Origin: Rhizobium sp. 9140
Lineage (GTDB): Bacteria; Pseudomonadota; Alphaproteobacteria; Rhizobiales; Rhizobiaceae
Direction: 5' to 3'
Assembly (NCBI RefSeq): GCF_900067135.1
Contig: NZ_FJUR01000001.1
Coordinates: 1,429,501 to 1,493,500, forward strand
Length of the DNA: 64,000 nucleotides
Part shown: positions 1 to 64,000 of the stretch, one piece after another
How the letters are laid out: every line of letters starts with the position of its first letter
How positions within the stretch are numbered: position 1 is the first letter of the stretch
Made by a program: the position numbers and the translations under genes
The notes under the pieces: generated by a model
Seen by the model: the letters and a program-made list of their open reading frames with translations, nothing else
The model's database searches: none
Told to the model about the DNA's origin: nothing

Positions 1-708
1 CAGGCTGCAAACGCCCTGATGGGCGCCGGCTACGGCTCGGCCGGCGAGCGCTGCATGGCGATCTCCGTGGCCGTCCCCGTTGGCGAGGAAACCGCCAACA
101 AGCTGATTGAGAAGCTGACGCCCATGGTCGAGAGCTTGCGCATCGGCCCCTATACCGACGAAAAGGCCGACCTCGGCCCCGTTGTCACCAAGGAAGCGCG
201 CGACCGCATTCTCGACCTGATCGACAAGGGCGTGGAGGCCGGTGCCGATCTCGTGGTCGATGGCCGCGGCTTCAAGCTGCAGGGTTATGAGGACGGTTAT
301 TTCGTCGGCGGCTGCCTGTTCGACAACGTCACGCCGGATATGGACATCTACAAGACCGAGATCTTCGGCCCCGTCCTCTCCGTCGTCCGGGCCAAGACCT
401 ATGAAGAAGCGCTCGATCTGCCGATGAAGCACGAATACGGCAATGGCGTCGCGATCTATACCCGCGATGGCGATGCGGCCCGCGACTTCGCCTCGCGCAT
501 CAATATCGGCATGGTCGGCGTCAACGTTCCGATCCCCGTTCCGCTCGCCTACCACTCCTTCGGCGGCTGGAAGTCCTCGTCCTTCGGCGACCTCAACCAG
601 CACGGCACGGACTCGATCAAGTTCTGGACGCGCACCAAGACCATCACCAGCCGCTGGCCCTCCGGCATCAAGGACGGCGCCGAATTCGTCATGCCGACGA
701 TGAAGTAG
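1..708 (+). CDS. mmsA: Methylmalonate-semialdehyde / malonate-semialdehyde dehydrogenase, C-terminal part
   Basis: The window opens inside this gene, and the reading frame is open from base 1. The product is the C-terminal half of a CoA-acylating aldehyde dehydrogenase that oxidises methylmalonate or malonate semialdehyde to propionyl- or acetyl-CoA in valine or myo-inositol breakdown. The catalytic cysteine lies in the motif GSAGERCMA about 18 residues in. Further family blocks are IFGPVLSV and the VNVPIPVPL and FGGWKSS segments that separate this acylating family from ordinary ALDHs. mmsA or iolA are both suitable names. It ends in a strong terminator before rirA, so the two are separate transcripts. 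The N-terminal half lies outside the window. Confidence 0.93.
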   Translation, partial: QAANALMGAGYGSAGERCMAISVAVPVGEETANKLIEKLTPMVESLRIGPYTDEKADLGPVVTKEARDRILDLIDKGVEAGADLVVDGRGFKLQGYEDGYFVGGCLFDNVTPDMDIYKTEIFGPVLSVVRAKTYEEALDLPMKHEYGNGVAIYTRDGDAARDFASRINIGMVGVNVPIPVPLAYHSFGGWKSSSFGDLNQHGTDSIKFWTRTKTITSRWPSGIKDGAEFVMPTMK

Positions 709-734
709 GACGCAGCCTGTCCGGCGTCTTCAAG

Positions 735-760
735 AAGGGTCCCGCAAGGGACCCTTTTTC
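735..760 (+). terminator. Rho-independent terminator of mmsA
   Basis: A perfect 9-bp stem (735-743 with 748-756) closes a GCAA loop and runs into a T tract. It lies 27 bp after the mmsA stop codon. Confidence 0.9.
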
Positions 761-788
761 ATGAGCATCTTTCTCGACATTTCTTCTT

Positions 789-824
789 TTTGGAATTGTT
801 CCAAACTGGCAGGCGTTCTATATA
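789..824 (+). promoter_or_regulatory. rirA promoter with ICE-like palindrome over the -35 box
   Basis: TTTGGAA-TTG-TTCCAAA (789-805) is a perfect 7-bp inverted repeat with a 3-base centre. A plausible sigma-70 promoter is TTGTTC (796-801), 17 bp, TATATA (819-824), so the palindrome covers the -35 element. Its shape matches, with one changed base per arm, the TTTAGAA-N3-TTCTAAA form I recall for the rhizobial iron control element bound by Irr, which represses rirA in Agrobacterium under low iron. The assignment to Irr rather than RirA itself is inference. Confidence 0.55.
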
Positions 825-883
825 GAGCCAAGACAGGGAGTGGCGATCTGGGATTCGCCTGCGTCCGAGCATCGGAGTGAAGA

Positions 884-1363
884 ATGCGCCTGACCAAGCA
901 GACCAATTATGCCGTTCGCATCCTGATGTATTGTGCTGCAAACGAAGGGCATTTGAGCCGCATTCCGGAAATCGCCAAGGCCTACGGTGTGTCCGAACTG
1001 TTTCTGTTCAAGATTCTCCAGCCGCTGAACAAGGCCGGCCTCGTGGAAACGGTTCGCGGTCGGAATGGCGGCGTGCGCCTGCCCAAGCCCGCTTCGCAGA
1101 TCACGTTGTTCGATGTCGTCAAGGTAACGGAAGACAGCTTCTCGATGGCGGAATGTTTCGATGCCGGCGAAGTGGATTGCCCGCTGGTCGATAGCTGCGG
1201 CCTGAACACGGCCTTGCGTAAGGCGTTGAACGCCTTCTTCGATGTGCTCTCACAATATTCGATCGACGATCTGGTCAAGTCACGCCCGCAGATCAACTTC
1301 CTGCTCGGCATCGACCCGCTTCCCTACGTCGCCCCGGCGGCACAGCCCCAGACGGCGGCTTAG
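884..1363 (+). CDS. rirA: Rrf2-family iron-responsive regulator RirA
   Basis: This 159-residue Rrf2-family repressor carries a winged helix-turn-helix at residues 1-65, starting MRLTKQTNYAVRILMY. Three Fe-S ligand cysteines follow in the order C-x7-C-x5-C (segment AECFDAGEVDCPLVDSCGL, about residues 93-111). RirA is the main iron regulator of Rhizobiaceae: with its Fe-S cluster it represses iron-uptake genes in iron-replete cells. The sequence looks like rhizobial RirA rather than IscR or NsrR. Its place beside a dpp operon matches, as I recall it, the Sinorhizobium meliloti chromosome. ATG at 884 follows GGAGTGAAG with good spacing. The gene stands alone. Confidence 0.93.
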   Translation: MRLTKQTNYAVRILMYCAANEGHLSRIPEIAKAYGVSELFLFKILQPLNKAGLVETVRGRNGGVRLPKPASQITLFDVVKVTEDSFSMAECFDAGEVDCPLVDSCGLNTALRKALNAFFDVLSQYSIDDLVKSRPQINFLLGIDPLPYVAPAAQPQTAA

Positions 1364-1364
1364 G

Positions 1365-1465
1365 GCAATTCCAGCAAAAGTGCGCAGCGGTTTTGTGTTC
1401 GGAAGTGCGTTGAAACAATGAGAGAGAGGGCTTTCGCGCTTCGGAGAGACGCTGAAGCGCTCTAA
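1365..1465. repeat. Possible dispersed rhizobial intergenic repeat
   Basis: The stretch after rirA begins with GGCAATTCCAGCAAAAGTGC and ends in a partly palindromic GAAGCGCTCT segment. It resembles the short dispersed elements found between genes in many Rhizobiaceae genomes. I rely on memory of that pattern, and no second copy is visible in this window. Confidence 0.35.
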
Positions 1466-1504
1466 CGGCGGCCTGTCCGGAATGTCGGCAGACTGCGAGT
1501 AAGC

Positions 1505-1536
1505 AACGACGCGTCTTCAGCAGACGCGTCGTTTTC
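1505..1536 (+). terminator. Terminator between convergent rirA and response regulator
   Basis: A perfect 12-bp stem (1505-1516 with 1522-1533) with a TCAGC loop and a short T run on the plus strand lies just outside the stop codon of the convergent response regulator gene. Confidence 0.75.
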
Positions 1537-1539
1537 GTC

Positions 1540-1935
1540 TCAGGACTTCACGAGATATTCCTGCAGCAGAAATTCGATGGCGGTCGGGTCGAGCTCTGCC
1601 TTGTCGAGGCGGAAATCGACACCGTATTCCTGGAACGACTGGAAATACGCGTCGTCCAGCGAGCCGGAAATCACGCCAACGGGGCCGATGAAGCCCTTCT
1701 GGCGGATCTGCGGCACCGTATCGCGAAAGTCGCCATGTGGCGGAAGCCGGTTGTCGACCAGCACCATGGATACGGGCGTGCCCCGCTCAAGCAGGGGCAA
1801 GGCCGCTTCGATCGTCTCGCAGTAATGCAGCTGGATGGCGAAGGCCTGAACCTTGCTCATCAGTCGCCGCAGGATCACATGCTCGGCGGGTTCGTCGTCA
1901 ATCAGAAGAATTTGAACAGGTATGGGCATCGACAT
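1540..1935 (-). CDS. Single-domain response regulator (CheY-like receiver)
   Basis: The 131-residue product is a stand-alone receiver domain with no output domain. Acidic pocket residues D13-D14 lie in LLIDDEP, the phospho-acceptor is D61 in VLVDNRLP, and the conserved lysine is K112 in RLDKAEL. Such proteins pass phosphate between kinases or act by protein contact. It lies 77 bp downstream of the LuxR-type gene on the same strand, and the two could share a transcript. No histidine kinase is adjacent. ATG at 1929 is an alternative start. The partner is unknown. Confidence 0.8.
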   Translation of the reverse strand: MSMPIPVQILLIDDEPAEHVILRRLMSKVQAFAIQLHYCETIEAALPLLERGTPVSMVLVDNRLPPHGDFRDTVPQIRQKGFIGPVGVISGSLDDAYFQSFQEYGVDFRLDKAELDPTAIEFLLQEYLVKS

Positions 1936-2012
1936 GAATGATCCGTTATCTCTAAATATCTAAAATAATTGTCGTTTAATGTCTTTCGGGGTTCGAAAGC
2001 CCCAAAATACCG

Positions 2013-2732
2013 TCATTGTATAATTTGTTCCCTGATGGCCTTGGCAACCATTTGCGTCCGATTGACGACATCCAGTTTTTTCAGGATCGTCGCCGTATGC
2101 GAGTTGATCGTATGTTCGGAAACCGAGACGATGAGGGCAATTTCGCTCGCCGTCTTTCCATGTGAAATCCACCGGAGAATTTCCGTCTCCCGCGCCGTCA
2201 GCCCCATTCCCGCCCGCGTCGCCAGCACGAACCGATAGAAATAGTCGAACGCCGTGATCGAGTTGTAACAGAGCTCGACATGGCAGGTACGATCGATGTC
2301 GTCGTTATCCCCGAAATACACCACGACATAGCGCGTGCCGACGATGCTGTGGACAGGTACGCAGGCCACGAGGTCGAAGCCGATCTGCGCCAGGAAATCC
2401 GTCCCGGCATTCAAAGCCGCCGCGTCGTCCCTGGAGGCCGACCATACGGAGGGCACGGTGGATGCATGGAGGCTCTTGAGAAGCAGGCAATCGGAAAGCT
2501 TGTAGCGCCGGTCATACGCCTCTGTCAGCCCGGGCGGCAGGTCGTGCAGCACCAGCCGCGTGGTCAGAACTGCAGGTTCGGCCTCTTGGCCGAGTTGCAA
2601 CACGCCGAAGTGATCGAACCCGGCGCCGAGCGCCAGCATGTGGAAAATCCTGAAGAAATCGACGCGGTTGAGCGCTTTCTCAAGATCCTTCTGAAAATCG
2701 TAGCGTCTGCAACTTTCCAGCAACGCGCCCAC
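2013..2732 (-). CDS. LuxR-family transcriptional regulator (solo)
   Basis: The 239-residue product has an N-terminal segment like an autoinducer-binding domain (about 20-160) and a C-terminal LuxR-type helix-turn-helix (about 172-235; MGLTARETEILRWISHGKTA, then SEIALIVSVSEHTINSH). No luxI-type synthase is in the window, so it is a LuxR solo. It may sense a foreign or endogenous acyl-homoserine lactone or an unrelated ligand. I chose the GTG start at 2732 because a purine-rich AGGGGGG lies about ten bases upstream. It is divergent from dppA across a 437-bp gap. Confidence 0.78.
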   Translation of the reverse strand: MGALLESCRRYDFQKDLEKALNRVDFFRIFHMLALGAGFDHFGVLQLGQEAEPAVLTTRLVLHDLPPGLTEAYDRRYKLSDCLLLKSLHASTVPSVWSASRDDAAALNAGTDFLAQIGFDLVACVPVHSIVGTRYVVVYFGDNDDIDRTCHVELCYNSITAFDYFYRFVLATRAGMGLTARETEILRWISHGKTASEIALIVSVSEHTINSHTATILKKLDVVNRTQMVAKAIREQIIQ

Positions 2733-3169
2733 GGCGATGATGCCCCCCTGGCTCCCGGAATGCTAGCTTAACGGGCAATTCGCGCTTGGCAACTCCCCTA
2801 AAAAAGGTGGAACCTGCTCGAAATGGGAAAGGCCGTGCGCTTTCCGGACATGAAACGGACGCGTCGCCTGTCGCCCGCTCGGCACGCAAACCCTTACCAC
2901 GGCCAACAAGGTGACCGTTCCTGCGCCACGGCGGCATGACGGCGCAGACAGCGGAGCGCGCGCATCCCGTGGTCGGAAAACTGGAATGACATAGCGTAGA
3001 TGCGTTATATCTTGGATAAATTTTCCAACTGGACAAAAGAATAGAGCGGGTTATTGCATTGCCGCGGCAAATGTCGTTCCATTTCGGTCTGACCGGTTGC
3101 GGCTGCGATCCGGATCATTTGCAAAAAAGAATGTTTCAAGAGAACACAAGAAAACTGGGAAAAACGGTG
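2733..3169. other. Intergenic region between luxR solo and dppA
   Basis: No convincing gene is seen here. It must hold the promoters of the LuxR gene and of dppA. An AT-rich stretch around 3000-3060 includes the inverted repeat TTGGA-N7-TCCAA (3012-3028), a possible operator. No transcription start can be assigned with confidence. Confidence 0.4.
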
Positions 3170-4765
3170 ATGAAAAAGCTCTCTACTCTTCTCGCGGCGA
3201 CGGCTGTCGTGACGCTGATGGCCGGCAGTGCCTGGTCGAAGACGCTGGTCTATTGCTCCGAGGGCTCGCCCGAAGGTTTCGACTCCGCTCTCTACACGGC
3301 CGGCACCACGTTCGATGCCTCCTCGCGCACGGTCTACAACCGTCTCGTCGAGTTCAAGAAAGGCAGCACGGAAATCGAGCCGGGTCTGGCCGAGAGCTGG
3401 GAAATGTCGGCTGACGGCACTCAGTACACGTTCAAGCTGCGCCCGGGCGTCAAGTTCCAGACCACCGACTTCTTCACGCCGACCCGCGAGCTGAATGCCG
3501 ACGACGTCATCTTCTCGTTCGAGCGCCAGTACAAGGCCGACAATCCGTGGAACAAGTATGTCGCCGGCGCAACCTACGAATACTTTAGCGGTATGGGCTT
3601 TCCCGAGCTGATCAAGTCCATCGAGAAGGTCGATGACCTCACCGTCAAGTTCGTTCTCAACAAGTCCGAAGCGCCGTTCCTCGCCAATCTCGGCATGGAT
3701 TTCGCCTCCATCTATTCCAAGGAATATGCCGACAAGCTGCAGGCCGACGGCAAGATGGAGATGATGAACCAGCAGCCGCTCGGCACCGGTCCCTACACCT
3801 TCGTCGCCTACCAGGCCGACGCTGCCATCCGCTACAAGGCGAACCCCGACTATTGGGGCGGCAAGCAGAAGATCGACGACCTCGTCTTCGCCATCACGAC
3901 GGATGCCGCCGTGCGCGCGCAGAAAGTGAAAGCCGGCGAATGCCACATCATGCCGTATCCGAATGCAGCCGACGTTTCCGAGCTGCAGAAGGATGAGACC
4001 CTGACGGTCCTCAAGGAAGAAGGCCTGAACGTCTCCTACCTCGCCTACAACACGCTGGTTGCACCGTTCGACAAGCCGGACGTGCGCAAGGCGCTCAACA
4101 TGGCCGTCAACAAGCAGGCCATCGTCGATGCCGTCTTTCAGGGCGCGGCGACCGTTGCCAAGAACCCGATCCCGCCGACGATGTGGTCTTATAACGACGC
4201 CGTCGAGGACGACAAATACGACCCCGAAGCCGCCAAGAAGGCACTCGAGGCCGCTGGCGTCTCCAACCTCAAGATGAAGATCTGGGCCATGCCCGTGTCG
4301 CGTCCCTACATGCTGAACGCCCGCCGCGCGGCCGAACTCATGCAGGCCGACCTTGCCAAGATCGGGGTCGAGGTCGAAATCGTCTCCTACGAGTGGGCCG
4401 AATACCTGAAGCTTTCCTCCGACAAGGCCCGCGACGGCGCGGTCATCCTCGGCTGGACCGGCGACAATGGCGATCCGGACAACTTCCTCGACACGCTGCT
4501 CGGCTGCACCGCGGTTGGCGGTAACAATCGTGCACAGTGGTGCAACAAGGAGTTCGACGACCTCGTCAAGAAGGCCAAGCTGACACCGGATCAGGCGGAG
4601 CGCACCAAGCTCTACCAGCAGGCCCAGCTCGTCTTTAAGAAAGAGGCTCCTTGGAACACGATCGACCATTCCCTCGTCTTCATGCCGATGAGCAAGAAGG
4701 TTTCGGGCTACGTTCAGGATCCGCTCGGCATCCACCGCTTCGACGGCGTTGATATCGCCGAGTAA
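3170..4765 (+). CDS. dppA: Periplasmic dipeptide-binding protein DppA
   Basis: This is the substrate-binding protein of a peptide ABC importer (SBP family 5), 531 residues. It begins with a classic signal peptide, MKKLSTLLAATAVVTLMAGS, cleaved near AWS-KTL. The family core includes GTGPYTFVAYQ and a C-terminal region with a disulfide-type CTAVGGNNRAQWC segment. In rhizobia DppA binds dipeptides and also imports 5-aminolevulinic acid and in some species haem. ATG 3170 is preferred over the longer frame because it follows GGGA with 9 bp spacing and exposes the signal peptide directly. It is first in the dppABCDF operon. Confidence 0.94.
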   Translation: MKKLSTLLAATAVVTLMAGSAWSKTLVYCSEGSPEGFDSALYTAGTTFDASSRTVYNRLVEFKKGSTEIEPGLAESWEMSADGTQYTFKLRPGVKFQTTDFFTPTRELNADDVIFSFERQYKADNPWNKYVAGATYEYFSGMGFPELIKSIEKVDDLTVKFVLNKSEAPFLANLGMDFASIYSKEYADKLQADGKMEMMNQQPLGTGPYTFVAYQADAAIRYKANPDYWGGKQKIDDLVFAITTDAAVRAQKVKAGECHIMPYPNAADVSELQKDETLTVLKEEGLNVSYLAYNTLVAPFDKPDVRKALNMAVNKQAIVDAVFQGAATVAKNPIPPTMWSYNDAVEDDKYDPEAAKKALEAAGVSNLKMKIWAMPVSRPYMLNARRAAELMQADLAKIGVEVEIVSYEWAEYLKLSSDKARDGAVILGWTGDNGDPDNFLDTLLGCTAVGGNNRAQWCNKEFDDLVKKAKLTPDQAERTKLYQQAQLVFKKEAPWNTIDHSLVFMPMSKKVSGYVQDPLGIHRFDGVDIAE

Positions 4766-4795
4766 ATCGCCACCTCCGCCGCATCCGCGGTGTCT

Positions 4796-4829
4796 CCGGC
4801 GGTCCGATGCGTATCGGGCCGCCGGTTTT
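4796..4829 (+). terminator. Attenuator-like hairpin between dppA and dppB
   Basis: A 13-bp stem (4796-4808 with 4813-4825, one G-T wobble) around a GCGT loop is followed by TTTT. In binding-protein operons such a hairpin usually lets some transcription continue, so dppA mRNA exceeds that of the permease genes. That role is inferred. Confidence 0.75.
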
Positions 4830-4848
4830 GCAATCTTACGGAACGCTC

Positions 4849-5853
4849 ATGCTGCGCTTCATTTTCGGGCGGCTCGCCGTCCTCATCCCGACGTTCGTCG
4901 GGGTCTCCATCATCGCCTTCTCCTTCATTCGCCTGCTTCCGGGCGATCCCGTCATGCTGCTCTCCGGAGAACGCGTCATGGCGCCGGAGCGCCATGCGCA
5001 GATCATGGCCGAGCTCGGCCTCGAGCGGCCGATGTACGTCCAGTATTTCGACTATCTCACCGGTTTGCTGCAAGGCGATTTCGGACGCTCGATCATCTCC
5101 AAGCGGCCGGTTATCGATGACTTCATGACGCTGTTTCCGGCGACCATGGAGCTGGCGATCTGCGCCATCATCCTCGCGGTCTGTCTCGGGATCCCGGCCG
5201 GCGTGGTGGCGGCGGTCAAGCGCGGCACCTGGCTCGACCAGACCATCATGGGCACGGCCCTCGTCGGCTATTCCATGCCGATCTTCTGGTGGGGCCTGCT
5301 GCTCATCATCTTCTTCTCGGGAACGCTCGGCTGGACACCCGTTTCCGGCCGCATCTCGTTCCTCTATTTCTTCCCGCCCGTCACCGGCTTCATGCTGATC
5401 GACAGCCTGCTCTCCGGCCAGAAAGGCGCGTTCGCCTCGGCCGTCAGCCACATGATCCTGCCGACGATCGTGCTGGCCACCATTCCGCTCGCCGTCATCG
5501 CGCGCCAGACGCGCTCGGCCATGCTCGAAGTGCTCTCGGAAGATTATGTCCGAACCGCCCGCTCCAAGGGCATGTCGCCCTTCCGCATCATCGGCGTTCA
5601 CGCGCTGCGCAATGCCATGATCCCCGTCATCACCACCATCGGCTTGCAGATCGGGGTTCTGCTCGGCGGCGCCATCCTGACCGAGAGCATCTTCTCCTGG
5701 CCGGGCATCGGCAAGTGGATGGTCGATAGCGTGTTCAAGCGCGATTATGCCGTCGTGCAGGGCGGCCTCATGATGATCACTCTCGTGATCATGTTCGTCA
5801 ATCTGATCGTCGACCTTCTCTACGGTTGGGCGAACCCCCGTATCCGGCGATAG
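4849..5853 (+). CDS. dppB: Dipeptide ABC transporter permease DppB
   Basis: This inner-membrane permease of the dipeptide importer has 334 residues and about six membrane helices. It starts MLRFIFGRLAVLIPTFVGVS, as DppB/OppB proteins typically do. The BPD-transport EAA region is at DYVRTARSKGMSPFRIIGVH (about residues 230-250), which docks on the ATPases, and the C-terminus ends in the last helix and GWANPRIRR. ATG 4849 is chosen over an in-frame ATG 42 bases upstream because it has the family-typical start and an ACGGA site. It pairs with DppC. Confidence 0.93.
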   Translation: MLRFIFGRLAVLIPTFVGVSIIAFSFIRLLPGDPVMLLSGERVMAPERHAQIMAELGLERPMYVQYFDYLTGLLQGDFGRSIISKRPVIDDFMTLFPATMELAICAIILAVCLGIPAGVVAAVKRGTWLDQTIMGTALVGYSMPIFWWGLLLIIFFSGTLGWTPVSGRISFLYFFPPVTGFMLIDSLLSGQKGAFASAVSHMILPTIVLATIPLAVIARQTRSAMLEVLSEDYVRTARSKGMSPFRIIGVHALRNAMIPVITTIGLQIGVLLGGAILTESIFSWPGIGKWMVDSVFKRDYAVVQGGLMMITLVIMFVNLIVDLLYGWANPRIRR

Positions 5854-5865
5854 GAGACGCGACAT

Positions 5866-6792
5866 ATGTCATCTGTCGAAACAAAATCCGTATCCCCCGC
5901 AGCGGCAGCCATTGCCACGCCGTCGGCGCCGCCATCCGGCTTTGCCGAGTTCTGGTTCTACTTTTCCAGCAATCGCGGCGCCGTGCTGGGTCTCGGCATC
6001 TTCGTCGTCATCCTGCTGATGGCGATCTTTGCGCCGCTGCTCACCTCCCATGATCCTATCATCCAGAACCGCGACGTCCTCTTGCTGCCGCCGGTTTTTG
6101 CCGAAGGTGGCCGCGCCGAATATCTTCTCGGCACCGATCCCGTCGGCCGCGATATCCTGACGCGCCTGATGTACGGCGCGCGCTTCTCGCTGTTCGTCGG
6201 CCTCATCGTCGTCACCCTGTCGGTGGTGACGGGCGTCTTCATCGGCCTTCTCGCCGGCTTCTTCCGGGGTAAGGTCGATACCATCATCATGCGGCTGATG
6301 GATATCATCCTCGCCTTTCCGTCGCTGCTGCTGGCGCTCGTGCTCGTTGCCGTTCTCGGCCCGGGCCTTGTCAACGCCATGATTGCCATCGCCCTCGTCA
6401 ACCTGCCGCATTTCGTGCGCCTGACCCGCGCCTCGGTCATGACCGAGCGCAACAAGGACTACGTCATCGGCAGTCAGGTCGCGGGTGCCGGCACGCTGCG
6501 CATCATGTTCGTCACCATCCTGCCGAACTGTCTGGCGCCGCTGATCGTTCAGGCGACGCTGGCCTTTTCCGCAGCCATCCTCGATGCCGCGGCGCTGGGC
6601 TTCCTCGGCATGGGCGCCCAGCCGCCGACGCCGGAATGGGGTACGATGCTCGCCGAAGCGCGCGAATTCATCCAGCGCGCCTGGTGGGTCGTCACCTTCC
6701 CCGGCCTTGCCATTCTCATCACCGTGCTCGCCATTAACCTGATGGGCGACGGCCTGCGCGATGCGCTCGATCCCAAACTGAAGAGGTCCTGA
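5866..6792 (+). CDS. dppC: Dipeptide ABC transporter permease DppC
   Basis: The second permease subunit has 308 residues. It has the OppC/DppC N-terminal domain with a first membrane helix near residues 40-62, a periplasmic segment with LLGTDPVGRDILTRLMYGAR, and the permease core with an EAA loop at NKDYVIGSQVAGAGTLRIMF. It starts 12 bp after dppB behind AGGAGACGC, and its TGA overlaps the ATG of dppD, showing translational coupling. The first 35 residues are Ala/Pro/Ser rich, as is common in this family. Confidence 0.93.
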   Translation: MSSVETKSVSPAAAAIATPSAPPSGFAEFWFYFSSNRGAVLGLGIFVVILLMAIFAPLLTSHDPIIQNRDVLLLPPVFAEGGRAEYLLGTDPVGRDILTRLMYGARFSLFVGLIVVTLSVVTGVFIGLLAGFFRGKVDTIIMRLMDIILAFPSLLLALVLVAVLGPGLVNAMIAIALVNLPHFVRLTRASVMTERNKDYVIGSQVAGAGTLRIMFVTILPNCLAPLIVQATLAFSAAILDAAALGFLGMGAQPPTPEWGTMLAEAREFIQRAWWVVTFPGLAILITVLAINLMGDGLRDALDPKLKRS

Positions 6793-7804
6793 TGCCGCTT
6801 CTCGATATCCAGAACCTCACCGTCGAGTTCCAGACCTCCACCGGCACCTTCCGCGCGGTGGACGGCGTCTCGCTCACCTGCGACACCGGCGAAATCCTGT
6901 CGATCGTCGGCGAAAGCGGCTCCGGCAAGTCCGTCTCCATGCTCGCCGTCATGGGCCTTCTGCCCTGGACCGCGAAGATCACCGCCGACCGCATGGCGTT
7001 CAACGGGCAGGACCTCCTGAAGCTGTCGCCCCGAAACCGGCGCAAGATCATCGGCAAGGACATGGCGATGATCTTCCAGGAGCCGATGTCGAGCCTCAAT
7101 CCGTGCTTCACGGTCGGCTTCCAACTCGGCGAGAGCCTGCGCATCCACATGGGCCTCGACCGCGCCGCGCGTCGCGCCCGCTCCATCGAGCTTCTCCAGC
7201 TCGTCGGCATTCCCTCGCCGGAAGACCGCCTGTCGAACTTCCCACACCAGATGTCGGGCGGCATGAGCCAGCGCGTCATGATCGCCATGGCGCTCTCCTG
7301 CAATCCGAAGCTCCTCATCGCCGACGAGCCGACGACGGCGCTCGACGTCACCATCCAGGCCCAGATCCTCGACCTGCTCGTTCGCCTGCAGAAGGAAAAC
7401 GGCATGGCGCTGGTGCTGATCACCCACGACATGGGCGTGGTCGCGGAAACCGCCGAGCGCGTGCAGGTGCAGTATGCCGGTCAGAAGGTCGAGGAGCAGC
7501 CGGTCAAGGCGCTCTTCCGCGATCCGCATCACCCCTATACGGCGGCCCTTCTCGCCTCCCTGCCGGAACGCGCGCGGATCGGCGAGCGCCTGCCGTCCAT
7601 TCTCGGCGTCGTGCCGGGTCAGCATGATCGCCCGCAAGGCTGTCTGTTCTCGCCGCGCTGCGCCTTCGCCACGGATCTCTGTTCGCGCTCCGTCGTGCGG
7701 CAGGGGCCGGAACTTGGCCGCGCGCTGTGCAATTACCCTTTGATCGACGGCATTCCCGAGAACCATCCGACGATGACCGTCGAGCTTGCAGGAGAGGGCA
7801 CGCG

Positions 7805-7808
<4 letters not shown>
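6792..7808 (+). CDS. dppD: Dipeptide ABC transporter ATPase DppD
   Basis: One of two ATPase subunits, 338 residues. Walker A is GESGSGKS (40-47), the signature is MSGGMSQR, and Walker B is LLIADEPTTALDVT. The C-terminal oligopeptide-transporter domain contains a cluster of cysteines around GCLFSPRCAFATDLC, the pattern linked to an Fe-S site in DppD/OppD proteins. The start codon overlaps the dppC stop (TGATG) and the end overlaps dppF (ATGA), so the three are translationally coupled. Confidence 0.93.
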
Positions 7809-8818
<1,010 letters not shown>

Positions 8819-8905
8819 GCGCACGCGCAGTTCGATCGACAGCCGACAGCCGGATGACGGCAAGATATCGGCATATCTCCAGAGTTCCGGCTCTGGAGAT
8901 TGCTG

Positions 8906-9208
8906 ATGCGCCGCCTGCTCCGTCTCGTCCTTCCCTTCCTGCACCTCGCGCTGCCGGGCGGTGCGGTGCTGGCCGGCGAGCACGATGCGGATTGCACGCG
9001 GGAGCCGCAGGCGCACTGGATGAGCCGGGAAGCGATTTCCCGCAAGGCCGTTGCCGCCGGCTACCCCGATGTCCGGCATATCCAAGTTATCGGCTCGTGC
9101 TACGAGATCGAGGCCCTGACGGCGCGCCGCCTGCAGGCTGATGTCGTCATGGACCCAATGACAGGCGACGTCGTTGCGGCCTCCATGAGCAACGGCCCGC
9201 AACGATGA
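8906..9208 (+). CDS. PepSY-domain periplasmic protein
   Basis: This 100-residue protein has a signal peptide (MRRLLRLVLPFLHLALPGGA, cleaved near VLAGE) and a PepSY_2-type domain. The family pattern is visible in SREAISRKAVAAGYPDVRHI and in CYEIEAL followed by a D-P-x-T-G-x-V turn (MDPMTGDVV). Two cysteines, one near the new N-terminus and one in GSCYEIE, could form a disulfide. PepSY proteins often inhibit proteases or accompany two-component systems. Here a response regulator and kinase follow 84 bp downstream, suggesting a periplasmic input. ATG 8906 has GGAG 7 bp upstream; a TTG two codons earlier is possible. Confidence 0.78.
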   Translation: MRRLLRLVLPFLHLALPGGAVLAGEHDADCTREPQAHWMSREAISRKAVAAGYPDVRHIQVIGSCYEIEALTARRLQADVVMDPMTGDVVAASMSNGPQR

Positions 9209-9292
9209 TGCGGGAGGCGCTGTTGCGGGCCGCAAAAGCTGATACGCTCCGCGTGCTTCCCGATCCGCTTTTCCAGACTGTGAGAAACATGC

Positions 9293-9967
9293 ATGCGGCT
9301 GCTGCTGGTTGAAGACAGTCCCCGGCTCGCCGAGCTTCTGGGCGAAACCGTCCGCGAGGCCGGCTGGCGGCTAGATGTCGTGACGACGATCGCCGATGCG
9401 ACGGTGACGCTGACGCTGCGCGAGCACGACCTCGTTCTGCTCGATCTCGGCCTGCCCGACGGCAACGGGATCGAGCTGCTGCGCCAGATCCGCAAGATCT
9501 ACAAGGACCTGCCGGTTCTCGTCATCACCGCGCGCGGCTCGATCGAGGAGCGGATCGAGGGGCTGGATGCGGGGGCGGACGATTATCTCGTCAAGCCGTT
9601 TCACCACCGCGAATTCCTCGCCCGCTGTCGCGCCATGCTGCGGCGCAGCCCGACATCGCTTCAGCCGGTGCTCGAATGCGGCCACCTTCGATATGATCCT
9701 TCCATGGCGGAGCTGTCCTGCGGCGGCACCATCGTCGCGCTGCCGCCGCGCGAGCGGGCGCTGGCGGAATTGCTGATGCGCGATGCCGGCCGGGTGGTGC
9801 AGAAGCGCAAGCTGGAGCTGGCGCTGTCGGAATTCGGCGAGGAGATGACCGCCAACGCGCTGGAGCTTGCCGTTTCACGCCTGCGCAAGAAACTGCTTCC
9901 GGTCGATACCGGTGCCGATCTCGTCACCGTGCGCGGCGTCGGCTACATGCTGCAGGCCGCGCCATGA
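9293..9967 (+). CDS. OmpR/PhoB-family response regulator
   Basis: A 224-residue DNA-binding response regulator. The receiver domain (1-115) has the acidic pair ED at 7-8, phospho-acceptor D51 in LLDLGLPDGNG, and K in YLVKPF. The winged helix (about 125-222) ends VTVRGVGYML. It resembles the QseB/PmrA-like group that pairs with PepSY proteins, and the operon context agrees. The last four bases overlap the kinase start (ATGA), so the pair is translationally coupled. The ribosome site is weak (TGAGAAA). The signal is unknown. Confidence 0.88.
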   Translation: MRLLLVEDSPRLAELLGETVREAGWRLDVVTTIADATVTLTLREHDLVLLDLGLPDGNGIELLRQIRKIYKDLPVLVITARGSIEERIEGLDAGADDYLVKPFHHREFLARCRAMLRRSPTSLQPVLECGHLRYDPSMAELSCGGTIVALPPRERALAELLMRDAGRVVQKRKLELALSEFGEEMTANALELAVSRLRKKLLPVDTGADLVTVRGVGYMLQAAP

Positions 9968-11346
9968 GTGCCGTTCGGGATCGCTCCTTGATCGGTATCG
10001 TCTCGCTGCGCATCGTCACCTTCACGGTGCTCGCCATGATGCTCGAGTTCGGCATCGTGCTGGCGGAATACTGGTCGAACGATGCCGATCTCGGTGGATT
10101 TCTGATCGGGCAGGAGGCGGAAACGCTGGCCGAAGGCATCGTCGTCGCCAAGGACCGCATCTCCTTCCAGATGCCGCCGGCGCTCGCCGAACGCTACACG
10201 ATGCGCGAGGATGAGACCGACGGCGACATCTTCGTCCGGGTCCGCACCTCCGCCGGCGAAGTTCTGTTTTCCAACTGCGAGGCGCTCTGCCAGCGCCACT
10301 TCCTGCCGATCGAAATCAACCCGCCGACCTTCTGGCAACGCGAGATCGCGCCCGGCAAGCCGTTGAGCGTCGCCGGCGGCCGCTCGTTCCGGTTCGGGAC
10401 GCAGGAGGTGTTCGTCGAGCTTGCGGTCCTGCGCGATCCCCACGGGTTCGTGACCAGCGTGTTGCTGCACGAGTTGCGGGATCACCTGATCATCCCCATG
10501 CCGCTGATGTTCGGCCTCGTCGCCGGCGCCACCATTCTCTCGGTCCGGCGCGCGCTCAAACCAGTGGTCGAAGCCGGCAAGGCGGCAGACGTCATCGATC
10601 CGCGTGCTGCCTTCAGCCCGCTCTCGACAGAGGGCATGCCGCGCGAGATCGCAAACTTCGCCAATGCCGTCAACCGGCTTCTGGTGCGGGTGGCGGATCT
10701 CATTCAGGCGCAGAAGATCTTCTCCACCTCGATCGCCCACGAAATCCGTACACCCGTCGCCGTGGTGCGGATGGAGCTGGAGCGGATCGATGACCCCCGC
10801 GCACGCAAGGCCGAAAAGGACCTGGAGGCGCTGACCCACATGCTGGAGCAGCTGACCTCCCTCGCGAAACTCGATGTGGTGGATGCCGCCTCTTTCAAGC
10901 CGGTCTCCTTGCCGGGTCTGGCGAGCGATGTGGTCGCCCAACTCGCCCCCTTCGTCTTCAACAGCGGTCGGACACTCGAGTTCGTGGAGGAGGGCGGTGG
11001 CGAGATCCGGGCGGTGCCGGCGCTGATCGAGAATACGATCAGCAACCTCGTTGAGAACGCCGTCAAGCACACGCCGAAGGGCACGCATATCTCGGTGCGA
11101 ACGGCGGATCTGGGCGTACTCGACGTGGCCGATGATGGCCCCGGCTTCGGCCGGTCGCCCAGCCATATCCTCGAAAGCGGGCGGATCAAGAGTTCGGATG
11201 CGCTCGGCGTCGGCCTGAAGATCGTGGAGCGCATCGCCGAACTGCACGATGCTGCATTGACGGTGGAATCCGGGGACGGGCAGGGAACGCGTGTGCGGCT
11301 CGCGTTTCCGGTGCCGCAGCAGCCGTTCCATGAAAGTCTGACCTAA
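9964..11346 (+). CDS. Sensor histidine kinase
   Basis: A 460-residue membrane kinase. Two membrane helices (about 12-36 and 178-200) bracket a periplasmic domain of about 140 residues that contains a cysteine pair (NCEALC). A short linker precedes the dimerisation domain, with the phosphorylated histidine H259 in SIAHEIRTPVAVV. The ATPase domain shows the N box (ENTISNLVENAVKH), G1 (DVADDGPGFG) and G2 (GVGLKIVERIAEL). It is coupled to the upstream response regulator. The periplasmic cysteines and the PepSY neighbour suggest an envelope or metal signal, which is inference. Confidence 0.88.
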   Translation: MSAVRDRSLIGIVSLRIVTFTVLAMMLEFGIVLAEYWSNDADLGGFLIGQEAETLAEGIVVAKDRISFQMPPALAERYTMREDETDGDIFVRVRTSAGEVLFSNCEALCQRHFLPIEINPPTFWQREIAPGKPLSVAGGRSFRFGTQEVFVELAVLRDPHGFVTSVLLHELRDHLIIPMPLMFGLVAGATILSVRRALKPVVEAGKAADVIDPRAAFSPLSTEGMPREIANFANAVNRLLVRVADLIQAQKIFSTSIAHEIRTPVAVVRMELERIDDPRARKAEKDLEALTHMLEQLTSLAKLDVVDAASFKPVSLPGLASDVVAQLAPFVFNSGRTLEFVEEGGGEIRAVPALIENTISNLVENAVKHTPKGTHISVRTADLGVLDVADDGPGFGRSPSHILESGRIKSSDALGVGLKIVERIAELHDAALTVESGDGQGTRVRLAFPVPQQPFHESLT

Positions 11347-11449
11347 ACCGAACTTTTCAGCCCGAAGGTTTTCCTCAAGCCCGTTCTCCTGTAAGCCCCG
11401 ATGCGTCTGCGCTTCGGCGTCAACGCATTCGAGCAAGAGGAATTTCACG

Positions 11450-11794
11450 ATGGATATCACACGCTTCGAGACCGGCCCGCGCATGAGCCAGGCCGTCGTT
11501 CACAACGGCACCGTCTATCTCGCCGGTCAGGTCGGCAATGCGGGCGACGACGTCGCAACCCAGACGAGCCAGGCGCTGGCTTCGGTCGATCGCCTGCTGG
11601 AACAGGCCGGCACCGACAAGACCCGAATCCTCAACGCCACCATCTGGCTGGCCGATATGGCCGACTTCCCGAAGATGAACGCCGTCTGGGACAAGTGGGC
11701 ACCGCAAGGCAACACGCCGGCGCGCGCCACGGGCGAAGCCAAGCTCGCGACCCCGGAATATCTGGTTGAAGTCATCGTCATCGCCGCCCTTTAA
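11450..11794 (+). CDS. RidA family protein
   Basis: A 114-residue cytosolic protein of the RidA/YER057c/UK114 family. These trimers hydrolyse reactive enamine/imine intermediates such as 2-aminoacrylate. The conserved arginine that binds the carboxylate sits in NTPARATGEAKLATPEYLVE, and the acidic and Tyr/Leu residues of the cleft are kept (GTVYLAGQVGN). Subfamily membership, and so true deaminase activity, is uncertain. It is a single gene with a good AAGAGGAA ribosome site. The stop is followed by a GC-rich hairpin (11804-11829) without a T tract. Confidence 0.88.
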   Translation: MDITRFETGPRMSQAVVHNGTVYLAGQVGNAGDDVATQTSQALASVDRLLEQAGTDKTRILNATIWLADMADFPKMNAVWDKWAPQGNTPARATGEAKLATPEYLVEVIVIAAL

Positions 11795-11854
11795 GGCGGA
11801 AGCACCGGGCGGCGACACGGTCGCCCGGTCACGCCTGCGGCATTCAAAGCAATC

Positions 11855-12238
11855 CTAGTTGCCGATCCGCGCCATACCGCTCTCACCATTGTCGCGCACC
11901 CACTTCACCTTGTCGGCGCCGGTAGCGGTCAGGTCGAAGCACATTTTCGCGCCCTTGTACCAGGTGTTGAACTGCTGGCAGAGCTTGTCGTCGGCGATCC
12001 ACCATTTGCCGGTGTCGCTCGGCTGGATCAGCTTGCCGATCCCAAGCGCCTTGCCATCCCCATCCACCACGCCCGACGTCCGGTAGTTCAGCGGAAACTC
12101 TCCGCCCATCGGCGCTTCGAGATAGATCGTGCGGCCGATGATCTTATCGCGGATATCGGCCTCGGTCATGCCGGCCGCAAAGGCTGCGGTGCTGCCGGAG
12201 GCTAACAAGAGGCTGATGGAGAGAAGGAATCTGTGCAT
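11855..12238 (-). CDS. Small secreted protein of unknown function
   Basis: I do not recognise a named family. The 127-residue product has a signal peptide (MHRFLLSISLLLASGSTAAF, cleaved after AFA-AG). The mature domain contains a GKWWIADDKLCQQF segment and a second cysteine in GAKMCFDL, a layout seen in several small alphaproteobacterial periplasmic proteins. A disulfide between the two cysteines is likely. Nothing in the neighbourhood suggests a role. Confidence 0.7.
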   Translation of the reverse strand: MHRFLLSISLLLASGSTAAFAAGMTEADIRDKIIGRTIYLEAPMGGEFPLNYRTSGVVDGDGKALGIGKLIQPSDTGKWWIADDKLCQQFNTWYKGAKMCFDLTATGADKVKWVRDNGESGMARIGN

Positions 12239-12317
12239 GGCGCGCGCTCTCGGTTCTTTGTTCGTTGAGACGTACGCCGTCGGAAATGTCCCGGATCACA
12301 GCCTTCGCGAAAGCTTG

Positions 12318-12343
12318 GGAACAATTTCGCAAATCGGGCCGTT
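12318..12343 (+). promoter_or_regulatory. EcfG-type general stress promoter
   Basis: GGAAC (12318-12322), 17 bp, CGTT (12340-12343). The -10 element ends 43 bp before the start of the 56-residue membrane protein. This is the exact consensus recognised by EcfG/RpoE2 sigma factors in rhizobia. Confidence 0.75.
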
Positions 12344-12386
12344 GTTAGGCCAGAATTAACGTTTCCATACATCGAAGGACGTTCCC

Positions 12387-12557
12387 ATGCTTTACTGGCT
12401 GCCCAGGCTCGGCCTGATCCTGCTCGTCTGCGCCGCACTTGCCGTCGGCGTCGTCTCCGCAACATCCGACGACGTGGCGAACACGCTGCTCGTCGTTCTC
12501 CTGGGTCTCGGCCTCTTCTCGTTGACCCTGCGGATCTTTCCGCCAGAGAAGTATTGA
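12387..12557 (+). CDS. Small two-helix membrane protein, stress-controlled
   Basis: A 56-residue protein starting MLYWLPRLGLILLVCAALAV and ending FPPEKY. Two hydrophobic segments (about 5-24 and 32-48) are joined by a short polar turn (SATSDDVAN). AAGGA lies 7 bp before the ATG, and an exact general stress promoter lies just upstream. I do not recognise a family. It is one of several tiny membrane proteins in this stretch under the same promoter type, pointing to a role in envelope protection. Confidence 0.72.
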   Translation: MLYWLPRLGLILLVCAALAVGVVSATSDDVANTLLVVLLGLGLFSLTLRIFPPEKY

Positions 12558-12775
12558 TCTGCTTGGCTGTAAAAGTGACCGCTGAAAAATACCATTTTTG
12601 GTGGAAAGTATCGGCCCGTCAGAGCTTTACGGGAACTTTTCTCCCGTCTCCGGATTGACGAACGTCCTAGCTGTCAGGTCATGCTCGTAGAGCATTGCGA
12701 GACCGCAAAATTGGGGCGTCAGGCAAGATACCGCGGCAGCTTTCGGCCCGCGCTCACTGCGAGTGGAGGTCAAAG

Positions 12776-13903
12776 ATGAATTCTGCCATACCGGAGCGAG
12801 CCCTGTTCAAGGCGAAGAAGAAGGCGCAAATCGAGAACCCGCCGCCGTCCGAAGCGACGGCACTGGCCGATCCCAAGACCGGCCTCGATCTTGTCGTCGC
12901 CTGGAGTATTGTCGGGACATTCGTCATCCTGATGTCCGGCGTCATTTATACGCTCGAATCCATCCTGATGCCTGTGACGTTAGCGATCGTCGTGGGTATG
13001 GTGCTCGGTGTTGCGGCTGACCGGCTCTCGCGTTTTGGCCTTCCGCCCGTGCTGGGCGGCCTGTTTTTCGGTGTCGTTTTCGTGGTGCTGGTCTTTTTCC
13101 TCGTCAACGCCTTGATCGAGCCGATCTCCACGCTGACCGCAAAAGCCCCGATGATCATGGAAGACGCGGTTCAGCGCTTCCTGCCCTTCTTCGAGCGCTT
13201 CGAATGGGTCAGGCGGGCTATCAACGGCGCGAACGAGAAGGCGATATCGGACATGGTCTTGGCCAATGCCGGCTCCATGCTGGGGCTGGTCGCCACGGGC
13301 CTTACGCCCGCCTTCGTTCAGACGCTGATCTTCCTTGCAGCCCTCGGCCTGTTCCTCATCGGCCGCGCGCATCTGCGCAAGACCATTATCCTTGCCTTTG
13401 CCACGCATGAGCGCCGCCTGACGGCGATCCGCGTCATGAATGCGACGGAGAACGCCGTTGGCTTCTATTTCTCCACTGCCAGCCTGATCTATATCTCGCT
13501 CGGCACGATCACGGCTCTCATCGCCTTCGCTGGCGGGCTCTCGGGCGCGGTTCTTTGGGGGCTTTTCGCCTTTGTTTCCAGCTTCATTCCCTATCTCGGC
13601 GTTACCGCCATGACGATCGCGCTCACCTGCGCCGGTCTGATGACGCATGACAGCATGATCATGGCACTGCTGCCAGCGGCCTGCTTCTTCCTGCTGCATC
13701 TGGTCATGGAAAATCTGGTAACGCCAGCGATCCTCGGCCATCGCCTGGAGATCAACCCGTTCCTGATCTTCATCGCCATCATCTTCTGGACATGGATGTG
13801 GGGTGCCGTCGGCGCGATGCTGGCCATGCCGCTCGCGCTGATCGGTCTCACCATCTTCAACGAGGTCCGCACTCGGCCGCCGGAACGCCAGCTGCCCGGC
13901 TGA
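12776..13903 (+). CDS. AI-2E family transporter
   Basis: A 375-residue polytopic membrane protein of the AI-2E (PerM/TqsA-like) family. About eight hydrophobic helices are seen, with a long soluble loop around residues 110-170. The typical C-terminal block includes LWGLFAFVSSFIPYLGV and LVTPAILGHRLEINPFLIF. Members export autoinducer-2 or act in Na+/Li+/H+ antiport, and the substrate here is unknown. ATG 12776 is set by GGAGG at 12765-12769. A weak stress-promoter-like sequence (GGAAC-N16-GATT, 12632-12656) lies upstream. It is convergent with phyR. Confidence 0.87.
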   Translation: MNSAIPERALFKAKKKAQIENPPPSEATALADPKTGLDLVVAWSIVGTFVILMSGVIYTLESILMPVTLAIVVGMVLGVAADRLSRFGLPPVLGGLFFGVVFVVLVFFLVNALIEPISTLTAKAPMIMEDAVQRFLPFFERFEWVRRAINGANEKAISDMVLANAGSMLGLVATGLTPAFVQTLIFLAALGLFLIGRAHLRKTIILAFATHERRLTAIRVMNATENAVGFYFSTASLIYISLGTITALIAFAGGLSGAVLWGLFAFVSSFIPYLGVTAMTIALTCAGLMTHDSMIMALLPAACFFLLHLVMENLVTPAILGHRLEINPFLIFIAIIFWTWMWGAVGAMLAMPLALIGLTIFNEVRTRPPERQLPG

Positions 13904-13910
13904 GGAGCTC

Positions 13911-14714
13911 TCAGGCTTCGCCGGCGGGGGCGTTCTCGTTGAAGAACAGCGCTTGGCTGATCAGCGCCTTCACCATGTCAGGGTTGAACGGCTTCGTGAC
14001 GAGGAAGGCCGGTTCCGGCTTTTCGCCCGTCAGAAGGCGCTCCGGAAACGCCGTGATGAAGATCACCGGCACGGTCGCCGTCGAGAGAATTTCGTTTACC
14101 GCATCGATACCCGAGCTGCCATCCGCAAGCTGAATGTCGGCCAGGACCATTTTCGGCGATGTCCGCTTGAACAGCTCGACCGCTTCGCTATGCGTGCGGG
14201 CAATGCCGGCCACGCCGTGGCCGAGGCTGCGCACCATATCCTCGATATCCATGGCGATCAGCGGCTCGTCCTCGATGATGAGGATGTCGGTCACGACCTG
14301 ACGGGAAATGTCCGTCGAAGCCTGCTGAATCAATCCGGCCACCGCATCCGGCGTAACGCTCAGGATTTCCGCGGTCTCATCGGGGCTAAAGCCTTCGACG
14401 GAGACGAGCAGGAACGCCTTGCGCGCATCGGGCGAGATCCGCGCCAGATTGGCGGCGGCCCGCTTTTCCCACGCATAAGGCGAATTTACCGCCTCTTCGT
14501 CGATCTTGATGGTGATCGTATCGAACAGCGAGCAATAGAGTTTGAAGACGCTGACCCGGTCGCTCGACGCCTTGGGAAACAGGTCGATATTGGCAATCAA
14601 CGCTTCGAGGACGGCCGCGACGTAGGCATCGCCCGACGTCTGCGAGCCCGTGATGGCGCGGGAGAAGCGGCGGACATAGGGAAGGTGTGCGGCGATCCGC
14701 ATGGAAAGTGACAT
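13911..14714 (-). CDS. phyR: General stress response regulator PhyR
   Basis: A 267-residue protein with the unique PhyR layout: an N-terminal EcfG sigma-like domain (1-140; sigma-4-like segment RKAFLLVSVEGFSPDETAEI) and a C-terminal receiver (142-262). The phospho-acceptor is D193 in LADIQLADG, the acidic pair is in IIEDEP, and the lysine is in LVTKPF. When phosphorylated, the sigma-like domain binds NepR and frees EcfG. ATG 14714 has AAGGA upstream. It is divergent from nepR, as in other Rhizobiales. I saw no exact stress promoter of its own. Confidence 0.93.
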   Translation of the reverse strand: MSLSMRIAAHLPYVRRFSRAITGSQTSGDAYVAAVLEALIANIDLFPKASSDRVSVFKLYCSLFDTITIKIDEEAVNSPYAWEKRAAANLARISPDARKAFLLVSVEGFSPDETAEILSVTPDAVAGLIQQASTDISRQVVTDILIIEDEPLIAMDIEDMVRSLGHGVAGIARTHSEAVELFKRTSPKMVLADIQLADGSSGIDAVNEILSTATVPVIFITAFPERLLTGEKPEPAFLVTKPFNPDMVKALISQALFFNENAPAGEA

Positions 14715-14927
14715 GATAGACGTCCTTCGATATATTGGCGCCGAAACCGGACAGAGTTTGATCGTTCGACGAGTCGAAACAGGGACGTTTGACCATGTTT
14801 CCCGTCGTGTGGAAAGTTTGATCGGCAAGAATTACAAAGCATGAGGGAGACGTGATCAATTTGAGGATGCTGACGGGCTGCGCCGGGATGGGCGCGATTG
14901 GATTTCGGACGAAACGGACCTGACATC

Positions 14928-15116
14928 ATGGCGGATATGACAAACCCCAAACAAGGCCCGGTCCTGCAACATGCGGAGACCATGGACCCGAACAGCCAGA
15001 TTGTCTCGAAACTGAGAGCCCTTTACAGTGCCGTGGAGCGGGAACCTCTTCCCGATGCGTTTCTCGATCTCCTGCAGCAACTTGACGGTGTCGAGAATGC
15101 GCGCAAGGGCCGATGA
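14928..15116 (+). CDS. nepR: Anti-sigma factor NepR
   Basis: A 62-residue protein with the NepR core, two helices around a proline-containing turn, in SKLRALYSAVEREPLPDAF followed by LDLLQQLD. NepR holds EcfG inactive and is removed by phosphorylated PhyR. The first 25 residues are polar and presumably disordered. ATG 14928 is preferred; an in-frame start ten codons earlier is possible. Unusually, a strong terminator follows at once and no ecfG gene is next to it. Confidence 0.9.
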   Translation: MADMTNPKQGPVLQHAETMDPNSQIVSKLRALYSAVEREPLPDAFLDLLQQLDGVENARKGR

Positions 15117-15143
15117 AAGAGCGGAGCCCCAGATCAGCGACAC

Positions 15144-15172
15144 AAAAAAACGGGCCTTAGGCCCGTTTTTCC
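15144..15172. terminator. Bidirectional terminator between nepR and lipoprotein gene
   Basis: CGGGCC (15151-15156) pairs with GGCCCG (15160-15165) around TTA. An A run lies on one side and a T run on the other, so it can stop transcription in both directions. Confidence 0.9.
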
Positions 15173-15199
15173 GTTTCAGTCGGTAATGGATCGAACCGA

Positions 15200-15448
15200 T
15201 CAGCAGGATGCTGTATAGCGGCGGCCGTTGCGGTCGCGGTAGATGCAGCGGCCCGGTTCGTTCGCCTGACCGATCAGCGCGCCAGCAAGGCCGCCAACGC
15301 CGGCGCCGATTGCCGCGCCACGCACGTTGCCGGTTGCCGCGCCGCCGATGATGGCGCCCGATGCTGCACCGATGCCAGCGCCGCGTTCCGTCTGCGTGCA
15401 GGCTGCGAGCGGCATGATCAGGGCGACGACGAGAAGAGCTTTTTTCAT
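15200..15448 (-). CDS. Glycine-zipper lipoprotein
   Basis: An 82-residue lipoprotein. The signal peptide MKKALLVVALIMPLAACTQT carries the lipobox LAAC, so C18 should be lipidated. Next comes a glycine-zipper segment (GAGIGAASGAIIGGAATGN and GAAIGAGVGGLAGALIG), then a short C-terminal tail with a cysteine pair (GRCIYRD and TASC-end) that may form a disulfide. Such proteins insert in or line the outer membrane. Start 15448 has GGAGGATATCACC upstream. It lies 55 bp downstream of the DUF3309 gene and is likely co-transcribed from the same stress promoter. Confidence 0.82.
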   Translation of the reverse strand: MKKALLVVALIMPLAACTQTERGAGIGAASGAIIGGAATGNVRGAAIGAGVGGLAGALIGQANEPGRCIYRDRNGRRYTASC

Positions 15449-15503
15449 GGTGATATCCTCCGGTTCAACTTGGTGTGGATGGCCCTCTGGGAAAGCCGAG
15501 GTT

Positions 15504-15659
15504 TTATATGCGTCCCATAAGGACCAACACAAGAAGGATAACGACCACCAGGCCCAGGCCACCGGAAGGTCCATAGCCCCAGCTGCGGCTGTGGCCCCAC
15601 GTCGGCAGAGCGCCGATCAGTAGGAGTACAAGGACGATCACGAGAATGGTGCCAAGCAT
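15504..15659 (-). CDS. DUF3309 small membrane protein
   Basis: A 51-residue protein starting MLGTILVIVLVLLLIGALPT, with a central HSRSWGYGPSGG motif and a second hydrophobic helix GLVVVILLVLVL. This two-helix hairpin with a W-G-Y-x-P-S-G-G turn is typical of the DUF3309 family, whose function is unknown. The ATG has AGAGGAA upstream. A perfect EcfG-type promoter lies 41 bp before the start, so it belongs to the general stress regulon. Confidence 0.85.
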   Translation of the reverse strand: MLGTILVIVLVLLLIGALPTWGHSRSWGYGPSGGLGLVVVILLVLVLMGRI

Positions 15660-15699
15660 TGGCGGTTCCTCTTTGGGTTCATTCGGAATGCGGAGCTAT

Positions 15700-15724
15700 A
15701 ACGCGCGCTTCTCTCTTTTGTTCC
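15700..15724 (-). promoter_or_regulatory. EcfG-type general stress promoter
   Basis: Read on the minus strand: GGAAC (15724-15720), 16 bp, CGTT (15703-15700). It drives the DUF3309 gene and probably the lipoprotein gene after it. Confidence 0.78.
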
Positions 15725-15820
15725 AAGCACTGATCATACCAGTTTGATGCTCTTAGCCGAGCGCCGTTCATCGAACTGCCTCCATTACGAGATGCGGCTA
15801 CGAGCTGCGGCCTACACATG

Positions 15821-15846
15821 GGAACAAATCCCGCCCCGCTTGCGTT
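15821..15846 (+). promoter_or_regulatory. EcfG-type general stress promoter
   Basis: GGAAC (15821-15825), 17 bp, CGTT (15843-15846), oriented toward the PRC-barrel gene that starts 288 bp downstream. The long leader is unusual. It either drives that gene with an extended 5' region or a small transcript in the gap. Confidence 0.65.
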
Positions 15847-16133
15847 ATGGGTCCTGTGTGAATGTAGGGATAGTGCGGTGTGGCAGGTGACCGGCGCGAA
15901 ATCAGCGACGTATCCAGCATCACCAAAGAGGTGATGCAGATCGCCTCTGCAACACGAAGTCGGCCATGATGGCTGCCGGCACGCGCGTCAAGCGGCGTTT
16001 CGCCCCCCACACGTTCTTTCCGTTCCAGAATGCATCCAGAAAGCGCGCATGCCGAAACAGCGTCGCACGCGACTCGCAAACCCGAACCGCCATTTCATTC
16101 TGTCCCATCGTCTCACGTTTAAGGAGCAATCCG

Positions 16134-17126
16134 ATGCTGAAAACCCTTCTGGCAAGCACAGTTCTTGCTGCCGCTCTTACCGGTACTGCACTGGCACAGC
16201 AGACGCCGGCAGCACCCGCAGCAGCACCGGCAGCAGCACCGGCAGCCTCGGCCCCTGCGGCATCACCCTCTGCTGCGGCAGCAGGCGACGACATGCTCGC
16301 GTCCAACGTTATCGGCAAGACGGTCTATACCGGCGTTGACGAGGAAGGCGAAGCGATCGGCGAGGTCAAGGATGTCGTGATCAACGCGGCCGGCGCCACC
16401 GAAGCGCTGGTCGTCGGCGTCGGCGGCTTCCTCGGCATCGGCGAAAAGGATGTGGCGGTCAATTTCGATCGTGCCTCGTGGTCGGAGCGTGACGGTTCCA
16501 AGATCCTCGTGGTCTCCATGACCAAGCAGGACCTCGAAGCGGCGCCCGCTTTCCAGCGCAAGGCCGTCATGGACGGTGCCGTCACCAAAGACACCGCAGC
16601 AACCGCGCCCGCGCCCTCCACGGATACCGCGGCCAAGCCGCTCGCAACGCCGGAGAATACGGAAGTCCCTCTGGACGCTGCCGGTGCCGAACCGACCGTT
16701 CCCCAGACCGGCACCACCCCGGAGATGACCGATCCGGATCTGGCGCCTGACGCTGCGGCCACCGCGACGGTCGAGCCCACGGACGAGTTGAAGCCGGTCG
16801 ATGCCGCCATGCTGTCAGCCGACAAGCTGATCGGCACACCGGTGAAAGTGGCCGACGACACGAAAATCGGTGAAGTCGGTGACGTCATCCTGGCAAAAGA
16901 CGGCAAGCTCGAAGCTTATATCATCGATGTCGGCGGCTTTCTCGGCATTGCGCAGAAGCCGGTGGCGATGAGTGCTGCCAATATTCAGGTCATGGCGAAT
17001 GCAAAGGGCGCGATGACGATCTACTCGCCCTTCACCAAGGAGCAGCTGGAAACCCAGCCCGCCTACGACGCCGCCGCCTACAAGGCTGACCCCGGCAGCA
17101 TCGTGCTGGCCAACCCCAAGCCCTGA
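16134..17126 (+). CDS. Exported protein with two PRC-barrel domains
   Basis: A 330-residue protein with signal peptide MLKTLLASTVLAAALTGTAL (cleaved after LAQ) followed by an Ala/Pro-rich stretch to about residue 50. Two homologous PRC-barrel domains follow (about 52-140 and 225-315), each with the block VGGFLGI(G/A)-x-K-x-V-A, separated by an Ala/Thr/Pro-rich linker. The PRC-barrel is a small beta-barrel fold also found in ribosome and photosynthesis assembly proteins. The periplasmic form is common in Rhizobiales but unexplained. AAGGAG precedes the ATG by 7 bp. A stress promoter lies upstream. Confidence 0.85.
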   Translation: MLKTLLASTVLAAALTGTALAQQTPAAPAAAPAAAPAASAPAASPSAAAAGDDMLASNVIGKTVYTGVDEEGEAIGEVKDVVINAAGATEALVVGVGGFLGIGEKDVAVNFDRASWSERDGSKILVVSMTKQDLEAAPAFQRKAVMDGAVTKDTAATAPAPSTDTAAKPLATPENTEVPLDAAGAEPTVPQTGTTPEMTDPDLAPDAAATATVEPTDELKPVDAAMLSADKLIGTPVKVADDTKIGEVGDVILAKDGKLEAYIIDVGGFLGIAQKPVAMSAANIQVMANAKGAMTIYSPFTKEQLETQPAYDAAAYKADPGSIVLANPKP

Positions 17127-17138
17127 TCTTGTGAGGAC

Positions 17139-17167
17139 AAGGCGGCTGATCGCTCGGCCGCCTTTTT
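17139..17167 (+). terminator. Terminator of the PRC-barrel gene
   Basis: An 8-bp stem AAGGCGGC / GCCGCCTT (17139-17146 with 17157-17164) is followed by T residues, 12 bp after the stop codon. Confidence 0.88.
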
Positions 17168-17204
17168 CATGTTCGCCGGTCGTGATCACCCATTTACAGG
17201 CAAC

Positions 17205-17229
17205 AAAAAAGGCGACCCACCGGGCCGCC
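17205..17229 (-). terminator. Terminator of the NepR-like gene
   Basis: On the minus strand GGCGGCC pairs with GGTCGCC (one G-T wobble) around CGGTG and runs into six T residues, about 25 bp after the stop codon. Confidence 0.85.
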
Positions 17230-17253
17230 CTCACCATGTCTGCCGGATGGAAA

Positions 17254-17454
17254 TCAGTGCCGCTCGCTGCGGCCTTCCGACGAATCCAGCGCATCCAGCA
17301 ATTGCTCGAACCGCCCATCCGTCGCCGGCATCTGACCGTTGAAGTAAAGATCCTTCAGCGTCTGGCCAATGTGAAGGTTCTTCTCGCTTGACCGCGATGC
17401 AGGCCGCGCCGAGGCCGCAACGGACTTCCAGATATGTGCGTTCGATACGGTCAT
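17254..17454 (-). CDS. NepR-like small protein, stress-controlled
   Basis: A 66-residue protein whose second half matches the NepR core. The segment IGQTLKDLYFNGQMPATDGR plus FEQLLDALDSSE aligns without gaps to the NepR encoded at 14928. Shared positions are I-x3-L-x2-L-Y, then 11 residues, F-x2-LL-x2-LD-x2-E. The usual EPxPDRF turn is altered (the proline comes one residue earlier and acidic residues are fewer), so it is divergent. It has its own exact EcfG-type promoter 32 bp upstream and its own terminator. Binding to EcfG or PhyR is inferred. A start six codons earlier is possible but has no better ribosome site. Confidence 0.65.
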   Translation of the reverse strand: MTVSNAHIWKSVAASARPASRSSEKNLHIGQTLKDLYFNGQMPATDGRFEQLLDALDSSEGRSERH

Positions 17455-17486
17455 GTTGGTGTCTCGCCTCAATGATTCGTGAACTC

Positions 17487-17511
17487 AACGCCCCGTGCAC
17501 TGTGAAGTTCC
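17487..17511 (-). promoter_or_regulatory. EcfG-type general stress promoter
   Basis: On the minus strand: GGAAC (17511-17507), 16 bp, CGTT (17490-17487). The -10 element lies 32 bp before the NepR-like start codon. Confidence 0.78.
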
Positions 17512-17740
17512 GCCCATCCTGCGGCAACGTCGTGTCAAAATGAGCCAGCGCGCTCGTTATGGTAAATCAATACTTAAAGGTATTTGTCCTGCAGGGGTTG
17601 GCGGGGAGGCGCTTTGTGGCTGCGACGATGGGTGAATGCGCAGATAAAAGATCCCGATTTTTCCAGTTTTTACCTATGGCCTCGTACCGCGCAGTCATCA
17701 CCTCAATCCTGCCGGCAACCTTCGCATTACAGGCACTGAG

Positions 17741-17765
17741 GGAACAAACGATATTGTGATGCGTT
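17741..17765 (+). promoter_or_regulatory. EcfG-type general stress promoter
   Basis: GGAAC (17741-17745), 16 bp, CGTT (17762-17765), ending 31 bp before the DUF1328 start. The 342-bp gap 17455-17796 holds this promoter and the divergent one at 17487-17511. I see no gene between them. Confidence 0.8.
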
Positions 17766-17796
17766 TGTGAGCATGAATTCATCGGAGGAAGAAGCC

Positions 17797-17964
17797 ATGC
17801 TGTACTACGCACTTGTTTTTCTCGTCGTTGCCATCATTGCAGGTGTTCTCGGTTTCGGCGGCATTGCCGGCGCATCTGCCGGTATTGCGCAGATCCTATT
17901 CTTCCTGTTTCTTGCCTTCCTCGTCATTTCGCTCGTCGCAAGCTTGATGCGCCGCCGCACCTGA
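17797..17964 (+). CDS. DUF1328 (UPF0391) small membrane protein
   Basis: A 55-residue hydrophobic protein starting [20 protein letters not shown] and containing [20 protein letters not shown], the hallmark of the DUF1328/UPF0391 (YtjA-like) family. It has two membrane helices and a basic RRRT tail. Function is unknown; in several bacteria members are stress-induced. GGAGGAAGAAGCC precedes the ATG, and an exact stress promoter lies upstream. A strong terminator follows, so it is monocistronic. Confidence 0.9.
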
Positions 17965-17997
17965 GCCTTGACGGAAACGACGGTCGGATATCGTCGG

Positions 17998-18025
17998 AAA
18001 GGGAGTGGTTCGCCACTCCCTTTTT
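17998..18025 (+). terminator. Terminator of the DUF1328 gene
   Basis: An 11-bp stem (17998-18008 with 18013-18023) around TTCG and a run of T residues. Confidence 0.92.
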
Positions 18026-18143
18026 CGTTGTGCGGCAAGAGCGGCCGAGCAGCGAATTCCTCATTAGCCCTGTTGCGGAACGTCCGGAAAATGCTGACAT
18101 AGGCACAAAGACGCGACACGCTGGGAACATGGAGTTGAGCACG

Positions 18144-19400
18144 ATGAAGACGGATGTGGCGGTTCTGGGTGCAGGGATTGTCGGCCTGTCCACGGCGATC
18201 CATCTTGCGCGGCGCGGAAAATCGGTTCTGCTCGTCGACCGCCGCGGGGCGGGGGAGGAAACCTCCTTCGGCAATGCCGGCCTTATCCAGCGGGAGGGCG
18301 TCGTGCCCTACGGCTTCCCGCATGATTTCGGCGCTCTGTTCCGCTATGCCCTTAATAATACCATCGACGCCCATTACCACCTGAAGGCCCTGCCGGGTCT
18401 CGTGCCGTTTCTGGTGCGCTACTGGTGGAATTCAGGCTTCACCCAGCACCAGCATATCGCAAGGCTTTATGCGCCGCTGATCGAGAACTCGATCACCGAA
18501 CATGCCGACCTTATCAAGGCGTCGGGTGCCGACAACCTCATCCAGCGCGATGGCTGGATGAAGGTTTTCCGCACGGATGCCGCCCGCGATGCTGCCTATA
18601 AGGAGGCCGAGCGCCTGTCGGCCGGCTTCGGCGTCAATCACCAGAAGCTCTCGCCGAGCGACGTCAAGGCACTGGAACCCTCGATCCGCATCGGCCTCGC
18701 CGGCGGTCTGCGCTGGACCGACCCGTGGTCGATCCGCGATCCCCATAGCCTGAACAAGGCCTACCTCACCTATTTCCAGTCCCTCGGCGGGCGCCTGGTC
18801 GCAGGCGATGCCGCAACGCTCGAGCACGTTCTGGAAGGTCCCGGCTGGCGTATCGCTTCGCCGGATGGACCGATCGAGGCGGCTGAGGTCGTCGTGGCCC
18901 TCGGTCCGTGGGCGGATACCGTCACCCGCAAGCTGGGTTACCGCTACCCGCTTGCGGTCAAGCGTGGCTACCATATGCATTACGGCACGCAGGAGGGCGA
19001 ACGGCTGAACAACTGGGTGCTCGATGCCGAGAAGGGATACTTCCTCGCACCCATGCTGCGCGGAATCCGGCTCACGACCGGCGCAGAGTTTGCGACCCGC
19101 GATGCGCCGAAGACGCCGGTTCAGCTCGCCCGCGCCGAACGCGTCGCCCGCGACTTCTTCCCGCTCGCCGAACGCCGCGACGAGGAGCCGTGGATGGGCG
19201 CGCGGCCCTGCACCCCGGACATGATGCCCATCATCGGCAAGGCGCCGCGGCACGAAGGCCTGTGGTTTGCCTTCGGCCATGCTCATCACGGCATGACCCT
19301 TGGCCCCGTCACCGGTCGAGCGCTGGCCGAAAAGATGACCGGCGAACGCACGACCATCGTCGATCTCGGCCCCTATCGTCCGGAACGCTTCGTCGCCTGA
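18144..19400 (+). CDS. FAD-dependent D-amino acid dehydrogenase-type oxidoreductase
   Basis: A 418-residue flavoprotein of the DAO/DadA family. The N-terminal Rossmann motif GAGIVGLSTAIHLARRGKSV (GxGxxG near residues 8-13) binds FAD. Next comes SFGNAGLIQ, the DadA-type substrate-side block, and the C-terminus holds the second FAD contact RPCTPDMMPIIG and the HAHHGMTLGP segment. Such enzymes deaminate D-amino acids or related amines to ketoacids and pass electrons to the quinone pool. The substrate is not predictable. ATG 18144 is favoured by GGAG nine bases upstream; ATG 18129 is possible. Confidence 0.85.
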   Translation: MKTDVAVLGAGIVGLSTAIHLARRGKSVLLVDRRGAGEETSFGNAGLIQREGVVPYGFPHDFGALFRYALNNTIDAHYHLKALPGLVPFLVRYWWNSGFTQHQHIARLYAPLIENSITEHADLIKASGADNLIQRDGWMKVFRTDAARDAAYKEAERLSAGFGVNHQKLSPSDVKALEPSIRIGLAGGLRWTDPWSIRDPHSLNKAYLTYFQSLGGRLVAGDAATLEHVLEGPGWRIASPDGPIEAAEVVVALGPWADTVTRKLGYRYPLAVKRGYHMHYGTQEGERLNNWVLDAEKGYFLAPMLRGIRLTTGAEFATRDAPKTPVQLARAERVARDFFPLAERRDEEPWMGARPCTPDMMPIIGKAPRHEGLWFAFGHAHHGMTLGPVTGRALAEKMTGERTTIVDLGPYRPERFVA

Positions 19401-19473
19401 GCCCGCGCCTTCGCGAAGCCGGCTGCCATCAAGTGACCTCGTGGTGCGGACAAGTTTGTTTGATATCGGGCAC

Positions 19474-19498
19474 GGAACGATAGGGCGCTCCTGCCGTT
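19474..19498 (+). promoter_or_regulatory. EcfG-type general stress promoter
   Basis: GGAAC (19474-19478), 16 bp, CGTT (19495-19498). It lies 100 bp before the 66-residue gene at 19599 in the same orientation. Confidence 0.75.
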
Positions 19499-19598
19499 TC
19501 AACGTCGCTGCACACGAAAGGCCGTTGTGTCCGCGCCACGACAGTCTGCCGTGGCTGTGACGAGATGGGCTGCCGGGGCAAGGCGGCGGGAGATAGAC

Positions 19599-19799
19599 AT
19601 GCAAAAACAGATCGTTGAGATTGCCGGCGAAGCCGTCGGTACCTTGATGCCGCACGCGCGCGGCTTACGCTTCATGGCCGTCAAGTTCCACGTCTGGCCG
19701 CTCGATGGCGAGGTCTATGCCGATCCCGCCACGGCGCATCAGGCCGTGACCGCCCACATCGCCGCGACCCGCGAGGCCATGGCCGACCACGTTCACTGA
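19599..19799 (+). CDS. Small soluble protein of unknown function, stress-controlled
   Basis: I do not recognise a family. The 66-residue product starts MQKQIVEIAGEAVGTLMPHA, contains a hydrophobic-aromatic core (RFMAVKFHVWPLDG) and ends in a His/Asp tail. It has no signal peptide or membrane helix. GGGAG lies seven bases upstream of the ATG. The exact EcfG-type promoter upstream argues that this is a real gene. Confidence 0.68.
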   Translation: MQKQIVEIAGEAVGTLMPHARGLRFMAVKFHVWPLDGEVYADPATAHQAVTAHIAATREAMADHVH

Positions 19800-19823
19800 T
19801 GACGAGATCAGCGGAAAAAGAGA

Positions 19824-20231
19824 TCAGGGGTCGCGGTAACCGGACGCATGAATATCCAGCCGATAGGTGCCGGGATCCGCAGAAAACATAAGGGCACCTT
19901 CCACCTGAGACTGAGCGGGCACATAATCGATTGTCACCTCCCGCATCTCCACCTCCCGTTGCTCACCATCCAGCAGCCGTCCCGTCACAGGCACGCCGGC
20001 AGCCGTCTTCTTGCCGGCGTTAGAGACGATGAAGGAAATCTCGAAGCCCTGCACCGTCGGCCTTTGTGCGGTGATGGTGACGCTAAGCTCCGGTGCCGCA
20101 TCTCTGGCGGTCAGGCCGTGGTAAAGAATCATGCCGGTCATGGAGGCGACGAGCGCGGTGGAGAGCAGGCCGGTGGTCCACTCGATCCAGTGCGGGTGCC
20201 GGCGAACGATCTTGCGGCGGGAACCTGCCAT
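19824..20231 (-). CDS. TIGR02588 family membrane-anchored protein
   Basis: A 135-residue protein with a basic N-terminus, one membrane helix (about 18-40, WTTGLLSTALVASMTGMILY) and a periplasmic domain that looks like a small beta-sandwich (ELSVTITAQRPTVQGFEISF and VTIDYVPAQSQVEGALMF). The features and its position 7 bp behind a TIGR02587-type gene match the paired TIGR02587/TIGR02588 families of unknown function. The two products probably form a membrane complex. Confidence 0.78.
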   Translation of the reverse strand: MAGSRRKIVRRHPHWIEWTTGLLSTALVASMTGMILYHGLTARDAAPELSVTITAQRPTVQGFEISFIVSNAGKKTAAGVPVTGRLLDGEQREVEMREVTIDYVPAQSQVEGALMFSADPGTYRLDIHASGYRDP

Positions 20232-20238
20232 CAGAACC

Positions 20239-21078
20239 TCATAGGATCAGCCGTGCGGCAGCAGCGCCGATCGCGCCGGGAAAGCCGAGCACGATGGTGG
20301 ACATCAAGGCCGGCATGGAGCCTGACCCGTCCAGCCTGCCGAAACTCCACAGGCAATAAAGGCTGACCAGCAGCGCGATGACGTAGCCGGGAAGGGTGAA
20401 CCGGGTCAGCGCGTGCCATCCCGGCGTATCCTTCAGCTCGTGCCCGCCCTTGAACGAAACGGCATAGACGAAGGCGTGCATGACGAGGATGGACAGGGCG
20501 ATGGTCGCAAGCGCATGCCACGGCGTCATCTTGTAGGAAATCAGGATCATCTCTTCCGTCGGAGCCATGTTGAGGCTGAGAAACAGCGCACCTACGGCCA
20601 TCATGAAGAGTTCGGCGCCGTAGCCGCTGTCCGGCTCATCTTCCGCGTCGTCGGGATCCGTGCCGAGCTGGCTGCGGCCGAGAAGCGCGCCGATGCCGGC
20701 GGGAACGGCCTGCAGAGCAATCTTGCCGAGGAAATCCTGCTCGGCCGTTTCCGGCGTCAGCAGCTTGAACAGAGTGAGGATCATCGCGCTGGCGAGAATG
20801 CCGATCGCATAGGCGATCATGGCATCGCGAATATCTTCGCGCCAGGAAAACGTCTTCTCGAAACCGATGCGATGCGCGATACCCACAAGCAGCGGCACGG
20901 TGATAACGAGAAGCAGCGCAAGCCGGAAGCGATCCATGGCAAAGCCGAGATCCCACATCTCCATCGTCATCTGCATGGGCAGTGCAAAGAGGAGCGCGCC
21001 CGCAATGCCGCGCCCGAGCCCGGTGACGAACGCCGTCGTCTGAAACGGCGCCCCGCGCGCCTCGTCCACATCGTCCAT
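20239..21078 (-). CDS. TIGR02587 family integral membrane protein
   Basis: A 279-residue protein with about eight membrane helices. Recognisable features are the N-terminal GLGRGIAGALLFALPMQMTM and the central LSLNMAPTEEMILISYKMTP. It forms a two-gene unit with the TIGR02588 protein. Start 21078 is chosen because GGGGGTGA lies just upstream; the frame extends further but has no better site. The function is unknown. In other Rhizobiales the pair is often near stress genes, as here. Confidence 0.8.
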   Translation of the reverse strand: MDDVDEARGAPFQTTAFVTGLGRGIAGALLFALPMQMTMEMWDLGFAMDRFRLALLLVITVPLLVGIAHRIGFEKTFSWREDIRDAMIAYAIGILASAMILTLFKLLTPETAEQDFLGKIALQAVPAGIGALLGRSQLGTDPDDAEDEPDSGYGAELFMMAVGALFLSLNMAPTEEMILISYKMTPWHALATIALSILVMHAFVYAVSFKGGHELKDTPGWHALTRFTLPGYVIALLVSLYCLWSFGRLDGSGSMPALMSTIVLGFPGAIGAAAARLIL

Positions 21079-21225
21079 CGTCACCCCCAACGCGCCAGAC
21101 ACAAAACAGCGCGGCCGAAAAGGACCGCGCAGACAGACTTTCCAATGCCCATAGTCCGAGACACTGAGCGTAGGCAAATGCTTATGCAGCGACGCCGGAT
21201 AAGCACCGTACACGCCGGCAGGATC

Positions 21226-21711
21226 TCAATCGTTCAACCCGCTCGGGAATGCCGCATCGACGGCGATCGTCGTCAGGTCGTTCCGCACCTTGGAAATGCC
21301 GGGAATACGGTATGCGAGTTCCTCGACCGCGCGACGATCGGCTGCCGTCTCGACCTCGCCGGACAGTTCGGCAACGCCGCGCAAAACTTTGATCTCGACG
21401 GCGGAGGTGTCGATCTCATGCTCTTCAAGCGCGTTGGAAAGTGCCTCTTCCAAGCCGTCGTCATCGGTGTCGGCCTCCGGATCGTCACGCAGAATATCCG
21501 GACCTCCATGGCCGATGCGAACCGTCTCGTCCGATGTCTCGAAGCCTGGATTGCCAGACTCGTCAAAACTCTCCGGCGTCTCGCCATATGAGCGGTTGGC
21601 GACATCGACCGGGGAGCCGGAGACGTCGTCGGCATATGGCCAACCCTCCTTCAGGTCGCGGTCTTCATAATCACGATAGTCTTCTTCACGGCGTGTGGTC
21701 TTCTCGATCAT
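21226..21711 (-). CDS. BON-domain protein
   Basis: A 161-residue acidic protein. Residues 1-85 are rich in Asp, Glu, Arg and Gly and probably disordered. Residues 88-155 form a BON domain with the typical LRGVAELSGEVETAADRRAV and ending VRNDL. BON domains bind phospholipid or link envelope proteins and occur in osmotic-shock proteins such as OsmY. There is no signal peptide, so it is presumably cytoplasmic. No exact stress promoter was found upstream. Confidence 0.83.
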   Translation of the reverse strand: MIEKTTRREEDYRDYEDRDLKEGWPYADDVSGSPVDVANRSYGETPESFDESGNPGFETSDETVRIGHGGPDILRDDPEADTDDDGLEEALSNALEEHEIDTSAVEIKVLRGVAELSGEVETAADRRAVEELAYRIPGISKVRNDLTTIAVDAAFPSGLND

Positions 21712-22038
21712 CGTCAGGATCCTCGATCTGGTCGTTTCGCCTGGGTAAACCGCTGAGCGAGGCTTTGGTTCGACCGACGGCGGATTATGTCCGGCCGATG
21801 ATCCGCACGATTGCCACGTCCAGATGACAGCGGCTTCTCAGCATGAGATGGGAGAGAAGCCGGTGCCCATCATAAAGGCGCGGTCCAGTACCTCGGCTAT
21901 CTGAAGGAGACTGTCTGCATTCTTACCGGCCAGAGCAATATGTTCGGCGTGTGGAAAAAACGCGCCACGAAAAAAGCGAGACCTTCCAGCCTCGCTTTTT
22001 CCCTTTTCAACAATCACTTACCATGCTTCACACCGAAC
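21712..22038. other. Intergenic region between BON gene and PAT-rich membrane protein
   Basis: Apart from the terminator at 21971-22000 I see no gene here. It should contain the promoter of the BON-domain gene, but no consensus element stands out. Confidence 0.5.
21971..22000 (-). terminator. Terminator of the PAT-rich membrane protein gene
   Basis: A 10-bp stem AAAAAGCGAG / CTCGCTTTTT (21971-21980 with 21991-22000) has a T run on the minus strand, 38 bp beyond the stop codon. Confidence 0.88.
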
Positions 22039-22551
22039 TTATGGAGCCGTGCTTGGCGCAGTACCCGTCGCTGGAGCCGTGCCGGTTGCGGCCGGCGGGG
22101 TAACCGGAGCTGTCTCGGCCGGGGCAGTTGCCGCAGGCGGGGTTGCGGCCGGTACCGTTGCGGGAGTCTGCGTATCGGTGGCGGAAGGCACCTCTGATGC
22201 CGGTGGCGTTGCCGTCTGGCTGGCAGGTGCAGGCTGTATCGCCGTGTCGGACGCGTCGTTCGACATTTCCGCAGGCAACCATACCAGCAGTGCCAGCACG
22301 AGACCGGCGAGCAGAATGATCAGGACCGGCCAGTTGCTGCGACGGGTCCGCGCCGTCGGTGCTGCCGGATCCAGCGGACGCTGGACCAACGGATCGCCGA
22401 GCGGTGCCGCCGTCACCGGATCGATCCCGGCAGTTGGGCGCATCGTCGCCGCGTCCGTACGGGCAGCCTGCTCGGCTCTCGCCGCATCGTCGGCAGGCCA
22501 GGACGTAGGATTTGCGGGGCGCTTTTCATTCGGATCAAAACGCTGGTTCAT
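22039..22551 (-). CDS. Single-pass membrane protein with Pro/Ala/Thr-rich tail
   Basis: A 170-residue protein with a cytoplasmic polar domain (1-70), one membrane helix (about 73-93, NWPVLIILLAGLVLALLVWL) and a C-terminal tail of about 75 residues made almost only of Pro, Ala, Thr and Val. The tail should reach into the periplasm as an extended spacer, perhaps through the peptidoglycan. No known domain is seen. AAGGAGGAAG precedes the ATG, and an exact EcfG-type promoter lies 48 bp upstream. Confidence 0.75.
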   Translation of the reverse strand: MNQRFDPNEKRPANPTSWPADDAARAEQAARTDAATMRPTAGIDPVTAAPLGDPLVQRPLDPAAPTARTRRSNWPVLIILLAGLVLALLVWLPAEMSNDASDTAIQPAPASQTATPPASEVPSATDTQTPATVPAATPPAATAPAETAPVTPPAATGTAPATGTAPSTAP

Positions 22552-22599
22552 GACAGCTTCCTCCTTGTCGTTTTGCCGACTATCGGCACATGCAGAGAA

Positions 22600-22624
22600 A
22601 ACGCACTGTTAAAGCTAATGTTCC
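22600..22624 (-). promoter_or_regulatory. EcfG-type general stress promoter
   Basis: On the minus strand: GGAAC (22624-22620), 16 bp, CGTT (22603-22600), 48 bp upstream of the PAT-rich membrane protein start. Confidence 0.78.
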
Positions 22625-22665
22625 TGACACGCCCCTTGGGCTCGTCTGACAAGGACGGCAAACGC

Positions 22666-22703
22666 AAAAGCGAGCGGCAGAGTTCTACCCCCGCCGCTCG
22701 CTT
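22666..22703 (-). terminator. Terminator of the 85-residue stress gene
   Basis: An 11-bp stem AAGCGAGCGGC / GCCGCTCGCTT (22668-22678 with 22693-22703) is followed on the minus strand by T residues, 32 bp past the stop codon. Confidence 0.88.
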
Positions 22704-22735
22704 CTCACCGTGCAAAATCACCCTCGAGAAAAAGG

Positions 22736-22993
22736 TCAGTCCTGCTCACGCACACCCGGCGTCGCTTCGCGCTGATCGGCATCTTCCAGATCGGACTGTA
22801 CCAGAAAAACGTCCCCCTTTAACCGAACCGCCTCCCGACGCGCAGCCGCCGACATGACATCATCCGGCTCCGTATCATCCCCATCCTTGCCTCTCAACTC
22901 CGCCTCGCTCCCGATCGGCGTCACGTCCTCATCATGAATATCAAGATTGCGGTCCGTATGACCCTGTTCGCCAGCCCTGCCTTTGTCGGCCAT
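22736..22993 (-). CDS. Small acidic hydrophilic protein, stress-controlled
   Basis: An 85-residue, highly charged protein starting MADKGRAGEQGHTDRNLDIH, with no hydrophobic core or membrane helix. Its composition (Asp, Glu, Arg, Gly rich) suggests a disordered, hydrophilin-like stress protein. That is inference from composition. I do not recognise a family. AAGGAG precedes the ATG, an exact EcfG-type promoter ends 27 bp upstream, and a strong terminator follows, so it is an independent gene. Confidence 0.75.
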   Translation of the reverse strand: MADKGRAGEQGHTDRNLDIHDEDVTPIGSEAELRGKDGDDTEPDDVMSAAARREAVRLKGDVFLVQSDLEDADQREATPGVREQD

Positions 22994-23020
22994 GTCGCTT
23001 CTCCTTGGTTTCCTGATCGA

Positions 23021-23045
23021 AACGCCGGCCGGAAGCCAATGTTCC
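23021..23045 (-). promoter_or_regulatory. EcfG-type general stress promoter
   Basis: On the minus strand: GGAAC (23045-23041), 16 bp, CGTT (23024-23021), 27 bp upstream of the 85-residue protein start. Confidence 0.8.
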
Positions 23046-23207
23046 GGGAAGGGATAGCGACCTCGTCCCATCAGCAGGTCGTCGGCAATGCACGGGACTT
23101 CGGGAGACGCACACTGCTTAGGGCCGCATGGCATCAGGTCGTCAAAACGCAGATACGGAATCCAGCATGACAGAAACTAAGAGCAAAAAATGAGATTTGA
23201 CAAGAAT

Positions 23208-23281
23208 TGGCTGGGGAACCTGGATTCGAACCAGGACTAACGGAGTCAGAGTCCGTGGGTCTACCGTTAACCTATTCCCCA
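23208..23281 (-). tRNA. tRNA-Gln (anticodon CUG)
   Basis: On the minus strand the acceptor stem TGGGGAA pairs with TTCCCCA, followed by discriminator G and an encoded CCA. The anticodon arm ACGGA-CTCTGAC-TCCGT gives anticodon CUG, reading CAG glutamine codons. The T arm contains GGTTCGAATCC. The total is 74 nt including CCA. It stands alone between the stress gene cluster and ppx. Confidence 0.95.
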
Positions 23282-23563
23282 ACGCGCGGGCTGTGCCCGT
23301 CGGTGTGCCGGGCTTATAGACAAAAGGAGGCGGGATGCAAAGGGGGTTTTTGAAAAACTTTGCGGGATGGTCGAATGGGGTGGTTTTTGTTTGGGGAGCC
23401 GGGAGGTTTTAGGGGGGAAACGGAGCGGTTTGGCGGGGTGGATTGTCGTTCGGGAAAAAGCAGTTGGCGAAAGGCGGGCGCGCTGGTAGAGTCGGGACAA
23501 CGAAAATCGAGAGAGCGTCTTGAGCGACCGGTTTAGGCTTCGCGCGACGCGGTGGTAAGATCA

Positions 23564-25771
23564 GTGAAAGACCCCGAGCACGGCGATACGCCGTATGAGA
23601 GCGGGGCGTCGGCAGCGGCCGGAAACCCGGGGCAAACCATCCCCGGGTCCGGCAAAGCCAAGCGCAGGCGTCGTAAGGCGGCGCGCAAGGGCTCCGCACA
23701 TGCCAGCTCCCCCCATAACCAAGGCCCCTCCGTATCCGGAGCAGGCCATTCCGCACACACTGTTCTGGACGGCGAACCCGTGCGCAAACGCAAACGGCGG
23801 CGGCGCACGAAGACCGCGTCTCCAGGCTCTGCGCAGGGTCGTGGCGCTTGGCATGGCGATGGTGCGGTTCACGGCGCCGACATCAGGGCGTCCGGCTCGG
23901 ACCCGCATGTCCGAGGCGCTCAAACGCAGGATGCCCGAACCCAGGACGGCCCGACACGTATTCTCCAGTCGCGGGATCCACGCGATGGAGATGCGCATCG
24001 CGGCGGCGCGTTCGAGGGTTCGCGTCACGCTTCCGGTCGCCGGTCGATCGAGCGGCACGACGAAGCGGGCAGTCATGATCACGCGGGTGCCGGTGCTGCG
24101 GCACAGGATGCGGGCGCCGCGGCCGGTGCTTCGCGCAGCCATCCCGATGGAGGATCGGCGGCACAGGGCGCGTCCACTGGCAACGGTTCGAAGCCCGGGC
24201 AGGGACGGGGGGCGGAACCGGCCGGCAAGGGCCACCGCAATCACAAGCATCGTCATCGCCGCAATGCCCAGGCGCGTCCGCTGCAGGGCACGGATGTCGT
24301 CAGGTCCGGGCGCGACCGCGTCGGCGCGCCCGGTAGTGACGGTCGCGCGTCGGCGGGCCAGCGGCAGGGCCGCAATCCGGGCGTTCAGGGTGGTGCCGGG
24401 ACGGCGGCGCATTCGGATTCCGCTTCGCAGGCTGGCGCGCCCGGTCGCCCGGTGTCGCAGCAAAGCGGCCATTCCGGGCATCAGCGTTTCGAACAGGGCA
24501 TGAATCAGGGCGGAGCCCGTGGTGGCCCGCACGCGCATGGGGCGATCACCAAGACGTCCGATCATGCGGGGCACGGGCGCGGCGCCAATGGCGCAGGGCA
24601 GGGCGGGCATCATGGATCGGCGGCGGAGGGCGAGTACGCCGCGCGGCCAGGCCCCGGCTTCAACCCCGGAAACCGCGCCGCAGCCTCCAACGGGCGCACG
24701 GATACGGTCGAAGGCGACGATTCCGGCCCGCCGCCGCTGTATGCGGCGCTCGATCTCGGCACCAACAATTGCCGCCTCCTCATTGCGCAGCCGACGCGAC
24801 CGGGGCAGTTCCGCGTTGTGGATGGCTTCTCCCGAATCGTGCGGCTCGGCGAGGGCCTTGCGGCCAGCGGCCGCCTGTCCGAGGACGCCATGAACCGCTC
24901 GGTCGAGGCGCTGAAGATCTGCGCGGCGAAGCTTGGGCATCGCAATATCCGCCGTAGCCGGCTGATCGCGACCGAAGCGGCCCGCGCTGCCGAAAACGGC
25001 GTGATCTTCATGGATCGGGTCACGGCGGAAACCGGTCTCGAGCTCGAGATCATCGACCGGGAAACCGAGGCGCGGCTGGCCGTATCCGGCTGCGCATCGC
25101 TGGTCGGGCGCGAGGCGCGCTCCGTGGTGTTGTTCGATATCGGCGGCGGCTCGTCGGAAATCGCGGTGCTGCACATCGGCGACAACCGATCGAGCCGGCT
25201 TGCCAATCACATCACCCACTGGACCTCGCTGCCGGTCGGCGTCGTCACGCTGTCGGAGCGCCATGGCGGGCGCGACGTCACGCCGGAAAGCTTCGAGGGC
25301 ATGATCCGCGAAGTCTCCGGCATGCTCGATCGTTTCGACTGCCCGGAGATCGAGGCCGTGCGTGCGGCGGATGATTTCCACCTCATCGGCACGTCCGGCA
25401 CGGTCACCACGCTCGCCGGCGTGCATCTCGACCTGCCGCGCTACGATCGTCGCCGGGTGGACGGGCTCTGGCTGTCGGACGACGAGGTCTCCGCCATGCA
25501 GGCGCGTCTGCTCTCCTGGGATTTCGCGGCGCGTGCGGCCAATCCCTGTATCGGGCCGGATCGGGCGGATCTCGTTCTCGCCGGCTGTGCCATTCTGGAA
25601 GCCATTCGCCGCCGCTGGCCGTCGACCCGCATGCGGGTAGCTGATCGTGGGCTGCGCGAAGGCCTTTTGACGGATATGATGGCCGATGACGGCGTCTGGC
25701 GCCGCGGTCGAGGCCGCCGCCTGTCGCGTCCCGGCCCGCAAACTGGCTCCGAGGAGGGCCGAAGCTCATGA
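23564..25771 (+). CDS. ppx: Ppx/GppA-family exopolyphosphatase with long disordered N-terminal extension
   Basis: The C-terminal 350 residues form a Ppx/GppA phosphatase. Phosphate motif 1 is [17 protein letters not shown], and [16 protein letters not shown] is the second motif of the acetate kinase/Hsp70-like fold. It hydrolyses polyphosphate or pppGpp. The first 380 residues are low complexity: rich in Gly, His, Arg, Ala and Gln, with a basic cluster ([14 protein letters not shown]) and repeated His-Gly stretches. Such a large extension is unusual and looks disordered, perhaps binding RNA, polyphosphate or metal. GTG 23564 follows GGTGG; GTG 23552 is possible. The stop overlaps rlmE. Confidence 0.85.
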
Positions 25772-26550
25772 CCAAGCCCCCCATCGGCGGCAATCGGACC
25801 GGACGCAAACTCGGGCAGAGGGTGAAGAAGGGCAAGCTGAAGGCGTCGTCGCGGCGCTGGATCGAGCGCCACATCAACGATCCCTATGTGCAGCGCGCTC
25901 AGTTGGAAGGCTATCGCGCCCGCGCGGCCTTCAAGCTCTTGGAGATCGACGAGAAGCACAAGATCCTCAACGGCGCGAAGCGCATCATCGATCTGGGCAC
26001 GGCCCCCGGCAGCTGGTCGCAGATCGCCGCCAAGGTCACAAGCTCGACGGATACGGACCCGCGCGTTGTGGCGATCGATTTTCTCGATGTCGATCCGCTG
26101 CCCGGCGTCATCATCCTGAAGCTCGATTTTCTCGATCCCTCCGCTCCCGACGCCATTATGGATGCGCTGGGCGGCACGCCGGATCTCGTTCTCTCCGACA
26201 TGGCGGCCCCCACCACCGGCCACCGCCAGACCGACCATATCCGCACCATGCACCTCTGCGAGGTCGCGGCCCACTTCGCCATCGATGTGCTCGGCCCCGG
26301 CGGGCACTTTCTCGCCAAGACCTTCCAGGGCGGCACGGAGCGCGAGCTTCTGAACCTCCTGAAGCAGAATTTCCGCCAGGTCCTGCACATCAAGCCCGCC
26401 TCGTCCCGTGCCGAATCGGTCGAGATGTTCCTGCTGGCAAAGGACTTCAAGGGCCGGCGCGAGGGCATCTCGGATCACGACGATCTCCGGGCGGAAGGCC
26501 AGACCTTTCGCGACGAGCGCGAGGACGTGACCGAGCACGAAGAGGACTAA
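25768..26550 (+). CDS. rlmE: 23S rRNA (uridine-2'-O) methyltransferase RlmE
   Basis: A 260-residue SAM-dependent enzyme (RrmJ/FtsJ) that methylates U2552 of 23S rRNA, a late step of 50S assembly. The SAM motif is [18 protein letters not shown]. The catalytic aspartate lies in [12 protein letters not shown], the lysine in [10 protein letters not shown], and the glutamate in [10 protein letters not shown]. The N-terminal 40 residues are basic, as usual for rRNA binding. ATG 25768 overlaps the ppx stop (ATGA), so the two are co-translated. The pairing of ppx and rlmE is common in Rhizobiales. Confidence 0.93.
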
Positions 26551-26629
26551 GCGGGGCGACCGGGCGACGTTTCCACACGCCGGTGAACCCACTCATGAAG
26601 GTGCGCGCTCTTCCCGTAAAGCCCTTAAG

Positions 26630-28054
26630 CTACTTCCCCGCCAGCGACTCCAGTTGCGCCTCGCCCTTTTCCCGCGCTGCAGCGCCATGACCGGACACTT
26701 CGGCGCCGGCGGTTTTCGCCATGCCGATGAAGGGGATGACGGAGGTGAGGGTGATCGCGGAGATCAGCATGAAGGCGAGCTGGAAATCGCCGAGTTCCAG
26801 CTGGGTGCCGGTCCAGCGGTTTTCCACTTCCAGAATAGCGCCGGCAACAGCGACGCCGAGCGCAAGGCTCATCTGTTGCAGCACGGCGCTCATCGCAGTC
26901 GCCTTGCTGGCCATCGCGTCGGGGATGTCGGCGAAGGAGAGGGCGTTGATGCTGGTGAAGAAGAACGAGCGGGCAAAGCCGGCGATCAGCAGCACGAGGC
27001 ACATGACGAGATAGGGCGTGGCCGGCGTGAAGAGGCCGTTGACGAAGGTCAGAACGGTGCCGATCAGCGCCGCGATGATCAGCGTCGTGCGAAAGCCGGC
27101 GAAAATCAGCACCCGCTTGGCAAAGAACTTCGTAGTCAGCGCGCCGATGGCGCCGACGAAGGTGATCATGCCCGACTGGAAGGGCGACAGGCCGAAACCG
27201 ACCTGTAGCATCAGCGGCATGAGGAACGGAATGGCGCCGATGGAGATGCGGAAGAGCGTGCCGCCGATGGCCGCGGCGCGAAAGGCGCTGTCCTTGAAGA
27301 GGGCGAGGTCGAGCAGCGGCGCTGGGTGGTGCCGGGCGTGGCGCACATAGAGAAAGCCGCAGAGAATGCCGATGCCGGCTGACATCGCGCCGACGCTCGG
27401 CGGCAGGGCCGGCAGGCTCATGACGGACAGGCCGAACATGGTGCCGGAGGCGGCAATGGCGCTGAGGAAAAAGCCGGTGACGTCGATCGGCGGCGGCCGG
27501 TCGCTGATCACCTCGGGCAGGTAGATGCCCGACAGGATGTAGCCGAGAATGCCGACGGGAACATTGATGATGAAGATCCAGTGCCAGGAAAAATAGGTGG
27601 TGATGAAGCCGCCGAGCGGCGGGCCTGCGAGCGGCCCCGTCAGCGCGGGAATGCTGAGCAGCGCCATCGCGCTCACCAGTTCGCTGCGCTGCGTGCTGCG
27701 CACCAGCACCAGCCGCGCCACGGGTGTCATCATCGCGCCGCCCATGCCCTGCAGGAAGCGCGCACCGACGAAGGACACGAGATCGCCGGAGATGGCGCAG
27801 AGAATGGAGCCGACGATGAAGACGAGGATGGCCGAGCGGAAAATGCGCTTGGCGCCGAACCGGTCGGCCATCCAGCCGCTCAGAGGAATGAAGATCGCGA
27901 GAGACACCATGTAGGAGGTCAGCGCCAGCTTGAGCGTGATCGGGCCGACGCCGAGGTCGCGGGCGATGGCGGGCAGGGAGGTCGCGATAACGGTGGAGTC
28001 CATCTGCTCCATGAAGAGAGCGACGGCGAGGATCAGCGGAACGATGCGGTTCAT
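26630..28054 (-). CDS. MFS efflux transporter, DHA2 (EmrB/QacA) type
   Basis: A 474-residue membrane protein with about 14 helices. It starts MNRIVPLILAVALFMEQMDS; the DHA2 motif D1 (LDxTIVNVALP-like) appears as EQMDSTVIATSLPAI. Motif A is GWMADRFGAKR, and motif C is in ALTGPLAGPPLGGFI. It probably exports drugs or amphiphiles by proton antiport. Start 28054 is preferred; a longer frame would add 48 residues lacking transporter character. The cytoplasmic tail is short and acidic-basic. No regulator is adjacent. Confidence 0.87.
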   Translation of the reverse strand: MNRIVPLILAVALFMEQMDSTVIATSLPAIARDLGVGPITLKLALTSYMVSLAIFIPLSGWMADRFGAKRIFRSAILVFIVGSILCAISGDLVSFVGARFLQGMGGAMMTPVARLVLVRSTQRSELVSAMALLSIPALTGPLAGPPLGGFITTYFSWHWIFIINVPVGILGYILSGIYLPEVISDRPPPIDVTGFFLSAIAASGTMFGLSVMSLPALPPSVGAMSAGIGILCGFLYVRHARHHPAPLLDLALFKDSAFRAAAIGGTLFRISIGAIPFLMPLMLQVGFGLSPFQSGMITFVGAIGALTTKFFAKRVLIFAGFRTTLIIAALIGTVLTFVNGLFTPATPYLVMCLVLLIAGFARSFFFTSINALSFADIPDAMASKATAMSAVLQQMSLALGVAVAGAILEVENRWTGTQLELGDFQLAFMLISAITLTSVIPFIGMAKTAGAEVSGHGAAAREKGEAQLESLAGK

Positions 28055-28410
28055 GCGAAGGCAAGCCTTTTCGACGGCTTCTGGGGCGCCCGGCGGAGAA
28101 TGCCGGGGATGGCCGCTACGGTAGGGGAGCAGATGCCGGTGCGCGGGGGCATGCGGTCTTGCGAGGTTGTATGGCGAGGGAGATAGAAACGGAAACACGA
28201 AAGTCCCGTGTCTCCTCTCACGCGATAGTCAATTTCCTGTGAAGGCGTAACACACGTTCTGTCAAGGCGTGCGTCTTGCGCTACCTTGGGCGCTTCTACC
28301 AGCGCGATCACGCACGATGCAGGATGGCTCATAGCCGCGATCCATGGTCGGATGCGGACGATCACACCCCGCGACCGGGCCTGAAGGCTCAAAGACAAAG
28401 GAAACGATCG

Positions 28411-29412
28411 ATGCACGGATTTTCCCTCGGCCGGCGCGCCCTCTTTGCTGCAACCGCCATCGGCGCGCTGGCTGCGCCCCTCATCATGAAGCGCGCCGCC
28501 TTTGCGCAGGATGCGGCGGGGAAGGGTGCGAAGGAAACGCCGAAGGCCACGCCGGGCGGCAAGAGCTCGAGCTTCAAGCTCGGCGATTTCACCGTCACCG
28601 TCGTCAGCGACGGCCTGCGGCTTGCTGACAAGCCGAGCGAGACCTTCGGCATCGACCAGCCGCCGGAGGCCGTGGCCGCACTTCTGGAAAAAAACTTCCT
28701 GCCGACCGACCGCTTTGCCAACGGCTTTTCGCCCGTGGTCGTGGAGACCGGTTCGGAGGTCGTGCTGTTCGACACCGGCAATGGCGAAGCAGGACGCGCC
28801 GCCGGCACCGGCCTGTTGCTGGAGGGCCTGCGCGCTGCGGGCTATCCGCCGGAAAGCATCACGCTCGTGGTTCTCACCCACATGCATGGCGATCATATCA
28901 ACGGCCTGATGGAAGGCGGCAAGCCTGCCTTCCCCAATGCGCGCTATGCCATGGGTGAGGCGGAACTCGCTTTCTGGAAGGACCCCGCTCGCATGGGATC
29001 GCCCGCCGAAGGCGGACACAAGGCCGTGCTCAAGAACGTCGTGCCGCTCGTGGAAAAGGCGACGCTGATCGGCGATGGCGCCGATGTCGCGCCTGGAATC
29101 ACCGCCATGGCCGCCTTCGGCCACTCGCCCGGCCACATGGTCTTCCGCGTCTCGTCGCAGGGCAAGGATCTCATGCTGACGGCCGATACGGCCAATCACT
29201 ATGTCCTGTCGCTGCAGCAGCCGGACTGGCAGGTTAAGTTCGACATGGACAAGGAAAAGGCGGCCGTATCGCGCCGCAAGGTGTTCGACATGGTGGCCTC
29301 CGAGCGGTTGCCCTTCATCGGCTACCACATGCCGTTCCCGGCCGTCGGCTATGCCGAAAAGGTGGACGCCGGCTACCGCTTCGTGCCGGCGTCGTATCAA
29401 CTGTATCTCTGA
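28411..29412 (+). CDS. Exported metallo-beta-lactamase-fold hydrolase
   Basis: A 333-residue protein. The N-terminus has a Tat-like signal (LGRRALFAATAIGALAAPLI, cleaved near AFAQD). The metal site is THMHGDH (H157, H159, D161, H162). Later ligands are in GHSPGHMVF, an aspartate in LTADTANH, and a last histidine in IGYHMPFP. The fold is that of quorum-quenching lactonases, glyoxalase II and related hydrolases, and the true substrate is not predictable. AAAGGAAACGATCG precedes the ATG. It is a single gene convergent with the DUF1476 gene. Confidence 0.87.
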   Translation: MHGFSLGRRALFAATAIGALAAPLIMKRAAFAQDAAGKGAKETPKATPGGKSSSFKLGDFTVTVVSDGLRLADKPSETFGIDQPPEAVAALLEKNFLPTDRFANGFSPVVVETGSEVVLFDTGNGEAGRAAGTGLLLEGLRAAGYPPESITLVVLTHMHGDHINGLMEGGKPAFPNARYAMGEAELAFWKDPARMGSPAEGGHKAVLKNVVPLVEKATLIGDGADVAPGITAMAAFGHSPGHMVFRVSSQGKDLMLTADTANHYVLSLQQPDWQVKFDMDKEKAAVSRRKVFDMVASERLPFIGYHMPFPAVGYAEKVDAGYRFVPASYQLYL

Positions 29413-29449
29413 CGGTTGATCACCTGCGTCCTTTGACGCAGGCAGCCCG

Positions 29450-29758
29450 TCAAGCGGCGTACATCTCGTCGCGCAGCGAGCGCAGCATGCTTGTCATGCG
29501 GTCGCGAATATCGTCTTCCAGGAAGATCACGCCAGCGGCTTCGAAGTCGCTGTGCAACCGGTCGATCACGCCGTTCGGGTTTTCCACGCCGGCATCCACG
29601 ATGCCACGCGCATAGGCTTCGGCATCCGGCCGGTCGATCATGGCGGCGGCCCACAGGCCGATCAGCGCGTTACGGCGCGCTTCGGCGCGAAAGGTCAGTT
29701 CTTCTTCACGTACGAAACGTGTTTCCTGAGCGTGGGCTCGCTTGCGCAGTGCGGTCAT
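29450..29758 (-). CDS. DUF1476 domain protein (F1-ATPase zeta-subunit-like)
   Basis: A 102-residue helical protein of the DUF1476 family, recognisable from the N-terminal RFVREEELTFRAEARRNALI followed by GLWAAAMI. In Paracoccus and other alphaproteobacteria the founding member, the zeta subunit, inhibits F1-ATPase through its N-terminus. Start 29758 (MTALRKRAHAQ) has AGGGA upstream. No ATP synthase genes are near, and this copy has a longer divergent C-terminus, so it may be a paralogue rather than the main inhibitor. Confidence 0.78.
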   Translation of the reverse strand: MTALRKRAHAQETRFVREEELTFRAEARRNALIGLWAAAMIDRPDAEAYARGIVDAGVENPNGVIDRLHSDFEAAGVIFLEDDIRDRMTSMLRSLRDEMYAA

Positions 29759-30066
29759 TGTGTTGGTCCCTGTTATCTCTGTTTCGCCGGTCACCCTTCT
29801 TCCGAGGCGCCGTGAGGAGAGGTCTACCGGACGCAGCTTAATTTCAATCCAAAAGGCACGGCTAATAAAAACTGAAAATGCTTCTCCACCGGTCTTGCGG
29901 GACCGCTCCGGGCTCGCAGGGCTTTTTCTGTTTCCATCCCGTCACATCCGTGTTACGTGCCCTCGCCAACTTCCATGAAACACTTGCCGTCATTCCCCTC
30001 CCAGGATGACCGGCAGGCGACGCTCCCGCCGGAACCCGTCCGTCCGGGCGCCTTGCACATTTTTAA

Positions 30067-31575
<1,509 letters not shown>

Positions 31576-31597
31576 TTTTTAGAATCTTCTGAATTAC

Positions 31598-31637
31598 AAA
31601 GGGAGCCGCACGCAAGCCGCGCGGCTCCCTTTCCTTT
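31598..31637 (+). terminator. Terminator of guaB
   Basis: A perfect 12-bp stem AAAGGGAGCCGC / GCGGCTCCCTTT (31598-31609 with 31621-31632) is followed by TCCTTT, 23 bp after the stop codon. Confidence 0.88.
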
Positions 31638-31702
31638 AGAAGAGCCTCACCTACTTCTCCCGGATATATCGGATCGATGATCGGGCGAGGGGAACAAGCC
31701 GC

Positions 31703-32113
31703 ATGACCAATACCGCCATGATTTGGCCCGTGATCGCCCAGGTTCTGCTCGTCTACATCGTCTATGGCGTGATGGGAAAACGCCGCTTCGGCGCCGTGCG
31801 GCAGGGAACGGCCCGCGCCCGCGATTTCCTGATCCCCTCCGTCGAGCCGGAAACGAGCGCCACCGTCGCGCGCAACCTCACCAACCAGTTCGAGCTTCCC
31901 GTCCTTTTCTACCTCGTCTGCACGCTTCTTTATGTCACCGACGGCGTGTCCATCCTGACGGTGTCCGCGGCATGGCTCTTCGTCCTCTCCCGATACGGCC
32001 ATGCCTTCGTGCACATGACCTCCAATCGGCTGATGCTGCGTCACCGCCTGTTCGTCGCCGGCTTCTTCACGAATGCGCTTCTTTGGCTGCTGCTCGCCGT
32101 TCACATCCTTTGA
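31703..32113 (+). CDS. MAPEG family membrane protein
   Basis: A 136-residue protein with four predicted membrane helices. The MAPEG motif is kept in TVARNLTNQFELPVLFYLVC (the N-x-x-E-x-P-x-x-F pattern). MAPEG proteins include glutathione transferases and peroxidases of membrane lipids, but bacterial members are mostly unassigned. It starts 127 bp after guaB beyond a terminator, so it has its own promoter. bdhA follows 99 bp later on the same strand. Confidence 0.85.
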   Translation: MTNTAMIWPVIAQVLLVYIVYGVMGKRRFGAVRQGTARARDFLIPSVEPETSATVARNLTNQFELPVLFYLVCTLLYVTDGVSILTVSAAWLFVLSRYGHAFVHMTSNRLMLRHRLFVAGFFTNALLWLLLAVHIL

Positions 32114-32212
32114 TCGTTCGGTACATTTCCCGGACCTGCCGGCTTTACCCCATCCGTGAAGCCGCTATCGTTCGGTCAAGGCCCACAGGACCTGCTATCG
32201 AGGGAGAGCATC

Positions 32213-32995
32213 ATGAAACTGAAAGACAAGGTCTGCATCGTCACCGGCTCCGCCAGCGGCATCGGCCGGGCCATCGCGGCGCGCTATGTCGCCGAAGGCG
32301 CCCGCGTCGCCATCGCCGACCTGAAGCTTGAGGCGTCGCAGGCCACCGCCGCGGACCTCACCGCCTCCGGCCCCGGCGAGGCCGTCGGCCTTGCGATGGA
32401 CGTGACGTCGGAGGATGCGGTCAATGCCGGTGTTGCCGCGGTCGTGGAGAAATGGGGCCGTGTCGATGTGCTCGTCTCCAATGCCGGCGTCCAGATCGTC
32501 CACAAAATCGAGGATTTCCCGTTCGAGGACTGGAAAAAGATGCTCTCCATCCACCTCGACGGCGCCTTCCTCACCACCAAGGCCTGCATGCCGCACATGA
32601 AGCGGCAGGGCGGCGGTGCGCTGATCTACATGGGCTCCGTCCACTCCCACGAAGCCTCGCCGCTGAAGTCGGCCTATGTCACCGCCAAGCACGGCCTGCT
32701 CGGTCTCGCCCGCGTGGTCGCCAAGGAGGGTGGCCCGCATGGGGTGCGCTCCAACGTCATCTGCCCCGGCTTCGTGAAGACGCCGCTGGTGGAAAAGCAG
32801 ATCCCGGAACAGGCGAACGCCCTTGGCATTTCGGAGGAGGAGGTCGTCAGGCGCGTCATGCTGGGCGGCACCGTCGATACCGAGTTCACGACCATCGAGG
32901 ACGTGGCGAATGTCGCGCTGTTCCTCGCGGCTTTCGAGACCAATGCCCTGACCGGCCAGTCGTTGATGGTCAGCCATGGCTGGGGCATGCGGTAG
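32213..32995 (+). CDS. bdhA: 3-hydroxybutyrate dehydrogenase (SDR family)
   Basis: A 260-residue short-chain dehydrogenase that interconverts D-3-hydroxybutyrate and acetoacetate with NAD+, in polyhydroxybutyrate use. The cofactor loop is TGSASGIG (11-18). The NAG motif is LVSNAGV, the catalytic serine is in [11 protein letters not shown], and Y-x3-K is in SAYVTAKHG. The C-terminal [15 protein letters not shown] and [11 protein letters not shown] are typical of bacterial 3-hydroxybutyrate dehydrogenases. ATG 32213 is preceded by AGGGAGAG. Another SDR activity cannot be fully excluded. Confidence 0.85.
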
Positions 32996-33003
32996 GTTTC
33001 AGC

Positions 33004-33903
33004 TCATTCGAGCAGCTTTGCAGAGGCGTCGATGACCACCTCCGCCAGCGCGCGGTGATCGGCGGTCCGCCGCGAGCGGCCGCGCCAGACGAGCCCGATC
33101 TGTCGCGATGGCTGCGGTTCGGCAAAGGGTACGATGCGCATGCGGCTGCGGCCGCGCTCCTCCTTCACCGCGATCTCCGGAATGAGCGTGATGCCCATGC
33201 CGTGGCTCACCATCTGCAAAAGCGTCGCCATGGAGGTCGCGCCGTAGTTTGCCACCCGCCGCCCGGCCGATGCGCCGCAGACGGAGAGCGCCTGATCGCG
33301 CAGGCAGTGCCCTTCTTCCAGCAGCAGCAGCCGGTCGACATCCATCTGCGCCTCCGTCATCGGCGACAGCAGCACGGTGCTCTCGTCGTCCGCTGTGGCG
33401 ATGAGGAACCGGTCCTGGAACAGCAGCAGCGTTTCCAGCGTCTCCTCGTTCTGCGGCAGCGCCACGATGGCACAGTCGAGCCGCCCGGCCTTTACATCGT
33501 CGACGCATCCCGAGGTGAGCAACTCGCGCAATTCGATCTCGAGCTTGGGAAACCGCTCCCGCAGCATGGGAATGAGCACCGGCACCAGATAGGGCGCAAC
33601 CGTGGGAATGATGCCGAGACGCAACCGTCCTTCGAGAATGCCGGTGACCTGCCGCGCCCGGTCGTAGAGCGCATCGACCGACCGCAGGATCGCCTGCACC
33701 TCCGGCAGCAAAGCCTCGCCCTGCCGGGTCAGCAGCGCGCCCGCGCGGTTGCGCTCGAACAGCCCGACGCCGAGGTCCTTCTCCATCTCGGCGATCTGCG
33801 CCGAGAGGGCGGGCTGGCTGACATTGACCATCTCGGCCGCGCGGCCGAAGTGGCGCGTGGTGGCGAGGGCATCGAAATAGCGCATCTGTCGAACGGTGAG
33901 CAT
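33004..33903 (-). CDS. oxyR: Hydrogen-peroxide-sensing LysR regulator OxyR
   Basis: A 299-residue LysR-type regulator. The helix-turn-helix is at 1-60 (FDALATTRHFGRAAEMVNVS). The two redox cysteines of OxyR are present at about C200 and C209 in EEGHCLRDQALSVCG, so it should form the peroxide-triggered disulfide and activate antioxidant genes. It is divergent from katA with a 298-bp shared control region, as in other rhizobia. Confidence 0.93.
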   Translation of the reverse strand: MLTVRQMRYFDALATTRHFGRAAEMVNVSQPALSAQIAEMEKDLGVGLFERNRAGALLTRQGEALLPEVQAILRSVDALYDRARQVTGILEGRLRLGIIPTVAPYLVPVLIPMLRERFPKLEIELRELLTSGCVDDVKAGRLDCAIVALPQNEETLETLLLFQDRFLIATADDESTVLLSPMTEAQMDVDRLLLLEEGHCLRDQALSVCGASAGRRVANYGATSMATLLQMVSHGMGITLIPEIAVKEERGRSRMRIVPFAEPQPSRQIGLVWRGRSRRTADHRALAEVVIDASAKLLE

Positions 33904-34201
33904 GATCGGAATTTCCTATCGAACATTACAAGAAATACAATTGGAAATTATCGATGCCGAATGCGAGAAGGGGATCTGGCGTCTGATATCTGACGCATGT
34001 CGCATTTTCGGCATGTTGGACGATCAAGATAAGCCTCAGGCCTAGGGGCCGGAGAGGCTCCAGAGGCCTTGCAAGCGGAATTGGGTCAGCAAGCTCGATG
34101 AGAGACTTGCGAGCCGAACGTGCCGGAGCGCCCATGTGCTCCGGCGATGAACGAGCGGGACCGGGACGACCGGCCCTGACATGTCCAGACAGGAGGACGA
34201 A
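33904..34201. promoter_or_regulatory. oxyR-katA divergent control region
   Basis: The first 60 bp (33904-33965) are strikingly AT-rich and contain ATCGA and TCGAT half-sites 31 bp apart (within 33915-33957), a plausible OxyR-binding stretch. The rest is GC-rich leader of katA. AGGAGG at 34190-34195 sets the katA start. No exact OxyR consensus could be fixed by eye. Confidence 0.45.
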
Positions 34202-35698
34202 ATGACTGATCGCCCGACAATGACGACGACCGCCGGCGCGCCCGTGCCGGATAACCAGAATTCGCTGACGGCCGGCCCGAAGGGCGGCATCATGTTGCAG
34301 GACTACCAGCTGATCGAAAAGCTGGCCCACCAGAACCGCGAGCGGATTCCGGAGCGCGCCGTGCACGCCAAGGGCTGGGGTGCCTATGGCACGCTGAAGA
34401 TCACCGGCGATATTTCCAAATACACCAAGGCCGCCGTGTTGCAGCCGGGTGCGGAAACCCCGATGCTGGCCCGCTTCTCCACCGTTGCCGGTGAGCAGGG
34501 TGCTGCGGACGCCGAGCGCGACGTGCGCGGCTTCGCGCTGAAGTTCTACACATCGGAAGGCAACTGGGACCTCGTCGGCAACAACACGCCCGTGTTCTTC
34601 GTGCGCGACCCCTACAAGTTCCCCGACTTCATCCACACCCAGAAGCGCCACCCGAAGACGAACCTGCGTTCGGCAACCGCCATGTGGGATTTCTGGTCGC
34701 TCTCGCCGGAAAGCCTGCACCAGGTCACCATCCTGATGTCCGACCGCGGCTGTCCGACCTCGCCGTTGCACATGAACGGCTACGGCTCGCACACCTTCTC
34801 GTTCTGGAACGACGCCGGCGAGCGTTACTGGGTAAAGTTCCACTTCAAGACCCAGCACGGCCACAAGTTCTACACGAACGAAGAGTCCGAGCAGGTCATC
34901 GGCAAGACGCGCGAATCCTACCAGGAAGCGCTGTTCGGCTCGATCGAGGAAGGCAACTACCCGCGCTGGACCGTTCAGGTTCAGATCATGCCGGAACTGG
35001 ATGCCGAGAAGACCTCGTACAACCCGTTCGACCTCACCAAGGTCTGGCCGCACAGCGAATATCCGCCGATCGAGATCGGCACGATGGAGCTGAACCGCAA
35101 CCCGGAAAACTACTTTGCCGAAGTCGAGAACGCCGCCTTCTCGCCGTCGAACATCGTTCCCGGCATCGCGTTTTCGCCGGACAAGATGCTCCAGGCCCGC
35201 GTGTTCTCCTATGCCGATGCACACCGTCATCGCCTCGGCACGCATTACGAACACATTCCGGTCAACCAGCCGAAGAACCCGGTTCATCACTACCATCGCG
35301 ATGGTCAGATGAACACGTTCGGCGGTATCCGCACCGGTAACCCGGATGCCTATTACGAGCCCAACTCGTTCAACGGCCCGGTCGAGCAGCCCGCAGCTGT
35401 CGAGCCGCCGCTGCGGATCGATGGCGACATGGCCCGCTTCAACCACCGTGACGGCAACAATGATTACGTTCAGGTGACGGCGCTGTTCAACCTGTTCGAC
35501 GCCGACCAGAAGGCCCGCCTGTTCTCCAACATCGCCGCTGCGATGGGTGGCGTTCCCGGCGAGATCGTCGAGCGCCAGCTCGCCCACTTCAAGCTGGTTC
35601 ACCCCGACTACGAAGCCGGCGTCCGCGCTGCGCTCAACAAGGCGCACGGCTATCAGGCCGACACGATCAGCGCCGACCAGCCCGCCGCCGCCGAATAA
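34202..35698 (+). CDS. katA: Haem catalase
   Basis: A 498-residue monofunctional catalase that dismutates hydrogen peroxide. The distal histidine is H55 in [12 protein letters not shown] (a variant of the common VVHAKGAGAFG). The distal asparagine lies in [14 protein letters not shown]. The haem-ligand tyrosine is Y337 in [14 protein letters not shown], and the NADPH-type region [14 protein letters not shown] follows. Its length fits the small-subunit clade. It is divergent from oxyR and so presumably peroxide-induced. It ends in a strong terminator. Confidence 0.95.
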
Positions 35699-35725
35699 TC
35701 GGCGTTAGGGTTTCGGTTTGAAGAG

Positions 35726-35755
35726 ACCGGGGGCGGAAACGCTCCCGGTTTTTTG
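35726..35755 (+). terminator. Terminator of katA
   Basis: A 10-bp stem (35726-35735 with 35740-35749, one G-T wobble) around GAAA, with six T residues. Confidence 0.9.
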
Positions 35756-35784
35756 TTTTCTATCCCAAGCCCGCCACCCGCGCC

Positions 35785-37182
35785 TCAGGCATGCTCCACC
35801 GCAGCCGCTGCAACGGCCGCCTCCGCGGTCGCTTCCGCCTCGCTCTTCACGCCATTGAAAAACGCATTCAGCGAGACCGAAACGATCGCCGCCAGCAGGA
35901 TGCCGGATTCCAGCAGCGGGTGCAGATCGTGCGGCAGGGCCTTGAAGAAGGTGGGCGCGACGATCGGGATCATGCCGAAGCCGACGGAGATCGCGACGAC
36001 GAAGAGGTTGTTGGCATTGGTCCGGAAATCGACGGTTGCGAGGATGCGGGCGCCGGTGGCGGCCACCATGCCGAACATCACGAGGCCGGCACCGCCGAGC
36101 ACCACCTGCGGCACGGCTTCCACCAGCGCTGCCATCTTCGGCAGCAGGCCGAGCACGATGAGGATGCCGCCGCCCGCCACTGTCACCCAGCGGCTGCGCA
36201 CGCCGGTGACGCCGACGAGGCCGACATTCTGCGAGAAGGACGTGTAGGGAAAGGTATTGAAAATGCCGCCGATCAGCGTTCCCAGGCCATCGGCGCGCAG
36301 GCCGCGCGTCAGCGCGTCGCGGGTGATCGTCCGGCCGGTGATGTCGCCCAAAGCGAGGAACATGCCCAGCGATTAGATCATCACCACGATCATGACGATG
36401 CACATCGTGATCGAGGGGACGAGGTGAAACTGCGGCACGCCGAAATGGAACGGCAGGATGATGCCGACCCAGGCGGCCTGACCGACCTTGTCGAAATGCA
36501 TCATGCCGAGCGCCCCGGCCAGCACGCAGCCGGCGACGATGCCGAGAAGAACCGCGATGTTGCGGGCGAAACCGGTTGTGAAGCGCAGCAGAGCCAGAAT
36601 GACGACGAGCACGAAGAGGGCGACGGCGAGCCCCGGCAGCTGCGCGTAATTCGGGTTGGGAAAGGCGCCGGGTACGCCATCGACTATCTTCATCATCGTC
36701 GGCTGACCGCCGCCGGCCCAGTTGATGCCGACCCGCATCAGGGAAAGCCCGATGACGAGAATGATGGTGCCGGTGACGACGGGCGGAAACAGCGGCAGCA
36801 GCCGCGAGATGAACGGCGCGACGAGAATGCCGAAGAGCCCGGCAACGATGACCGAGCCGAAGATGCCGAGCAACCCCACATCCGGCGCGTTCGCCATCGA
36901 GAGCATCGGCCCGAGCGAAGCGAAGGTGACGCCCATCATCACCGGCAGACGGATGCCGACACCGGGAAAGCCGAAGCACTGGATGAGCGTGGCGATGCCG
37001 CAGGCGAAAAGATCGGCGCTGATGAGAAAGGCGACCTCCTCCGGCGCGAGATTGAGCGCGCGCCCGACGATCAGCGGCACGGCGACGGCGCCCGCATACA
37101 TCACGAGCACGTGCTGCAGCGCCAGCGGCGCAAGCAGGGTGGGGGCAAGCTTCTGGTCGACGGGATGGACTGAGGCGGTCAT
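35785..37182 (-). pseudogene. NCS2-family xanthine/uric acid permease interrupted by an in-frame stop
   Basis: The reading frame encodes a nucleobase:cation symporter-2 of about 465 residues. The N-terminal half (MTASVHPVDQKLAPTLLAPL ...) ends at TAA (36375-36373), and the same frame continues to 35785 with SLGMFLALGDITGRTITRDA. Reading through would give VMI-stop-SLG, where homologues have VMIESLG. A single GAA-to-TAA change explains it, and that glutamate sits in the transmembrane segment corresponding to the substrate-binding Glu of UraA and XanQ. Later motifs such as SFSQNVGLVGVTGV are intact, so the damage is recent or a sequence error. Start 37182 follows GGAGCGATCC. Confidence 0.85.
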
Positions 37183-37664
37183 GGATCGCTCCGCTACGGC
37201 ATGGCTCGCTCGCAAACGCCCGCGAGAGAGTCATGCACCGGTTTCAAGGTCCGCAGGTGGGAACGATCCTCACAGGGTCGCGTCTCGCCGCGGGCAGGCT
37301 CGAATGTGCGATCGGGGTTCGACTGTCCGGCTCACGAAGCCCGCGCCGGCCTTCGGCCATGCGGTTTTCGATGGTCCCGACGTGCATCTGCTCAAAAAGC
37401 GTATGCACCCGGAGACGCCGTCACTCCCGTCTTCCCGATTCCATGTCTGCCGGAGGCTTGGTGTCCGGCCCTCGGGAGCATGCCCGTGCGCCGCGCATCA
37501 GCCCCCTGGAATGATGCCGGGAACCGTCTCCGGACCCGATGAAGGACAGTATGGCGCAGGCTGAAGAGTGCGTCCAGCGGTTGATTGAAGGATATGGATA
37601 TCTTCTCGTTCTATGCCCGGAAGACGCACCGCGCAGACATAGGGAGCAGATACGGGTCGGCCGC
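37183..37664. other. Intergenic region without a recognisable gene
   Basis: About 480 bp between the permease pseudogene and the LysR gene. Open frames here have no ribosome site, no recognisable protein pattern and unusual composition. A single near-match to the stress promoter (GGAAC-N16-CGTC, 37260-37284) faces no gene. Confidence 0.5.
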
Positions 37665-38615
37665 CTACCAGCCGGCGAGAAGCTGGTTCTGCCGGGTCCG
37701 GGGAATGCGCGTGAGGCCCTTGAGGTCGCCGTCCAGATCATCGGCCGCGACCTGCGGCGTGATGTTGTCGAGGCAGGCGGTGATGTGGTTGCTGATGGCG
37801 GTGGACAACGAAGGGGATAGGCCCGGCCGCTTCATGATGCCGATCTGCACAGGGGCGAGCGCGGGAAAGCCGTCGGCCTGGCTCAGCACCTTCATGCCGC
37901 TGCGCAGCGCCGATTCCGGCAGCACCGAAACCGCCATGCCGGCAAGGACGGCGGCCGCAACCACCGTCGAGGACCAGCTCGTAAACAGGATGTTGTATTC
38001 CTTGCCGGTTGCATCGAGCGCCGAGCAGGCGGCCTGACGCCAGCAGCAGTCGCGCTTGCCAACGGCGAGCGGCACCGAGGCGTTTTCCGGCAGGGGGTGA
38101 TTGGCAGAGCTCACCCAGCAGAGCGGCTCCGTACGCACCACGTCGGACGCGCGAATACGGGGATTGTGGGTGACGAGCGCGATATCGAGCTCACCGCGCG
38201 CTATTTTCTCGGCCAGGTCCACCGAGGGTTCGCAGACGATGAAAAGCTCGACGTTCGGATGGGTCTTGGCAAAGCGGACGATGATTTCCGGCATATAGCG
38301 GTCGGCATAGTCGTCCGGCGTGCCGATGCGCAGTGTGCCCTCCAGCCGGTTGTCGTCGAAGGCGGCGACGGCCTCGTTGTTAAGGCGGATCATGCGGCGG
38401 GCATAGTTGAGAAGCTTTTCGCCCTCGGTCGTCAGCCGGTTGCCGCGCCCGTCCTTGGCAAACAGCGCCTTGCCGATCCGCTCTTCCAGCCGACGCATCT
38501 GCATCGACACGGCCGATTGCGTCTTGAACACCCGCTCGGCCGCCCGGGTAAAGCTTCCCGTGTCGGCGATGGCGACGAAAGTCTGGAGCTGATCGAGGTC
38601 GAGGGGAGAGGCCAT
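37665..38615 (-). CDS. LysR-family transcriptional regulator, LsrB-like
   Basis: A 316-residue LysR regulator with helix-turn-helix LQTFVAIADTGSFTRAAERV (residues 9-28) and a substrate domain from about residue 92 (GTLRIGTPDDYADRYMPEII). It has several cysteines, including GKRDCCWRQAACS. From memory the start MASPLDLDQLQTFVAI and the TPDDYA block resemble LsrB of Sinorhizobium meliloti, a redox-responsive regulator that acts on glutathione synthesis. gshA lies 1.6 kb away, but the link is tentative. It is divergent from a DUF1127 gene, a frequent pairing. Confidence 0.8.
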   Translation of the reverse strand: MASPLDLDQLQTFVAIADTGSFTRAAERVFKTQSAVSMQMRRLEERIGKALFAKDGRGNRLTTEGEKLLNYARRMIRLNNEAVAAFDDNRLEGTLRIGTPDDYADRYMPEIIVRFAKTHPNVELFIVCEPSVDLAEKIARGELDIALVTHNPRIRASDVVRTEPLCWVSSANHPLPENASVPLAVGKRDCCWRQAACSALDATGKEYNILFTSWSSTVVAAAVLAGMAVSVLPESALRSGMKVLSQADGFPALAPVQIGIMKRPGLSPSLSTAISNHITACLDNITPQVAADDLDGDLKGLTRIPRTRQNQLLAGW

Positions 38616-38812
38616 GGCGGTGCCTATAAGTTTGTTTGATGAATACCATTAGAAACATTCGTTGGACTGATCAATATCGATTTGCGACTGTCGGGCTGCA
38701 AACAACGTCTTCTTAACCCCCGCAGCGCCAATGCTTCGGTCAACCTCCATCCAACCTGCGCCCATTCAAGGACGCGGGATGTCCGACCCGTGCCTTTTCA
38801 GGAGCAAAGCCA

Positions 38813-39103
38813 ATGCGCACGCCAGATACCGCCCTTGATCTCACCCTCGCCGGCAAGCCGGCCGTGCTGCGCCTGTCCGCGCTGACGCAGGGTCTCGTGA
38901 CGGTTTGGCGCCTCCTGAAGAACCGCCGCGCCGCAGGCCATCTGCATGATCTCGACGACCGGCAACTCGCCGATATCGGCCTCAGCCGGCATGACGTGCG
39001 CGACGCCACAATGTCGGCCTTCTTTGAGGACCCGACCCGGCATCTGACGCGGGCCGCCCGCGAGCGCGCCAACCGCTATTACCGGGATGCCCGCACCCGC
39101 TGA
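38813..39103 (+). CDS. DUF1127 domain protein
   Basis: A 96-residue protein with the DUF1127 (YjiS-like) core WRLLKNRRAAGHLHDLDDRQ followed by LADIGLSRHDVR at about residues 33-65. In rhizobia short DUF1127 proteins bind RNA and affect phosphate and carbon metabolism; this longer form has an N-terminal extension (residues 1-30) and a basic tail. It is divergently placed with the LysR gene and so may be its target. AGGAGCAAAGCC precedes the ATG. Confidence 0.87.
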   Translation: MRTPDTALDLTLAGKPAVLRLSALTQGLVTVWRLLKNRRAAGHLHDLDDRQLADIGLSRHDVRDATMSAFFEDPTRHLTRAARERANRYYRDARTR

Positions 39104-39267
39104 TACACGACGCCGCCGCTGTGAGCCCGCCCCGATCGGAGGCCGGTGACGGCGAGGCAAGCCTCTTTGGCGCCGCGTGCTCTCCCCGGGCATGCGGCGC
39201 CCGGATGGTGCGGCCGCTCGCATCATCCGCGTTCCCCGCAGGGTTATAGCCAACGACCCTGCCGCTT

Positions 39268-39304
39268 GCCCGGCGTTCCGATCCGTTCGGCGCCGGGCTT
39301 TTTT
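39268..39304 (+). terminator. Terminator after the DUF1127 gene
   Basis: An 8-bp stem GCCCGGCG / CGCCGGGC (39268-39275 with 39291-39298) is followed by six T residues. It lies 165 bp after the DUF1127 stop. The gap between holds no recognisable gene. Confidence 0.85.
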
Positions 39305-39323
39305 ATGCTTATGAACCGGCTCC

Positions 39324-40157
39324 TCAGCTTTTGGGCTGGAACGGCTTGAAAAGGCCGTCGATTGCCTTCTGATATTCCTTCTGCGCCTCGATGCCGCTGT
39401 CGAACATGGTGTTGAACATATCGACGACAGGGGCCTTCGGCGCGGGTGGGGCATCGGCGGGTTTCGCCTGGCCCTGACCTTGCGGCGAGGCCATGTTCAT
39501 CATGTCCTGAAAGGCCTTCATGAACGGGTTGCCGGCGAACATGTCCGCTGCGGCCTGTGGCTTTTCCGGTGCCTTCGGCGGTGTGAAGAAAGCCTGCATC
39601 GCCTGCGTGAACGGGTTGTCGAAGGGGTTCGGCATGGCCGGCGGCTCCTTCTTGCGGGCAAGGCCGATCGTCTCCAGCCAGGTCTGCATTGCCGGGCCGA
39701 ACGGGTTGTCGCCAAAGGAAGGCGGCGCGCTCATCTGCCCGGTCGCCTGCTTGAACAGCCCGCCCATGATGGCGCTCGCCACCACCGGCAGCATCTGCCT
39801 GTAGATGTCCTGCCCGATCCCGGTCAGTTGCGCGGCTTGCGCCGCCACGGCGCCCGTCATGTCCTTCGAGCCGAAGATCTGCCCAAGCGCCGCCTGTCCG
39901 TCGGCCAGCCCCTGCGGGGTGAAGGCCTTGGTCATGTCCTCGAAGTATTTGGCATAGCCGCCACTGCTCATCGACGCGAGAAACGTGCCGAAATCGTAGG
40001 GGTTGGCGGCATTGGTCTTCAGTCCGGCGGAAAAGGCCGGCATCAGCGCGGCCGTCGCCTTGGCCATCTGCTCCTGCGCCAGCCCGAACTGCTGCGCCAT
40101 GACATCCATGGCACGCCCGTTCTGCGCCTGCATCATCATGTCGAATAGGGGGATCAT
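39324..40157 (-). CDS. DUF937 domain protein
   Basis: A 277-residue protein with an N-terminal DUF937 region (about 10-150: FGLAQEQMAKATAALMPAFS). After that come Pro/Phe/Met/Asn-rich repeats of the form D/N-NPF-x-x-A-MQ (FGDNPFGPAMQTWLE, FDNPFTQAMQAFF, AGNPFMKAFQDMM). It has no signal peptide. The repeated NPF motifs may be short contact sites. DUF937 proteins are widespread in Proteobacteria and mostly of unknown role. The ATG is preceded by AAGGATGAGACG. Confidence 0.8.
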   Translation of the reverse strand: MIPLFDMMMQAQNGRAMDVMAQQFGLAQEQMAKATAALMPAFSAGLKTNAANPYDFGTFLASMSSGGYAKYFEDMTKAFTPQGLADGQAALGQIFGSKDMTGAVAAQAAQLTGIGQDIYRQMLPVVASAIMGGLFKQATGQMSAPPSFGDNPFGPAMQTWLETIGLARKKEPPAMPNPFDNPFTQAMQAFFTPPKAPEKPQAAADMFAGNPFMKAFQDMMNMASPQGQGQAKPADAPPAPKAPVVDMFNTMFDSGIEAQKEYQKAIDGLFKPFQPKS

Positions 40158-40256
40158 CGTCTCATCCTTGTTGCAGGCAGCGCTCTCTGCTGCACTATAA
40201 CGGGAAAAAGACGTTAGGAAATTGCTTTCTAACCGGGCCGACGGATAGCGCGCCGC

Positions 40257-41636
40257 TCAGTAGGCGTAATCCTTGAACACAGGTTCGACCGAGCCGTTCC
40301 AGCGGCCCTTGTAGAGCGACAGCATTTCCTGCGCGAGCGTGGTACCGCGGGCGACGACCTCATCGAGCGGCGCGAGGAAATGGGTCTCGTCTACCCCTTC
40401 GCCGTTCAGCCGGTTGCGCGCCTTCAGGCCGGCACGCGACACCGAGAGCACGTCGCGCGCGATCTCGCCGAGCTTGCGGCCCCGCACCGTCGCATCCAGC
40501 CCTTGCGCGGGCACGGCATCGCGCAGTGCGATGACGTCCTCATAGGTCCAGTCCTTCACCAGCTCGGCGGCGCTCGCCAGAGCGGCATCGTCGTAAAGCA
40601 AGCCGACCCAGAAGGCGGGCAGGGCACAGATGCGCCGCCACGGACCGCCGTCCGCTCCGCGCATTTCAAGGAAACGCTTCAGACGCACGTCGGGAAACAG
40701 CGTCGAGAGATGATTGGTCCAGTCGCCCATATTGGGCTCCCCGTCGGCAAGCTCGCCCTTCAGCGCGCCGCCCATGAACTGGCGGAAGGTCACATGGGTA
40801 CAGTCGTGGTAGCGGCCGTCGCGCACGACGAAATACATTGGTGCATCCAGCGCCCATTCGACATATTGCTCGAAGCGGAAATGACCGGTCAGCGCCGCGG
40901 GCAGCACGCCGGCGCGCTGATTGTCCGTATCCCGCCAGATCTCGCCGCGCCACGATTGCAGGCCGTTCGGCTTGCCCTCGGTGAAGGGCGAGCTGGCAAA
41001 CAGCGCGGTCGCCAGCGGCTGCAGCTTCAGCGAAACCTGCATCTTGGTGGCCATATCGGCTTCCGAGGAGAAGTCGAGGTTCACCTGGATCGTGCAGGTC
41101 CGGTACATCATGTCGAGGCCCTGGCTGCCGACCTTCGGCATGTAGCGGGTCATGATGTCGTAGCGCGACTTCGGCATGCGCGGGGTGTCCGCCAGCGTCC
41201 ATTTCGGGCTGCCGCCGATGCCGAGAAAGCGGATGCCGAGCGGTTCGGCGATATCGCGCAGCACCGCCAGATGGGTGTTGGATTCCCTGCACGTCTCGTG
41301 CAGCGTCTCCACCGGCGCGCCCGACAGCTCGAACTGCCCGCCCGGCTCCAGCGAGATCGCGCCGCGGCCTGTAGGCTCCACGAGACCGATCAGATGCCCG
41401 GCATCGATGATCGGCTCCCAGCCGGTCTTCTCCTGCATGCCTTCCAGAAGCGTCAGGATCCCGGCATCGCCGGCATAGGGTACAGGGCTGTTGTCGCCGG
41501 TGTAGAACACGAATTTTTCGTGCTCGGTGCCGATGCGGAAGGCCTCTTTCGGCTTGTTGCCGCCTGCCAGATATTCGGTCAACTCGGAAACGGAGGTCAC
41601 CGGGGTCTGGTCGGTGGTATCGCGGGCCATGGGCAT
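40257..41636 (-). CDS. gshA: Glutamate-cysteine ligase, plant/alphaproteobacterial type
   Basis: A 459-residue ATP-dependent ligase that makes gamma-glutamylcysteine, the first step of glutathione synthesis. Recognisable blocks are FRIGTEHEKFVF, EPTGRGAISLEPGGQFELSG and GIGGSPKWTLADTPRMPKSR. These belong to the plant-type class (as in Agrobacterium and Rhizobium), not the E. coli GshA fold class. ATG 41630 is an alternative start. The gene is followed by rsmE upstream in the same direction with a 138-bp gap. Two cysteines in MMYRTCTIQ and HDCTHVTF may give redox control, as in plant enzymes. Confidence 0.93.
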   Translation of the reverse strand: MPMARDTTDQTPVTSVSELTEYLAGGNKPKEAFRIGTEHEKFVFYTGDNSPVPYAGDAGILTLLEGMQEKTGWEPIIDAGHLIGLVEPTGRGAISLEPGGQFELSGAPVETLHETCRESNTHLAVLRDIAEPLGIRFLGIGGSPKWTLADTPRMPKSRYDIMTRYMPKVGSQGLDMMYRTCTIQVNLDFSSEADMATKMQVSLKLQPLATALFASSPFTEGKPNGLQSWRGEIWRDTDNQRAGVLPAALTGHFRFEQYVEWALDAPMYFVVRDGRYHDCTHVTFRQFMGGALKGELADGEPNMGDWTNHLSTLFPDVRLKRFLEMRGADGGPWRRICALPAFWVGLLYDDAALASAAELVKDWTYEDVIALRDAVPAQGLDATVRGRKLGEIARDVLSVSRAGLKARNRLNGEGVDETHFLAPLDEVVARGTTLAQEMLSLYKGRWNGSVEPVFKDYAY

Positions 41637-41774
41637 CGTCTCGGTAACGGAGAAACCCGGCCGGATAGCAGGGTATGAGAGCAGCTATGATGGGCTGATT
41701 GAACCGCTTTCAGATGCGGTGCAAGCAAAAATATTTCAACCTTCGTTCCAAAATTTAGCGGACCCTGTGGCGTT

Positions 41775-42512
41775 TCAGCGCCAGTCGCCCAGCGTCGCCT
41801 GAAGGATCGCCATGGCGGCGACGGCTGCCGTGTCGGCCCGCAGGATGCGCGGCCCGAGCGGGATCGCCGTCACGAAGTCGAGCCCGCGCAAGGTATTGCG
41901 TTCCGCCTCGGAAAACCCGCCTTCCGGACCGACAAGCAGCGCGAACCGCTCGTCCGTCAGCCCGCGCAGCACCGGCAGCGGGTTGTCGCCGGCATCGCCT
42001 TCGTCGCAGAAGAGGATGCGGCGGTCGCGCGGCCACGTCTCCAGCAGCGTCTCCAGCCGCACCGGCTCGCGCACCTGCGGCACCGCCAGCACGCCGCATT
42101 GCTCGGCGGCCTCGATGACGTTGGCCTGCAAGCGCTCCAGGCTGGTGATGCGACCCTGCACATGCTGCGTCATCACGGGCTGTAAAAGGCCCGCGCCCAT
42201 CTCCACCGCCTTCTGCACGAGATAGTCAAGCCGTCCCACCTTCAGGGGGGCGAACAGATAGTGGAGATCGGGCAGGGGAGACTGCGACCGCGTCTGCTCC
42301 TTCGGGATCAGCGCCATGCGCTTGCGGGTCGGCATGGAAATCTCCGCCCGCCACTCGCCGTCGCGCCCGTTGAACAGCAGGAGATCGCGGCCTTCCTCCA
42401 TGCGCAGCACGTTGGCGAGATAGTTGAACTGGTCCTTCGTCGTCTCGACCGCGATGTCGGAGACGAGATCCGGCGCGACGAACAGGCGCTGCATGCGAAA
42501 ATTGGCTCTCAT
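41775..42512 (-). CDS. rsmE: 16S rRNA (uracil1498-N3)-methyltransferase RsmE
   Basis: A 245-residue SPOUT-class enzyme that methylates U1498 of 16S rRNA. The N-terminal PUA-like domain covers about 1-75. The knotted C-terminal domain has [14 protein letters not shown] and a knot region, [16 protein letters not shown], typical of RsmE. Its length is normal. It starts 9 bp after the upstream phosphate transporter gene on the same strand, so the two are co-transcribed. Confidence 0.93.
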
Positions 42513-42521
42513 GATGCGGTT

Positions 42522-44027
42522 CTACAGAAAGATCGCGGAGAAGAGAATGTAGAGGAGCCCTGAAAGCAAGGCGGAGGCGGGGACGGTGATGATCCAGGCG
42601 CCGACGATCGTCAGGAAATGCGAGCGCCGGACCAGCTGCCGCCGCCGCGTCTCGTCTGCGCCGTGCTCGGCGCGCAGCTGGAACTCGGATTGTCCCGTTT
42701 TCCGCCGCACATAGGCTAGCCGCAGCTTGGAATTGCGCGTGTACCATTCGCGGAAGAAGCCGATGCCGAACACCGCGCCGACGGCGATATGTGTCGTGCT
42801 CACCGGCAGACCGAAGGTCGAGGCGAGAATGACAGTGATGGCGGTGGCGAGCGCGACGCAGAAGGCGCGCACCGGATTGAGCTTGGTGATCTCCTCGCCG
42901 ACCACGCGGATGAGCTTCGGACCGTAGAGCAGCAGCCCGGCGGAAATGCCGAGCGCCCCGATCAGGAGAACCCAGAACGCGACGTCGGCCGTTTCGCCCG
43001 GCACCATCGTGCCGACATTGGCAACGATGGCCGACAGCGGCCCGACCGCATTCGAGACATCGTTGGACCCATGCGCAAACGAGAGGAGGGCCGCGGAGAC
43101 GACGAGCGGCAGATGGAACAGCGGCCGCAGCGACTGGTTGCGGTTCTCGAGCCCGACCGCCCGGCGTGCCACGGAGCGGCGCGACGCGAGATAGATCAGG
43201 ATACCCACGAAAAGCCCAACCGCCAGCCCTTTCCCAGGCGGGATATGATAGACACGTTCCAGCCCGATCAGCGCGAAATAAGCGGCGAAGACGCCGCCCA
43301 TGCAGGCGAGCAGGATCGGGAGCCAGAACACCGCTCCGGCGATCTTGTCCTCCCGGTATATGATGAACGTCTTGATGAAGAACAGCAGGCCGGCCGCCAC
43401 CCCGCCGCCGATGAAGGGCGACAGCATCCAGCTGAGCGTGATGCCGCCGAGCGACAGCCATTGCACCGACGAGAATCCGACGGCCGCGATGCCCGCGCCG
43501 AGGATGCTGCCGACGATGGCATGCGTGGTGGAGATCGGCGCGCTGCACCACGTCGCGACATTGATCCAGACGGCAGCCGAGATCAGCGAGGACATCATGA
43601 CCCAGACCAGCGTCGCGCTGTCGGTGAAGGCGGAGGCATCCACCAGCCCGCCCTCGATGGTCGAGACCACGCGCCCGCCGGCAAACAGCGCACCCGCGAT
43701 CTCGAAGATCGCGGCGATCACCAGAGCGCCGGTCATCGTCATCGCCCGTGCGCCGACGGCCGCACCGACATTGTTCGTCACATCGTTGGCGCCGATATTC
43801 ATCGCCATGTAGCCGGCGATCGCAGCCGCCGCGACGACGATGATCGCGCCGGGCGCTTCGGAGACCGCACTCGCCGCAATGATCATGACGAAGACGAGAA
43901 AGATGAAGCCGAGACCAAGACCGACCGAGCCTTTCAGGACGAAATGCGACGCCTCCTCGTTCAGCGTCAGCTTGTCGAGGTCCTTGTCGAGTGTCGATTT
44001 CTCCAGGGCGGGTGTCGTCTTCCCCAT
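42522..44027 (-). CDS. pit: Inorganic phosphate transporter, PiT family
   Basis: A 501-residue permease with about 11 helices and two PiT signature halves: MNIGANDVTNNVGAAVG near the N-terminus and LSFAHGSNDVSNAVGPLSA near the middle. Metal-phosphate is taken up with protons. The STTHAIVGSILGAG and VSTTHIAVGAVFGIG repeats are kept. The 60-residue polar N-terminus precedes the first helix. Start 44027 follows AAGGAATGAC. It is the first gene of a unit with rsmE. Confidence 0.92.
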   Translation of the reverse strand: MGKTTPALEKSTLDKDLDKLTLNEEASHFVLKGSVGLGLGFIFLVFVMIIAASAVSEAPGAIIVVAAAAIAGYMAMNIGANDVTNNVGAAVGARAMTMTGALVIAAIFEIAGALFAGGRVVSTIEGGLVDASAFTDSATLVWVMMSSLISAAVWINVATWCSAPISTTHAIVGSILGAGIAAVGFSSVQWLSLGGITLSWMLSPFIGGGVAAGLLFFIKTFIIYREDKIAGAVFWLPILLACMGGVFAAYFALIGLERVYHIPPGKGLAVGLFVGILIYLASRRSVARRAVGLENRNQSLRPLFHLPLVVSAALLSFAHGSNDVSNAVGPLSAIVANVGTMVPGETADVAFWVLLIGALGISAGLLLYGPKLIRVVGEEITKLNPVRAFCVALATAITVILASTFGLPVSTTHIAVGAVFGIGFFREWYTRNSKLRLAYVRRKTGQSEFQLRAEHGADETRRRQLVRRSHFLTIVGAWIITVPASALLSGLLYILFSAIFL

Positions 44028-44307
44028 GTCATTCCTTGTCGCACCGGCGTGAGAGCCCTTGCGCGACAGGTGAGTCGCGCGGCAGGGTAGGCGCCGTCCG
44101 TATCGGGTCGTCCTTTTATACCGGAAGTCTCGCGCGACGCTTTCCAGGAGCGTCAACGTCGCAACGTTCCCGCTGGCGAGATATTGTCAGATTGAGGAGA
44201 TGCCGCAAGCCTGACAGTCTCATGATCGCCCTGCCTGCCGCTCGAAAGCGGCCAAAAGCAGACCGCCGACGAATGGCTCCTCAGCATCGGCGCGAGAATG
44301 GGGTGTC

Positions 44308-44820
44308 CTATTTCGCGGCGCTGCGCGGCTCTTCGGTCGGCTGCATGGTCGCGAGAAGCTGTGTCTGGAAGTCGAGGATGAGCGCGCGCAGGCCCGGTTC
44401 GGCAACGCGGCCGGCAGCCTCCGTGAAGGTGACCCATTCCAAGGTGCGCGAGCCCTTCTCGGGAAAGCGCTTGGCCATGTCGAACACGACCACCGGATAG
44501 ACATGAACCCGACAGGTGATCTTCAGGCCTTTGCTCATGCCCTTTTCATAGATGAAGCTGCCGATCGAATCGGAGGAGGGCTCGCCCTTCACGCCGGCCT
44601 CTTCCCAGGCCTCGCGTGCGGCAACCTCGTGCGAGGCCTTGCCTTCCATGGGCCAGCCCTTGGGGATAACCCAGCGCCCGGTATCACGGCTGGTGATCAG
44701 CAGCATTTCCGGCACGGCACTCTTTTTCCGGAACCGGTAGCACAGGGCAGCGAACTGCATACGCTCGGGACGGCGGAACATCAGGCGGACTTCGGAAACG
44801 ATGCTGTCGAGAATGGTCAA
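44308..44820 (-). CDS. Nudix hydrolase with altered Nudix box
   Basis: A 170-residue Nudix protein of the diphosphoinositol-polyphosphate phosphohydrolase-like type. The box reads GWPMEGKASHEVAAREAWEE followed by AGV. The REAWEEAG core is intact, but the glutamate expected eight residues before the arginine is a lysine. The metal-binding EExG is kept, so hydrolysis is likely. The N-terminus contains VPEMLLITSRDTGRWVIPK. The likely substrates are nucleoside diphosphates or dinucleoside polyphosphates. Confidence 0.87.
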   Translation of the reverse strand: MTILDSIVSEVRLMFRRPERMQFAALCYRFRKKSAVPEMLLITSRDTGRWVIPKGWPMEGKASHEVAAREAWEEAGVKGEPSSDSIGSFIYEKGMSKGLKITCRVHVYPVVVFDMAKRFPEKGSRTLEWVTFTEAAGRVAEPGLRALILDFQTQLLATMQPTEEPRSAAK

Positions 44821-45114
44821 TGACGTGCGGCCCTTTCACCGGACGCAATATCCGGGAGAATGATCGAGGTCGCCGAAACGGCGCTGGGAGAAATTCCCGG
44901 TCTAACTCCCAAAACGGGAGGTCGATCCATGATCCTGTAAAAAAGATACGACTCGCGCCATACCGCACGTTCGAATGATCCGAATGGACGGAGACGCTGT
45001 CACAGTCCATCGAAATATGGATATGGCCGTGATTCTCACTATGCCTGCAATCTTCAACAAATATGGTCGCGCACCGCCATCGCCTATCGCGGATGCGACA
45101 GTCCATGGCGCAAT

Positions 45115-45918
45115 TCAATCCTGCTGCCGCTCCTGCAGGCGCAGGCGCGCAATCCGTGCGCGGTCCTCCGCCCGGTGCGCATCGAGGCTGGCGCCGATGA
45201 CGAAATCGATATGACTTTCGGCCGCCTTGCGTGCAGCGCCCGCATCAGCGCCAAGGATGGCCGCATGGATGGCCTCGTGCTGCTCCAGCAGCCTGTCGGA
45301 CGCTCCCGGGACCGCAAACACCGTGGTGCGGCTGAAGAAGATGTCCTGCTCCAGCAGCCGGTAGCAGGACCGCAGCGTGTGCAGCAGAATGATGTTGTGG
45401 GCGCTTTCCCCCACGGCCATGTGGAAGTCGATATCGGCCCTCAGACCGTTGTCGCGGTCGTCCGCGTCCCGTGCGGTCCGCATCCGCGCCACGATCCGTG
45501 TCAGGCTTTCGCGATCGGCAGGCGTCGCATGGCGCGCGGCGCGCTCGGCCGTCAGCCCCTCGATCTCGCGGCGATAGTCCAGATAGTCCCGCGCCGCCTT
45601 TTTGTGGCGAACGATCAGGGCGCGCATGGGCTGCGAAAAGATCTCGCCGATAATATCCGCGACAAAGGTCCCGCCGCCGTGCCGGCTGACGAGCAGTCCG
45701 CGCGCCTCCAGTTCCTTCAGCGCCTCCCGCAGGATCGGTCTGGAGACGTTGAAGCGGGCCGCAAGGTCGCGCTCTCCCGGCAGCCGGTCGCCGTCGCGCA
45801 GCACGCCGTCAAGAATCAGCCTCTCGATCCGCTGGACGATCTCGTCGGCCGCCCGGCTGTGATGGATGGCGGAGAATAGTTCGACAGGCTCGTCCGCCAC
45901 GCGCTTCCCCCACAGCAT
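45115..45918 (-). CDS. GntR-family regulator, FadR subfamily
   Basis: A 267-residue regulator with an N-terminal winged helix (about 25-95: GDRLPGERDLAARFNVSRPI followed by LREALKELEARG) and an all-helical FCD ligand domain (about 105-245) with metal-site histidines (DIDFHMAVGESAHN and ESHIDFVIG). FCD regulators usually respond to organic acids or sugar acids. No catabolic operon lies next to it, so the target is unknown. The start is set at ATG 45918; the residues before the HTH are polar. Confidence 0.87.
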   Translation of the reverse strand: MLWGKRVADEPVELFSAIHHSRAADEIVQRIERLILDGVLRDGDRLPGERDLAARFNVSRPILREALKELEARGLLVSRHGGGTFVADIIGEIFSQPMRALIVRHKKAARDYLDYRREIEGLTAERAARHATPADRESLTRIVARMRTARDADDRDNGLRADIDFHMAVGESAHNIILLHTLRSCYRLLEQDIFFSRTTVFAVPGASDRLLEQHEAIHAAILGADAGAARKAAESHIDFVIGASLDAHRAEDRARIARLRLQERQQD

Positions 45919-45973
45919 GTCCAGTCGAAGCGAGATCGCTTGGGCGTCGGATCATGCGACAAAACAAGAGACG

Positions 45974-46010
45974 AAAAAAGGACCGGCCGGCAGCAGGCCG
46001 ACCGGTCCTT
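45974..46010 (-). terminator. Terminator of the first L,D-transpeptidase gene
   Basis: On the minus strand a 14-bp stem (46010-45997 with 45991-45978, one G-T wobble) runs into T residues, 20 bp past the stop codon. Confidence 0.9.
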
Positions 46011-46029
46011 AAGGTGTACAACGAAACGA

Positions 46030-46728
46030 TCAGCCGCCGAAGATGGTGCGCAGCAGATCGATGCCGCGGTCGTCGTAGGAGACCTCGCCCTGCCTGTTGC
46101 CGGGGCCGACCACGATGACCTTGGCGCCGATGGAGGCGCGATCGTAGAGGTGCTCGACGTCCTGGTTCATCATGCGGATGCAGCCGGACGACATGTTCTG
46201 CCCGATGGTCCAGGGCTGGTTGGTGCCGTGGATGCGGAAGCCGCTGTCGCTCTTGCCCTTGTAGAGATAGAGGGCGCGCGCGCCGAGCGGGTTGTTGACG
46301 CCGCCTTCCATGTAGGCCGGCAGGATATGGCCATTCTTGCGCTCGCGCACGATCATCTCGGGCGGCGGCGTCCAGCCTGGCCATTCGGCCTTGCGCTGAA
46401 CCTTCACCACGCCCGACCAGCCGAAGCCTTCGCGCCCGACGCCGATGCCGTAGCGGGTCGCCTTGTTGTTGCCCTCGACATAATAGAGATATTTATGGTT
46501 GGTATCGACGATGATGGTGCCCGGCGCCTCGTCGGTGCGCAGCCGCACCTTGGTCCGCCAGAACTCACGCGCCGGCTTGCGCTGCGAGGCGGCGACGGTC
46601 GTCACGTCGCTCTGCCCGATGGTCGCCGCAGGCCGCTCGATCATCGTTGCCGATGCCACGCCGGCGCCGCCGATCAAGATCGCAACCGACAGGGCGGCCC
46701 CTGCCAGTCTTGTCGCTGTCATTGTCAT
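46030..46728 (-). CDS. L,D-transpeptidase (YkuD domain)
   Basis: A 232-residue exported enzyme with signal peptide MTMTATRLAGAALSVAILIG (cleaved near ASA-TM). The YkuD domain (about 85-215) has the catalytic pair H167 in RIHGTNQPWTIG and C183 in SSGCIRM. These enzymes form 3-3 peptidoglycan crosslinks or attach proteins such as beta-barrels to peptidoglycan in Rhizobiales, where L,D-crosslinks are abundant. GGGAGAGAC precedes ATG 46728. A second homologous gene lies just upstream on the same strand. Confidence 0.9.
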   Translation of the reverse strand: MTMTATRLAGAALSVAILIGGAGVASATMIERPAATIGQSDVTTVAASQRKPAREFWRTKVRLRTDEAPGTIIVDTNHKYLYYVEGNNKATRYGIGVGREGFGWSGVVKVQRKAEWPGWTPPPEMIVRERKNGHILPAYMEGGVNNPLGARALYLYKGKSDSGFRIHGTNQPWTIGQNMSSGCIRMMNQDVEHLYDRASIGAKVIVVGPGNRQGEVSYDDRGIDLLRTIFGG

Positions 46729-46943
46729 TTGTGTCTCTCCCAATCGAGCCCGCCCGTCGCGCCGTGCGGTCGCGCCCTGCGCAACGCATCGGGGAAACGC
46801 TATTCGATCGCACGTATCCCGCAAGATCATCGGTTGCAACATCGACCGAATGTGACCGTCCCCGATGTCACCTCGGGAACGGCTGTTGCCGAAAAAGCAC
46901 GATACTGCGTCGAAACCGGCTTACGCGCCGACGCCCTCTCTCT

Positions 46944-47765
46944 TCACATCACGATGACGCGCGTTCCCACGTTCACGCGTTCGTAAAGGTCGGTGACGTC
47001 CTCGTTGCGCATGCGGATGCACCCCGACGAGACGGCATAGCCGATGGTCCAGGGCGCATTGGTGCCGTGTATGCGGTAGAGCGTGGAGCCGAGATAGAGG
47101 GCGCGGGCGCCGAGCGGGTTGGCGGGACCGCCCTCCATGCTGGCGGGAAGATAATGCCCCTTGGCGGCCTCGCGGGCGATCATTTCGGATGGCGGGCGCC
47201 AGGTCGGCCATTCCGCCTTGCGCGTCACCTTGTGGGCGCCGGCCCACTCGAAGCCCGGCTTGCCGACGCCGACGCCGTAGCGACGGGCCTCGCCATTGCC
47301 GGTGACGAGATAGAGAAAACGGCTGTTGGTATCGATGACGATCGTGCCGGGCCGCTCGCGGGTCTCATAGGCCACCATCTGCGGCAGGAACTGCGGATCG
47401 ATCGGCCGCACGGGCCGCTGCGGCGCCACCATGCCGGCGGAGCGGACGAGGGGTGCTGCGCGTTGCGGAGCGGGCCGCTGAAGAGCAGGGCGCTGGTAGA
47501 TCACCTGCTGGCGCGGAGCATAGGCTGCCGGACGCTCGCGGTAGACGATGCGCGGCTGGTCGCCTGCGGCCCGCTGCCGGCGTACGCCCCTCTGCTCGAC
47601 GCGCGCATTGCCGGCGCCGAGCTGCATCAGCCAGGGCGCGGTCAGATCCGGGCTGACGATGACCGGCGGACGGTTGCCGTAGCGCTCGGCGGCCTGCGCG
47701 TATCCGGACCCGACATCGGTGAGGGCAACGGACAGGAGGGTGGTGAGGATCAACAATGTCTTCAT
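46944..47765 (-). CDS. L,D-transpeptidase (YkuD domain) with basic linker
   Basis: A 273-residue paralogue of the next gene. It has a signal peptide (MKTLLILTTLLSVALTDVGS, cleaved near AQA). Residues 25-130 are an Arg/Pro/Gln/Ala-rich linker with many RPAPQRA-like units. The catalytic YkuD domain follows, with H233 in RIHGTNAPWTIG and C249 in SSGCIRM. It shares GARALYL and NPLGAR blocks with the neighbour, so the pair arose by duplication. The basic linker may contact peptidoglycan or the outer membrane. The ribosome site is weak. Confidence 0.87.
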   Translation of the reverse strand: MKTLLILTTLLSVALTDVGSGYAQAAERYGNRPPVIVSPDLTAPWLMQLGAGNARVEQRGVRRQRAAGDQPRIVYRERPAAYAPRQQVIYQRPALQRPAPQRAAPLVRSAGMVAPQRPVRPIDPQFLPQMVAYETRERPGTIVIDTNSRFLYLVTGNGEARRYGVGVGKPGFEWAGAHKVTRKAEWPTWRPPSEMIAREAAKGHYLPASMEGGPANPLGARALYLGSTLYRIHGTNAPWTIGYAVSSGCIRMRNEDVTDLYERVNVGTRVIVM

Positions 47766-47983
47766 GACGGGCTCGTTCTCGATCTGGCGGCGGCGGTGGC
47801 TCAACCGGTTCATCCGGCGTATCGTGGAAGCCTGACACCGCAGCGGAATAGGAAGCGTAAACGAGCGTCGCGGAACGGGTGGACGAACCGTGAAAGTCTT
47901 CGGTAGGGTTATTGCGTGCTTTCGAGAAATGGTTAACGAAGCATGAAGCGTCGAAACGCGCGGGTTCATGAGGGGGGAATGGG

Positions 47984-48625
47984 ATGAGCGAGACCGAGGC
48001 ACCCAAAGGCCTGATCACCGGCGCGGACGGCCTGACCCGTTGCTTCTGGCCGGGCCAGCTGCCGGATTACCTGCGCTACCACGACGAGGAATGGGGCCGC
48101 CCCGTGACCGACGACAGCAGGCTATTTGAAAAGATCTGCCTGGAGGGCTTCCAGTCCGGCCTTTCCTGGCTGACGATCCTCAGAAAGCGTGAATCCTTCC
48201 GCGCTGCCTTTGACGGCTTCGACATCGATGCCGTTGCGGCGTTCGGCGAGGACGACATCGCCCGCTGCGTCGCGGACGCCGGCATCGTGCGCCATCGCGG
48301 CAAGATCGTCTCGACCATCAACAATGCAAGGCGGGCGCAGGACCTTCGTGCCGAATTCGGCACGCTCGCCCGGTATTTCTGGAGCTTCGAGCCGGCCCTG
48401 CACGAGCGGCCCGCCAGCGTCACCTTTGCGGCCATCGCCGCCAATCCGACGACGCCCGTCTCCGTGCGGATCTCCAAGGACCTGAAGAAGCGCGGCTGGA
48501 CCTTCGTCGGCCCCACCACGGTCTATGCTTTCATGCAGGCCATGGGCCTCGTCAACGACCATATCGAAGGCTGCATCTGCCGACAGCCGGTCGAGGCGCT
48601 TCGCGCCGCCTTCGTGCGGCCGTAA
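47984..48625 (+). CDS. tag: DNA-3-methyladenine glycosylase I
   Basis: A 213-residue Tag enzyme that removes 3-methyladenine from alkylated DNA. The motif RCFWPG and YHDEEWGRPVTDD give the N-terminal zinc cysteine and histidine. VNDHIEGCICR near the C-terminus gives the second histidine and cysteine. The glycosylase pocket includes FQSGLSWLTILRKRE. The length is normal. AGGGGGGAATGGG precedes the ATG. It is divergent from the second L,D-transpeptidase gene. Confidence 0.93.
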   Translation: MSETEAPKGLITGADGLTRCFWPGQLPDYLRYHDEEWGRPVTDDSRLFEKICLEGFQSGLSWLTILRKRESFRAAFDGFDIDAVAAFGEDDIARCVADAGIVRHRGKIVSTINNARRAQDLRAEFGTLARYFWSFEPALHERPASVTFAAIAANPTTPVSVRISKDLKKRGWTFVGPTTVYAFMQAMGLVNDHIEGCICRQPVEALRAAFVRP

Positions 48626-48634
48626 CCGCCCATC

Positions 48635-48823
48635 CTACAGCGTGCGGCCCCGCCGCCCGCTGGCCAGAAGCGCGATGCCGATGACCGCGACGATGATGCC
48701 GATGACCAGCCAGTGCGTCTGCCCGGTCATGAAGCTCCCGCCCATCAGATTGGCCCCCTGCAATGTCCAGATCAGCCCCACCAGCAGGCAGAGCACACCC
48801 GCAATCGTCTTGAAGCGCTTCAT
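48635..48823 (-). CDS. Small two-helix membrane protein
   Basis: A 62-residue protein starting MKRFKTIAGVLCLLVGLIWT, with a second helix WLVIGIIVAVIGIALLA and a basic RRGRTL tail. The layout (an N-terminal helix, LQGANLMGGSFMTG turn, second helix) is common among small alphaproteobacterial membrane proteins of unknown role. ATG 48823 follows GGGAGAGAACGG. It is convergent with tag, with only 9 bp between the stops. Confidence 0.75.
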   Translation of the reverse strand: MKRFKTIAGVLCLLVGLIWTLQGANLMGGSFMTGQTHWLVIGIIVAVIGIALLASGRRGRTL

Positions 48824-48906
48824 TCCGTTCTCTCCCAAATTTTCTCGCCGTGCTGCGTGGGGCCAAGCCATGGCCGGCCCCACGCCGCTGTAACGTTTTA
48901 TACCCG

Positions 48907-48955
48907 CTGCATCATTTTGCCCTCAAGCCGATTCCCGGCTTGAGGAATGATGCAG
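48907..48955. repeat. Near-perfect 49-bp palindromic element
   Basis: CTGCATCATT (48907-48916) pairs with AATGATGCAG (48946-48955), and inside it CCTCAAGCCG (48921-48930) pairs with CGGCTTGAGG (48936-48945), with a TTGC bulge on one side and a five-base loop. All 20 pairs are Watson-Crick. It looks like a rhizobial dispersed palindrome rather than a terminator, as no T tract follows. Confidence 0.7.
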
Positions 48956-48968
48956 TATGTCTCAGGCC

Positions 48969-49391
48969 TTAGCCGCCGTTTTTGGCGAGCCAGTCCTTCA
49001 TGCGGGCAATCTCGGTTTCCTGCGCCTTGATCACCTCCTGCGCCAGCGCGCGCAGGTTGGGGTCGGTGCCGAATTCCAGCTCCACCTTCGCCATGTCGAT
49101 CGCACCCTGATGATGGGCGATCATGCCCTTGGCGAAGTCCACATCGGCCTTGCCGGTGTACGTAATGGCCATGCCCGCATGCATCCGGGCATTGGCCTTC
49201 ACAAAGGCCTGGCTCGATGGACCCTGGTCGCCCTTGGGCTTCGTCGCGTCGCCCGACATGGCGTCATGGTTCATCTGGCTGTGATCCACGGGTTTCGCCG
49301 CGTCCTGCGCCATGGCAAGCGGGGTGGCAAAGGTGCTGGAGAGGGAGAGAAGAGCGATCGTGGCGGCGCATATGGCCTGGTGTCGAAACAT
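48969..49391 (-). CDS. DUF305 periplasmic protein (CopM-like)
   Basis: A 140-residue exported protein: signal peptide MFRHQAICAATIALLSLSST (cleaved near AMAQD), a His/Met-rich N-terminal stretch (DHSQMNHDAM), and the DUF305 four-helix core with FAKGMIAHHQGAIDMAKVEL. The family binds copper or silver, as in CopM of cyanobacteria. It is the second gene of a two-gene unit with the upstream Cys/His-rich protein, 32 bp away. A copper role is inferred from motif and neighbour. Confidence 0.85.
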   Translation of the reverse strand: MFRHQAICAATIALLSLSSTFATPLAMAQDAAKPVDHSQMNHDAMSGDATKPKGDQGPSSQAFVKANARMHAGMAITYTGKADVDFAKGMIAHHQGAIDMAKVELEFGTDPNLRALAQEVIKAQETEIARMKDWLAKNGG

Positions 49392-49423
49392 GGTCTGTCC
49401 TTTCGAAATGATGATGAACGCTA

Positions 49424-49783
49424 TCAGGTCGAAAGAGCCGTCTTGGGCGGCGGCGCTGCGGGTTTCGGGGTGGAGGCCGTCAACGGAAGCTCCGCCGCCG
49501 GCCGCAGGCGCTGCACCGGACCCGGAAGCCTGCCGAGATCGCCGGCCTCGACCTCCAGCGCGAAACAGGCCGAGCAGAGCATCGGGTGCGACGTCTTGAC
49601 CGGATCATGGCAGGCGCCCGCGCAATCGGATGATCCGGAAGACCCGCCGATATCGTCGCCATGAGCGCCATGTGCGGCGACAACGGTTTTCCCGTGCGCA
49701 AGGTCCTGAGCCTGCGCCACGGCCGACGTCCATCCCGAAAGGATGCCGCAGAATATGGCGAGGGCGAGAATGAAGGCGCGCAT
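49424..49783 (-). CDS. Small secreted Cys/His-rich protein, likely metal-linked
   Basis: A 119-residue exported protein starting MRAFILALAIFCGILSGWTS (cleaved near AVA-QA). The mature part has HGAHGDD, a CAGACHD pair and a CSACFALE pair, then a Pro-rich C-terminus. Paired C-x3-C and C-x2-C motifs and histidines suggest metal binding. The layout recalls DUF2946-type copper-island proteins but is not a clear match. It lies directly before the DUF305 gene. Confidence 0.68.
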   Translation of the reverse strand: MRAFILALAIFCGILSGWTSAVAQAQDLAHGKTVVAAHGAHGDDIGGSSGSSDCAGACHDPVKTSHPMLCSACFALEVEAGDLGRLPGPVQRLRPAAELPLTASTPKPAAPPPKTALST

Positions 49784-49984
49784 TCCCTCAACATAAGCAG
49801 GAACCGGGCGAAAGAAAGCCATCCGCTCCACCTTTCGCGCAACCGGTCGCCCGTACCCCCTCTTGCCGCCCAGCCTTGTCGCCCAGCCTTGCCGCTCTGG
49901 CCATGATCGGATAGGGAAGGCGCCAAGCTACTCACGCGCCATTGAACGAGCCCTTCCAGCCGAAAACGAGACGGTCGAGACGCC

Positions 49985-51469
49985 ATGAACGACAAGAAGA
50001 AGAAGCCTCAGAAGCTCAAGGCCCGCCTGCCGCGCGGCTTCGTCGATCGCTCCGCCGCCGATATCCGCGCGGTGGATGGCATGGTGGCGAAAATCCGCGA
50101 GGTCTACGAGCTCTACGGCTTCGACCCCGTGGAAACGCCGCTGTTCGAATATACCGACGCGCTCGGCAAGTTCCTGCCCGACAGCGACCGCCCGAACGAG
50201 GGCGTCTTCTCGCTGAAGGACGACGACGATCAGTGGATGTCGCTGCGCTACGACCTGACCGCGCCGCTCGCCCGCCATGTCGCGGAGAATTTCAACGAGA
50301 TCCAGCTGCCTTACCGCACCTTCCGCGCCGGCTGGGTCTTCCGCAACGAAAAGCCCGGCCCCGGCCGCTTCCGCCAGTTCATGCAGTTCGACGCCGACAC
50401 GGTGGGCGCCGCCGGCGTGCAGGCGGATGCCGAAATGTGCATGATGATGGCGGATACGATGGAGGCGCTGGGCCTGAAGGATCAGTTCGTCGTGCGGGTG
50501 AACAACCGCAAGGTCTTCGACGGCGTCCTCGACGGTATCGGCCTTGCCGGCGACGACAATGCCGGGCGCCGCCTGACAGTGCTCCGCGCCATTGACAAGC
50601 TCGACAAGTTCGGCCTCGAGGGCGTGAAATTGCTGCTCGGCGAGGGACGCAAGGACGAGAGCGGCGACTTCACGAAGGGCGCCGGCCTCGGTCCCGATCA
50701 GATCGCCAGTGTGCTCGCCTATCTCTCTGACGATGACTACTATCCGTCAAGTGACCTCTACACGCAGGGCATGAACGAACTTGACCAGATCGAGACACTC
50801 GTCCGGGCAGCGGGCTACGGCGAAGATCGGATCAAGATCGATCCCTCCGTCATCCGAGGCCTCGAATATTACACAGGTCCGGTCTTCGAAGCCGAACTGA
50901 CCTTCGCCGTGAAAAACGAAAAAGGCGAAAGCGTCGTCTTCGGTTCCGTCGGCGGTGGCGGACGTTACGATGGGCTCGTCTCCCGCTTCATGGGCCAGCC
51001 CGTGCCGGCCACAGGCTTTTCCATCGGCGTCTCCCGCCTCATGACGGCGCTGAAGAACCTCGGCAAGCTGGGGGAGGACGAGGTTCTCGCCCCGGTCGTC
51101 GTCTGCGTCATGGACCGAGATATCGAAAGCCTCGGCCGCTACCAGCGCTTCACCCAGACGCTGCGCCACGCCGGCATCCGCGCCGAAATGTATCAGGGCA
51201 ACAAGAAGAACTTCGGCGACCAGCTGAAATACGCCGACCGCCGCGGCGCGCCGCTGGCCATTATCCAGGGCGGCGACGAGCGCGCCGAGGGTCTCGTCCA
51301 GATCAAGGACCTGATCGAAGGCAAGCGCCTCTCCGGCGAGATCGAGGACAACGCCACATGGCGCGAGGCCCGTGTCGCGCAGGTCTCGGTGCCGGAGGTC
51401 GAACTGGTGGAAAAAGTCCGCGAGATGCTGGATGCGCAAAGGCAGGACCGCGACCGGGCGGCAGGCTGA
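49985..51469 (+). CDS. hisS: Histidyl-tRNA synthetase
   Basis: A 494-residue class II synthetase that charges tRNA-His. Motif 1 lies around [16 protein letters not shown]. Motif 2 ([20 protein letters not shown]) gives the catalytic arginine. The histidine-specific blocks are [16 protein letters not shown] and GGGRYDGL, and the anticodon-binding domain covers about 390-480. The length and N-terminal [16 protein letters not shown] are typical of the alphaproteobacterial group. hisZ and hisG follow on the same strand, an order common in rhizobia. Confidence 0.95.
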
Positions 51470-51501
51470 CCGGCGTGTCTTTCTCATCGTCAACCTCGCA
51501 G

Positions 51502-51614
51502 CCCCTCACCCTAACCCTCTCCCCGCTTGCGGGGCGAGGGGACGTGGCACACGGTAACTCCGAGTGCCCTTCGCCCCGCAAGCGGGGAGAAGGTGCCGGC
51601 AGGCGGATGAGGGG
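51502..51614. repeat. RIME-like palindromic repeat
   Basis: Two mirror-image hairpins (CCCT-N2-CCCCGC-TT-GCGGGG-N2-AGGG near 51514-51540, and CCTT-N2-CCCCGC-AA-GCGGGG-N2-AAGG near 51568-51593) are flanked by CCCCTCA and TGAGGGG. The layout matches the Rhizobium intergenic mosaic elements. It sits in the hisS-hisZ gap and could affect mRNA stability or read-through. Confidence 0.75.
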
Positions 51615-51683
51615 CGGCCTCCCCGCGACCGTATCGGCTCTCCTCCTCACCCCCGCCCGCACGCCCCCGGGAACCGCACATTC

Positions 51684-52850
51684 ATGACCCGCTACGACCT
51701 CCCCGATTTCGCCCCGGACCTCCTCGCAGCCTTCGCCACACGGCGGGCCGAGCGGGTGCACACGCCGGTCATCCAGCCAGCCGATCCCTTTCTGGACATG
51801 GCCGGCGAGGACCTGCGCCGGCGTATCTTCCTCACCGCAAGCGAGACGGGGACGAGCCTCTGCCTGCGGCCGGAGTTCACCATTCCCGTCTGCCTGCGCC
51901 ATATCGAGACCGCCACCGGCACGCCGAAGCGCTATGCCTATCTTGGCGAGGTTTTTCGCCAGCGCCGCGGCGGCGCGGAGGAGTTCTATCAGGCCGGTAT
52001 CGAGGATCTGGGAGAGCGGGACGTGGCGAGCGCCGATGCCCGCGCCATCGTCGATGCGATGGACCTGCTGCGCGTCGTGCTGCCCGGCCAGGCTGAAACC
52101 AAGACCAAGGCCCACGCCCTCTCGCTGACGCTGGGTGACCAAGCCGTGTTCGAGGCCGTGGTAGCCGCCCTCGGCCTGCCGGTCGGCTGGCAGAAGCGGT
52201 TGATCCACGCCTTCGGCGACCCGGCCCACCTCGAAGCCCTGCTCGACCGCCTGGCCCGACCCCAGCCCGTGACCGGTCTCGACCCCGAGATCGAGGCCCT
52301 GCTGTCGGCAGACCGGCAGGACGAGCTGATCGCCCGTCTGGAGCGCCGCATGGAAGAGACCGGCTACTCCACCAATGCCAGCCGCTCGCCGGCCGAAATC
52401 GCCCGCCGCCTCAGGGAAAAGCGCGAACTCGCCGAAACCCGCCTTGATGGCTCGGCGCTGCTGTTGCTGCGCGAGTTCCTGACGCTACGCCTGCCGCTGG
52501 CCGAGGCCTCCGCAGCCCTCGCTGGTTTCGCCGATGCCGCCGACCTGAAGCTCGGACCCGCCATCGCCGCCTTCGATGCGCGTCTTGCAGCCCTCGCCAA
52601 TGCCGGCGCCGATCTCTCCGCCATGACCTACCGCGCCGCCTTCGGCCGTCCGCTCGACTATTACACCGGCATGGTCTTTGAAATCGCCGCATCCGGCGGC
52701 GAGGTGCTGGCCGGCGGCGGCCGCTTCGACCGGCTAATGACCCTGCTCGGTGCGCAAAGCCACATCCCGGCCGTCGGCTTCTCGCTGTGGCTCGACCGCA
52801 TCGAGGCGCTGCGCGAGGCCGCGAAGGAAAAGACGGGAGAGCCGGCATGA
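51684..52850 (+). CDS. hisZ: ATP phosphoribosyltransferase regulatory subunit HisZ
   Basis: A 388-residue catalytically dead relative of histidyl-tRNA synthetase. It binds short HisG to form the active, histidine-regulated ATP phosphoribosyltransferase. It keeps HisRS-like blocks ([13 protein letters not shown] and [24 protein letters not shown]) but lacks the anticodon domain. ATG 51684 ([17 protein letters not shown]) is chosen; an earlier in-frame start would lie in the palindromic repeat. The stop overlaps hisG (ATGA). Confidence 0.93.
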
Positions 52851-53548
52851 CCATCACCATCGCGCTTCCCTCCAAGGGCCGCATGAAGGACGAGGCCTCG
52901 ACCATCTTCGAGCGCGCCGGCCTGAAAATCTCGACCGTTGGCAACGACCGCTCCTATCGCGGCCGCGTCGAGGGCATCGACGATGTCGAGATCGCCTTCC
53001 TGTCCGCATCCGAAATCTCCCGCGAGATCGGCGCAGGCTCCGTCGATTTCGGCGTCACGGGCGAAGACCTCGTGCGCGAAGGCTTGAGCGATGCGGACGA
53101 GCGCGTGGAATTCTGCGCCCGCCTTGGCTTCGGCCATGCGGATGTCGTCGTCGCCGTGCCGGATATCTGGCTCGACGTCGATACCATGGCCGATCTCGGC
53201 GATGTCGCGGCCGATTTCCGCACCCGCCACGGCCGCCGGCTTGCCATTGCCACCAAATACGGACGCCTGACCCAGCAACACTTCTCCGGCAGCCACGGCA
53301 TCCAGCTCTACCGCATCGTCGAAAGCCTTGGCGCCACCGAAGGCGCCCCGGCCTCCGGCTCTGCCGATATCATCGTCGATATCACCTCCACCGGCTCGAC
53401 GCTCAAGGCCAACCACCTGAAAATCCTCTCCGACGGCATCATCCTGCGCAGCCAGGCCTGCCTCGTGCGCGCCCGCAAGGTGGAACATGAAGGTGATGTG
53501 AGGGTGCGGCAGATCGTGGAGCGGGTGCAGGGGGCGTTGCGCGGCTAG
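52847..53548 (+). CDS. hisG: ATP phosphoribosyltransferase, short form HisG
   Basis: A 233-residue catalytic subunit of the first histidine biosynthesis step (ATP plus PRPP). It begins [20 protein letters not shown]. The PRPP site lies in [20 protein letters not shown]. The length and absence of the C-terminal regulatory domain mark the short form, which needs HisZ. ATG 52847 overlaps the hisZ TGA, so both subunits are made in a fixed ratio. Confidence 0.94.
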
Positions 53549-53655
53549 CATGGGTTTGCATCTGTGGCGGCGACGAAATCGCCGTACGCCCCACTGACAT
53601 CCCGCACCATCGCACCTATGTGAAACCGCAACCCTTTCCAAGGAACCCGTCCCGC

Positions 53656-54363
53656 ATGGCCGATCTCTCTTCCTTCCCCATCACCACCCGCTGGCCCGCC
53701 ACCCGTCCGGATGCCATCCAGCTCTATTCCCTGCCGACGCCGAACGGGGTGAAGATCTCGATCGCGCTTGAGGAGCTTGGCCTCGACTATGAGCCGCACC
53801 TCATCTCCTTCGGCACCAACGATCAGAAATCCCCGGAATTCGTCTCGCTCAATCCGAACGGCCGCATCCCCGCGATCATCGATCCGAACGGCCCGGACGG
53901 CAAGCCCATCGGCCTGTTCGAGTCCGGTGCCATCCTCGTTTATCTCGCCGAGAAGACCGGCAAGCTCCTGCCTGCCTCCGCTGCCGGACGGTACGAGACG
54001 CTTGCCTGGGTCATGTTCCAGATGGGCGGCGTCGGGCCGATGTTCGGTCAGTTCGGCCATTTCTACAAGTTCGCCGCCGAAAAGGTCGCCAACAATGCCT
54101 ATCCGATGGAGCGCTACCGCGACGAATCCAAGCGGCTGCTCTCCGTGCTGGAAGCCCGCCTGGACGGCCGCCAGTGGCTGATGGGCGACGACTACACCAT
54201 CGCCGATATCGCGACCTTCCCGTGGATCGAAGGCGCGCGAAAATTCTATGGCGGCGATCAGGTGCTCGACTATGCGAGCTTCCCGAACGTCATGGCCTGG
54301 GTTGCCCGCGCGCTGGAGCGTCCGGCCGTCAAGGCGGGCATGGACATCCCCAAGCGGGATTGA
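53656..54363 (+). CDS. Glutathione S-transferase family protein
   Basis: A 235-residue GST, closest by pattern to YghU/YfcG-like nu-class enzymes with disulfide-bond reductase activity. The thioredoxin-fold domain has LYSLPTPNGVKISIALEELG, the cis-proline NGRIPAIIDPNG and ESGAILVYLAEK. The helical C-terminal domain contains GDDYTIADIATFPWIEG, the N-capping box. AAGGAA lies about 11 bp upstream of ATG 53656. It is a single gene; the partner or substrate cannot be told. Confidence 0.9.
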   Translation: MADLSSFPITTRWPATRPDAIQLYSLPTPNGVKISIALEELGLDYEPHLISFGTNDQKSPEFVSLNPNGRIPAIIDPNGPDGKPIGLFESGAILVYLAEKTGKLLPASAAGRYETLAWVMFQMGGVGPMFGQFGHFYKFAAEKVANNAYPMERYRDESKRLLSVLEARLDGRQWLMGDDYTIADIATFPWIEGARKFYGGDQVLDYASFPNVMAWVARALERPAVKAGMDIPKRD

Positions 54364-54427
54364 TCGCACGCGGTTTTCTACCGCATTGACGGTTCCGCTC
54401 GTGACGGGCTAGGTCTCGGTCGGAATC

Positions 54428-55690
54428 ATGCGAAGGGAAGACGGCGTGGCGGAAGAGCGCGAAATTGTCCAGGACAACCGGCTGGTCGTGGTTGGCGGCG
54501 GGCAGGCCGCCTTCGCACTGATCGCCAGGCTTCGCGCGCTGAAGGATACGCGTCCGATCACCTTGATCTCGGTCGAACAAAGTTTGCCGTACCAGCGCCC
54601 GCCACTGTCGAAGAAATATCTCCTGCGCGAAATGACGCTCGATCGGCTGCTGTACCGGCCGGAAAGCTGGTACGCGGAGCACGCCATCGACGTCCGGCTC
54701 GACTGCGGTGTGACCGCGATCGATCGTGCCGCAAAGTCCGTGACGCTCGCTGACGACACCACGCTCGCCTATGACACGCTGGCGCTGGCGACCGGCGCCA
54801 CGCCCCGCCGCCTGCCGGACAGCCTTGGCGGCACGCTCGACGGTGTCTTCACCCTGCGCGACTACCGTGATGCGGACCGCCTTGCGGAGGAGATGCGCCC
54901 GGGCCGACATGCCCTCATCATCGGCGGCGGCTATATCGGGCTTGAAGCCGCAGCCATCGCCCGAACGCTGGGGCTCAAGGTGACCCTCATCGAAATGGCC
55001 GACCGCATCGTTCAGCGCGTTGCTGCATCGGCAACCTCAGACATTCTGCGAGACCTCCACCTCTCACGCGGTGTGGACCTGCGCGAAGGCACTGGCGTCA
55101 CGCATCTGCTGGAGCGCGATGGCCGGGTCACAGGAGCGGAACTGTCGGATGGCACGACGATCGGCGTCGACCTGGTGATCGTCGGCATCGGCGTCTCAGC
55201 CAACGACAGCATCGCCCACGATGCCGGCATCGAGACGGCGAACGGGATTATCGTGGATATCAACGGCCGCTCCAGCGATCCCACCATTTTCGCCATGGGC
55301 GATTGCGCGGTGCTGCCCTTCGCCGACATGCTGATCCGCCTTGAGTCTGTGCAGAATGCCGTCGATCAGGCTGAGACCGTGGCTGTCAACATCGCGGGTA
55401 TTCCGACACCCTATCACCCGAAACCGTGGTTCTGGTCCGATCAGTACGACGTCAAACTGCAAATCGCCGGCTTTGGTCTCGGACATGACGAGACGGTGAC
55501 CCGGGCAGGCCAGAGGGAGGGCAGCGCCTCCGTCTGGTATTACCGCCAGGGCGCGCTGATCGCGGTGGATGCGATCAACGACGCCAAGGCCTATGTGGTC
55601 GGGAAAAAGCTGATCGAGACAGGGCTGACGCCGGACAAAGCCGCCATCGAAAACCCCGCCACCGACCTCAAGGCGCTTCTGGCCTCCTGA
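54428..55690 (+). CDS. NAD(P)H-dependent ferredoxin/rubredoxin reductase-like flavoprotein
   Basis: A 420-residue two-Rossmann flavoprotein of the ferredoxin reductase family (ThcD, putidaredoxin reductase). The FAD motif is LVVVGGGQAAFALIARLRAL. YQRPPLSKKYL is the family signature, the NAD motif is ALIIGGGYIGLEAAAIA, and the third motif FAMGDCAVLPF contacts FAD. It reduces small Fe-S proteins for P450s or dioxygenases. Neither a P450 nor a ferredoxin is near, so the partner is elsewhere. GTG 54446 with GGGAAG upstream is an alternative start. Confidence 0.88.
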   Translation: MRREDGVAEEREIVQDNRLVVVGGGQAAFALIARLRALKDTRPITLISVEQSLPYQRPPLSKKYLLREMTLDRLLYRPESWYAEHAIDVRLDCGVTAIDRAAKSVTLADDTTLAYDTLALATGATPRRLPDSLGGTLDGVFTLRDYRDADRLAEEMRPGRHALIIGGGYIGLEAAAIARTLGLKVTLIEMADRIVQRVAASATSDILRDLHLSRGVDLREGTGVTHLLERDGRVTGAELSDGTTIGVDLVIVGIGVSANDSIAHDAGIETANGIIVDINGRSSDPTIFAMGDCAVLPFADMLIRLESVQNAVDQAETVAVNIAGIPTPYHPKPWFWSDQYDVKLQIAGFGLGHDETVTRAGQREGSASVWYYRQGALIAVDAINDAKAYVVGKKLIETGLTPDKAAIENPATDLKALLAS

Positions 55691-55695
55691 TCAGG

Positions 55696-55917
55696 CTACT
55701 CGCCGAGATCGAGCTTGCTGCGCAACGCATCGATCCGCTTCGACGCCTCCGCCTTGGTGATATCCTCGGCAAACTGTTCCGGCTGATGCGCCTGCTCCGA
55801 CAAGGTCTGCAGATAAGACCGCTGCGCCCCCGTCATGGGCTCGTCGCCGCTGACCCAGTTATCGGGGTTCTTTTCGGTGTTGGAAGACGTGTCGTTGGCG
55901 ATGGCTTTGTCGGACAT
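55696..55917 (-). CDS. DUF3072 small protein, stress-controlled
   Basis: A 73-residue hydrophilic protein of the DUF3072 family, recognisable from DEPMTGAQRSYLQTLSEQAH and DITKAEASKRIDALRSKL. It looks like a small helical protein and is widespread in stress regulons of rhizobia. The gene has an exact EcfG-type promoter ending 30 bp upstream. The ATG is preceded by GAGGAGCACTTC. The function is unknown. Confidence 0.85.
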   Translation of the reverse strand: MSDKAIANDTSSNTEKNPDNWVSGDEPMTGAQRSYLQTLSEQAHQPEQFAEDITKAEASKRIDALRSKLDLGE

Positions 55918-55947
55918 GAAGTGCTCCTCAGGTAGTTATGTTCGCTA

Positions 55948-55972
55948 AACGTTCATGCGGCGAGGAGGTTCC
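55948..55972 (-). promoter_or_regulatory. EcfG-type general stress promoter
   Basis: On the minus strand: GGAAC (55972-55968), 16 bp, CGTT (55951-55948), 30 bp before the DUF3072 start. It is the only member of the set outside the 12-23 kb cluster. Confidence 0.82.
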
Positions 55973-55999
55973 GCGACATGAGTGACGCTGTTGCCTAAC

Positions 56000-56036
56000 T
56001 TGACAGTTTTGTCACTTCAATCATGTTACATGTAAC
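56000..56036 (+). promoter_or_regulatory. mazE promoter and operator
   Basis: TTGACA (56000-56005) and ATGTTA (56023-56028) are spaced by 17 bp. The perfect palindrome GTTACATGTAAC (56025-56036) overlaps the -10 region, and TGACA-N4-TGTCA (56001-56014) covers the -35. Both are likely sites for the MazE antitoxin or MazEF complex. Confidence 0.65.
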
Positions 56037-56050
56037 GAAGGAGGCAGATC

Positions 56051-56275
56051 ATGCGCACGCCTTTGACACAACGGGTTCAGAAGCACCGCGATGCCATGCG
56101 CGCATCAGGTCTGCGGCCGGTGCAGATATGGTTGCCGGACACACGTAGCCCTGATTTCCTTAAAGAGTGCCGGCGTCAGGCACGGATCGCCGCAGCCGCA
56201 GATGCTTTGGATACCAGTACGGATGCCTTCATCGATGCTGCTCTGGCTGATCTCGGAGACGAGGCGGATGCGTGA
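56051..56275 (+). CDS. mazE: Antitoxin MazE (DUF3018 type)
   Basis: A 74-residue protein of the DUF3018 MazE-like antitoxin family, starting RTPLTQRVQKHRDAMRASGL followed by RPVQIWLPD. The basic N-terminal half should bind DNA, and the acidic C-terminus (STDAFIDAALADLGDEADA) should wrap the toxin. AAGGAGG precedes the ATG. Its stop overlaps the mazF start (ATGACG). The antitoxin is intact while the toxin is broken. Confidence 0.88.
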   Translation: MRTPLTQRVQKHRDAMRASGLRPVQIWLPDTRSPDFLKECRRQARIAAAADALDTSTDAFIDAALADLGDEADA

Positions 56276-56591
56276 CGAGGGGTGACATCGTCACGGTCGC
56301 AATGCCGCGAGACTTCGGCAAGCCAAGGCCCGCCCTTGTTATCCAGGTCGTTTCGCGGAAACGGGCATCGTCACCATCATGCTCATATCCAGTACGCTGG
56401 TCGATGCCCCGCTCATCCGGACGACGGTTCTTCCGTCACCGGAGAACGGTCTTCGCAAGCCATCCCAAGTCATGATCGACAAGACGATGTCGGTAAGGAG
56501 AGGTAGACTTGGCCCGGTCTTTGGCCGGCTCGAGACCGAGAACATAATCGCGGTTACACGCTCGCTCGCTGTTTTTCTCGGAATCGCGTGA
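56272..56591 (+). pseudogene. mazF: Toxin mazF, frameshifted
   Basis: The gene starts MTRGDIVTVAMPRDFGKPRP and reads ALVIQV in frame one. The MazF sequence then continues in another frame as FAETGIVTIMLISSTLVDAP (from 56352) and runs to the normal end PVFGRLETENIIAVTRSLAV at 56591. The change of frame at about 56347-56351 fits loss of one base. MazF is an endoribonuclease cutting single-stranded RNA. As written it would be truncated. The total length, 106 residues after repair, matches intact MazF. Confidence 0.87.
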
Positions 56592-56679
56592 GCCGCGCTG
56601 TTTTCGCGTGAATATACGTGTCGTCATGGTTATCTCGGCGAGCTATGCAGGAGTGTACTTCATTTCTGTCTGGCATCGA

Positions 56680-57219
56680 CTAAGTGTGCTGACCGTTAAA
56701 CTCTCTCGCCAAAAGTCCCATAATAATATCGTCATGCCAGCGCCCATCGACGAAGGCGGTCTCGCGTTCCCGCCCTTCAATCACGAACCCGCACTTTTCA
56801 TAAGCTCTGACTGCCCGTGTATTGAATTCAAGAACTCGGATTCCTATCCGATGTAAATGCAAATCCGTGAAGGCATGCATCAGCACGAGCCGAATGGCTT
56901 TGCTTCCCAAGCCTTTCCCCAACATGTCCCGATCGAAAATTCCGATTGCCATTGAGGCGTGGCGGTCTGCAAGATTGAAATTGTCCAATCTGATTTCACC
57001 GACGAAGCGATGCTCAATCTCGATGACCCACGCATGCTGATGCCTAGCGATATCATGCAGCCACAGATCGGCATCATTTTTTAGAAAAGACCTCACATCA
57101 ATGTGGCTCACGCCGAACATTCTCATGATATCGGGGTCATTTCCCAAAGCGAGGCGAGCCTTGGCATCCCTCCTGATCGCAGGGCGCAATTCTATGTTGT
57201 TTCCGAAGAGGTGCACCAT
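56680..57219 (-). CDS. GNAT family N-acetyltransferase (RimJ/RimL-like)
   Basis: A 179-residue acetyltransferase. The acetyl-CoA loop is in DRDMLGKGLGSKAIRLVLMH (Q/R-x-x-G-x-G/A type). The C-terminal YEKCGFVIEGRERET is typical of RimJ/RimL-type proteins that acetylate N-terminal residues or small amines. The codon use and lower GC differ from its neighbours, and it is next to the broken mazF, which suggests a small transferred patch at 56.0-57.2 kb. The target is unknown. Confidence 0.85.
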   Translation of the reverse strand: MVHLFGNNIELRPAIRRDAKARLALGNDPDIMRMFGVSHIDVRSFLKNDADLWLHDIARHQHAWVIEIEHRFVGEIRLDNFNLADRHASMAIGIFDRDMLGKGLGSKAIRLVLMHAFTDLHLHRIGIRVLEFNTRAVRAYEKCGFVIEGRERETAFVDGRWHDDIIMGLLAREFNGQHT

Positions 57220-57321
57220 GAACTGCGCCGATGGTTGGAACGTTTATCCGATCGATAGATCCTAGCAGACTTTCTTCGACCTCACAGTTCCAAACAGCTT
57301 CAGCCTTGGCCACTAGACTAG

Positions 57322-57347
57322 AAAAGGGCGGCCCTTTCGGACCGCCC
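57322..57347 (-). terminator. Terminator of groEL
   Basis: On the minus strand GGGCGGTCC pairs with GGGCCGCCC (one wobble) around GAAA, followed by TTTT, 30 bp past the groEL stop codon. Confidence 0.92.
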
Positions 57348-57376
57348 TCCATTCCATCCAATCCTTATCGGATGGA

Positions 57377-59044
<1,668 letters not shown>

Positions 59045-59078
59045 TTAAGTGTCGTCGGATTGTGCAAAGGACCTGCCG

Positions 59079-59120
59079 GAGGCAGAGCCGATATCATGCA
59101 ATGAGGCAGAGCCGATATCA
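59079..59120. repeat. Tandem 18-bp repeat in the groES-groEL gap
   Basis: The sequence GAGGCAGAGCCGATATCA occurs at 59079-59096 and again at 59103-59120, with 24-bp period. The second copy ends exactly on the groES stop codon. It looks like a small tandem duplication of the gene end. Confidence 0.85.
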
Positions 59121-59414
59121 GGCGATAACGCCCATGATGTCGGATTCCTTCATGATCAACAGGTCTTCGCCGTTGAGCTTGACTTCGGTGCCCGACCACT
59201 TGCCGAACAGGATGCGGTCGCCGGCCTTGACGTCCAAAGGAACGATCTTGCCGCTGTCGTCACGCGCGCCGGAACCGACGGCGACGATTTCGCCTTCCTG
59301 CGGCTTTTCCTTGGCGGTGTCGGGAATGATGATGCCGCCCTTGGTCTTGGCTTCGGACTCGACGCGACGTACGACGACGCGGTCGTGCAGGGGGCGGAAG
59401 GTAGTGCTTGTCAT
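59118..59414 (-). CDS. groS: Co-chaperonin GroES
   Basis: A 98-residue heptameric lid for GroEL. The start [20 protein letters not shown], the mobile loop [20 protein letters not shown] and the end ESDIMGVIA are typical. The gene is preceded by a CIRCE operator and followed by groEL after 103 bp. Confidence 0.97.
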
Positions 59415-59467
59415 TGTCTTTTCCCTCGATCAAATGACGCTGGGATCTCATAGGATCCATCGGTCTG

Positions 59468-59494
59468 TTAGCACTCCGGTAGGTCGAGTGCTAG
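59468..59494 (-). promoter_or_regulatory. CIRCE operator for HrcA
   Basis: TTAGCACTC (59468-59476), nine bases, GAGTGCTAG (59486-59494). Only the last base departs from the consensus inverted repeat. HrcA binds this to repress groESL, and heat shock relieves it. Confidence 0.93.
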
Positions 59495-59686
59495 CAAGGC
59501 TGAGATAAGCACGGTTTCTGTCGGAGTCAAGATTGGCGTCCATCATTTATGTCGAGCAGCATTTCTGTCCGCTGTCTGTCACATGACCATCGTAGAGACG
59601 GTCTGCGACACGGGTGAGACGCGCGTCGCAAGGGGTCGATCGATCGTTGTCAGAACGAATCGGACGGGATAAGGCGCGGGGGGACG

Positions 59687-61054
<1,368 letters not shown>

Positions 61055-61178
61055 GACGCCGGGGCGCGCAATTTACAGAGGAATGCGGCGGATAAGCGAT
61101 GCGATTGCCGCGTTTAGGCTTGTCTTTTGGCGACGTCCTTGCGATGTCAGCCGGGAGAAGTCTCAACGGGAAGCCTGC

Positions 61179-62027
61179 ATGGCCGTTCGCATCAACAGCT
61201 TTCGTGACATCGCGAGCCGCTATGACGTGGTGCTATGTGACGTCTGGGGCGTCCTTCACAATGGCGTTGCGGCCTTTCGCTCGGCCTGCGAAGCGCTGAC
61301 GGACGCGCGCAGCCGCGGCCTCACCGTCGTTCTCGTCACCAATTCGCCCCGCCCGCATCCCGGCGTTATCGTCCAGATCCGCGGGCTCGGCGTGCCCGAT
61401 ACCGCCTACGACCGCATCGTCACCTCGGGCGATGTCACCCGTGCGCTGATCGCCGCCGGCCCGAAGAAAATCTACTTCATCGGCTCCGATCGCGATTTCC
61501 CGCTGCTGGCTGGCCTGGGCGTCGATATCGTCGCCTCCGAAGATGCCGAGATCGTCGTCTGCGCCGGGTTCTTCGATGACGAGACCGAGACGCCGGACGA
61601 TTATCGCGCCACGCTCTCGGTTCTGGCCAAGCGCAAGCTGCCCTTCATCTGCGCCAACCCGGATCTCGTGGTCGAGCGGGGCGACCGGCTGATCCCCTGC
61701 GCCGGCGCCATCGCCAAGCTCTATGAGGAGCTGGGCGGCGAGGCCCGCATTGCCGGCAAGCCGCACAAGCCGATCTATCGTGCGGCGCTCGCCGAAGCCA
61801 AAGGTGTCCGCGGCACGCTGGAAGGTGCCCGCGTCATCGCCATCGGCGATGGCATGCCGACCGACGTTCGCGGCGCGCAGTACAGCGGCATCGACGTTCT
61901 CTACATCAGCGCGGGTATTCATGGAGCCGAATACATGACCGGCGAAAAAACCGATGAGGCGAAACTCGCCGCCTTCCTCAAGAAGGAGGGCGCAACGCCG
62001 AAATGGTGGATGCCCCGGCTCGCGTGA
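61179..62027 (+). CDS. TIGR01459 family HAD-type hydrolase
   Basis: A 282-residue HAD-superfamily (class IIA, NagD-like) phosphatase. Motif I is DVVLCDVWGVLHNG (residues 13-26), and motif II is VVLVTNSPRP. Motif III/IV lies in GKPHKPIYRAAL and VIAIGDGMPTDVRGA. The alphaproteobacterial TIGR01459 group is often encoded next to ribF, as here; a link to flavin metabolism is inferred. The gap to ribF is one base. ATG 61179 follows GGGAAG. Confidence 0.87.
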   Translation: MAVRINSFRDIASRYDVVLCDVWGVLHNGVAAFRSACEALTDARSRGLTVVLVTNSPRPHPGVIVQIRGLGVPDTAYDRIVTSGDVTRALIAAGPKKIYFIGSDRDFPLLAGLGVDIVASEDAEIVVCAGFFDDETETPDDYRATLSVLAKRKLPFICANPDLVVERGDRLIPCAGAIAKLYEELGGEARIAGKPHKPIYRAALAEAKGVRGTLEGARVIAIGDGMPTDVRGAQYSGIDVLYISAGIHGAEYMTGEKTDEAKLAAFLKKEGATPKWWMPRLA

Positions 62028-62028
62028 C

Positions 62029-63009
62029 ATGACAGTCTTTCACCGCAACGAGACGAAAAATCCCTTGCCGGCTGCCCTCCACGGCGGCGTCATCGCCATC
62101 GGCAATTTCGATGGCGTGCATCGCGGTCACCAGTCGGTGCTCGATCGGGCGCTGGCCGAGGCCCGTGCGCTCGGCGTCCCCGCGCTCGTGCTGACCTTCG
62201 AGCCGCACCCCCGCGCCGTCTTCCGGCCCGACGAGCCCGTCTTCCGCCTGACGCCAGCGCCGCTGAAAGCCCGCATCCTCGAAGGCATGGGCTTTGCCGC
62301 CGTCATCGAATATCCGTTCGATCGCAGCTTCTCGCAGGTGTCGGCGCATGATTTCATCCGTGACGTGCTGATGGACTGGCTGAAGGCCGGCCATGTCGTC
62401 ACCGGGTTCGACTTCCATTTCGGCAAGGGCCGGGAAGGCGGCCCCGCCTTCCTGATGAAGGCCGGCACGGACAACGGCTTCGGCGTGACGCTGGTCGATG
62501 CCTTTCGCGACGAAAACGCCGACGTCATCTCGTCCAGCCGTGTCCGCGGTCTGCTCGTGGAAGGCGACGTGGCGCAGGCGGCCGGCCTGCTCGGCTATCG
62601 CTATACGGTGGAGGCGGAGGTTATCGGCGGCAAGCGGCTCGGCCGCACGCTCGGCTATCCCACGGCCAATATGCGCCTCGACCCCGGCGTCTGCCTGAAA
62701 AACGGCATCTACGCCGTCCGCTTCCGTCGCGCCGACGGCTCCCTGCACGATGCCGTCGCCAGCTTCGGCCGCCGCCCGACCGTGACCAGCGATGGCGAGG
62801 CCCTGCTCGAAACATTCCTGTTCGACTTTTCCGGCGACCTTTACGGCGAAATCGCCTCCGTCTCCTTCTTCGGCCACCTGCGCGACGAGCTGAAGTTCGA
62901 CGGCCTCGACCCGCTGATCGTCCAGATGAAGCAGGACGACGCGGAGGCCCGCGCGCTTCTCGCCGGCGTGACCCCGCTCAGCGGGATCGATATGGGGCTG
63001 TGTTTCTAG
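62029..63009 (+). CDS. ribF: Bifunctional riboflavin kinase/FAD synthetase
   Basis: A 326-residue enzyme that makes FMN from riboflavin, then FAD. The N-terminal adenylyltransferase domain (about 1-180) has AIGNFDGVHRGHQSVLDRAL and ISSSRVRGLL. The C-terminal kinase domain (about 195-325) has KRLGRTLGYPTANM and GIYAVRF. ATG 62029 directly follows the HAD gene stop, and the two are coupled. The ileS gene lies downstream on the same strand, the classic ribF-ileS neighbourhood. Confidence 0.95.
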   Translation: MTVFHRNETKNPLPAALHGGVIAIGNFDGVHRGHQSVLDRALAEARALGVPALVLTFEPHPRAVFRPDEPVFRLTPAPLKARILEGMGFAAVIEYPFDRSFSQVSAHDFIRDVLMDWLKAGHVVTGFDFHFGKGREGGPAFLMKAGTDNGFGVTLVDAFRDENADVISSSRVRGLLVEGDVAQAAGLLGYRYTVEAEVIGGKRLGRTLGYPTANMRLDPGVCLKNGIYAVRFRRADGSLHDAVASFGRRPTVTSDGEALLETFLFDFSGDLYGEIASVSFFGHLRDELKFDGLDPLIVQMKQDDAEARALLAGVTPLSGIDMGLCF

Positions 63010-63055
63010 AGTTTGCCGTCGTAGCCGGCATCTTTCAGGTAGAACCCGTCCGGCA

Positions 63056-63304
63056 TCAGGCCGCGACCGGCAGGATGGGTGCTTGCCAGACGATTGCGGG
63101 GATCAGGCCCTTCAGAGGTGTCGTTGCCAGTTCCGGCAGCGAGATATGATTGTTGACGATCAACGCGATGGCCGCGTCCGCCATGATGGCCTGAAAGGCG
63201 TCGAGATCGTCGGCTTCGATATGCAGGCCCTCGATGTCGCTTTCGGAAATGAAAACCCCGGCTTCAGCATCCCAAACGGCCCTCACGAAGAACGTACGTT
63301 TCAT
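63056..63304 (-). CDS. DUF1902 (HicB-like) small protein
   Basis: An 82-residue protein with the DUF1902 pattern FFVRAVWDAEAGVFISESDI followed by EGLHIEADDLDAF. DUF1902 resembles the partial RNase H fold of HicB antitoxins. ATG 63304 overlaps the stop of the upstream Phd gene (ATGA), which supports this start over the ATG six bases earlier. It forms a two-gene unit; no HicA-like toxin is present. It may itself be a regulator or an orphan partner. Confidence 0.78.
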   Translation of the reverse strand: MKRTFFVRAVWDAEAGVFISESDIEGLHIEADDLDAFQAIMADAAIALIVNNHISLPELATTPLKGLIPAIVWQAPILPVAA

Positions 63305-63591
63305 GCCCATGATCCTCCCAGTTCGACGTCCCGTCCCCGGTCGTCTTCCCGCTCGATATCGAGGTCGAACCCGTGATGACCAAGTCCTTCCATGAACTCC
63401 AAGAAGCTTTGCCGTGGTTGAGATCCGGTCAGCCGCTCGTGCTCCTCGACGCTGATGACGACGACGCTGTCGCGACCTCGCACCGTAACGCGTTGCGGAC
63501 CTTCGCTTCGCGCGCGCCGGACGACTTCGCTGAAGCGCGCTTTTGCGTCCTCCAGTTTCCAGGTCGGGGGCTTTGCGAGATCCTTGGCCAT
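63301..63591 (-). CDS. Phd/YefM-type antitoxin
   Basis: A 96-residue protein with the Phd/YefM fold, visible as WKLEDAKARFSEVVRRARSE then RVTVRGRDSVVVISVEEHER. Members bind DNA and neutralise Doc, RelE/ParE or VapC-like toxins. The C-terminus (GHHGFDLDIEREDDRGRDVE) is acidic, as expected for the toxin-binding arm. It is coupled to the DUF1902 gene and has no recognisable toxin partner. Confidence 0.85.
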   Translation of the reverse strand: MAKDLAKPPTWKLEDAKARFSEVVRRARSEGPQRVTVRGRDSVVVISVEEHERLTGSQPRQSFLEFMEGLGHHGFDLDIEREDDRGRDVELGGSWA

Positions 63592-63887
63592 GGAATAACT
63601 CCCATCTCGTCAGATGGTCAGAATAGCGGAGCAGACCCGTAAAGTCCATTCGCTGCGTGCGGACGCCCCCTTCCATTCCGCTGTAAAAACCCTTAGACAA
63701 CGGGCCATCATGACACACATGCGGCTTGCGTCTTCCCTGCGAATTATCGGCCCGGCCTTCCGCGCGCGCTAAGCGGCCGGACGGTCCGGGTTTAAAGCAC
63801 TTGCGCCGCCGCAGGGCTTGCACGCCCCGCGCGTCTGTTTCCTGCCCCGACATCGCGCTTCCCCAGCGCCAGAGAATGATGGCCGAC

Positions 63888-64000
63888 ATGACCGAGACCG
63901 CCCAGACTTTCGACTATTCCAAGACCCTCTATCTGCCCGAAACCGAATTTCCCATGCGCGCCGGCCTGCCGCAGAAGGAGCCGGAGATGGTGGCCCGCTG
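63888..64000 (+). CDS. ileS: Isoleucyl-tRNA synthetase, N-terminal fragment
   Basis: The last 113 bases encode MTETAQTFDYSKTLYLPETE followed by FPMRAGLPQKEPEMVAR, the start of rhizobial IleS. The gene runs off the window. In-frame ATGs at 63876 and 63879 are also possible starts; 63888 fits the family N-terminus best. It lies downstream of ribF in the usual order, with the divergent Phd/DUF1902 unit inserted between them. Confidence 0.88.
   Translation, partial: MTETAQTFDYSKTLYLPETEFPMRAGLPQKEPEMVAR

Follow-up and report, generated by a model that had tools for sequence, protein, structure and literature searches.

A Conserved Rhizobiaceae Island of EcfG-Type Motifs Surrounds an Orphan phyR-nepR Pair and a Divergent NepR Homologue

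Organization of the Locus

The window, that is, the whole stretch of 64,000 nt of Rhizobium sp. 9140 DNA analysed here, contains an island of genes arranged around a phyR-nepR pair (phyR2, nepR2) and a further short gene, nepR3. Gene calls in the window were made in this analysis; two genes (DUF3309 and 170-aa) were added by hand, and for the PRC and DUF1328 genes the start was set manually. The features are given below; fractions are the orthologues, among 26 related island loci, that carry the exact motif upstream.

12318..12343 (+), very probable EcfG-type promoter, 43 nt upstream of the gene for the 56-aa membrane protein; exact motif, 24/24 orthologues
12387..12557 (+), 56-aa membrane protein, DUF7470-like below cut-off (16.7 bits vs cut-off 27)
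13911..14702 (-), phyR2, orphan gene for an anti-anti-sigma response regulator of the PhyR family; PF22029, PF22233, PF00072; NF006623 367.5 bits
14928..15116 (+), nepR2, orphan gene for a NepR anti-sigma factor of the canonical type; PF18557 49.6 bits, cut-off 25.7
15144..15170 (no strand), hairpin with T-runs on both strands, likely shared terminator, read by eye
15200..15448 (-), 82-aa glycine-zipper lipoprotein-like gene; PF13488 above cut-off (frame scanned to 15454)
15504..15659 (-), 51-aa DUF3309 protein; PF11752
15700..15724 (-), very probable EcfG-type promoter, 40 nt before the DUF3309 gene; exact motif, 14/14 orthologues
15821..15846 (+), very probable EcfG-type promoter, 284 nt before the PRC-barrel gene; exact motif, 12/13 orthologues
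16131..17126 (+), 331-aa PRC-barrel protein, signal-like N-terminus; PF05239, two stretches
17254..17454 (-), nepR3, 66-aa divergent NepR homologue by profile comparison; below Pfam and NCBIfam cut-offs
17487..17511 (-), very probable EcfG-type promoter, 32 nt before nepR3; exact motif, 24/24 orthologues
17741..17765 (+), very probable EcfG-type promoter, 31 nt before the DUF1328 gene, divergent from nepR3; exact motif, 24/25 orthologues
17797..17964 (+), DUF1328 small membrane protein; PF07043
19474..19498 (+), very probable EcfG-type promoter, 100 nt upstream of the 66-aa gene; exact motif, 11/22 orthologues
19599..19799 (+), 66-aa protein of no known family; no Pfam match (longer frame 19527-19799 scanned), no NCBIfam match
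22039..22551 (-), 170-aa protein; by eye, what looks like one transmembrane segment and a tail rich in Pro/Ala; no family above cut-off
22600..22624 (-), very probable EcfG-type promoter, 48 nt upstream of the 170-aa gene; exact motif, 22/22 orthologues
22736..22993 (-), 85-aa hydrophilic protein; no match in the NCBIfam scan
23021..23045 (-), very probable EcfG-type promoter, 27 nt upstream of the 85-aa gene; exact motif, 2/2 orthologues
55696..55917 (-), 73-aa DUF3072 protein, outside the island; PF11272 98.2 bits
55948..55972 (-), putative EcfG-type promoter, 30 nt before the DUF3072 gene; exact motif

The glycine-zipper and DUF3309 genes likely form one unit. The hairpin separates nepR2 from the glycine-zipper gene that converges on it, where a terminator beside nepR had been proposed by the initial annotation; read by eye, it agrees with that proposal, and a terminator/hairpin scan of the sequence did not list it. 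The identities then assigned to phyR and nepR are likewise borne out, all four Pfam models (PF22029, PF22233 and PF00072; PF18557) scoring above cut-off.

EcfG-Type Promoters of the Island

An exact search of the window for GGAAC-N16/17-CGTT returned the nine sites of the initial annotation, at the same positions, and none further. About one match had been expected by chance at even base composition; dinucleotide shuffles of the window (n=100) gave a mean of 0.84 and at most 3. Eight of the nine sites are packed into 10.7 kb around phyR2-nepR2, much as the initial annotation had described; at the genome rate 0.22 sites would be expected in such a length, with P(>=8) = 1.3e-10, or about 6e-8 when multiplied by the number of such windows. 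As had also been claimed, the sites are intergenic and face genes. Specifically, none of the nine overlaps called coding sequence, and same-strand starts follow at 27, 30, 31, 32, 40, 43, 48, 100 and 284 nt. The statement that the targets are mostly proteins of 51-85 residues applies to seven of nine, the PRC (331 aa) and 170-aa proteins being the exceptions.

Across the whole genome the pattern occurs 113 times, versus 93 for the reversed control, and isolated matches elsewhere can therefore be due to chance. An equal density in coding DNA, which the initial annotation had named as evidence against its reading, is not what the genome displays: the 92 sites outside the window comprise 56 intergenic, 5 partial and 31 in called coding sequence, an intergenic enrichment with P 3e-15, calculated with 77% of the fetched stretches called coding, stretches that were picked around the sites themselves. 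Those lying in called coding sequence are unlike the others in spacer and in the composition that follows GGAAC.

A conservation footprint was then obtained from the exact motif upstream of orthologues in the 26 related island loci, which are akin to each other, so that the counts are not independent. Besides the target genes listed above (for the PRC gene, at 42-284 nt), the 82-aa glycine-zipper gene has the motif within 350 nt upstream in 25/26 loci. The 66-aa gene at 19599 is the weakest target, with the exact motif kept in only 11 of 22 orthologues, and the two orthologues of the 85-aa gene are both from close relatives. The motif was absent at seven of eight neighbouring genes, phyR2 and nepR2 included; it was found upstream of the FAD oxidoreductase in 0/26 island loci, of BON in 0/13, of DUF2391 in 0/9, of TIGR02588 in 0/9 and of p127 in 0/7. 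AI-2E genes have a motif within 350 nt in 8/26 loci, the AI-2E gene of the window being without a site of its own. The reversed motif occurred once over all footprint tests.

Since the motif is kept before most target genes and is absent from seven of eight neighbours, the island sites are very probably real EcfG-type promoters. That they are chance matches, or not EcfG promoters, is hardly credible: the modest excess over the reversed control and the 31 outside sites in coding sequence would fit such a reading, but chance would have to yield nine sites where 0.84 are expected and to keep them in place over 26 loci, and the sites in coding sequence are of a different make. A like motif, GGAAC-N16-CGTT, is reported for the EcfG1 regulon of Rhizobium etli; unlike the island, the available part of that description deals with a canonical locus plus an additional sigma factor, EcfG2, and names no NepR3 (PMC3892343).

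The Orphan phyR2-nepR2 Pair

The initial annotation had treated the absence of ecfG beside nepR as remarkable and had raised the question of where the gene lies. No ecfG is present at the island locus, but the genome does encode it: C1:3148-3150 kb, about 1.7 Mb from the island, carries a phyR-nepR-ecfG locus of the canonical type. Moreover, orphan second PhyR-NepR pairs are already described in Sinorhizobium meliloti and Sphingopyxis granuli (PMC3616915, PMC4814048, PMC7083833), and the absence thus loses its singularity.

In ecfG-adjacent loci the exact EcfG motif occurs at phyR in 32/35 cases and at nepR in only 12/35. In the island loci it is missing upstream of both phyR2 and nepR2 (0/26 each), a point overlooked by the initial annotation, and the best partial matches in these two upstream regions are no better than those of shuffles. 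In the midpoint-rooted PhyR tree, a single change accounts for the 27 island rows, though with support of 56/0 and in 53% of bootstraps; island and Shinella-type rows together split from the rest with support 87/87.

The pair resembles the orphan rsiB2 (SMc00794)/rsiA2 (SMc04884) of S. meliloti, a second PhyR and NepR without ecfG, and rsiA2 is reported not to depend on RpoE2, just as nepR2 has no EcfG motif (PMC3616915, PMC4814048). Among the island loci are several from Sinorhizobium, including S. medicae and S. fredii, and these have the DUF1328 gene; SMc00796 of S. meliloti is a DUF1328 gene (PMC6637203). Because S. meliloti 1021 itself lies outside the locus set, orthology to rsiB2/rsiA2 is deduced from genus kin and locus numbers. 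The nepR1-phyR1 pair of S. granuli is comparable too, being a second, divergent pair away from ecfG (PMC7083833). The descriptions of these loci, in the parts available, name no NepR-like gene besides rsiA2 in S. meliloti and no third one in S. granuli (PMC7083833).

nepR3 Is a Divergent NepR Homologue by Profile Comparison

The 66-residue gene at 17254-17454(-), preceded by the site at 17511, was missed by the initial annotation. By profile-profile comparison with NepR it is a divergent NepR homologue, with a score of 49.2 and a probability of 96.6, while column shuffles (n=300) reached at most 16.4 and 4.8. In a search of 177,635 PDB sequences with NepR3, the two top ranks went to NepR chains, 5uxx_B (E 0.033) and 4qic_B (E 0.054). 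In six-frame searches of 394 family genomes, all 80 weak hits checked, out of 87, coincide with PF18557 hits. Conversely, PF18557 matches 11/25 NepR3 members at E <= 10 (best E 0.014); the window protein scores 11 bits, versus a Pfam cut-off of 25.7, and NepR3 is below NCBIfam cut-offs as well. The names listed among 48 database relatives are 'hypothetical' or 'uncharacterized', apart from one 'DUF465', and many relatives are unnamed. Confidence in the AlphaFold models is low (pLDDT 63.6 and 67.9), and Foldseek with the first of them returned no NepR and nothing below E 2.5.

In each of the 10 NepR3-bearing genomes under comparison, nepR3 shares its contig with a PF18557 NepR 1.7-6.3 kb away, and it lies near one in 26/26 island loci (24 of these in the NepR3 model). 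Its promoter motif was present in every one of 24 measured orthologues, with identities reaching down to about 30%; it lies 27-63 nt ahead of the matched start and 6-63 nt ahead of the first ATG. Such retention argues against ordinary clustering, whereby co-inherited EcfG targets would sit beside a redundant phyR2-nepR2 and NepR3 would have no measurable role. We hold this reading to be unlikely, even if many of the targets are small and have no assigned function, and RsiB1 and RsiB2 are reported to be redundant in S. meliloti (PMC4814048).

With regard to key residues, the non-Ensifer rows of NepR3 alignment A1 have L33 in 15/15 and Y37 in 14/15 (one Phe). The corresponding residues in Sphingomonas melonis NepR would be L32 and Y36, whose change to Ala weakens that protein (PMC6599016), an equation made by L-K/R-x-x-Y spacing alone, the S. 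melonis sequence being outside the alignment. In the ten Sinorhizobium/Ensifer rows the Leu is Met or Ile in 10/10 and the Tyr is kept in 1/10; NepR3 binding may therefore be lost or changed in this group. W9, H28 and T32 occur in 25, 29 and 30 of 30 NepR3 rows, respectively, and each in 0/15 NepR rows. These residues, together with the Tyr gone from nine of ten Ensifer-type rows, would suit a NepR3 outside the partner switch, with the NepR core kept and the conserved N-terminal HIWKS segment and LHIGxT core serving another target. The constant proximity to a PF18557 NepR and the retention of both key residues in non-Ensifer rows speak against it, and we consider it improbable.

NepR3 could also be a further anti-sigma factor that binds EcfG directly, an autoregulatory brake like S. 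meliloti rsiA1. NepR homology, the conserved helix-2 LLxxLxxxE and the reported binding of RpoE2 by both S. meliloti NepR proteins (PMC4814048) are in its favor, but the inter-helix linker Pro of NepR is found in 0/30 NepR3 rows versus 15/15 NepR rows, and the linker Glu in 9/30 versus 15/15. In addition, studies of diverged NepR paralogues in other bacteria found binding to PhyR and observed none to a sigma factor, although the authors allow for it. An anti-sigma role is thus rather unlikely. Among these paralogues are Methylobacterium extorquens META2p0735, META1p1275 and META1p2700, likened to NepR3 by description and differing from it in gene neighbourhood: 2700 and 0735 have EcfG-type promoters, 1275 and 0735 bind PhyR, and none is reported as binding EcfG (PMC4814048).

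A Proposed Feedback Circuit

The island arrangement is old and common to relatives. We favor, as reasonably likely, the reading of a conserved Rhizobiaceae stress island in which NepR3 is an EcfG-induced, PhyR-binding NepR-like protein that damps the response. The motif sites, their conservation, the second locus and the homology of NepR3 were computed; EcfG dependence, PhyR binding and negative feedback are what we infer. In the proposed circuit, small stress proteins, envelope and hydrophilic ones, would be expressed from the eight EcfG-type promoters that surround the orphan pair, with the sigma factor supplied from the canonical locus about 1.7 Mb off. Having no EcfG promoters of their own, phyR2 and nepR2 are probably already there when stress sets in, serving as a second input arm. 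Phosphorylated PhyR1 or PhyR2 would take NepR off EcfG, and the freed EcfG would transcribe the island genes, including nepR3. Following its accumulation, NepR3 would bind PhyR and free NepR again, thereby damping the response.

The closest parallel, by description and not by sequence, is S. melonis Fr1 NepR2, a diverged NepR-like protein for which BLAST gave no conclusive function. It is reported to belong to the EcfG regulon (NepR3 is so by motif only), to bind PhyR, to need the Leu/aromatic pair and to exert negative feedback, its overexpression lowering the response; under stress its own level rose by slightly less than the authors' cut-off (PMC6599016). The S. melonis gene adjoins ecfG, whereas nepR3 adjoins phyR2-nepR2. 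In M. extorquens, META2p0735 likewise combines an EcfG-type promoter with PhyR binding (PMC4814048). Also alike by description is an unannotated S. meliloti ORF opposite SMb21687, a third NepR-like ORF similar to RsiA1/RsiA2, which adjoins rpoE5, another ECF15 sigma gene, on SMb and not rsiB2/rsiA2 (PMC6180224).

Counted against the favored circuit were the weak footprint of the 66-aa gene, the AI-2E motifs, the failure of NepR3 at the Pfam cut-off, the linker Pro/Glu loss, the Ensifer residue changes, the AlphaFold/Foldseek outcome and the NepR2 rise below cut-off in S. melonis.

The orphan pair is of an already known kind; what is new is a NepR homologue with an EcfG-type promoter beside it. 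S. meliloti is an alphaproteobacterial stress model in which the contribution of extra PhyR/NepR copies is said not to be known (PMC4814048). Conserved and adjoining the orphan pair, nepR3 is a concrete candidate for how the stress response gets switched off. Tentatively, an overlooked, EcfG-induced NepR-like layer may close a negative PhyR feedback in part of the Rhizobiaceae; in Sinorhizobium, where the canonical contact residues are lost, it may act with a different partner or by a different rule. If true, RpoE2/RsiA/RsiB, the best-studied rhizobial stress circuit, would have one component missing from current models.

The island as a cluster of EcfG-type promoters

The exact pattern GGAAC-N16/17-CGTT occurs nine times in the window, at the positions proposed in the initial annotation and nowhere else (100 shuffles: mean 0.84, maximum 3), and eight of these nine sites fall within 12318-23045, the island around the orphan phyR2-nepR2 pair. 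As also proposed, the sites are intergenic and oriented towards genes: none overlaps a gene called by the simple caller made for the analysis, and all nine have a same-strand start downstream, at a distance of 27-100 nt except for the PRC gene (284 nt).

In the whole genome (5.43 Mb) the exact pattern is found 113 times vs 93 times for a reversed control; taken alone, this control would allow many of the single matches to be due to chance. Of the 113 genomic sites 100 were examined, 91 of them outside the window, in surrounding stretches that contain 92 sites. Specifically, 56 of the 92 are intergenic, 5 partially so and 31 coding, in fetched stretches of which 77% is called coding (P 3e-15); the motif is thus enriched between genes, whereas an equal density in coding DNA had been named as the outcome that would speak against a regulon. 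The sites called coding differ from the rest in spacer and in composition after GGAAC. At the genome rate, the window cluster has a P of 1.3e-10. A chance cluster of motifs was rejected on the basis of this value, the excess over shuffles, the intergenic enrichment and the conservation across loci described below. Two other stretches of the genome, C1:174500-180500 and C1:2724200-2732000, each carry a group of four exact sites spanning 4-6 kb. All eight of these sites are called intergenic and five have a same-strand start less than 200 nt away; a possibility is that these groups are further regulon clusters.

Conservation of the promoters in related loci

Related loci were taken as the best 80 of a longer list from one PhyR2 scan, and comprise 26 island loci (FAD oxidoreductase orthologue above 60%), 35 loci beside ecfG and 19 others, the 54 non-island loci being used in motif counts for phyR and nepR only. 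In the island loci the motif is well conserved before the same genes as in the window, in line with the promoters originally proposed.

EcfG motif upstream of genes in the 26 island loci
Membrane-56 gene: 24/24
DUF3309 gene: 14/14
Glycine-zipper gene (motif within 350 nt): 25/26
PRC gene: 12/13
nepR3 (orthologues found by tblastn): 24/24
DUF1328 gene: 24/25
170-aa gene: 22/22
85-aa gene: 2/2
66-aa gene (19599): 11/22
phyR2, nepR2 and FAD oxidoreductase: 0/26 each
BON gene: 0/13
DUF2391 and TIGR02588 genes: 0/9 each
p127: 0/7
AI-2E transporter: 8/26

Conservation is weaker at the 66-aa gene (19599), and the glycine-zipper gene seems to use the DUF3309 promoter too. The motif is missing at seven of eight neighbours; at the eighth, the AI-2E transporter gene, it may be the promoter of a preceding small gene. 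The reversed motif occurs once across all upstream tests. These counts are not independent, because the loci are related, but NepR3 identity falls to about 30% while the motif persists.

Other features of the region were recorded. The TIGR02588/TIGR02587 (DUF2391) membrane gene pair (19824-21084) lies inside the island without an EcfG motif and is matched in only 9 of the 26 island loci; locus ends may truncate some of these. The long PRC leader (15847-16130) is shared by the window and one other locus (L010); in motif-bearing loci the leader measures 42-186 nt in nine of twelve and 241-284 nt in three. It has no Rfam match, and in 11000-24500 no RNA element except the tRNA reaches Rfam gathering scores. 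The nepR3 and DUF1328 genes are divergently oriented, and the spacer between them (17455-17796) carries two EcfG-type promoters; this spacer has a counterpart in island loci and may hold further signals. Just outside the island, at 9293-11346, a candidate response regulator and sensor kinase pair was recognized by eye.

Location of ecfG and the orphan phyR2-nepR2 pair

Two genes match the NepR Pfam model genome-wide: the window copy and a second at C1:3149048, where phyR1 and nepR1 accompany a 188-aa sigma factor passing the NCBI models NF009169 and NF009199; loss of ecfG from the genome was rejected on these grounds. The absence of ecfG, remarked upon initially, holds for the window locus only and is ordinary, orphan second pairs being known in kind from S. 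meliloti and S. granuli. The PhyR sigma2 model matches six genes, namely phyR1, phyR2 and ecfG plus L005, L006 and L008. Downstream of the last three lie genes of 259, 278 and 275 residues, respectively, that look like membrane anti-sigmas; the L005 and L006 sigmas were scanned, and none of the three was accepted as ecfG.

In the ecfG-adjacent loci the motif is found at phyR in 32/35 and at nepR in 12/35, and in the remaining 19 loci in 8/19 and 1/9, respectively. Before the island phyR2 and nepR2, partial matches are no better than shuffles and the exact motif is absent, so by the motif criterion the orphan pair appears to be outside EcfG control. The rsiA2 gene of S. meliloti is likewise reported not to be under EcfG-type control (PMC3616915, PMC4814048, in the text available). 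Among the best 80 loci, the nearest named PhyR2 is that of Rhizobium sp. PP-CC-3A-592 (98% identical), from which the genome is judged to belong to the Rhizobiaceae. On the midpoint-rooted PhyR tree, island PhyR2 and Shinella-type rows split from the rest (87/87); the island rows need one change, but their single origin is weakly supported.

A divergent NepR homologue within the island

17254-17454, minus strand: nepR3, a 66-aa reading frame beginning 32 nt after the 17511 site

The nepR3 product matches no Pfam or NCBIfam family above cut-off. Its profile aligns with a 26-sequence NepR profile with a score of 49.2 and a probability of 96.6, vs controls of at most 16.4 and 4.8 (300 column shuffles) and 12.9 (reversed profile). 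The top two of 177,635 PDB sequences are NepR chains, with E-values of 0.033 and 0.054 only. When 394 genomes of the family were searched in six frames, the profile matched at least 106, of which at least 32 strong (E <= 1.2e-9) and at least 87 weak, 13 having both; these are lower bounds because at most 15 candidates were scored per genome. The weak matches fall on PF18557 genes in all 80 checked of the 87, including the genome's own nepR1. Given the profile-profile, PDB and six-frame results, the similarity is taken as homology. In ten strong-match genomes compared, a PF18557 NepR lies 1.7-6.3 kb from nepR3 on the same contig, and nepR3 scores above 40 bits in 26/26 island loci, 24 of which are in the model, and in 0/54 others.

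The linker Pro of NepR is missing in all 30 NepR3 rows and the linker Glu in 21, being present in 9/30, so of the two only Pro is absent from every row. The residues N26 and G30 also occur outside NepR3 and are not specific to it. Two low-confidence AlphaFold models predict two helices, to 38 and at 48-65, over the NepR-like stretch; a Foldseek search started from the first model brought up no NepR.

In the portions of text available, literature on a third or paralogous NepR (PMC4814048, PMC7083833 and PMC3892343) holds nothing on nepR3; another S. meliloti NepR-like ORF is published, adjoining rpoE5 (PMC6180224). Regarding the S. meliloti neighbouring genes, SMc00796 (DUF1328) and SMc00800 are mentioned together in Ensifer literature, SMc00795 in Clr work and SMc00798 in PhaR work, and SMc00794 is treated in PMC3616915. 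In the passages covered, none of these genes is described with a NepR-like gene beyond RsiA1/RsiA2; RpoE2 dependence of the S. meliloti nepR3 orthologue may already be in published supplementary tables.

Possible role of NepR3

According to the text available, S. melonis NepR2 is EcfG-regulated, binds PhyR and reduces the response, an action that requires a Leu together with an aromatic residue spaced four positions from it (PMC6599016). Non-Ensifer NepR3 keeps a pair of this kind (L33 in 15/15 rows; at position 37, Tyr in 14/15 and Phe in 1/15), whereas the Ensifer type has Met or Ile in place of Leu, and Tyr in 1/10. NepR3 might instead serve a different partner, or be without any role. A further rival is direct anti-sigma action; in M. 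extorquens, NepR paralogues are reported to bind PhyR, sigma binding not being seen (PMC4814048, in part). The two precedents, together with the Leu/aromatic and linker residue pattern, favour a feedback brake, in which EcfG-induced NepR3 would bind PhyR and restrain the stress response. Rather than the absent ecfG, the feature that deserves attention here is a hitherto unrecognised homologue of NepR, located within the regulon next to the orphan pair, for which a role as PhyR-binding feedback brake would be the favoured reading.
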